A DNA stretch of 36,808 nt from Chrysophaeum taylorii. Taxonomy: Eukaryota > Sar > Pelagophyceae > Pelagomonadales > Pelagomonadaceae. Both the position numbers and the translations under genes were made by a program. The notes beneath the pieces are model-generated. The model did no database searches and was not told where the DNA came from. It worked only from the letters and a program-made list of their open reading frames with translations. Shown here one piece after another: positions 1 through 36,808 of the stretch (its first letter is position 1; every line of letters starts with the position of its first letter). The stretch lies in contig JAQMWT010000503.1 of assembly GCA_029834535.1 (NCBI GenBank), positions 1-36,808 of the forward strand. The letters are read 5' to 3'.

Positions 1-1232
1 TTCTGAAAAGCCTTCACCATAGCTCCGTAGTAAAGACACATTTCGCGAAGCGACTGAACGCCCGATCAGCCGTGCAAAACGATGTCACGATTCTATGTCG
101 AACCACTTCGGTCCTTTATGTCCCCTTGCATGAGCTCCTTCTGACGTCGCACGCTTGCTCTTTCCTCCGGAAAATCGATGTTGCACTCTCTTAAACATTC
201 TCCGCGCACAATGCACAGACTCGCTCCACCTGAGCCGTTCTGTCAGCACTTTCGCAACACTGGATGTACGATTCACGTTCCCCGCCAGCTGCCGGCTCCA
301 TCACAAACATGCACCCAAGTCACGCACGTTGCCTCCCTCAAAGCTCCTTATCGCTCAGCACGTCACTCATCAGTTGAGGACCATGTCACATGCCCGCACC
401 TTCGACATGCTTACAAACGACGCCTATGGGCAACCCTGGTCACTACGGCACTCCTAGCTCTGGTCCGCGCATCTCCGCCATTGAGGATGCACCCGGCTGG
501 ACTGTGAACCTTTCATCGCCCTTGGTCTACTGCACTCTCCTTCGGCGATCCCCCCTTTTTCGAATTCCTCACTGGACCCCCAGCATTCCAGGCGGATACT
601 CTTCACCACGGATCTCAGCTCACGCGCCCATCTGCCCTACCTTGCATTGCAGACAGGTCAGCCGCGAGGCATCACCCCTTTTGGCACTGACTTCGGACCA
701 CCAGCATCACGCGCTTTGCTCTTGGAGCATGACACGCTCTTCGATGCTCTCCGCGCGTCACCGCCTCTAACACCAAGACCCTCGTCCATTTCCACCGACA
801 CTCCGCGCCGCAACGTAATCTCACTACCTTCAGATCACCAACATAAGTCGCTCGCGCCCACGCCACCACGTCGCGCACGCCTTACAAGGCGTATTTCAAT
901 TGGTGACCTCACAGGTTCTTTCGATCAATTTTCCGACGTCCGACTTTGAACTTACGAGTTACTTTATGGCAATCCCCAATGCCACAACGTCCTGAAGCTG
1001 CGCAATCATGTCTCTGGAACTCCAAAGCCACAGAAACTGCCAGACAAGAACGCACTAGAAGCTCGCCATCGAGTCTCCACAGCTACTCCACAGCTACTTT
1101 AGTCTCGCACATAGCAACGAGTATATCTCGCAGTTCTTATATTGGACGACAAGACGAAAGATAAGACCACAACGGCCAGCTACACCAGCCAGCTCATTGT
1201 TGTAGCAGACGAGACAACGCAAACCAACTGCA
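1..1232. other. Unassigned C/T-skewed sequence
   Basis: No gene is recognised here. The plus strand is rich in C and T and therefore stays open in several overlapping frames of 60 to 126 codons, but none shows a domain, a signal peptide or a motif I know. The opposite strand has only short frames. It looks like the left part of the same skewed block that continues to about 5056. It could be the decayed interior of a transposable element or untranslated repeat sequence. Confidence 0.4.
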
Positions 1233-1266
1233 CAGCACGGTTCCAGACTATGCAGACGATGCTCAG

Positions 1267-1454
1267 ATCCTAACTAACTAAACTTCGGACCTCTCCCGGG
1301 CATGGGAGCCAGGCTGGGCCGGCAGTAGCCGGTCCAGGATCACAGAGCAAAAATCACACAGTTGGGGTCGAGGCGAGGGATGAAAGTGCGAGGATGGCGG
1401 ACCGCCACTGCGCGCGGTCTTGTGCGAGGTCGTGCCACAAGTTGAAGGGGATGT
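1267..1454 (-). mobile_element. SINE-like retroposon, 5'-truncated copy, (TTAG)n tail
   Basis: A 188-bp insertion flanked by a perfect 34-bp direct repeat (1233-1266 and 1455-1488), the target-site duplication. On the minus strand it ends in a TTAG-type tail (plus strand CTAACTAACTAA at its left edge), the 3' end of a retroposon. The roughly 60 bp next to the tail, including the plus-strand motif GCATGGGAGCCAGGC, recur in the copies at 5633-5996, 23899-24310, 26739-27090 and 27326-27692. This copy lacks the conserved head, so it is 5'-truncated, as expected of target-primed reverse transcription. No coding capacity is seen. Confidence 0.8.
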
Positions 1455-1606
1455 CAGCACGGTTCCAGACTATGCAGACGATGCTCAGGTCCAACGCTCA
1501 ATTACTCGACCACGCACACATTCTGTCACCTGACCTTGCGCTGCTACTGGCTCCTGTCTCATTCATAGCTGATGCACCCCATCCGATGGACCAGTCCTTA
1601 AGATAT

Positions 1607-2408
1607 GTCCCGCTCGCAGAAGCACCACCGCAGGACACACAGGTACATCATGAAGACACAGGTAAGCGCACCACGATCACGCGCACAAGCTCATTGCGCC
1701 TATCCGATCACGACGAGACGAAGCTACAGCACTGCTTGTTCCCTTCGCCTCTTGAAGACAAAGGCCGCCTTCCAGCCTCCCAGGCACCTGACCCGCTCCT
1801 GTCGCTGCAATCCGCATTAGCACAGACGATCTCGCCTCCCTGCACGACTGCAGATCGGGCACAAGCAAATGTCGGTATTCTCCTGAGTTGTGCGCACCCG
1901 CTGGAATCTTACCAGCACGGCTACCTCAGCCAGTCAGGTCACTGCACCACCTCGGTCTCCCCTGACACCAGGTCGACGTATCGCTCATTCGCGACCACCT
2001 CACGCCATCTAATGGACGACTATGATCTCGAGCATGAACTCATCGCAACGCTTGAGTCATACCCAAGAAGGAATCCTACTTTGGAGTCACCTCAGCCACT
2101 CCCACAGGAACTTTGGCCACCAGACGCCACCCATGTGCTCATGGTTTCTCCATTGGTTTCCTCCAAAGCTTTTGACTGCAGCAGAGACAAAATGCGAACT
2201 CCCCATGCGACTATACTCGCATTCTCGTTTGGGACAAAAGCATTTACTTCATGTCCGTTGTTTACGCTCATAGTACCGCGACACACGGCAACCAAGATAG
2301 AAGTGGACTGCGTTCCACCCTCATCTCTGAGCGCTACCCCCGACATGCTGCTCCCGGCACTACTAGCCAGTCCCATCACGTCTGATTCAGCTCCCATCGC
2401 TTTGTATG
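1607..2408 (+). repeat. Dispersed repeat R, copy 1
   Basis: About 0.8 kb that recurs in inverted orientation at 20087-20874, roughly 90% identical by eye with several small indels. Homology starts at GTCCCGCTC and ends at CTTTGTATG, with unrelated flanks outside. Open frames exist on both strands in both copies but are shifted relative to each other, so neither strand is clearly coding. It may be a fragment of a longer retroelement. Confidence 0.75.
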
Positions 2409-2581
2409 ACGTCATACGTCATATTCCGATTACAGCACAGACACCGCACAGGCTCCTATGCACTCGCGACGGCACGCTCACCGCCCCTCTCGGTTTAGAC
2501 TACGAACATTGCGCCATCCCCATGGTACACTCACAGTCAACTGAGATACACGCTCGCTTGTCGCACAGTACGACTCCCGAA

Positions 2582-2660
2582 CACCCTTTGGTTCAGGATA
2601 GGCAGAGACGACAGTGTTCACCCTTTGGTTCAGGATAGGCAGAACACTGTCGTCTCTGCC
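2582..2660. repeat. 25-bp direct repeat overlapping a perfect 19-bp inverted repeat
   Basis: A 25-bp unit containing CCCTTTGGTTCAGGATAGGC occurs at 2582-2606 and again at 2619-2643. Overlapping it, 2601-2619 and 2642-2660 are perfect reverse complements of 19 bp (starting GGCAGAGACGACAG), separated by 22 bp, and could form a strong hairpin in DNA or RNA. It lies at the end of the open frame 1394-2638. It could be the tip of a small foldback element or the result of a templated replication slip. Confidence 0.85.
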
Positions 2661-5056
2661 GCCGCTGAAGCGCCTCCTCCGACCGTCGCCCGGCTCTGCG
2701 CTCGTTCCGCAACCATGGTCTCTCCGTCTCACCGGCAATTCGAAGATTTCACCCAGTTCGAATTACGAAGGCGCATTAGTTTTTTTCCGCCGACGACAAG
2801 ATTCGTTTCGATTCGTATCAGTCATGCCTCCTATGGCTACTCTGGCTACATCGGAACTCACTTCAAGGCACGTACCGAAGTCCCTCTTTCTAAGGACTTC
2901 TGTCACACGCCAAGACCGGATGAGCATAAGTCGTTCCTCCCCGCTTGAACGCGACTCCCGACAACCAAATCCCCGACGATTTGTGATGACACTAAATTCC
3001 GTCATCAATGCAATTCAAAGCCTCCCACGCTCTTCCTTCAGTCTCTTACAGGTCACACCTCTCAAGTTTCAGCTCGCTCGATTTTATCCTGAACGCTGCC
3101 ATGTGCGAACGAAGTTCTGTCACGCCAATGCCACACGTCACAGTTATCGCCAGTCTCGCGCGACAAATGCCCGCCACTACATGATAGCCGCACGCAGAGT
3201 CCTTTGCTCACCTCTTTTCACGTCCCTCCCAACACCATGCTTGACGTTGAAGCTCTGCACCACTATGGTTCGGTTACAACACAACCTCACGCGACATCCT
3301 CGCCCAGTTCTGATCATGTTTCGCATCTGTCGACATTACTGTCAGAATACTGCTTCGGATATAGCACCGACTACTCTTCGCGTATTACGCTCTTATGACG
3401 CTCCCGGTTCGCTCCTCTCCGTTCACAATGCAGATTCCATCTTGCAGAACGCAGCCCAACAGCCGCCTTTGCGATTCGCACCCAGTCGACACTTTCCGTA
3501 GCACCCGCGAGGATAACCCCCAATCTCCACAGGTTGGACACGCGCTCTGCTCTCAGCATTCCACCGAATGTCACTGCCGCACACCGCTAGCCCCACTCAG
3601 TTGTGTTACGAATCAAGGGAAGTCAACTGCCATGTCTCTCTCTTCCTTCATTCCCGCACTCTCGCTGCTAGTCACAGTCTCGCATGACTCCTTATCGGAC
3701 AGTTCTCGCATTATGGACATCACCTCACATCATGTTCATTCTTCGGACATCCCCCGTCCACAGATTAATCCTCTCTTGAAACATACGCTCCCTACACTTT
3801 GTATACTGCACAGCTCTCGCATCTCGACAACACCCTCCTGTCGAATGTCGCATCTTTCAGTCACTGCACGATTCACCAGGGATGCACCACGCTCCCTCGC
3901 GTTTGTACGTCAAGGGAAGTTTGATCCTGGTGAAAACGACTCCGGGCATGAAATGAATACTGGATCAGTCGATTGTCACAATTCAGGATTACTCTGCCGA
4001 ATAGAACATGAAAGATGCGACTCCGACCATACCTTCATAGTCAACTCTTCCGCAGGCAAGGACAATATCTTCAAGCAGTCTATCGCCTTCAGGCATTTTC
4101 TTCTGTTGCCCAACTCTTCGGCATTTTCTGCACAGGGCACCGATTCTTCCGCACAGGACACACGCCTGTATCCACCATCATACGCGATACACTCGCGAAC
4201 CTCCGTCCCAGCCCACTCATCTTTCGATGATGGCCACTGGCGACTTCCACTGGATCACAACTCCAAGCATACAGCAAATTTATAGTTTTCATATTTATGG
4301 CCACCCCCAGACACCTTTATCCCGATATCCTCATCGCGCTACGATTACCCGCATATGATCTTAGATGCTCATAGTTTAGCTTCAGCTGTCCCACGCTACA
4401 CTCAGGACGACAGCTTCGACACGTATGTGACAGGCAATTCTGGTTCTCTCATCTTCCAGGAACAGCTCCGCCCTACTCACTATCATTACGACGATTACCT
4501 TACCGTGTCGAAACCGATTTGGTTCAATGGTCATATCTCTTCATGGGATAACGCTACCGCTCAGTCACATCGTCACACCTTTACTAGCCCAACTTTAGTC
4601 ACAATAGAATCTCATTCCTACGGCCACTCTCACTATTCGCCTTTCGATCAATCATTGGTCTGCTGCACAATTCCCGACTGCCTGACCCATGATCCCTACT
4701 GTTGTTATCAGTTAGACCACCCGTTCTACTACGAGGATCCCCCAGCCACTTGGGATTTATCCACCCGCACGCACCGTCCCTTTTCATCTGCCTCCATTTT
4801 TCTTCTTCCTTACGATCGGTGCTTTTTCTTTTCCTTGATCATTCGCCTCTCCTTGCAATATCCTTTTCATTTGCTTCCCCTCTCCGCATATTCCCCGTTC
4901 AACTTCGCGCTCTTTCTCCTTTCTCACTCACACTCACCTGCTATTCCTCTCTACTCTATCTCTATATCTCTCTCATGCACTTCGCACACTTCTCCTTTCA
5001 CACCTCCTCACAACTCAACGTCTAGTTGTCTCTGGCCAGACATTTGTTTTATTTGA

Positions 5057-5632
5057 TCCAGATTTCGCTCATCACCGATTTCAATCTGCGACGGTGTAAG
5101 GATGGGAAATTCCATTTAGGCTAATTTTAGGGTTAGGACAACCCCCCCCCCCCGTAGTCTCACACTCACACCTCAACACCCAAAATCGCTGTGTCGAACA
5201 CCGTGCTGCTCTTTGTGTCTTTAGAGGGCAGGACGAGAAGAGTGGCACTACCCTGCCACCATTCCCTACGAGAGGCACAGTGATTTTTACTGTTCTCTAC
5301 CTGAAACCTACTTATCCTTGCCAGACTCACGCGGTGAGACGGGATGGTCTCTCAAGGATCGAACCACTGCCTAGCGAAATTCTCTGCACCAGTGTTACAC
5401 CCCACCGGCATCGCGTCATTATAGTCGCCCATGTCTGGCACCACCGAACATGATATCCCTGAAATCACTCCCATTCGCATCACTACATAACACGAGGTGA
5501 CGCGACTTTACTGCGTTCAAGTTGGAGGAGGGGAATATAGGAGCGACGAAGTGGCAACAAACCGCACATCCTGACACTTAAATGTCATGAGCCAGAAATA
5601 ATGCCGCAATGAGCTCACGAAAGGTTACACAC
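5057..5632. other. Gene-free stretch with a poly-C run
   Basis: No open frame of interest. It contains a 12-base poly-C run at 5142-5153 preceded by a TTTAGGGTTAGG string, which resembles telomere-type repeats but is only about two units long. A tRNA-like box pair on the minus strand near 5345-5410 is listed separately. The right end (5621-5632) is the left target duplication of the next SINE-like insertion. Confidence 0.5.
5345..5410 (-). other. tRNA-like A-box/B-box pair (weak)
   Basis: On the minus strand, GGTTCGATCC matches the tRNA B-box (T-arm) consensus, and GTGTAACACTGG about 23 nt upstream resembles an A-box. The spacing is shorter than in a normal tRNA and I could not pair a full cloverleaf: the T-stem is poor. 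It may be a tRNA-derived SINE head, a decayed tRNA gene, or chance. Confidence 0.2.
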
Positions 5633-5996
5633 TACTAACTAACTAACTAACTTCAGACTTCTCCGGAGCATGGGAGCCAGGCCGGACCGACAGGAGCCAG
5701 TCCGGAATCACGGGCCTGTAGACGAGGAGCGCCGAAAGGTCGGTCGGCGGAGAGTGACCATCAAGCTTGTCGCCATGCGACGAGGAGACCGCGATGTGAC
5801 TGACAACCAACTCGTCGATAACCTTCCGTCTTCGCCCCCCGGCCATACCCCGTCCCACTGCGAACGTTCCGGCTGCCAACCGGCCCGCCCGGGAGGCGAA
5901 TAGGTGCCAACCTACGCCGGGAGGGCGGATGCCCTCGCAAGGCTCAGGATTCATGAGGCACCGTCCTCCATCGCAACCGCAGTCGGCGATCATGGT
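5633..5996 (-). mobile_element. SINE-like retroposon, near full-length, (TTAG)n tail
   Basis: A 364-bp insertion with a perfect 12-bp target duplication, AAGGTTACACAC, at 5621-5632 and 5997-6008. On the minus strand it reads from a head containing TTGCGATGGAGGACGG to a tail of about four TTAG units. It matches 26739-27090 almost base for base, and shares head, tail and part of the body with 23899-24310 and 27326-27692. The long duplication, simple-repeat tail and absence of a coding frame fit a non-autonomous retroposon mobilised by a LINE with the same 3' end. I found no convincing Pol III promoter boxes. Confidence 0.82.
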
Positions 5997-6276
5997 AAGG
6001 TTACACACGACAGACAGAACAAAACCGGTCGCGACTGGTTTTGACAGCGGGAGAGGCACGCAGCAGTAGGTCGTCATCAGGAAATCGATGGTATCTCCGT
6101 CAATTGCGTGTTTGTCACGTGATAATAACTTGCATTTTCCTTTCAGGCATTATATTGAGTGCGAAGATCAAATGTATTCTTTCAGACAATGTAACATTGC
6201 AACTAGAAAACATTGGTAGTCACAAAGCCGCCAAACTGCCAGGGTCGCCAGTTGCCAATAAGACCCTTAGTTGCTT

Positions 6277-7887
6277 TTAGTTGCTTAAAGTTGACGCAAA
6301 CCGGAGTACATGCGAGTGCAGAGCGTGCACTATAGATGGATTCTCGGAAGCCAACTTCATTGTCTTTGTTCGCGAGTGAGGATTTCGCAGTGCAAAGTAG
6401 TTGATGTTCAGGGTTTGCCCAGGGAGGCTGTAAGTCTTTTTAAAGACCAAGGAACATTTAAACGACGCAGTCAGAGCGTAAGCTTTGTACTTGTACCCAG
6501 ACAGCGATTGTCCTTGAAACATACGTACGACGATATCTTCATATTGCGCTTTAGACTCGTACAGCTGAAGAACGTGGCGCTTGGCAACAGCGCCACCTAT
6601 CACAAAATATGCACGATTCCATGACGAGAATGTTGTAGGTGGCGTTGTTCCAGGGGATTTGCGCACGAGGCACCATCCTTTGGCAGTGTCGCATGAAATC
6701 CTCGAGCGCTCAAAGACAAGGCGGAGTGGCCGAGGTGAATTTTTCACCAACTCCAAACAACGAGCATACGGCAGTGTGGATGACTCTACTTCATTAATGG
6801 CAAGAAGTCGAGATCCAACAATAACACCCTTCTTTGATGCGGCCCCCCCTTCGATGACCATAGTCACAATTGTAAGTTCTCGACAACTTTGGCCATGTGC
6901 CTGGATGACATTGCTGCGCTCTTGGGGTTCATAAGTCCTAAGACCTACTACAGATCCAGATGTGCTTTCGAGGCGTCTTTCAAGCAGCATACCAAGCTTG
7001 ACTTCTGACTCGAAGAGTACCTCGTAGCGCTCCAGGTCAGACGAAGGAAGTTGAAGTCCCAGTTCCTCTTGCAGATCATCATCTAAATTGCTCGGAAGTA
7101 GCCAACCTGCCCCACCTTGCTTTTCTGTCACGTTATTTTCTTTTCTTTTGTTGCATGGAGGATCGTCCACAGACTCTCCCGATTTGCGACACGAGTCACT
7201 AGTTTTGATGGTCGAAGTACGTGCAGACAGAAACTCACTCATACGAGGCTGCAAGTCACTGAGTTTGTACAAGGTGGGATCATGTGTTCTTGGAGTAGAG
7301 GCAACACTAGCTGGTTTACTGAATCGTGGTTGTTCTGCGGCACAAACAGCTTTAATCATAGTTCCAACTTGCGGCTCTTGTGCGCAACTGGACGTAACAA
7401 CATGACTAATGCCTGGCTGCGAATGATGGCGCGATTTTTCAGCAGATGTTGGAGCAGTAATTGAGGTACCATCATACACTTCAACATTGTCTGCATCGAC
7501 AGACAATCCGGTGTTCATGTTGGCAGACACTCTCGCTAATGTCCTCTGCTGAGCAGCAATCGAACTAGCTTCATGGTATTGTTGATGGTACACGAGAACT
7601 GGAGCGAGCGCAGGATGTTTGAAAGCTGCTGGTTCCTGGGGTGCTACAATTGGTGTTTGTTGTTGCGGACCTTTCCATGTAAGTTTCTCTGATGGGACGT
7701 CGTAAGGGCCTGACACTCCACCTTCCGAAGCCATCAATAAAGCGTCCCGCACCAACGATCGTGCCTGAACTTGAGGGGGGGGCATCATGATCGGTTCACA
7801 AGCAGTCATTCCAACTTGTGAGATGCATGCTAATTGCTTTTCAATGTCCTTGTTAATATCCGTCACGCCGGTAAGGAGGTCTTCCAT
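6277..7887 (-). CDS. PDZ and PH domain protein (host gene)
   Basis: A 536-residue uninterrupted frame and the only convincing host gene here. Residues 1-255 are low-complexity, Ser/Thr/Pro/Gln-rich and probably disordered. Residues about 325-394 look like a PDZ domain: a strand-rich segment, then the motif GVIVGSRLLAINEVE and a helix ending in PRPLRLVFER. Residues about 402-532 look like a pleckstrin-homology domain: GWCLVRK, a Trp-containing second strand with AYFVIGG, and a C-terminal helix HALHSHVLRFAS. Such proteins are usually cytoplasmic adaptors that bind phosphoinositides and peptide C-termini; the exact partner is unknown. The ATG at 7887 is the first after an in-frame TGA 57 nt upstream (7942-7944), so the start is plausible unless an upstream exon is spliced on. 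No intron is needed. It is flanked by a SINE-like copy 280 bp past its stop and by a small hairpin element and LTRs upstream. Confidence 0.8.
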   Translation of the reverse strand: MEDLLTGVTDINKDIEKQLACISQVGMTACEPIMMPPPQVQARSLVRDALLMASEGGVSGPYDVPSEKLTWKGPQQQTPIVAPQEPAAFKHPALAPVLVYHQQYHEASSIAAQQRTLARVSANMNTGLSVDADNVEVYDGTSITAPTSAEKSRHHSQPGISHVVTSSCAQEPQVGTMIKAVCAAEQPRFSKPASVASTPRTHDPTLYKLSDLQPRMSEFLSARTSTIKTSDSCRKSGESVDDPPCNKRKENNVTEKQGGAGWLLPSNLDDDLQEELGLQLPSSDLERYEVLFESEVKLGMLLERRLESTSGSVVGLRTYEPQERSNVIQAHGQSCRELTIVTMVIEGGAASKKGVIVGSRLLAINEVESSTLPYARCLELVKNSPRPLRLVFERSRISCDTAKGWCLVRKSPGTTPPTTFSSWNRAYFVIGGAVAKRHVLQLYESKAQYEDIVVRMFQGQSLSGYKYKAYALTASFKCSLVFKKTYSLPGQTLNINYFALRNPHSRTKTMKLASENPSIVHALHSHVLRFASTLSN

Positions 7888-8063
7888 ACCGATATCAGCA
7901 AAGACAGTATGGGCACACAGAACTCCGCACGGACGACTGCTTCACCAACGCCTGTTCCACTTACTGTCAATCGCAATACCAGACCCGTTCTTTATCAAAG
8001 AAGTTGTCAAGGGGGCAGCAAAAAGAGCAATCCTTAACACCACGTAAGTGCCCCCGCTACGGC

Positions 8064-8162
8064 CGGATTCAAGTTTTTTTTTTGGGATAAGACCCGTTCC
8101 TAACTGGGGGCTTAGGGCTTATTTTTGGCTTAAATGGGGTGCGATCCAAAAAACTTGAATCG
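8064..8162. mobile_element. Small MITE-like foldback element
   Basis: About 100 bp whose ends are near-perfect inverted repeats: GGATTCAAGTTTTTT on the left (from 8065) and AAAAAACTTGAATCG on the right (to 8162), extending inward through GGGAT / GATCC. The body has no coding capacity. It lies about 180 bp upstream of the PDZ-PH start codon and could influence that promoter. Typical of a miniature inverted-repeat element, but no target duplication was confirmed and no second copy is in the window. Confidence 0.5.
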
Positions 8163-8309
8163 AAAATCCTTTGGTTGAAAAACTAGCTCTTCGGGTGATT
8201 AATGCGTACGCGAAACCGTCGTCGCCAGCTCAGTATATCAGTACATTGCATACTAAACGGATCGCAAAAAACTGGAAGTTCAATGTGCGTCAAGTCTGTC
8301 TGTCCGTCC
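8163..8309. other. Short unassigned spacer before the first LTR
   Basis: No gene or repeat recognised. The sequence immediately before the LTR ends in a CTGTCTGTCCGTCC pyrimidine run, not the purine-rich tract expected in front of a 3' LTR, so the LTR that follows is more likely a 5' LTR or an isolated one. Confidence 0.3.
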
Positions 8310-8637
8310 TGTTGCGGCAACTCGTGGCCGCTAAGGCTTACCCTCCCTTCTCGAGGCTTGATACCCGTTCAACGGGACGCCTTTTCTTACTCTCCTAGGG
8401 ACATCATACCTCTCCCTCGTGAGAAGCGTATCTTGCAGCATTCTTGTAGCATTCTTGCTATCACGTACCATCTCTCCATCTTGTTGAGAGGCTTGGTGAG
8501 CGTGAGCAAGGTGTGTGGCGAGCATATCCGACCCCGAGTCCGTGTTTGCCTCGTTCAGTGAGGTCTAGGGCGAGTCGGTGAGTACCCCATTTGCCACCCG
8601 GGGGTTGGGAGTTTTTTTTTTCCCCTGTGCCGCCATA
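8310..8637 (+). mobile_element. LTR of Ty3/gypsy family C
   Basis: A 328-bp LTR starting TGTTGCGGCA and ending TGCCGCCATA, so its termini form a short inverted repeat. It matches the 327-bp LTR at 25091-25417 (minus strand) along its whole length, including GTTCAACGGGAC, CATCTCTCCATCTTGTTGAG and GGCGAGTCGGTGAGTACCCC, with scattered substitutions. It is followed by a primer-binding site at 8640, so it was a 5' LTR. Only about 37 bp of its internal sequence remain before the next LTR. Confidence 0.85.
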
Positions 8638-8639
8638 CG

Positions 8640-8657
8640 TGGTGGAGGATATGAGAT
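8640..8657 (+). other. Primer-binding site (tRNA primer), family C
   Basis: TGGTGGAGGATATGAGAT begins two bases after the LTR. TGG is the complement of a tRNA CCA end and the rest would pair with a tRNA 3' acceptor and T-arm. Near-identical sites occur at 9019, 19718 and 23661-23678 (minus), all two bases after an LTR, so all these families use the same tRNA. I cannot name the tRNA with confidence. Confidence 0.75.
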
Positions 8658-8676
8658 CGTGCGACTATATCGGTCG

Positions 8677-9016
8677 TGTGGCGGCAACTCCCGCCTCCTA
8701 AGGCTTACCCCTCTTCTAGGCCCCCCCTTATCAGGGGCACCCTACTCCGTCATGATGATGTCAGTTTTCTTTGTGACATCATCTTCCTTTTCCGTGACAT
8801 GTGTCACCCTGATTTCTGTGTTTCGATAATATCTTAATCATAAAGCAACAGCCGATCCTCAAGTTGTGAGGACCAGGCACGGAAGTTGCTTGTGGTTGTG
8901 TGGCGAGATAACGGCGATCCTCGTCCAGTGACTCCATCAAGGGCACGGACGCGAGCGGCGAGCCAGGATTCGAAGGCACGCCAGGTAGGCCAAAATTCTC
9001 CTTACGCCACGCCACA
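8677..9016 (+). mobile_element. 5' LTR of element A (family A)
   Basis: A 340-bp segment beginning TGTGGCGGCA and ending GCCACGCCACA directly before a primer-binding site. Its first roughly 40 bases resemble the family C LTR (GGCGGCAACTC, CTAAGGCTTACCC) but the rest is different. No second copy lies in the window because element A is cut off inside its reverse transcriptase. It starts 37 bp into the interior of the preceding family C element. Confidence 0.7.
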
Positions 9017-9018
9017 GG

Positions 9019-9036
9019 TGGTGGAGGAATACGAGA
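9019..9036 (+). other. Primer-binding site of element A
   Basis: TGGTGGAGGAATACGAGA starts two bases after the LTR end. It differs from the other sites here by one extra A and would pair with the 3' end of the same tRNA. Its position fixes the right edge of the LTR and the left edge of the element interior. Confidence 0.75.
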
Positions 9037-9067
9037 TTCGAGCGACCATATCGGTCGCAGCGGACGA

Positions 9068-9549
9068 GTGCATCTTGCATTCGCTACACGGTCCGGACAA
9101 ACCGTGCGCGCCCTGATCAAGCGCGCCGACGAAGAGTTCCAGGAGGACCACTGCCGTGGGGAAGTTCCCCGGCCGGATACGTTAGTCGTCGGAAGTGACG
9201 ACGCGCGATTCGGTGCTAGCCGACGCGCAACCCGGGTGCCGCTGCCGCAGGCGAGCGGAGTGAGATCGCAACTCACTGAGGCATTGACTGCCGGGCAGAG
9301 ACGAATTCTGCCGCCCACCGGACTGATAGATCGGTCGGTGGGAAACACACGCGACGACGATTGCGCGTGTCGGGGACGAGTAGAAGTCCCAGAGTCGAAG
9401 GAGCACGAGAACGACGACGACTCACCCATTTTGGACCCGCTCTGATCTCGGCCGATTAGAACGAGCCAGAGCCGATATGGAAGACGATGATGCTGCCGAC
9501 GAGCAGGCGCGATACGACGAACCGCCAAGCCGTCAGGATGACGAGCGAG

Positions 9550-9589
<40 letters not shown>

Positions 9590-12500
9590 GCACGACACCG
9601 AAGTTGACAACGAGGAAGAAGAGCTAGACTACAACAACGGCGAACCGGCGGAGAGACCGTCGGGAGGACGACCGACAGCCCCGTCAACGCGTGCACGAAC
9701 CCCGGACGTAACGAGAATGAATGAGTTCTACGAGGCCCATTTACGTGCGTTGCGGGAAGAAAACGAACGTTCGCAGGAACGACTTTTACAACAAATAGCG
9801 GAAGAAAGCGATCGAAAGGTGCGGCTACAGCGGCAGGAGGCAGAAGAATTACGAGCGCAAGTGCGGAAGGCCAACGCTCGAGCAGATGACACCTCCAAGA
9901 TCAAGTAAATTCATTGACCCTAGAAAGGGACGGGTTGCGTACGCCGAGCCGATCGAGGCGAGCGAGCAGCCCGGGGTCCCGAGCCGAGGAAGAGCCGCCA
10001 ACTACACGATCACGCGCGAATGCTAGGAAGCCGCGCTTTGAAGACGACGATTACGAAGAAAAGGAGGAGACGCACGGCGACGGAAGAATCGACAATCATA
10101 AGTTTTTGATGGCTTTCACAGATCGGTTCGCCAGCGCGTTAGCCAAACACGATCGCAACAAGGATCGGCGATCGACCTCCGGATTAAAGACCGAAACTTT
10201 TAAACTGGTTCTTGATGGACGCGATCAGGATCAGTTCGATTTAGATGCGGGCGCGGTGATGAGTACGTTAGCCGATGACCATTTTAGCATGGAGAAGCTG
10301 CGGTACCTGCTACCCGCGAGCCTGCGCGACACCGTCGCACCGATTTTCCGGGAACATCTGAAGAAGTACGAAGACGTGTGTAAAGATCTTGATCACCCAG
10401 CGTCTTATTATTTACGACGGGATATCGACGATGAAGGAGTACGGTTCAGTGGTACGACGAATACGACGACTGAACGAGAAGTACTGCCTCCAGATTTTGA
10501 GATATTTCCGAGAGAGTTGCCCATTGCCGATGACGGCAGAGGAATTGCTATGAAAACTGCAAGGCACGACCCAAGCGACCGTTCCGAAACGATCTGGGGG
10601 ACGCCACGTGCATACTTATTGCATCAAATTTCAGAAAGGGGCCATGGCGTATTGCTCTGTGGCCAACCGAGATCTCAACGACGTGGAGATCATCTCTCAC
10701 TTGATACGTGGACTGGAGTCCAGCGAATTGAAATCCCGCGTGCGAACCATGCGCAGCGGGCACCCGACGACGTATAATACGCTTACGTCGACGTTTCCAT
10801 TGATTAAACGGCTCGAGAACGATTTCGCAACCGCCATGGCGGAGCGGAACAGCCGAAATCCACCGAACCCGTCGGGCGGGAAGCCGCAGAAGCCACCGTC
10901 TGGACGCGGAGGACGAGCGCTCGCCTCGGGACCGAAAGATAAAACGATGAAATACGAGGCATTGCGCCTAGAAGAGAATCCGAAAAAGTGGTTCGAGAGC
11001 ACACTCAAGGATTGTGGGTTCTTCTTAACGACCCACGAAAAGGATGAACACGGGAACCGGGTCATTTGCAATCGCGAGCCTGATGACTATTATGTGGCGA
11101 TGTGTAAGTACATCGAAGACGGTAAGAAGCCTATCTCTCGGGGACGATGGGAGAGCCGACAGAAGAAAGATAATCATTCGCGTGACGACGGCAGTTCCAA
11201 TGCCACCCTCGGTTCGAGCGCCGCTCACGATATTCAGAGCAGACTCAACGACATGGGCACGCAGCTGACCACGGTTATGGATTCCGTGAAGCACTTGAAA
11301 GATGGACACGGCCGATCGTCTTCGACACGACCGGGCCGTCGAGATAGCCGGAGCCCCCGACGCCGCGACAAGAGCCGTAGCAGCTCGCGCCCGCGCCGAC
11401 GGAAAGAAAGCCGGAGCTCTAGTAGACATTCACGCCGCCGCCGGCGACGAAGATCTTGCGATCGAAATTCGGACGATGGACGTTACCGAGAAGACTCGGG
11501 ACATTCGTCTGCAACGTTCACGTTTACGACCCCTTGCGGTCAACAGCTACCATTAGGAGTGATGGTGTACCCGAACACGGACACCCGCAACGACGACGCA
11601 GCCTATGCCCGCGTCGCGGCCGCATTCGACGATCTTGCTCGCCCGCCGACGGACGAGCCACCCAACGACGTGCTGACCGATCGTCGGTCTTTGGCACAGA
11701 TTTATGAGGCGATGTCGAGCGATGAAGTCGAAGAATCGAGGGATGACCTCGAAGCTCCACGATACTGGGAAGACGATTCAGACTCGGAAGATGAAGAAGC
11801 TACACCTTGTGAACCAGTGTCCGCGATTATGTTACTTGACGAGTCGTCCACGGACGACGCACCGTTCGTTTTTGACGAGGAAGCCCTCGACGCTATCGGT
11901 TTATCTTTGGACCTTCCAGGGACGACCTTTGGCGACCGAACTGGCTGTGAGCCAGAAAAGGATTTCTGCAGTGATGGCTCGTGTGATCATTCGACGGACG
12001 GGACGATGACCATAGCGAGTGATGCAGACGACGATCTTACGATAGAGTTGACGTCGGGGACGACGCCATCTTTTCCTGCGGACCCCCCCGAAACGGTTTC
12101 GGTTACGACGGATCGAGCCACGGACACGCCGCCCGAAGAAAAGGCGAGATTTAAGAAGAATATTCGCAGCGTTCTCGAAGGGGACGAAGACGAGCCAACG
12201 TGGAACTTGCAGGTTTGGTGGACGAGAACTCGGAACTTCTTGATGAAGAAGCCACCATAACCACCGCCCAGCTACGGACTCGAAGCCGCTGCCGACACGG
12301 AACCGATCGCCGATGATGAGGATGATCAACCGATTACGAATGAATCTACGGATGCATTCTGGAATGACGAAATGGATGAGTTATGGGAGAGGTCCTTTGC
12401 TTCCAAGAACCACGAAGATCAGGATCCCCTACCAGCACTGATTCCCTCCGAGATCGTCACGGAGGAAGAGCGGAAGCCGCCAGATAAAGAGGCTGCCGCG

Positions 12501-12596
12501 AGCGCTGCGTCGATGACGCCAACAACCGATGATACGAGAGCTCAAGCCGCGGTATCGATGCCCAACCCCGGAGATGAGCGAGTCAGGGCCCAATGA
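9068..12596 (+). pseudogene. Gag polyprotein of element A, frame-broken
   Basis: Frames 9068-9445, 9477-9908, 9914-10777, 10608-12260 and 12372-12596 together read as one Gag split by frame changes near 9446, 9900 and 10600 and by TAA at 12258-12260 and TGA at 12594-12596. It starts with an acidic region including a poly-Asp tract (from a GAT microsatellite, 9552-9588), then a coiled coil (about 9720-9950), a capsid-like helical region (about 10120-10800), a Cys/His cluster CGFFLTTHEKDEHGNRVIC (about 11010-11070) in place of a CCHC knuckle, an Arg/Ser-rich tract (11316-11453), and a long acidic tail. The Cys/His cluster and the following GRWESRQKKD match the minus-strand Gag at 21400-21500. 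Gag normally forms the particle that packages element RNA; the RS tract may bind RNA or recruit splicing or nuclear factors (inference). Confidence 0.75.
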
Positions 12597-12608
12597 GCTC
12601 ACATTGCG

Positions 12609-13900
12609 TTGACGCCGCGAGACGGCAAGACGATCCAAGATGATTTGGTTACCCTGAGTTGTTTGGATACGGGTACTCGTACGTTTATGGCCTGTCACAT
12701 CTACAGGCATCGTGACGGACCGAAATTCTCGACGACCATCGGTGTCGATGGAATGGCAGATGTTTCTTGTATTTGCCGAGAAATGGTCAGAAAGTTGGCC
12801 AAAGATAAGTTGATTTTCGATGAAGGCGAACTTCCGATTAAGCGCAAGCTGTACGGATCGGGGTTGAATACGACGACGATCTTTCGTGGGATCGCGATTC
12901 GGGTCGCTCTCGCCGACAACATCGCCGCCCCCATTGTCGCTATTGTGGCCGATACGAACTATCTGTTCCTGTTGGGAGGGCGCGATATACGAGTTTTAGG
13001 AGCCGTCGTGGACTAACCCCCACGATCGGATCTGTTTTTATCGAACCCAAGTCGTCTACGGGCGCAAGAAGATTAAAGTCAATGATGAACGAGTCGATGC
13101 ACCCATCGTGACCTTTCGATCTATTTACGACCGAGACACGACAACCGTACCGATTTACAATCATCAACACGATGCCTTCCGGAAGAGTCTCGACCTAGTC
13201 GAGACTCGAGTTTACGCGCGTTTGAGCACGATTAAAGATCTCCGCTGCCCGCCGCCGGAACGAACGGTAGCCTTGGCTACGCGGGGACATGCTACGACCA
13301 AATTCTCCCTAGCTCCGGGAGAAGCCGCGCGAGAAGTGGTGGCTTACGCTGCGCGCACGCTTCAAATCGAGCCCGGCCGAACTTACAATCTACCGGTTGT
13401 TTTGTCGAAACCTATGGAAATGGGACAGGTTTTCGTCGCTACATTTGCTGAAAACGAGCAGTTGGGAGTTGTCGAAGGAATGTGTTCTTCTTGCGAAGAG
13501 TACGACCGGTCCGCTGCTCGGGTTGCGGTTACTGCCGCGGAAGAAGTGCCGACGGTCGTCACTCAAGGCGAAGTCCTCGCGATTGGCGATATCGTTCGGT
13601 ACGAATATGAGTTGAACGTCTCTACGATCAACGAACTTACGAAAGAAGGTGAAGAAGGATACGACAAGGGGGACCTTTCTTTCACCGTTTCCGTCGCTAG
13701 TCATTTGACGCGTTGCGACGCGTCTCCCCCGCCGATGTTGCTGAGCACGGCGCAGAAGGACGCTACGACCGCTATTGCGGACAAGTCCTCCCTCAAACGA
13801 CCCGAAGGCGACGACGATTTCGCTCGAAGGTCGGAAGAAGACGAAAAGAAGTGCCGCGAGATCACCGAAGCGGAGATCCGCCGCCTATATGAAAAGGTTC
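12609..13900 (+). pseudogene. Aspartic protease and beta-rich linker of element A
   Basis: In the gag frame after a TGA, 12609-13016 resembles a retropepsin: a D-T/S-G-like strand region (IGVDGMADVS), a middle flap region and LLGGRDIRVLG near the end, the usual Leu-Gly-Asp ending. A TAA at 13014-13016 ends the frame, and the protein continues in the next frame from about 13018 (CFYRTQVVYGRKKIKVND), so a one-base indel is present. 13290-13620 encodes beta-strand-rich sequence (LAPGEAAREVV, PVVLSKPMEMGQVFVA, VTQGEVLAIGDIV) like the barrel-like linker many Ty3/gypsy elements have between protease and RT. The protease would process the polyprotein. The catalytic triplet is not a clean DTG/DSG, so activity of this copy is doubtful. 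Confidence 0.62.
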
Positions 13901-14836
13901 AATGGCTTCCAATCACTTATCGCAAGGTGGTGATGCTGTTCACTAGTGCCGGAGGCAGTACTTTAGGTCTCCAACGAGCCAACGAAATGTGTGGGACGTC
14001 GTTTCGAGCCGTGCTAGCACTCGATACGTCGGACACCGCCAACCAGATCCACCACAAGAACTTTCGGAATATTCCTGGGGTGCAGCACACACTGTGTGGT
14101 CGCTATGTTACAACCTTACGGTTGATCGAATCTTATTTACCCTACGCAGAATGGTCGTCGTCGATGTGTGTCGCGTCGCCACCCTGCGTACACTCCGCTC
14201 TGTGCAACTTGACTTCCAGAGATGTTGGGAAGGGAGTCACCGCTACCCACTGGACGATGAAATTATGCAAGATGGCTGGTTTCTTCATGTGGTTGATAGA
14301 GCAGGAGGCCTCGATTATTTCTTATGTTGCACGTTTGCACCCTTACGTGTACGTCGTCAATTTTTACGACATAACGCCCAGTTTGATGAGCTGCCGCGTG
14401 CGATTGTTGGTTTCAAGCCATCCGCTCCATTTGCGCGCAGTTCCAAAGACTTGCAAGAATATGCAGCAAGAGTTCGCCGCCGCGCTTGGCTACGCCGACG
14501 AACAATTTAGGATCATCACGAGCCGCGACAGACGCAGCTTGCACCGTTACGCGTGTCCCGCTTCGTGTAGGACCGCACCGTTCCGATTACAGATCTCTGA
14601 ATCTGAAAATGACTTCGGAGTTGCTCACAATGCCCCTTGATTTCGATTGGGCCGGCTTCTCCAGGACGACCTCGTTGAACCACTTGGCGTCCGTCGTGCC
14701 ACCAGACACGATGACCTTATTAGTTCTCGATCTGCACAACTCTGTGACTAAGGATTTTCACTTGAGCGGCGAAGCTTTGCCATCCGCGTTGAGTCCTGCA
14801 GACCGACCGTTTGATTATTATTTGCAAATTGATTAA
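13900..14836 (+). pseudogene. Retrotransposon-borne cytosine-5 DNA methyltransferase
   Basis: About 300 residues in the same frame as the preceding linker. Motif I (AdoMet binding) is VVMLFTSAGGSTLGLQRAN at 13933-13978; an acidic motif II follows (AVLALDTSD); motif IV holds the catalytic Cys as VASPPCVHSAL with Pro-Pro-Cys at 14179-14187. After WLIEQE the frame runs to VYVVNFYDITPSLMSCRVR, which resembles the stretch ending in motif VIII (QRRRR-type). Motif VI (Glu-Asn-Val) is not visible; about 25 residues seem missing. The C-terminus continues in another frame (14540-14836) with motif IX/X-like features: SELLTMPLDFDW and LASVVPPD, the latter resembling the GN-S/A-VPP of motif X. The family transfers methyl from AdoMet to cytosine C5. 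A diverged copy of the C-terminal part lies at 19803-20010. Because of the frame break and missing motif VI this copy is probably inactive. A host gene is unlikely, since it sits between protease and RT in one polyprotein. Confidence 0.78.
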
Positions 14837-15154
14837 ACCACCCTTCGTCACGTACAAGTTCCACAGTTAAACACGCGCACACGTGTCGTATGATGGGTGT
14901 CGACTGATGATCTCCAAAATCGCACCAAATGGAAATCTCCAGAGGTACCGTTGATTCCGCCTGCAACAGATGAGCCGGGGACGTCTCACGCTTCTTCTGC
15001 TGGGCCCCCCCGACAACCAAATTTGGACATTCCGCCAGATCCTGAGCGAGATCGGGAACCGAAGATTAAGAACGAGCCGAGTGTTCGTGTCAAATGCGAG
15101 AGGATCAAAAAAAGCCACCCGGGGGTGAGACTAAAATAGGAGGAAAAGTTTGAT
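14837..15154 (+). other. Charged linker between methyltransferase and RT
   Basis: Open frame 14897-15139 encodes a Pro/Lys/Glu-rich, probably disordered linker (PDPERDREPKIKNEPS), ended by TAG at 15137-15139. The same kind of segment precedes RT in element B (PTKKPTGDKSKEPARFKYEE, about 15625-15690), followed in both by a related E-E-x-F-x-V-P motif. It joins the extra module to the polymerase and has no recognised domain. Confidence 0.45.
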
Positions 15155-15510
15155 GTGCCATGTAAGGATGCGCCGCGCGATGCTGAGGGTGCACCGCAAC
15201 CGCAAACTCATGAGCATGTCGAGGACAATGAGGCAATGGAAGTTAAAATTCCTACGAAGGGAGAAGTTGACAAGGTTGTTCAGGAGCTGGGAATTCCTGA
15301 CAATCCGCACTTAGATGACGAGGCGAAACTGATGCTCCGTCACTGTGTGCAATATTCGTGGGCCTTTTTCGACACGATTATGAGACCTATGGAGTCGCCT
15401 CCTGTGTCTCTACGATTCAAAGACGCGAATCCGCGACCGATCAAGATGACGCCCTACCGATTGACGCCTGCGAAGCTCGATTGTCTCCGCAAGCAGATCA
15501 GCCAGTGGCG
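15155..15510 (+). pseudogene. Reverse transcriptase N-terminal fragment of element A
   Basis: The frame carries VDKVVQELGIPDNPHLDDEA, then WAFFDTIMRPMESPPVSLRF and PIKMTPYRLTPAKLDCLRKQ, the segment just before the RT fingers in Ty3/gypsy. The same protein segment recurs with about 75% identity by eye at 15760-16050 in element B. After ISQW (about 15507) the homology ends and the frame runs on through unrelated sequence to 15964. No catalytic RT residues remain in this fragment. Confidence 0.78.
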
Positions 15511-15704
15511 TCTTCCTTTGACCCCTCCGAAGCCCGCTGCATCGGGGGCGATGCACTCATCTTCCCAAGGGGTACCCGCGCGAGCAAAAACGACGCGATC
15601 TCGAAAGGCGAACCAAGGAGGGACGAAAAACCAACCAAGAAACCAACGGGCGACAAATCCAAAGAGCCCGCCCGGTTCAAGTATGAGGAACGGTTTCACG
15701 TACC

Positions 15705-16727
15705 ATGGAAAACGCACCAGGGGACAAAGTCGGCGCGCCGCTACCGCAACAGCCCAACCATATGAAAGGGAACGAGGCCATGATCGTCAAGAACCCCACG
15801 AAGGAAGAAGTGGACAAGGTAGTCGACGAGCTAGGCATCCCGAACAACTCGCACTTGGACGAGGATGCCAAACTCATGTTGGCGCACTGCGTTCGATACT
15901 CTTGGGCCTTCTTCGATCCCAACATGAGGCCCGTGGACTCTCGACCGGTGTCCCTCCGATTTAAAGACGCGGACCCAAAACCCATCAAGATGTCGCCGTA
16001 CCGCCTTACTCCAGCCAAGATCGAATGTCTTCGCCAGCAGATTTCCGAATGGTGCAGAGACGGAGTCATAAGACCCGCCGACTCCCCCTGGGGGTTCCCG
16101 GTCTTGATGCTTCCGAAGAAAGGTGCGGAGCTCGGAACATCTAACGCCTTCCGCGCGGCCGTCGACTTACGTCAGCTCAACGACCAGTTGGTTGACGACA
16201 GCTGGCCGAACGTGCCGCAAGAGGACGCCCTAGCGTTCCTGGCCGGCCGAAGGTTCCGGACCTCGATCGACATTCGGTGGGGGTATCACAACCTTCAACT
16301 AGACCCTCAGGCACAGGACGCCGTAACGATGGTCAGTCCGCTCGGAGCCCTCAGCTTTCTCCGACTGCCCCTGGGAGTGAAGACCGCAGGCGCCCTCTTC
16401 TGCAAGCAGATGACAGCCGACCTCGCTAAATGGATGTACCAAGATCTGGTCAGCTTCATCGACGACATCATAATGGGAACGGACAACATCTACGGTCATT
16501 TGCAGTGCCTGGCCGAAGTCCTCTCTCACCTGGCCTCCAAAGGATACAGCGGCCGGACAGCCAGGTTCCACTTGCTCCAAGACGACATCGAGTTCCTTGG
16601 TCATATCTCGACCCCCGATGGGTTGAAGCCAAACCCCAAAACGTTGGAAGCGCTGCGGAAGATGCCGATTCCCGGGACGCTGCCGAAACCTCCCCGAAGA
16701 CTCAGATCCGCTCTTTCATCGGGATGA
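15705..16727 (+). pseudogene. Reverse transcriptase domain of element B
   Basis: The RT is recognisable from WAFFDPNMRPVDSRPVSLRF through CRDGVIRPADSPWGFPVLML, RAAVDLRQLNDQ, FRTSIDIRWGYHNLQLD (first catalytic Asp), TMVSPLGALSFLRLPLGVK and SFIDDIIMGT (FIDD, the Y/F-x-DD catalytic pair, about 16455-16480) to FLGHISTPDGLKPNPKT in the connection region. It copies element RNA into cDNA. The frame shifts near 16690 into that of RNase H, so RT and RNase H are not in one frame here. The upstream pre-RT linker is split into another frame near 15700. Confidence 0.9.
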
Positions 16728-17280
16728 GCAACTACTGCCGGAGATACAGCAAGGACTACTCGAAGATTGCGGAACCCTTGCGACGACTGACGCTAAAAGA
16801 AGTGCCGTTCAAATGGGCCCCGGAGTGCCAGGAAGCGTGGGACACCATCATCGAAGCGCTGGCGGATTCCCGCGGAGTGTATCATCCGGATTGCGACCTT
16901 CCATTCCACACTAGGACGGATGCCTCCAAATACGGTCTCGGAGCGTGTCTCTTCCAAATCGTCGAAGTCCAGGACGACAATGATCACACGTGTCGCGAAG
17001 AACGGGTGATCGAGTACTGGAGCCGAGCGGTGCCAAAAGAGAAGCGCAATTACGAGCCGCGCCGTCTAGAGCTCCTGGGAGTGATCCTATCCCTCGAACA
17101 CTTCCGCCCGTTCATCGAAGGCCATCGGACCGTTCTCGAAACCGACCATCGGAATCTGACGTTCCTCCGTAACACGACCCACTCCACCGGGCAGCTCGCC
17201 CGATGGGCAATGCGACTGGCCAATTTCGACCCCGAACTCGGTTATAAGCCCGGCAAGTCCCCGGGGATGAGTATCCCAGA
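16690..17280 (+). pseudogene. RNase H domain of element B
   Basis: Read in the frame of 16430-17416: QIRSFIGMSNYCRRYSKDYS begins the tether, followed by HTRTDASKYGLGACLFQ (catalytic Asp of a Ty3/gypsy RNase H, as in the usual TDAS), YWSRAVPKEKRNYEPRRLEL (catalytic Glu region) and LETDHRNLTFLRN (catalytic Asp). It degrades the RNA strand of the RNA:DNA hybrid. The frame changes again near 17278, just before the LLSRNP motif that usually ends RNase H, so the integrase lies in a third frame. This makes the copy non-functional unless the indels are sequencing errors. Confidence 0.85.
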
Positions 17281-19374
17281 CTGCTCTCGAGGAATCCGAT
17301 CGACCACGTCATCGAGACGGACGAGTTCGGAGAGCCGCTCAATCACGCGTACCTGGTCGTGCAAGAGCTGCCTCTCCCCGAAGGCGAAGCCGGGCGTCAC
17401 GTCATCCTCAACTTGATGCAGACCGATATTCCCGAAGACCTCGAAGACCCTCCAGACGATCCGACGGGACTCGCCGCGTCGCACGCCACGCAACAACGCG
17501 AGAAAGTCGTCTTTCGCGCACGCAAGCCACCGTTGCGGACCGACGTCGGACTACAAAAGGAATTCATCGACAAGATCCCTGACAACATTTCACTGGATGA
17601 GATCGCCGAAGCCCAGAAGAATGATCCTCTATGCGACAGTATCCGCGCTGGGATGAATCAAAGCGATTCTCGTCGCCGATTCGGAGCCAACGTCCGCTAC
17701 GACGTATGGAAGGGGGTCTTGTACCGGTACGACATCGACCTACGCCCCGTGATCGTCGCGCCCGCGTCCTTGCGAGAGAGGATCATGCGTATCCACCACA
17801 GCTCGCCGCTGGGAGGACATCTCGGGCGCGATAGCACCGTCAACGCGATCGCCGAAAGGTTCTGGTGGCCTCGTATGTCGCACCAGGTCGGAGTCTTCGT
17901 CAACAGCTGCCTGACTTGCCAAAAATCACGAACCCCGGAGCCGAAGCGCAAAGGGATGCTGCAGCAGCCGATATACGACGGCGATTGCGCCGTTCTATGC
18001 ATGGACCTTTTCGGACCCCTGCCGAGTACCGGCAAGTCCACGTACATCCTCGTAATGTTCGACCCGTTCTCGCACTATTTGGTCTTAGACGTCATAAACA
18101 CCAAGCATGCCGACGCCATCTTGGACTCCTTCGCGAGAAACATACTCCTTCAGGGATTCCTCCCGCGCATGATCCTCACCGATAATGGTCGCGAGTTCGT
18201 CAACCGGCTGCTACGGGCCTTCCTCGTTGAGTTCGACGTCCGGTACAGGACAACGATACCATACCACGCCCAAGCGAACCCCGCAGAGCGAGTCAATCGG
18301 TTCCTCAAGGCGTTCCTCCGGGCCTGCCTCGAGGGTCGCAGCATCACCGACTGGCCGGCCTTCGTCCGGTACGTGTCGTTTTGCTACAACCGAAAGTTCA
18401 TCCCCGGCACGCAAATCTCCCCATTCATGTTGCGCCTGAACCGGCAGCCGATGTTGCCCACGGACTACACCTTGTTGGTTCAGCCTGACCCCGTTCTGCC
18501 GCGACCCCGATCCGACGCGTTGCTGGAAGTCAAGCAGAACTTCCAGTATTACTCGAAAATAGTCGCTGAGGCACACGATCATGCCAAAAAGACGCAGAAA
18601 CTCGCTTACGACGCCGAGCACGTTGATGTCGAATACAATGTCAATTCGCACGTGTTACTGTACATTCCACAGTCCCTCAACAAGTTGCGACCGGAGTGGC
18701 GCGGCCCCTTCCTCATCACCGAGCGTCTGTCACCCGTTTCGTACAAGATCCGATCGGTTTACGGAGCCGCCGAAGAGCGAATCGTGCCAGTCCAACAGAT
18801 CACCCCAATGTCGATGCCTCCCACGCTCGATGCCACGATCCGTCGTCAGAGCCCCGGATTCCGCGACGAGTACGAACGCGGCAAGTTCGTCATCTTCCGC
18901 ATCCCGTCGGCCCGAGACCCCGATTGGCGCCAGGAGCTCGACGTCGCCGAGGTTTTCGAGGATCATGATGATGTACAGGACCGAGTCGCCCTCCACTTTT
19001 ACTCCGATCTGGGCCCGCGCGACGACCCATCGTATTTCGACCCGACCTCACCAGGTCGCACGCTGAGCCCGGAATTCAAGGCGGCTCTCGGTCGCAGCTT
19101 CACCCGCACCGATAAATTAAGACCTCAGTGCACCCCTTGCGTTACCGACTTCGCCCCAGACGAGATCGACGTCCTGGTTCCCCGGTTCAAGCTCCAGGGG
19201 AAATCAGTTCCTCCTCCGATCGTCCAGCGCGCCAAAGATATTCTCGCGCATCGCGCGCGCCAAGAACAAGAACAACACCAAGCTCAACAACGCGGTCATC
19301 ACACGCGCGCTCAAGTCCCGTCCACAGACGGTCCGCGCCGAAGCTCTCGTCAGTCGCACCACCGCCGTCGCTGA
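17281..19374 (+). CDS. Integrase of element B with conserved C-terminal extension
   Basis: An open frame from LLSRNPIDHV onward, in frame through to TGA at 19372-19374. It has an H-H-C-C zinc-binding domain (HHSSPLGGHLG ... CLTCQK, about 17790-17930), then the D-D-35-E core: MDLFGPLP (Asp, about 18003), LTDNGREFV (Asp, about 18180) and YHAQANPAERVNR (Glu, about 18283). The GPF/SH3-like region follows (RPEWRGPFLITERLSPVSYK). The last 180 residues form an extension with GKFVIFRIP, VAEVFEDHDDVQDRVALHFY and TPCVTDFAPDEIDVLVP, strongly conserved in the diverged element at 25448-26035; no classical chromodomain is visible. Integrase inserts the cDNA. It has no start codon of its own and is the end of a polyprotein whose upstream parts are in other frames. 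Confidence 0.88.
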   Translation: MLSRNPIDHVIETDEFGEPLNHAYLVVQELPLPEGEAGRHVILNLMQTDIPEDLEDPPDDPTGLAASHATQQREKVVFRARKPPLRTDVGLQKEFIDKIPDNISLDEIAEAQKNDPLCDSIRAGMNQSDSRRRFGANVRYDVWKGVLYRYDIDLRPVIVAPASLRERIMRIHHSSPLGGHLGRDSTVNAIAERFWWPRMSHQVGVFVNSCLTCQKSRTPEPKRKGMLQQPIYDGDCAVLCMDLFGPLPSTGKSTYILVMFDPFSHYLVLDVINTKHADAILDSFARNILLQGFLPRMILTDNGREFVNRLLRAFLVEFDVRYRTTIPYHAQANPAERVNRFLKAFLRACLEGRSITDWPAFVRYVSFCYNRKFIPGTQISPFMLRLNRQPMLPTDYTLLVQPDPVLPRPRSDALLEVKQNFQYYSKIVAEAHDHAKKTQKLAYDAEHVDVEYNVNSHVLLYIPQSLNKLRPEWRGPFLITERLSPVSYKIRSVYGAAEERIVPVQQITPMSMPPTLDATIRRQSPGFRDEYERGKFVIFRIPSARDPDWRQELDVAEVFEDHDDVQDRVALHFYSDLGPRDDPSYFDPTSPGRTLSPEFKAALGRSFTRTDKLRPQCTPCVTDFAPDEIDVLVPRFKLQGKSVPPPIVQRAKDILAHRARQEQEQHQAQQRGHHTRAQVPSTDGPRRSSRQSHHRRR

Positions 19375-19403
19375 GGACAGCTACTATCAAAGCAGGAGAG
19401 TCC

Positions 19404-19715
19404 TGTGGCGGTAACCCGTACAACGCCATTCTTACCCCTAGTTCTATCGAGTTCTCTACCCCACTTCCTGTTTGCTGGACTCTACGTCAACCCCTGACGC
19501 ACGTATTTGTAACGCCGCCCGGCGTCTACTCCTTTCAACTCGACTAATCTCAACCATAAATCATTTCACGAGTCTTCGGATAGAAGCTCCTGGGCAGTTT
19601 GGAGGTTGATCGACAAGAAGGAAGCGCGCCTCAGCCCGCTCGGCACCCTCGAGACGTCGAGGGCACAGTCGAAGCAGGGTAAGAAGTCAGCGCGCATAAT
19701 CCTTTCCTGCCGCAG
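19404..19715 (+). mobile_element. LTR, family B (3' LTR of element B and 5' LTR of remnant B')
   Basis: A 312-bp LTR starting TGTGGCGGTAACCC and ending CCTGCCGCA. It is preceded by a purine tract, as a 3' LTR should be, but also followed by a primer-binding site at 19718 and an element leader, as a 5' LTR should be. The same LTR in minus orientation lies at 23681-24431, interrupted there by a SINE-like insert. Differences between the two are scattered substitutions and small indels. Confidence 0.85.
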
Positions 19716-19717
19716 GT

Positions 19718-19735
19718 GGTGGGGGGTATGAGATC
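19718..19735 (+). other. Primer-binding site of remnant element B'
   Basis: TGGTGGGGGGTATGAGAT begins two bases after the LTR. It differs from the site at 23661-23678 (minus) by two bases (GGGGGG for GGAGGA) and would pair less well with the tRNA. The following leader, to about 19802, matches the leader of the minus-strand gag element (CGGCGAGATCTCCGAACCTG). Confidence 0.72.
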
Positions 19736-19802
19736 TTGCTACATCGGCGAGATCTCCGAACCTGCAACCGCAAGCCAAGCGCTGGGAACAGCACAAGCAC
19801 CG

Positions 19803-20010
19803 CGGAACGGAGTGCGAGCAGGACCCGCGCCTTTGGACACCAAAGCGCTCAAACTGTAGATGCTCGCGGAGGCTCTCACGATGCCGCGCGATCTCGCATG
19901 GGGTAAACTCACAGTCACGGGCCGAATGAAGCATCTTGCAGCCGTGATACCCCCGTCCGCCAAGGCGTACACAGCCCTCGACGCCCACAACGCGTTGCCG
20001 CCCACGCTCC
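19803..20010 (+). pseudogene. Second, diverged DNA methyltransferase C-terminal fragment
   Basis: Translated in the frame of 19860, this gives a passage with EALTMPRDLAWGKL, MKHLAAVIPPSAK and LDAHNALPP. It aligns residue by residue with the end of the methyltransferase at 14540-14790 (ELLTMPLDFDW, LNHLASVVPPDT, LDLHNSV), including the VPP/IPP of motif X. An in-frame TAG lies at 19857-19859 within the aligned region. It starts right where the leader of an element with a family B LTR is cut (CACCGC junction near 19802), so gag, protease and most of the enzyme were removed by an internal deletion. It shows that the enzyme was also present in an element behind a family B LTR, and diverged there. 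Alone it cannot be active. Confidence 0.7.
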
Positions 20011-20086
20011 GTAATATCGGAATCGCGCGCCCCGAACGTAGTCACACCAACCGACGAACCTTCCGAAACATACATCATCGAGCGGG

Positions 20087-20874
20087 CATACAAAGCGATG
20101 GGAGCTGAATCAGACGTGATGGGACTGGCTAGTAGTGCCGGGAGCAGCATGTCGGGGGTAGCGCTCAGAGATGAGGGCGGAACGCAGTCCACATCTACCT
20201 TTGTCGCCGTGTGTCGCGGTACTATGGGCGTAAACAAATGACATGAGGTAAATGCTTGTGTCCTAAATGAGAATGCGGTCATAGTCGCATGGGAAGGATG
20301 CATTTTGTCTCTGCTGCAGTCAAAAAAGGAAACCAAGGGAGAAACCACGAGCACGTGGGTGGCGTCTTGTGGCCAAAGTTCCTGTGGGAGTGGTTGAGGT
20401 GACTCCAAAGTAGGATTCCTTCGTGGGTATGACTCAAGCGTTGCGATGAGTTCATGCTCGAGATCATAGTCGTCCATTAGATGACTTGAGGTGGTCACGA
20501 ATGAGCGATACGTCGACCTGGTGCCAGGGGAGACCGAGGTGGTGCAGTGACCTGACTGGCTGAGGTAGCCGTGCTGGTAAGATCCAGGGGGTGCGCATAA
20601 CTCTGCATAATGCTGACATTGGCTTGTGCCTGATCTGCAGTCGTGCAGGGAGGCGAGATCGTCAGTGCTAATACGGATTGCAGCGACAGGGAAGGGTCGG
20701 GTGCCTGGGAGGCTGAAAGGCGGCCTTTGTCTTCCAGAGGCGATGGGACAAGCAAAGCTGTAGCTTCGTCTCGTCATGATCGGATAGGCGCAATGAACTT
20801 GTGCGCGTGATCGGGGTGCGCTTGCCTGTGTCTTCATGATGTACCTTTGTGTCCTGTGGTGGCAGGAGCGGGAC
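20087..20874 (-). repeat. Dispersed repeat R, copy 2 (inverted)
   Basis: Reverse complement of 1607-2408, roughly 90% identical by eye. On its right it abuts the end of the minus-strand gag frame; on its left it follows about 75 bp after the methyltransferase remnant. Its minus-strand frame 19566-20837 is open but also runs through the LTR and leader, which marks it as incidental. Confidence 0.75.
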
Positions 20875-23585
20875 TCCTAGCAAGGTGAGCTTTGCCTGTG
20901 CGATAGCGATATCCGCTTGCATTTTGTCCAGCTCGTCCTCAGGGACCACGTCGAGAGCCGTCGTGGAGTCGAACGTCGGGTCAGCCGGGGCGGCCATCGC
21001 GCACGGTTTCGGCGGCGGTTCGCTCGATGGTGTCGTCGGGGGCACGGAGGACGGCCGCAAGGCTCCGAAAAACTCGCCGTCTGTGCTGCTGGCCGATCCG
21101 AGGAGCGTGGCGTCGGTGATGGAACATCCGGATGCGCCGTCTCTCGATTGAGGCCCAAAGAAAGACCCCGCGTAATCCATCGACGATTGCGTACTCGAGC
21201 TCGAGGAGTTTCGAGCTGCGAGCACGCGCTCAACGATCGCTTCAATCTGGTTGACCTGCACGGCGCCAGCATTCGACGACGCGGTGGCGTTCGCATTCGC
21301 CGGCGGTCGTCGGTCGCCGTTGGCTCGTGCGGCTTTTTGTTCTTTCTTCCAGGCTCCGTAAGGGATGGGTTCTTGTCCCTGCCGTCGTCGTGCTTTCATC
21401 GCCTGCTTATAAGCGTTCGGGCGAGGGCAGAGGGGGGAACCATCAGCGTTTCGCGAATGGTCGACCTTGAAATTTCCGCAGTCGCACATCTTCCGCATCC
21501 AGGCGTCCTTCTCTCGCATGCTGGGTCTCGGGTCCGCGTCCACCTCGGGCTCTTCCTGCAGCGTCGCGTATGCGCCGGGTTTCCTGGGGTCGCGCGGGTC
21601 GCGCGGCGGTGGATTGGTGGGCTTGCCGGGGTGCGCCTTCTGCCACGCGTCGAACTGGATCTCATGCCGGAGGATCCGACTTTGAACTTCAGCGAAGGTG
21701 TTGTACTGGTTGGGCTGATCACATCGCGCCATATGAATCTTTGCTGCAGCTTCGTCGATGCCAGTCTTTCGATCATTTGGTGAATCATATCGATGCTATC
21801 CATCGATGTTCCCGTCAGCGCTGTATAGGCCGTGGCCTCCTCCTGCAGCGACTTGAGGTAGGTCAGGACCCAAGATTTCCCCTCCTTCTTCGGCGTGGCG
21901 GCTTGCGTGATGTTCCGGACTTTGTGGAACGCTTCCTCGGGTCGAGGTGCGGGCCGGCAGGCTTGGCGGAGCTGCTGGAGGATCCGCTTGACGTGGGAAA
22001 GGTTCAGGTCGCGAAGCTGCCGGATCTGTTCCTTGTACGGCGTCTTGCTGTCGGCGTGGAATCGCAGATAAAACGACTCGGGGTGCCCGAGCGACACATT
22101 GCCTCTGCCGCCATTCGCCCTTCCTCCAACGTCGGTAGCACGGCCTGGCGCACGTCGTCCGTGAGGCCGAACGAAAGTGAGTTGATGGAATAGCGCTCCT
22201 TCGACAACTCCCCGACGATGAGGGCGGCCTCGTGATCGAACTGCCGCTGGTCCTTGCCCTCGATGTCCAGCTAGCTTGATCATCTTCAACTTGAGGCGTC
22301 GGTGCCTCGGGCCGGCCGCGTCCTCGTATCCTCGGGAAGCCAGGGCGGTGGATGGCCCTTGACCCGTTGCGGCCCTTACCAGCGCGGCGACGATCTTGTC
22401 GGCCTCCGTGGGCTCCTTCTCTTCCTCGTGGGCTCGCGTGCGATTCGCCTGCTCCGTGCGTCGGACCGGCGGTTCGCTGCTCGGCGGCTCGGAGTCGGAT
22501 TCTTCGCGATCCGATTCGCGGGGCGATTCGGGTCGCGGTGGTTGCGCTCGCTGCTCTCGACGCGTCTTTGGCGAGTGCAACTCCTCCCGGAGATATTGGA
22601 TCTGGGTCGCTGCGGCTTCGCGAGCGTGCTCCGCGTCCTCGCGAGCGCGTCGGGGCTCGTCCTGAAGGGCTTCCTTCTCCTCGCGGGTGACGGTTTCGAG
22701 TCGAGCCGTCGCCGCCTCCTCGATCTGCGCCGCGATTTCTTGGGTAATCAAGCTGCGCTCATCCTCGCGCTCTTGCGCCTGCTTATGTATCTCTCGGGCA
22801 AACCGATCGCGCTCCTCCTCGCGCTCTCGCGCTTGCTTTCGACTCTCCTCATCTTGTATTCGGATCCGCTCTTGCGCTGCTGCAGCTGGTCTTGGAGCAA
22901 CGATACCATCTCCGGCAGCTCGCGAACTGCTCGGGAGTTTTCGGCGGCGCGCTCGTCGGCTGGTTCGGTTCGAGTCGTAGTCGTGGCGCTTGGCTGCTCG
23001 CCCGTCGACTCTTCCTCTTTTCTCGCTTCGGCTTCTGCCGGTCGTTCGGTTTTTCGGTCTCGCTCGTGTTCGGCGGCCGGCGCCGGCGCGTGTGGCTGCG
23101 TCGGCGGAGTCTCTTTTTCTTCCGCCCCTTCTCTCCCGGCGTCGGTGGGGACGTCTTCGTATCGTATAATGCGTCGCGTCGGCATTGTTGCTGACGCTGT
23201 CTCTTTCAGTGCCTCTTTTTTTTTGGGGCTCGGCCCACTTTCTTGGACTCCGCTCACTCTTTTCCGGTGATCGGCTATTTTGTTGTCCTCGGGTTCGTCG
23301 GGCGAGTCGATGCTCGTCTCCGGATTGCGAGCAAAGATACGTTTCACACGTATGCCGCGCTCGACGCTCCGCTCAGGACCACGTCGGAAAGCTTATTTGC
23401 CACTCAGTTCCCAAACTGGTGGTGATGCCGAGAGATATGTCTCGGCCGGGTACCCCCTTCTTGTTGTTGTGCGTGTCTTCACGCGGGCGTACGATCTCGT
23501 CGACGACCTTACGGAGAACGTCACTCGTGCTAGTCTTCTCTCGAGCGCCTTGAAGAGCTTCGGGTTTGATCAATCCCCGCGGCAA
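20875..23585 (-). pseudogene. Gag of a minus-strand Ty3/gypsy element, frame-broken
   Basis: Frames 23585-23373, 23347-22748, 22751-21396 and 21732-20668 on the minus strand read as one Gag with shifts. It begins with an N-terminal segment (GLIKPEALQ) comparable to ALIKRADEE of element A, then a very charged Glu/Arg/Ala coiled coil (about 23000-22480), a capsid-like region (FYLRFHADSKTPYKEQIRQL, 22100-22000; ATAYTALTGTSMDSIDMIHQ, about 21800), and the Cys/His cluster CDCGNFKVDHSRNADGSPLC at about 21425-21490 followed by YGAWKKEQKA. The last two match the Gag of element A in order and spacing. The Arg/Ser tract of element A is not present; a Ser-rich stretch takes its place (about 21190). The frame then runs into repeat R, so protease and pol are lost. 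Confidence 0.75.
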
Positions 23586-23660
23586 CTACCGGCGGTGCTT
23601 GTGCTGTTCCCAACGCTTGGCTTGCGGTTGCAGGTTCGGAGATCTCGCCGATGTAGCAAG

Positions 23661-23678
23661 ATCTCGTATCCTCCACCA
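23661..23678 (-). other. Primer-binding site of the minus-strand gag element
   Basis: On the minus strand TGGTGGAGGATACGAGAT, two bases after the LTR. It is the cleanest of the four sites: its complement, ATCTCGTATCCTCCACCA, ends in CCA and looks like a tRNA acceptor 3' end. Confidence 0.78.
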
Positions 23679-23680
23679 CC

Positions 23681-24431
23681 CGAGGCAGGAAAGGATTATG
23701 CGCACTGGCTTCTTACCCTGCTTCGACTGTGACCTCGACGTCTCGAGGGTGCCGAGCGGGTTGAGGAGCGCTTCCTTCCCGTCGATCAACCTTCAAACTG
23801 TCCACGGGCTTCAATCCGAAGACTCGTGAAATGGTGTAATGATGGGAATGATTCATGGTTGAGATTAGTCGATTTGAAAGGAGTAGACGCCTGGCGGCTC
23901 CTAACCCTGCGATCGCTAACCGTTGGTTGCGATGGAGGACGGCGCCTAACACGCTTGCTCCCTGCGGCGGCCCCGGCCGTCCCGGAGTGAGACGGTGCCT
24001 GCTCCCCTCCCGGGCTGGCCGGTTAGCACCCGGAAAGTCCGCGCTGGGATGGGGTTCGCTCGGTTGGGCAGAACGCGACGGACAGGTCGATTGTTTGTGG
24101 ACCAACACGTCCGCGGCCTGCGACGCATTTGCACGACCTCGCACAAGACCGCGTGCAGTGGCGGTCCACCATCAACAAGTCCGTCCTCGTCCCTCGCCTC
24201 TGCCCCAACTGCGCGATTTTCCTCTGTGATTCCGCACCGGCTTCTGCCGGTCCGGCCTGGCTCCCATGCTCGGGAGAGGTCGGAAGTTAGTCAAGTTAGA
24301 CGCCGCAAGTTAGACGCCTGGCGGCGTTACGAGTGCGTCAGGGGTTGAAGTAGAGTCTAGTAAACAGGAATTGGGGTAGAGAACTCGATAGAACTAGGGG
24401 TAAGGATGGCGGTGTAAGGGTTACCGCCACA
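23681..24431 (-). mobile_element. 5' LTR, family B, split by a SINE-like insertion
   Basis: On the minus strand it starts TGTGGCGGTAACCC at 24431 and ends CCTGCCTCG at 23681, matching the LTR at 19404-19715. The 412 bp at 23899-24310 are a retroposon insertion with a 15-bp target duplication. Without it the LTR is about 325 bp, close to its partner. Confidence 0.85.
23899..24310 (+). mobile_element. SINE-like retroposon inserted in an LTR
   Basis: Flanked by a perfect 15-bp duplication TAGACGCCTGGCGGC (23884-23898 and 24311-24325); the uninterrupted LTR at 19404 shows the empty site. The head contains GCGATGGAGGACGG and the 3' end GGCTCCCATGCTCGGGAGAGG followed by a TTAG-type tail, then a short segment (GTTAGACGCCGC) resembling the target. 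The body matches 27326-27692 closely. This is the best proof that the family inserts as a unit. Confidence 0.88.
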
Positions 24432-24433
24432 AC

Positions 24434-24971
24434 GAAGATTGCGCTCTCGTTCCCGCTGACATTGCAAGATCGCAGCCTCGTCTCCAGCTCGTTTACCTTC
24501 CCTGCGACTCTCGCGGCATACGGCGTGGCGCAGACGATCACTCTCGCGCTCGTCATCGAGCGCGCGCATCGCGTCCTCGTCGCCGGCGTGCGCTTCTTCT
24601 AGACGATCATCACGCCGCTCTGCAATTGCAATACGCTTGGCCTCGCGTTGACGCTCAAGCAGCATCGCCGCATCCTCATCGCCGGCGGCAAGAGCTTCAC
24701 GACGAGCGGCCCGCAATCGCCCCATCTTGTCGCGACGGACCTCACGTTCTTGCTCGAGAAAGCGATCGTCTCGAACACGCCACGAGCGCTTCCACGCATC
24801 AACAGCGCGCTTGTGCACTTTCTCTTCGCCATTCCACTCCTGGGCGAGGACACTCGAGTGCCAGTTCCTTTTCAAAGGAACTTGCGCCTCTTTCGTTTTC
24901 CCGCGCAAATCCGGCGGCGGGAATCTCTCCGCGGAATGCACGAAATCCGGCCTTCCCCGCACCATGATCAA
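24434..24971 (-). CDS. Charged, internally repeated protein, cut by an LTR
   Basis: A minus-strand frame whose first 180 or so residues, from 24971, are unique; its end is read-through into the LTR at 24431. It is very rich in Arg, Glu, Asp and Ala. From about residue 90 it has three imperfect units of roughly 27-30 residues, each with a motif like AGDEDAAMLLERQREAKR, AGDEDAMRALDDERESDR and AGDEAAILQCQRERER. It probably forms long helices or coiled coils. I do not recognise a family. It lies between the family C LTR and the family B LTR, so it may be the pre-insertion sequence: the start of a host gene or part of an older element. No promoter or intron evidence was seen. Confidence 0.4.
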
Positions 24972-25090
24972 GAAGATGATGACGCGGTTTACCGCGAGAA
25001 AAACCGGAAGACGTCCTAAGCAGTATTGCGTCCTATTGGTAATTTCTCTTTATAGCAAGCTACTTATGGCTTATCATGTTTCTATATCTT

Positions 25091-25417
25091 TATGGCGGCA
25101 CAGAAAAAAAAAACCTCCCCGACCCCCGGGTGACAAAGGGGGTACTCACCGACTCGTCCTAGACCTCACTGAACGAGGGAAACACGGACGCGGGGTCGGA
25201 TAAGCTCGCCATACACATTGCTCACGCTCACCAAGCCTCTCAACAAGATGGAGAGATGGAATATGATAGCAAGGAAACTACAAGAATACAGCAAGAATGC
25301 TTATCACAAGAGAGAGGTATGATGTCACTAAGAAGATCGGGAAAGGTGTCCCGTTGAACGGTTATCGAGCCTCGAGAGAGGGGGGGTAAGCCTTAGCGGT
25401 CAGGAGTTGCCGCCACA
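25091..25417 (-). mobile_element. 3' LTR, family C, of the minus-strand integrase element
   Basis: On the minus strand it starts TGTGGCGGCAACTCC at 25417 and ends TGCCGCCATA at 25091 (327 bp). It matches the LTR at 8310-8637 end to end. It follows a purine-containing tract (CCAGGGGAGTCC) about 30 bp after the integrase stop, as expected of a 3' LTR. The bases beyond 25091 differ from those after 8637, which fixes the LTR boundary. Confidence 0.88.
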
Positions 25418-25447
25418 GGACTCCCCTGGTGAGAACACGAGGTGCCC

Positions 25448-26738
25448 TCAGCGAGTCCGACGAGAAGCACGAGCCTTGGCTGAATGAGCATCTCGAGAAC
25501 GAATCTTCTTGTAGGCACGTTCAACGACAGGTTCAGGAACGCGTCCACCACGTAAAGTGAACTTAGGAATCAACACATCGATCTCATGCGGGGCGAAGTC
25601 GGTGACACAAGGAGTGGTACTGTTGTCGGCCTTGGTCTTGTCGGTGAAACTGCGACCGTCCACGTCCTTGTATTCCGGCTTCAGCTTGCGAGCAAGGAGA
25701 TGTGAAGTAGGCTTGTAATAAGAAACCTTGTCATGGGGACCGAGATCAGCATAGAAATGCAGAGCGACTCGATCATTCACAAAATCATAGGGTTCATAAA
25801 CTTCAGCGACATAAATCTTCTTTCGCCAATCGGACCGTTTATTATCCGGAATCCGAAAGATAACGAACTTACCATGCTTGTAATCATCCCGAAAGGTCTC
25901 CTTGGGCTTGGGCAGAGCGCGATCGACCACTGGAGACACCATCACAGGGGTAATCTGACTAACATGAACACAACGGCGTTCGGGAGGATAATCAAGAGAC
26001 TCAATCCTGTAAGTGACCGGGGACAAGCGTTCCAAAATAACGAATGGACCGCGCCATTCCGGCCGAAGCTTGTTCTGAAGAAAAGGGATTTAGAGCATAA
26101 CATGTGAACCTTCTTCATACTCCACATCAACATGGTCCGCATTATAGGCGAGACGTTGTTTACGAAGAGCCTTCTCACGAGCTTCGTTCACCGTTGCGGT
26201 ATAGAACTTCAGCCTCTCGCGAGTCTCTGCCACAACATCGGAGCGAGTTTTCGGCAGGCGGCGGACATCAAGATCCATGATCGTGTAATCGGTTGGCAAT
26301 AAAGGCTGCCGGTTAAAACGAAGCACGAAAGGTGAGATCTGAGTCCCCGGAATAAATTTGCGATTGTAACAGAAAGCAATGTACTCCGCGAATTCGGGCC
26401 ATTCCGTGATCTTGCGGTTTTGAAGGCACGCACGGAGGAAAGCGCCTTGATAAAGCGGTTGACCCTTTCCGCAGGATTAGCCTGAGCATGATACGGAATC
26501 GTGGTACTATACCGAACATTGAAAGGATGACAAAACTCTTCCATCAACTTGTCGACGAACTCTTTCCCATTGTCGGTACGAATCCTCTGAGGTTGATAAC
26601 CTTTGAGTAATATATTCGCGACAAAAGACTCGAGGATTGACTCAGCAGTCTTATGGTGTAGTACGTCGAGAATCAAGAAATGAGAAAATGGATCAACAAA
26701 AACGATGAGATATGTCTCGGGACCAGCACTGGGCAAAG
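25448..26738 (-). pseudogene. Integrase C-terminal two-thirds of a family C Ty3/gypsy element
   Basis: Minus-strand frames 26738-26209, 26326-26090 and 26035-25448 encode successive parts of one integrase, shifted near 26400 and 26060. Recognisable are LIVFVDPFSHFLILDV, RTDNGKEFVDKLMEEF (second catalytic Asp), YHAQANPAERVNRF (catalytic Glu), FCYNRKFIPGTQISPF, LAYNADHVDVEYEEGSHVML and the C-terminal extension with GKFVIFRIP, VAEVYEPYDFVNDRVALHFY and TPCVTDFAPHEIDVLIP. It parallels element B but is much diverged and more AT-rich. The first catalytic Asp and everything upstream are cut off at 26738 by a SINE-like element. Confidence 0.85.
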
Positions 26739-27090
26739 TAACTAACTTCAGACCTCTTCCGAGCATGGGAGCCAGGCCGGACCGACAGGAGCCAGTCCGG
26801 AATCACGGGCCTGTAGACGAGGAGCGCCGAAAGGTCGGTCAGCGGAGAGTGATCATCAAGCTTGTCGCCATGCGACGAGGAGACCGCGATGTGACTGACA
26901 ACCAACTCGTCGATAACCTTCCGTCTTCGCCCCCCGGCCATACCCCGTCCCACTGCGAACGTTCCGGCTGCCAACCGGCCCGCCCGGGAGGCGAATAGGT
27001 GCCAACCTACGCCGGGAGGGCGGATGCCCTCGCAAGGCTCAGGATTCATGAGGCACCGTCCTCCATCGCAACCGCAGTCGGCGATCAGGG
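26739..27090 (-). mobile_element. SINE-like retroposon between gypsy and copia remnants
   Basis: Nearly identical to 5633-5996 and in the same orientation, with the TTAG-type tail at its left end (ACTAACTTCAGACC on the plus strand) and the head at about 27085. I see no convincing target duplication: its left flank is gypsy integrase and its right flank is copia integrase. Either the insertion was followed by a deletion, or recombination between two copies joined two loci here. Confidence 0.8.
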
Positions 27091-27096
27091 TAAGGA

Positions 27097-27325
27097 ATAT
27101 GCTTAATGTATCCTATAAAGTGACCGTCACCCCCTAACAGATCCGGCGCCACACTACCCGTGGGCTGTTATACATGCTATCCAATCGTATAATCTCCTCC
27201 CTAACGTTTCCCTCGAACGTATTTACAATAAAGTCCTAAGCCCCAACAAGTTTTGTTAGACCAATGTAATGTTCCCCAACAAGACTACCTCAAACCTTTT
27301 GGTTCTGTTTGTTATCTGCATTTGG
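27097..27325 (+). pseudogene. Ty1/copia integrase C-terminal remnant
   Basis: Conceptual translation gives AIQSYNLLPNVSLERIYNKV and, in the next frame, DYLKPFGSVCYLHL. The FGSVCY motif is characteristic of the end of the copia integrase core. After the SINE-like insert the protein continues with EPRCRLYIYLCGANV, the usual K-x-x-P-R-x-x-x-x-I-F-L-G-Y-type segment. The integrase catalytic core and everything upstream are absent from the left copy. Confidence 0.6.
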
Positions 27326-27692
27326 ATGGAGGACGGCGCCTAACACGCTTGCTCCCTGCGGCGGCCCCGGCCGTCCCGGAGTGAGACGGTGCCTGCTCGC
27401 CTCCCGGGCTGGCCGGTTAGCACCCGGAAAGTCCGCGCTGGGATGGGGTTCGCTCGGTTGGGCAGAACGCGACGGACAGGTCGATTGTTCGTGGACCAAC
27501 ACGTTTGCGGCCTGTGACGCTTTTGCACGACTTCGCACAAGACCGCGCGCAGTGGCGGTCCGTCATCAACGAGTCCTCGTCCCTCGCCTCTGCCCCAACT
27601 GCGTGATTTTCCTCTGTGATTCCGGATCGGCTCCTGCCTGTCCGGCCTGGCTCCCATGCTCGGGAGAGGTCTGAAGTTAGTTAGATAGTTAG
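27326..27692 (+). mobile_element. SINE-like retroposon inserted in copia integrase
   Basis: Starts GATGGAGGACGGCGCC and ends in AGTTAGTTAGATAGTTAG. It matches 23899-24310 in the body. It separates two consecutive parts of the copia integrase, so the insertion is real, though the target duplication is short or decayed (TTGGA on both sides at 27322-27326 and 27693-27697). It seems 5'-truncated relative to 23899, missing the first roughly 35 bases. Confidence 0.82.
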
Positions 27693-30600
27693 TTGGAACA
27701 TAACGAATTTCATAAATATGAACCCCGATGTCGTCTCTACATCTACTTATGCGGTGCTAACGTTATAAACCCTTTAATAACACCCCATGTTAATCATTTA
27801 GCCGATGTTGTCCTTAATCCTGAAAACGGTCAAGTCCGCGTTTCCTCTAAACTGACTTTTCCTCATCTTATTTCCAAATCTCCTCCTGATTATGAACAGC
27901 ATCCACCTCCCGCACCTTCACCCGACATTCCCTTCTCTGTTCACAGCACCCCCAATGATGCGGCGCAGAGGGGGAATGCTATGCCTACCGACACTGACCA
28001 TGAGAGGGGGACTCCTTCTTCTCATCTCCATGCTCCCTCTCCCGCTCCCGCATGTGCTCCAGCTGCTCCTGCACCCGCTACTTCCGCCACCACACCTACA
28101 TCTTAAGTGTCTTCCGACACTCTGCCACTTTTACCATCTTATCGGTCTCTTTATTCCCAGGATGTCCTCCGTCTCACCCGTGGTCCGCATCACCCTCAGC
28201 CTCGTCGCAAAACCAATCTCAAGGATGTTCTTACTCGTATTGCTTCGCCGACTGTTACCGCTTATGAACAAGCCGATGGTACGCTTGCCGACTTCAAGTA
28301 TGACCTCTCCAAGCAGTACATAACGTTCTGCGACCCCACCCTCCACTCCCTTCATCTCGATCATGGCATCCACTGGACGGCTATACCTCCAGAGGGGGAA
28401 TTTACACCATCCCTTCATCACCATGTGCACCAAGCGATCTCACAGTCCTCTTCAGCTATGTGTCATAGGAGCCATAGCTACCCATCGCCTGATACTCCTC
28501 ATGTTCACTTCTGCGACGACGTCAACCCTGCAGACTTTCACCATCCTCAAGCTCTCGTTCATTTAATTTCTGAACATGCTCAAGCCTTTCAAGTTCCTCC
28601 CGCTCAATATGTTTATGCTTTGTTCACACCCCACTCCATTTTGGATCATAATGACGCTTCTTATGGTGCCTCCGAGCCTCATCTCTCCGCCATCGAAGAC
28701 TATATCACCGTGCAATCGCATTACGTTGAGGCCCGCCCACCTTGGTGATGCTCCTCTACTAGTCTTTCAACTCGTCGAAGATCCCGATCACGCTCATCTG
28801 CCCGATAATGTCGCTTCGTACGCAATTACTCATCTGACGACGACTCATGACCCCAGCACGGTTGGTTCGGACGAATACAAGATTCAAGCCAAAGATATCA
28901 AAATTGATGAATATGAGTTGAACTGCCTCAAAGGTTTCTCAGACGCTGATCGCAAAGCTTATGTTGCTGCCATCTCCAAAGAGATTTTTGACATTGTTAA
29001 GTTTGGCTGCTTTAAACTAGCGCTGCCAATGGTCAACTCTAAGCCTATTGACACCCGCCTCGTCCTACGTATAAAAACCAACGCTGCTGGTCAGTACATT
29101 AAACATAAAGCACGCCTGGTCCTACGAGGATTCTTAGCCTCCCTGGGCACCGATTTCTTCAACACATTCAGCCCTATGGCTCAGCTTACCGGCATCCGTT
29201 GTGTTTTGGCGCTAGCAGCTCATCTGCGACTTCCCGTCTATCATGTCGACGTCCCTAACGCTTTTTTTCAAGCTCCCATCGATTCGCATGTCTACGTTAA
29301 ACTGCCACTAGGCATTTACCTTCTCGATCCCGAAGATACTAAATACCAAAGCCGCCGTCTCCCAAAGCTACTTAAATCTCTCTATGGATTGCGTCAGAGC
29401 CCTGCCCTTTGGAATCAAACCACAAACGGCTTCTTTGATTCATTAGGCTACACACGATTTCGAACAGACACATGCATTTACGCTAAAGTCCAAGCTGACG
29501 CTACATTTCTAATTTGCACGCTCTCAGTAGACGACGTCGTCATTACTCGTACTTCGGAAACTCTACGTCGCGAGTTCCAGCAAGCCCTGAAAAAGGAATA
29601 CTCAGTCGACACCTTCGAGGAAGTCCATACTCTCTTAGGCATGCGCATAACGCGTACAACAGATGGCTCTATATGACTGGATTGTCAGGCTAAACTTGAC
29701 GCATTGTTCGAAGAGTACCCCATTTTAATGCAATTACGTCCCACTTATACACCGATGTCACCATCAACCACGTATAAAACTGGAGAGCCATCTTCTGATA
29801 TGGACAAGTTTGTTCTTCGTACTTTCTCTACCTTACTTGGCAAACTCACTTTTGTCCAATTGGCTTGTCGCCCTGATTTATCCCAAAGCCTTAGTCGTTG
29901 CTCTCGAGGAATGCATAATCCAGCATTTCTGCATGTTCAAGTACTAACAGGAACGCTCCGCTACTTGCGCAAGCCCGAAAATCGCAATCTTCGCCTCTGG
30001 TACTACTCTGGTTCTTCCGCTCTAATGGACCATCTTCGACTTCTTATCGGTAATCGTACTGACATGGCCACCATGTTGGACTACACTAAAGAACAAGTTA
30101 ATTCAGGTAATTTTGATCCACTGGTCGCATTCGTTGATGCCGATAATGCACCTTCTTATGAACAAGACCGCAAATCTACAACCGGCTACGCTATCTTTTT
30201 GTTTGGTTCTCTCATCACTTGGAAGTCCAAGCTTGAACCTATTACAGCTACTTCTACGCATGAGAGTGAACTTATCGCCCTTAATATGTGTGCCGATGAT
30301 GTGGTTTGGTTACGCAAATTGCTAACGGAAATGGCATTCGTTATAAATCCTCACTTCTATCTCCGCCAACCTTCAGGGAAAGATCTGCTACTAGATTATG
30401 ATGCTCACGACAATCCCCTCCCATCGGACATGTCGTTCATACGTAACAGTCCTATACTTGGAGATTCGGCCTCTGCTATTCATCTATCAAATAACCCCGA
30501 CAGCGCGACTAAGGCTAAAGCTATCAGCACACGCTGGTTCCGTATACGCGACTACGTACAGTTAAAACGAATACGCCTACATCATGTTTCCGGTACCCAT

Positions 30601-30702
30601 AATATCGCCGATGGATTTACCAAACCCTTTGGAGCTCCACTCTTCAGCAGATTTCGCACGTTACTCGGCTTACAACAACCCATAGCTCAACAAGATGGTT
30701 AA
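27693..30702 (+). pseudogene. Ty1/copia pol (integrase tail, RT, RNase H), left arm copy
   Basis: A post-integrase Pro-rich linker (27900-28740) is followed by RT: FKLALPMVNSKPIDTRLVLR, a region with KHKARLVLRGF, YHVDVPNAFFQAPIDSHVYV (catalytic Asp), LYGLRQSPALWN and LSVDDVVIT (about 29525; Ser replaces the usual Tyr of YVDD). RNase H follows with FVDADNAPSYEQDRKSTTGY, TSTHESELIALNM and HVSGTHNIADGFTKPF, ending with TAA at 30700-30702. Three lesions are seen relative to the right arm: TAA at 28104-28106 (GAA in the other copy), a 4-base insertion near 28735, and TGA at 29674-29676 (TCA in the other copy). Gag, protease and the integrase core are missing. The copy is therefore dead as a unit. 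Confidence 0.9.
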
Positions 30703-30776
30703 TCATTACCCTCCATTATGTCCGAAATGACTTTAAACTAACCCTGCTATGCAAAGGGATACTGGCTTGCTAAAAT

Positions 30777-31253
30777 GTGAAATGCTACAAAAGATGTGAT
30801 GTGGAGATTCCTCTCATGATGAATCCCACTAAAAACAAAGATGCTGCGAGCCGACGCCACTCTACCATGAACCGTGGTCGCGGTGGTGGTATACTGTCAC
30901 TGTCTCCACCTTTTAATGCTCTAACTCCAAGCGTTGCACCGACTAGTTCCCCTAATCGGAAACATCAAACCTATTTGTCGGTGGCGCAAGGACATCAATC
31001 TACGCCCGTGACGCCCAAGGCGCCCAAGGCAACTGCCCAACAACAGTCTAAATCGCAAGCAGCAAAGTCTGAGTATTTCCTGCTCAAACATTGTAAATTT
31101 GACGTATTAGCGATGATGTCCGGGAACGTTACTGCTCTTGGTTCATCGCCACCCAACTTTCTTATTCCGCAACACAAGGACCCCCAGTGCTGGCTTAAGT
31201 CATTGCAGCAGCTGCTTACGGAAGCACAAGTGCAGGCCAGTAAGTTCACCTAG
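30777..31253 (+). CDS. Unidentified 158-residue frame downstream of copia pol
   Basis: Open from ATG at 30777 to TAG at 31251-31253. Composition is Ser/Pro/Lys/Gln-rich in the middle (TPVTPKAPKATAQQQSKSQ) with a more ordered end (FLLKHCKFDVLAMMSGNVTA, CWLKSLQQLLTEAQVQASK). I recognise no domain. The equivalent region in the right arm (33470-33900) is nearly identical but has several one-base deletions that break the frame. It may be the start of another element's gag or a truncated host exon: the frame ends at an AGTAAGTTC motif that resembles a splice donor but is repeated downstream. Low confidence that it is a real gene. Confidence 0.3.
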   Translation: MKCYKRCDVEIPLMMNPTKNKDAASRRHSTMNRGRGGGILSLSPPFNALTPSVAPTSSPNRKHQTYLSVAQGHQSTPVTPKAPKATAQQQSKSQAAKSEYFLLKHCKFDVLAMMSGNVTALGSSPPNFLIPQHKDPQCWLKSLQQLLTEAQVQASKFT

Positions 31254-31345
31254 TCCCAATCTCTAACCCTAGTAAGTTCGCGTGGTCCCAGTAAGTTCAC
31301 CTAGTCCCAATCTCTAACCCCAGTAAGTTCGGTGTAAATTTTCGT
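31234..31345 (+). repeat. Short repeat cluster, AGTAAGTTC units
   Basis: Four starts of AGTAAGTTC within about 110 bp, two followed by ACCTAGTCCCAATCTCTAACCC (shown here in parts) and two by shorter variants (GCGTGGTCCC, GGTGTAAATT). The reverse complement of the cluster lies at about 33370-33470, and further units occur at 31507 and 33140-33250. It marks the inner ends of the inverted-repeat arms. Confidence 0.7.
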
Positions 31346-32006
31346 GCTCAACCCTCTTGCACTCTCTTCGAGCTCGTCGTCTCACCTCCGCAATCTAAGC
31401 TGCTTGATCCGTACACGCCGCTATCCTTTGCGTTCACTCTTAAAACCCAAGTACTTCCTCTTCTTTAAGTTATGTAAAGTTCACCATATTCATCGTTAGC
31501 TTTATCTGGTAAGTTCACCTGGTGGAGTGTCGATCGGCGCTGGTGAAGACATCCGGGAGGGGTATCATCTGAAAAGCGCATCACGTGTGTCCGAAGGGTA
31601 GCCAACCAGATTAGCACATTTTTCCAGGCAGCTCGCTGTACAGGTGATAGTTGACGAAAATAATTAAGCATTAGCGGTAACGTCTCGGGGAGTTGGCGCT
31701 AAATTGGTGGGAAGCATCGTCAACGAAGCGTTCGACAAGAACATTGCAGGAGCCCGGTGACACGCACGATCGACTTTATCTTCAACAGAATGTAACAGAG
31801 ACCACGGGTCAAGAATCTCAAGATTTACACTCGAGATAAAGGGCAGCTGAAGTAAAGCATGGTGCTATCGTCAGGGTTAACAATGATTTTAGAGGCATCA
31901 ACTTTAAGGGATGTCGCAGTCTGCATGATTGGCCTCTTGAGCTGCTTATTAATAGCAATGGACTTCCAAGGCGGAGGATTATAGCTCTGTGAGGGCAGCT
32001 GGATCA

Positions 32007-32375
32007 TTAAAGCAGGAAAGTTGGAAGGGCTGGTGGCTGTTGCGAATTAAAGCTATCCCATGGTGTGACCGCTCGCACAGCGCACAAATCAAAAAAAAAG
32101 AAAGGGCGCGGTACGTCAAAGCAGTGGGATGCGTGTTGCTCAGACGCGAGATGATCTTCAATAATTTGGCGATTCCTGTCAGTTTTAAGTTCATCTTCAT
32201 TACAGATGATGAGCACGATTGGTGTGCCCGGCATATCAGTTTTATTGTAGCACTTTGTACACGTCACATGTACTTTGACAACCCCTTTAATGGGTGGGAA
32301 GCGATGAAGACGTATTCCCTCGTTAGTAGATATAGCGGGGGCGTTTCGAATACGCTTATTTTTGACACACAACAA
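32007..32375 (-). pseudogene. Zinc-finger-like fragment in the spacer
   Basis: A 122-residue minus-strand frame with CTKCYNK followed about 35 residues later by DHLASEQHASHC. The Cys-x2-Cys ... His-Leu-x-Ser-x2-His pattern resembles a C2H2/BED-type zinc finger as found at the start of some transposases. The spacing is unusual and the rest, including a run of Phe from a poly-A stretch (32090-32100), looks eroded. The following frame at 31825-32007 (YNPPPWKSIAINKQLKRPIM) may be its continuation. Assignment is tentative. Confidence 0.3.
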
Positions 32376-32438
32376 TGAACTGAGATATTGTACATTATAT
32401 ACAAACTCGGTCTGTTGTCTTAACTACTAATCGACAGA

Positions 32439-32439
<1 letters not shown>

Positions 32440-32473
<34 letters not shown>

Positions 32474-32518
32474 TTGTTTGTTTGTTTGTTTGTTTGTTTG
32501 TTTGTTTGTTTGTCTGTC
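32440..32518. repeat. (TGTC)n/(TGTT)n microsatellite
   Basis: About 79 bp of tetranucleotide repeat: TGTC units, then roughly ten TGTT units, then TGTC again. A simple slippage-prone tract, likely length-polymorphic. Confidence 0.97.
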
Positions 32519-32537
32519 CCTCGATTTAGGGTGAGGA

Positions 32538-33138
32538 TCAGGTAGGCGCGCGAGCCAGGCAGTGATCCTCCAAGCCGTCTACGGCGACCTCGCAGACTGT
32601 TCCCACGACCCGCGGCGGCTCTTTCAGCGCGCCATTCTCACGCCCCGTCGAAACGATGTTGTCGATGCTGACAACGCGCGCATGACCGAGCCTTTTTTTC
32701 GCGAAGACGAGGCGTCGGAGTTCTTTTCGGCCGACTAGGTTGGGTCGGAAGCCGACGCCTCGCTCTTTACAGTCGAGTTTTGAACTCCTGACAACCAACA
32801 ACGGCATGCTGACTTGATCGCGAGCTTAAAGTCTGCAACCTCGACCTGTCGCACGGCCACTGCAACGGTACCAGATACATGATCGATCGTGTCGTTGTCA
32901 CCGAGGCTCCTCCAACCTGTATCCCGTAAGGCCCGCCGACGCCAAAACGATCACCAAGAGCCAGGGCCAGACGCCCCGCGAGGTCGGCGTCCTTGGCGAA
33001 GCCCGTCTTCTCACGTCCAGCTCTACGTGGCTCTCTGTCGATCGGCAACCCCGAGGATATCCTCTTTCTGAGTCGACGACTCCACCCTACTCCCACACGT
33101 GTTGCGTAATACCGATGTGCTTTCCCCTCCATGTTCAC
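32538..33138 (-). other. Two overlapping minus-strand frames of unknown origin
   Basis: Frames 33138-32767 and 32807-32538 overlap by about 40 bp in different phases and could be one protein broken by an indel. They are Arg- and Gly-rich with passages such as GRLALALGDRFGVGGPYGI and VVSIDNIVSTGRENGALKE. I recognise no domain. GC content is higher than in the neighbouring sequence from 31437 to 32520, which suggests a separate origin. Confidence 0.3.
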
Positions 33139-33257
33139 ACGGCACTGTAGGTGAACTTACCAAATTCCAGTGAACTTACTAAGTTTGAGATTGGGACTAG
33201 TGGAACTTAGTGACCAGGTGAACTACTGGGACCAAGGAACTTACTAAGGCTTTAGGA

Positions 33258-36200
33258 AAACGCAAAGGCTAGCGGCGTGTACGGATCAAAGAAGCTTAGA
33301 TTAAGTGGAGGTGAGCGACGAGCTCGAAGGAGAGTGGGGTGAGTGGGTGTGAGCACGAGTGGCTTACACCGAACTTACTGGGTTAGAGATTGGGACTGTG
33401 AACTTACTGGGACCACGCGAACTCACTAGGAATAGAGATTGGGACTAGGTGAACTTACTGTCTGCACTGAATGTTTAAGCAGCTGCTGCAAAGACTTAAG
33501 CCAGCACTGGGGGTCCTTGTGTTGCGGAATAAGAAAGTTGGGTGGCGATGAACCAAGAGCAGTAACGTTCCCGGACATCATCGCTAATACGTCAAATTTA
33601 CAATGTTTGAGCAGGAAATACTCAGACTTTGCTGCTTGCGATTTGACTGTCGTTGGGCAGTTGCCTTGGGAGCCTTGGGCGTCACGGGCGTAGATTGATG
33701 TCCTTGCGCCACCGACAAATAGGTTTGATGTTTCCGATTAGGGAACTAGTCGGTGCAACGCTTGAGTTAGAGCATTAAAAGGTGAGACAGTGACAGCATA
33801 CCACCACCGCGACCACGGTTCTGGTAGAGTGGCGTCGGCTCGCAGCATCTTTGTTTTTAGTGGGATTCATCACGAGAGGAATCTCCACATCACATTTTAT
33901 GTAGCATTTCACATTTTAGCAAGCCAGTATCGCATAGCACGGTTAGTTTAAAGTCATTTCGGACATAATGGAGGGTAATGATTAACCATCTTGTTGAGCT
34001 ATGGGTTGTTGTAAGCCGAGTAACGTGCGAAATCTGCTGAAGAGTGGAGCTCCAAAGGGTTTGGTAAATCCATCGGCGATATTATGGTACCAAACATGAT
34101 GTAGGTATTCGTTTTAACTGTACGTAGTCGCGTATACGGAACCAGCGTGTGCTGATAGCTTTGCCTTAGTCGCGCTGTCGGGGTTATTTGATAGATGAAT
34201 AGCAGAGGCCGAATCTCCAAGTATAGGACTGTTACGTATGAACGACATGTCCGATGGGAGGGGATTGTCGTGAGCATCATAATCTAGTAGCAGATCTTTC
34301 CCTGAAGGTTGGCGGAGATAGAAGTGAGGATTTATAACGAATGCCATTTCCGTTAGCAATTTGCGTAACCAGACCACATCATCGGCACACATATTAAGGG
34401 CGATAAGTTCACTCTCATGCGTAGAAGTAGCTGTAATAGGTTGTAGCTTAGACTTCCAAGTGATGAGAGAACCAAACAAAAAGATAGCGTAGCCGGTTGT
34501 AGATTTGCGGTCTTGTTCATAAGAAGGTGCATTATCGGCATCAACGAATGCGACCAGTGGATCAAAATTACCTGAATTAACTTGTTCTTTAGTGTAGTCC
34601 AACATGGTGGCCATGTCAGTACGATTACCGATAAGTCGAAGATGGTCCATTAGAGCGGAAGAACCAGAGTAGTACCAGAGGCGAAGATTGCGATTTTCGG
34701 GCTTGCGCAAGTAGCGGAGCGTTCCTGTTAGTACTTGAACATGCAGAAATGCTGGATTATGCATTCCTCGAGAGCAACGACTAAGGCTTTGGGATAAATC
34801 AGGGCGACAAGCTAATTGGACAAAAGTAAGTTTGCCAAGTAAGGTAGAGAAAGTATGAAGAATAAACTTGTCCATATCAGAAGATGGCTCTCCAGTTTTA
34901 TACGTGGCTGATGGTGACATCGGGGTGGAAGTGGGACGTAACTGCATTAAAATGGGGTACTCTTCGAACAATGCGTCAAGTTTAGCCTGACAATCCAGTG
35001 ATATAGAGCCATCTGTTGTACGCGTTATGCGCATGCCTAGGAGAGTATGGACTTCCTCGAAGGTGTCGACTGAGTATTCCTTTTTCAGGGCTTGCTGGAA
35101 CTCACGACGTAGAGTTTCCGAAGTACAAGTAATGACGACGTCGTCTACTGAGAGCGTGCAAATTAGAAATGTAGCGTCAGCTTGGACTTTAGCGTAAATG
35201 CATGTGTCTGTTCGAAATCGTGTGTAGCCTAATGAATCAAAGAAGCCGTTTATGGTTTGATTCCAAAGGGCAGGGCTCTGACGCAATCCATAGAGAGATT
35301 TAAGTAGCTTTGGGAGACGGCGGCCTTGGTATTTAGTATCTTCGGGATCGAGAAGGTAAATGCCTTGTGGCAGTTTAACATAGACATGCGAATCGATGGG
35401 AGCTTGAAAAAGCGTTAGGGACGTCGACATGATAGACGGAAGTCGCAGATGAGCTGCTAGCGCCAAACACAACGGATGCCGGTAAGCAGTGCCGTAGGGC
35501 TGAATATGTTGAAGAAATCGGTGCCCAGAGAGGCTAAGAATCCTCGTAGGACCAGGCGTGCTTTATGTTTAATGTACTGACCAGCAGCGTTGGTTTTATA
35601 CGTAGGACGAGACGGGTGTCAATAGGCTTTGAGTTGACCATTGGCAGCGCTAGTTTAAAGCAGCCAAACTTAACAATGTCAAAAATCTCTTTGGAGATGG
35701 CAGCAACATAAGCTTTGCGATCAGCGTCTGAGAGACCTTTGAGGCAGTTCAACTCATATTCATCAATTTTGATATCTTTGGCTTGAATCTTGTATTCGTC
35801 CGAACCAACCGTGCTGGGGTCATGAGTCGTCGTCAGATGAGTAATTGCGTAAGAAGCGACATTATCGGGCAGATGAGCGTGATCGGGATCTTCGACGAGT
35901 TGAACGACTAGTAGAGGAGCATCACCAAGGTGGGCCTCAATGTAATGCGATTGCACGGTGATATAGTCTTCGATGGCGGAGAGATGAGGCTCGGAGGCAC
36001 CATAAGAAGCGTCATTATGATCCAAAATGGAGTGGGGTGTGAACAAAGCATAAACATATTGAGCGGGAGGAACTTGAAAGGCGTGAGCATGTTCAGAAAT
36101 TAAATGAACGAGAGCTTGAGGAAGGTGAAAGTCTGCAAGGTTGACGTCGTCGCAGAAGTGAACATGAGGAGCATCAGGCGATGGGTGGCTATGGCTCCTA

Positions 36201-36808
36201 TGACACATAACTGAAGAGGACTGTGAAATCGCTTGGTGCACATGGTGATGAAGGGATGGTGTAAATTCCCCTCTGGAGGTATAGCCGTCCAGTGGATGCC
36301 ATGAGCGAGATGAAGGGAGTGGAGGGTGGGGTCGCAGAACGTTATGTACTGCTTGGAGAGGTCATACTTGAAGTCGGCAAGCGTACCACCGGCTTGTTTA
36401 TAAGCGGCAACAGTAGGCGAAGCAATACGAGTAAGAACATCCTTGAGATTGGTTTTGCGACGAGGCTGAGGGTGATGAGGACCACGGGTGAGACGGAGGA
36501 CATCCTGGGAATAGAGAGACCGATAAGATGGTAAAGGTGGCAGAGTGTCGGAAGACACTTCAGATGTAGGTGTGGTGGCGGAAGTAGCGGGTGCAGGAGC
36601 AGCTGGAGCACATGCGGGAGCGGGAGAGGGAGCATGGAGATGAGAAGAAGGAGTCCCCCTCTCATGGTCAGTGTCGGTAGGCATAGCATTCCCCCTCTGC
36701 GCCGCATCATTGGGGGTGCTGTGAACAGAGAAGGGAATGTCGGGTGAAGGTGCGGGAGGTGGATGCTGTTCATAATCAGGAGGAGATTTAGAAATAAGAT
36801 GAGAAAAA
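33258..36808 (-). repeat. Right arm of the giant inverted repeat (runs off the window)
   Basis: Reverse complement of about 27858-31436. Begins at AACGCAAAGG (33258). The copy lacks the SINE-like insert region within the window because it ends before the equivalent position. Confidence 0.9.
33982..36808 (-). pseudogene. Ty1/copia pol, right arm copy, extending beyond the window
   Basis: Minus strand, same protein as 27693-30702. RT motifs FFDSLGYTRFRTDTCIY and LSVDDVVIT and RNase H motifs DADNAPSYEQDRKSTTGY and STHESELIALNM are intact. It keeps the sense codons at the two positions where the left copy has stops, but has its own lesions: small deletions near 36260 (G run), 35550 (A run), 35440 and 35415 (C and T runs) and 34166. 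Most are in homopolymers, so sequencing error is possible for some. The stop is TAA at 33982-33984. The SVDD variant of the catalytic box is shared, so it is a family feature rather than a mutation of one copy. Confidence 0.88.

Follow-up and report, generated by a model that had tools for sequence, protein, structure and literature searches.

In our study, a divergent but complete C5-cytosine methyltransferase (MTase) was found in Ty3/gypsy retrotransposons of Chrysophaeum taylorii, and we are nearly certain that it is a built-in part of Gag-Pol in the clade formed by families A and D, located between a protease-like segment and the reverse transcriptase (RT) and kept under purifying selection. 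The genome searched comprised 70.8 Mb in 697 contigs. The window, that is, the whole stretch of 36,808 nucleotides analysed (contig JAQMWT010000503.1), contained one copy of the family A element (Table 1). The window copy is a decayed, dead member of the large Ty3/gypsy family A, since its MTase is split over two frames, its protease-like segment lies in a third frame with a stop, and its RT is a mosaic.

Table 1. Positions of the family A copy and of neighbouring element parts in the window.
Feature	Position	Strand	Basis
Family A LTR (~338 bp), element 5' end	8673..9010	+	Aligns with the L021 terminal repeat (44-382) and both L024 ends
Gag-like frames and acidic region, broken in the window copy	9384..12260	+	Open frames; DNA-level alignment to the L021 frame
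Protease-like segment, frame 3, ends in stop	12654..13019	+	86.9% identical to the L021 segment
Linker, MTase frame	13027..13884	+	88% identity with the L021 linker
MTase domain, motifs I to VIII, frame 1	13888..14505	+	95% identical to L021 domain residues 1-206
Catalytic Pro-Pro-Cys, motif IV	14179..14187	+	Sequence; Cys kept in the family A and A+D alignments
MTase C-terminal part, motifs IX and X, frame 2	14501..14815	+	Matches the L021 domain, ending at residue 316
Family A RT start, cut off	15266..15508	+	95% identical to L021 RT residues 1-81
RT of a second, related Ty3 element (mosaic)	15810..16709	+	81% identical to the L021 RT; RVT_1 E=3.1e-11
Integrase region	17248..19374	+	Integrase_H2C2 E=5.4e-20, rve E=1.1e-11
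Fragment (motifs IX/X, LAAVIPP) of a further MTase lineage	19812..20033	+	41% identical to the family A domain, tblastn E=2e-12

The MTase domain of the window copy spanned 13888-14815 overall, and its reading frame was broken near 14500-14510. A preliminary description of this DNA had reported a motif I, a Pro-Pro-Cys, a motif VIII-like stretch and motifs IX/X with a VPP signature, all in frame with the linker after the protease. The Pro-Pro-Cys was confirmed in the window sequence, and the motif VIII-like stretch was identified as SCRVRLL (14389-14409). Motif I was located at 13939-13971, but it reads FTSAGG, a decayed form of the FSGAGG present in 20 of the 23 aligned family A copies; its first glycine, conserved in all 23 copies, was lost. 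The acid of motif II was found within 14011-14034 and motif VI (WLIEQE) within 14290-14313. Motifs IX (14588-14635) and X (14684-14704), with the VPP, were present but in a frame different from that of motifs I to VIII. The open frame 13000-14640 (+) carried the linker directly into the MTase, as described, whereas the protease-like segment was in the third frame. We take this segment to be a putative protease from its position and its D-G-M-A / LLGGRDIRVLGAIVD pattern; Pfam and PDB searches of it for an aspartic protease gave no match, and a Pfam scan of the gag-like region gave none either. The adjoining RT had been assigned to the same element, which holds for the truncated RT start but not for the second RT that follows it from 15810.

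With the window domain as the query, the family A MTase was found at least 151 times in the genome (150 of 1022 candidates scored), this and the other copy counts being lower-bound matches that include fragments and seemingly also haplotype pairs (such as C10/C297 and C25/C521). Many of the matches were stop-free, and two were located in open frames of 3067 and 3063 codons. The native frame of 3067 codons ran from gag to integrase with the MTase inside, the Pfam domains being found in pieces. The order PR-MTase-RT (PR, protease-like segment) on the same strand was observed in 24 of the 27 family A loci retrieved together with their flanking DNA (L002-L028), and the remaining three held two of the three parts (no listed RT in L002 and L007, no listed PR in L004). 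The MTase of family A is therefore not a chance insertion, and its placement between the protease-like segment and the RT, first noted in the window copy, is regular in the family. Among the matches listed, an MTase was found upstream on the same strand for at least 88 of 130 RT matches, with a start-to-start spacing of 1350-1399 bp in 76 of the 88; the other 42 RT places, without an upstream MTase among the matches listed, are an upper bound for domain-less copies. Locus L021 showed the Ty3/gypsy order of Pfam domains (RVT_1, 2.7e-13; RT_RNaseH, 1.8e-26; rve, 5.5e-12), and L024, the one copy tested, held both LTRs in one locus (302 bp aligned, 96.0% identical). The spread of family A is recent; the best 16 matches listed, one of which was the query, were 98-100% identical over 315-316 of 316 residues. 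Elsewhere in the genome, contig C696 contained eight RVT_1 matches that were among the best of the genome, and may be an organelle genome with many group II introns.

The second Ty3 family, D, was found through the genome matches to the Pfam profile PF00145 and contained at least 138 matches (129 of 891 candidates scored). L076 of this family showed a PR-like segment, linker, MTase, RT, RNase H and integrase regions, and its identity with L021 was 42% in the MTase, 37% in the PR-like segment and about 60% in the RT. The pairwise identity of the A and D MTases in the multiple alignments was 35-41%. In a D-type copy (L099, C335:26250-27150), the PR-like segment and the linker were present, and the distance from the linker mark to RVT_1 was 833 nt against 1955 nt in L076. 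This distance is too short for the domain, so L099 seems to be devoid of the MTase. This copy, together with the RT places that had no listed upstream MTase, suggests that the MTase may be dispensable.

The window copy alone stayed below the cut-off with PF00145 (E=0.11), whereas all 23 aligned family A copies (subfamily A1) matched the profile, with a best E of 1.5e-6. Single family A copies reached PF00145 through motif I only. Three family D proteins matched with E of 1.3e-9 to 1.5e-8, in two stretches each, at both profile ends. The A1 alignment was made without L023 (reported stop) and L069 (partial), and the A4 alignment without L058, L050 and L034, stops being reported in L058 and L050. 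The A+D profile was aligned by hhalign with a profile of ten C5-MTases (the Dnmt2-like gene of the host and nine proteins from phages, archaeal viruses, plasmids or databases) with a probability of 98.7 and a score of 117.4 over 253-257 columns. Motifs IX/X, the PPC and the arginines of motif VIII stood in register. In the control, 100 column shuffles gave a maximum score of 23.5 and a probability of 1.9, and the reversed profile gave 0.3. Against the PDB at E<=10, the A+D profile found only two matches, both cytosine-specific MTases, with E of 0.078 and 0.99, not significant alone.

All 12 chosen canonical residues (F/G/G/G of motif I, the acid of motif II, P and C of PPC, E of motif VI, RxR of motif VIII and VP of motif X) were shared by A and D (p=1.3e-5), whose domains are 40% identical. 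The catalytic Cys was present in 23 of 23 family A rows and in 19 of 19 A+D rows, and L066 alone among the 23 contained PLC. The PC of motif IV, the Glu of motif VI and the Arg of motif VIII were all present, in the order I-IV-VI-VIII-IX-X. Families A and D contained EQE, (S/C)xRxR and (A/G)SxVPP instead of the canonical ENV, QxRxR and GNxVPP, which are the usual but not the strictly defining residues of C5-MTases. Two AlphaFold2 models of the domain were poor (mean pLDDT 35 and 39), and the fold search gave 1499 matches at E<=10 with mixed Rossmann folds, none of them at E<=0.001; because of the low confidence and the uninformative fold search, these structures were set aside. The changes in motifs VI, VIII and X, the low-confidence models and the elements that seemingly manage without the domain would also suit an inactive or weakly active enzyme that is retained as a scaffold binding nucleic acid or the cofactor, e.g., for packaging or for spacing in the polyprotein. 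Such a scaffold is unlikely, since families that are 40% identical have both kept the catalytic Cys, the Glu of motif VI and the RxR of motif VIII, and a phage C5-MTase of the reference set (L092) is likewise without the motif X Asn.

Purifying selection acts on the MTase in families A and D, as the comparison of copies proposed in the preliminary description bears out: the median dN/dS of the domain was 0.16-0.23 in three subfamilies, in alignments of stop-free or single-frame copies only, which may favour low values. L064, whose middle was out of frame, was excluded from the A/D subfamily set. The median omega of the MTase was 0.216 in A1 (19 copies), 0.215 in A2 (3 pairs) and 0.228 in D1 (15 pairs). 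In another selection of 19 family A copies the median dN/dS was 0.164 in the MTase, 0.107 in the RT, 0.267 in the PR and 0.338 in the linker, and in the 14 common family A copies it was 0.162, 0.112, 0.255 and 0.363, respectively. The ratios between subfamilies were 0.067 (A1 and A2) and 0.061 (D1 and D2), which are rough values because the synonymous sites are near saturation (dS near 1.8). The young subfamily D2 had a pN/pS of 0.725 on a dS of 0.013, with too few changes to judge. In family B, a Ty1/copia family, the dN/dS of the MTase was 0.144 (6 pairs).

The MTase of family B was found at least 156 times (150 of 660 candidates scored). In the copy on contig C96 (L045, L080), which was seen end to end, a PR-like segment was followed by the MTase (PF00145, 4.2e-8), rve (0.0031, below the cut-off) and RVT_2 (4e-39). 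The domain contained the motifs LPC, ENV and ANAV, and a long insertion was present between motifs VIII and X in L045, L080 and L081 of C96 and in L040. Against the C5-MTase profile, family B reached a score of 91.5. A chance resemblance, a one-off insertion or contamination could be argued from the window copy alone, with its weak profile match and its broken frame, but it is refuted for families A, B and D by the at least 151, 156 and 138 matches, respectively, on many contigs, the regular MTase-RT spacing, the purifying selection and the shuffle controls, and we give it hardly any credence.

The A1 alignment was searched against 5.8 billion proteins, and none of the 7997 scored had E<=0.01; the A+D alignment gave one match (E=0.031), annotated as DNA (cytosine-5)-methyltransferase 1. 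The protein search for relatives of family B found none elsewhere, and the viral contigs, searched with A+D and with family B, gave no confirmed relatives. As no close relative was found, the A/D domain is probably an orphan and the separate capture suggested in the preliminary description is plausible, within these searches and the comparison with the ten C5-MTases of the reference profile. The comparison of the A+D profile with the family B profile gave a probability of 0.2, with no common origin found. The placement in an MTase tree, also foreseen there, was obtained in part: in a tree of 17 rows, A/D formed one group and B another, both supported, whereas the deep forks were mostly open (8 of 14 inner branches). 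The tree left the A/D and B MTases apart, by weak forks (78/89). To judge from their sequences, the A/D and B MTases are likely distinct captures. The two share their slot, the MTase being located after the protease-like segment.

Other stretches of the window were also compared with family B. The stretch 1643-2116, which matched family B (E=1e-6, 25%), was considered as a third MTase family and was dropped, because a long open relative (C603, L075) was without MTase motifs. The frames at 1274-2638 (+) and 19566-20876 (-) were Ser/Thr/Pro/His-rich repeats, belonging to a family of at least 154 matches, one of them in a frame of 2354 codons; this repeat family had weak similarity to family B and no MTase motifs were seen in it. 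Two copia-like stretches, 27857-31218 (+) and 33476-36808 (-), were inverted and 95-99% complementary, the first with an RVT_2 match (E=3.2e-41), and a search of both for the family B MTase gave no match.

The genome search with PF00145 gave 57 matches at E<1e-3, which by eye comparison were one Dnmt2-like gene, one Dnmt5-like gene and 55 matches at family B places; 64 weaker matches mostly resembled the A or D motif matches. The Dnmt2-like gene (L029) matched the DNMT2 chain 1g55 (E 3.9e-39). The PDB match of the Dnmt5-like gene (L030) was 7r76 (E 3e-143), which is labelled DNA repair protein Rad8 and which we take to be the Cryptococcus Dnmt5, the basis of the name given to L030. No DNMT1- or DNMT3-like gene was seen in this six-frame search, which intron-split genes could escape, and one SRA-domain match was found in the genome. 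The Dnmt2-like and Dnmt5-like genes and the SRA-domain match make a host 5mC machinery plausible. In the window, the only host gene is perhaps an open frame of 554 codons at 6280-7941 (-), whose PDZ match is weak and stays below the cut-off (E 2.7e-4).

The elements themselves might serve as the host's de novo DNA methyltransferase and also mark host DNA, the marks being maintained by Dnmt5. This role is decidedly unlikely, as split genes could have escaped the search, the weaker PF00145 matches were only partly assigned, and the Dnmt5 identity rests on one PDB match with the label Rad8. The composition of the matches at E<1e-3, limited to the Dnmt2-like gene, the Dnmt5-like gene and family B, would agree with it. 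So would the behaviour of Cryptococcus DNMT5, which according to PMC9246332 maintains methylation and does not start it. A broader reading, in which different orphan C5-MTases were captured into the same post-protease slot by two unrelated LTR superfamilies (Ty3 in A and D, Ty1/copia in B) that together are the sole de novo methylation source of a host with a maintenance-type Dnmt5, is rather unlikely as a whole. Should Dnmt5 be the only maintenance enzyme of the host, the elements would be candidates for supplying methylation de novo, the origin of which is an open question in Dnmt5-only organisms.

It had been suggested in the preliminary description that an element methylating its own DNA could hide from the host. 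The footprint tested for this, an excess of CpG transitions, was absent between family A copies, where CG/CHH was 1.02 and CHG/CHH was 0.91 (351 pairs, 27 loci). The CG/CHH ratio was 1.04 in D1, 0.66 in D2 and 1.10 in B, and in the small A2 set (15 pairs) the ratios were 1.35 at CG and 1.60 at CHG. The observed/expected CpG was 1.14 in the window and 1.31 in L021. As transitions at CG were no commoner than at CHH, lasting CG methylation with deamination was not seen in family A, a result that would still agree with methylation during the cDNA stage, with efficient repair or with RNA as the substrate. The lack of CpG decay would fit an enzyme that makes m5C in RNA, with the element RNA or the tRNA primer as its target, much as Dnmt2 methylates tRNA. 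In the PDB, the best matches of the family A profile by itself were tRNA MTase/DNMT2 chains, with E of 0.33-0.34, not significant, followed by unrelated GGA1 chains, and RNA methylation was raised for SymbioLINE-Dnmt by the authors of PMC5890265. However, on adding family D the best matches were other cytosine-specific MTases, and the tree, with its open deep forks, did not join A/D with the host Dnmt2-like gene; we regard an RNA enzyme as improbable.

Methylation of the element's own cDNA appears to be the likeliest role of the domain, judging from the sequence data, and cDNA methylation is proposed for SymbioDIRS-Dnmt3 in PMC5890265. The best explanation overall, a built-in Ty3 C5-MTase that methylates fresh cDNA, has in our opinion an even chance of being right. 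The mechanism of release, packaging and cDNA methylation before integration is tentative, and we put it at a little under even. The MTase would be made together with the RT and the integrase in one polyprotein, cut out by the element protease and packaged alongside these two enzymes. It would methylate cytosines of the fresh double-stranded cDNA before integration, and new copies would arrive already marked. The mark, which a Dnmt5-type maintenance enzyme of the host could copy, would let the cDNA pass as self or dampen the new copy, which would then be tolerated. That unrelated superfamilies use the same post-protease slot suggests a shared requirement during the cDNA stage.

What a DNMT does for a retrotransposon is an open question in the few known lineages. 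One compact genome here contains at least two Ty3 families and one copia family with MTases, some copies being near-identical and open; the MTase-bearing and the seemingly MTase-less variants are natural pairs with and without the domain, and three enzymes can be compared. Retrotransposon DNMTs are already known from dinoflagellate LINE/DIRS elements and Klebsormidium Gypsy elements (PMC5890265). The principle is thus known, and in the open literature searched no report was found of families A, B or D or of a double capture in one genome. PMC12344493 lists, for streptophytes and dinoflagellates, LTR Copia and DIRS elements with DNMT3, citing the 2018 paper, whose passages on these elements speak of Gypsy (PMC5890265); given this mention, a copia carrier is not claimed here as the first. 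By description, the Copia element of PMC12344493 is of the DNMT3 type, whereas family B is a copia family with an orphan domain. The Symbiodinium Copia elements are described in PMC5890265 as without a DNMT, and the passages of PMC5348765 on oomycete retrotransposons name no methyltransferase.

The eukaryotic orphan DNMTs of PMC12344493 resemble, by description, the domains reported here, being divergent C5-MTases outside DNMT1/2/3/5/6, some of them in transposons. Ectocarpus Sola1-1, with ParB-like and DNA MTase domains, is likewise a transposon with a DNA methyltransferase, but it is a DNA transposon and its enzyme is predicted to be 4mC or 6mA, not C5 (PMC12477816). SymbioLINE-Dnmt and SymbioDIRS-Dnmt3 of Symbiodinium are also multi-copy DNMTs borne by retrotransposons, which are LINE and DIRS elements, in contrast to the LTR Ty3 or Ty1 elements of our study; according to the same source, SymbioDIRS-Dnmt3 methylated CG de novo in yeast whereas the tested SymbioLINE-Dnmt did not (PMC5890265). 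KnitGypsy-Dnmt3 of Klebsormidium nitens is alike in being a Gypsy LTR element with a C5 DNMT in Pol under purifying selection (Ka/Ks < 0.2). Compared by description only, its domain is related to DNMT3 and its repeats are described as DIRS-like (PMC5890265), whereas families A and D contain an orphan domain placed between the protease-like segment and the RT, and the one family A copy tested has ordinary terminal LTRs.
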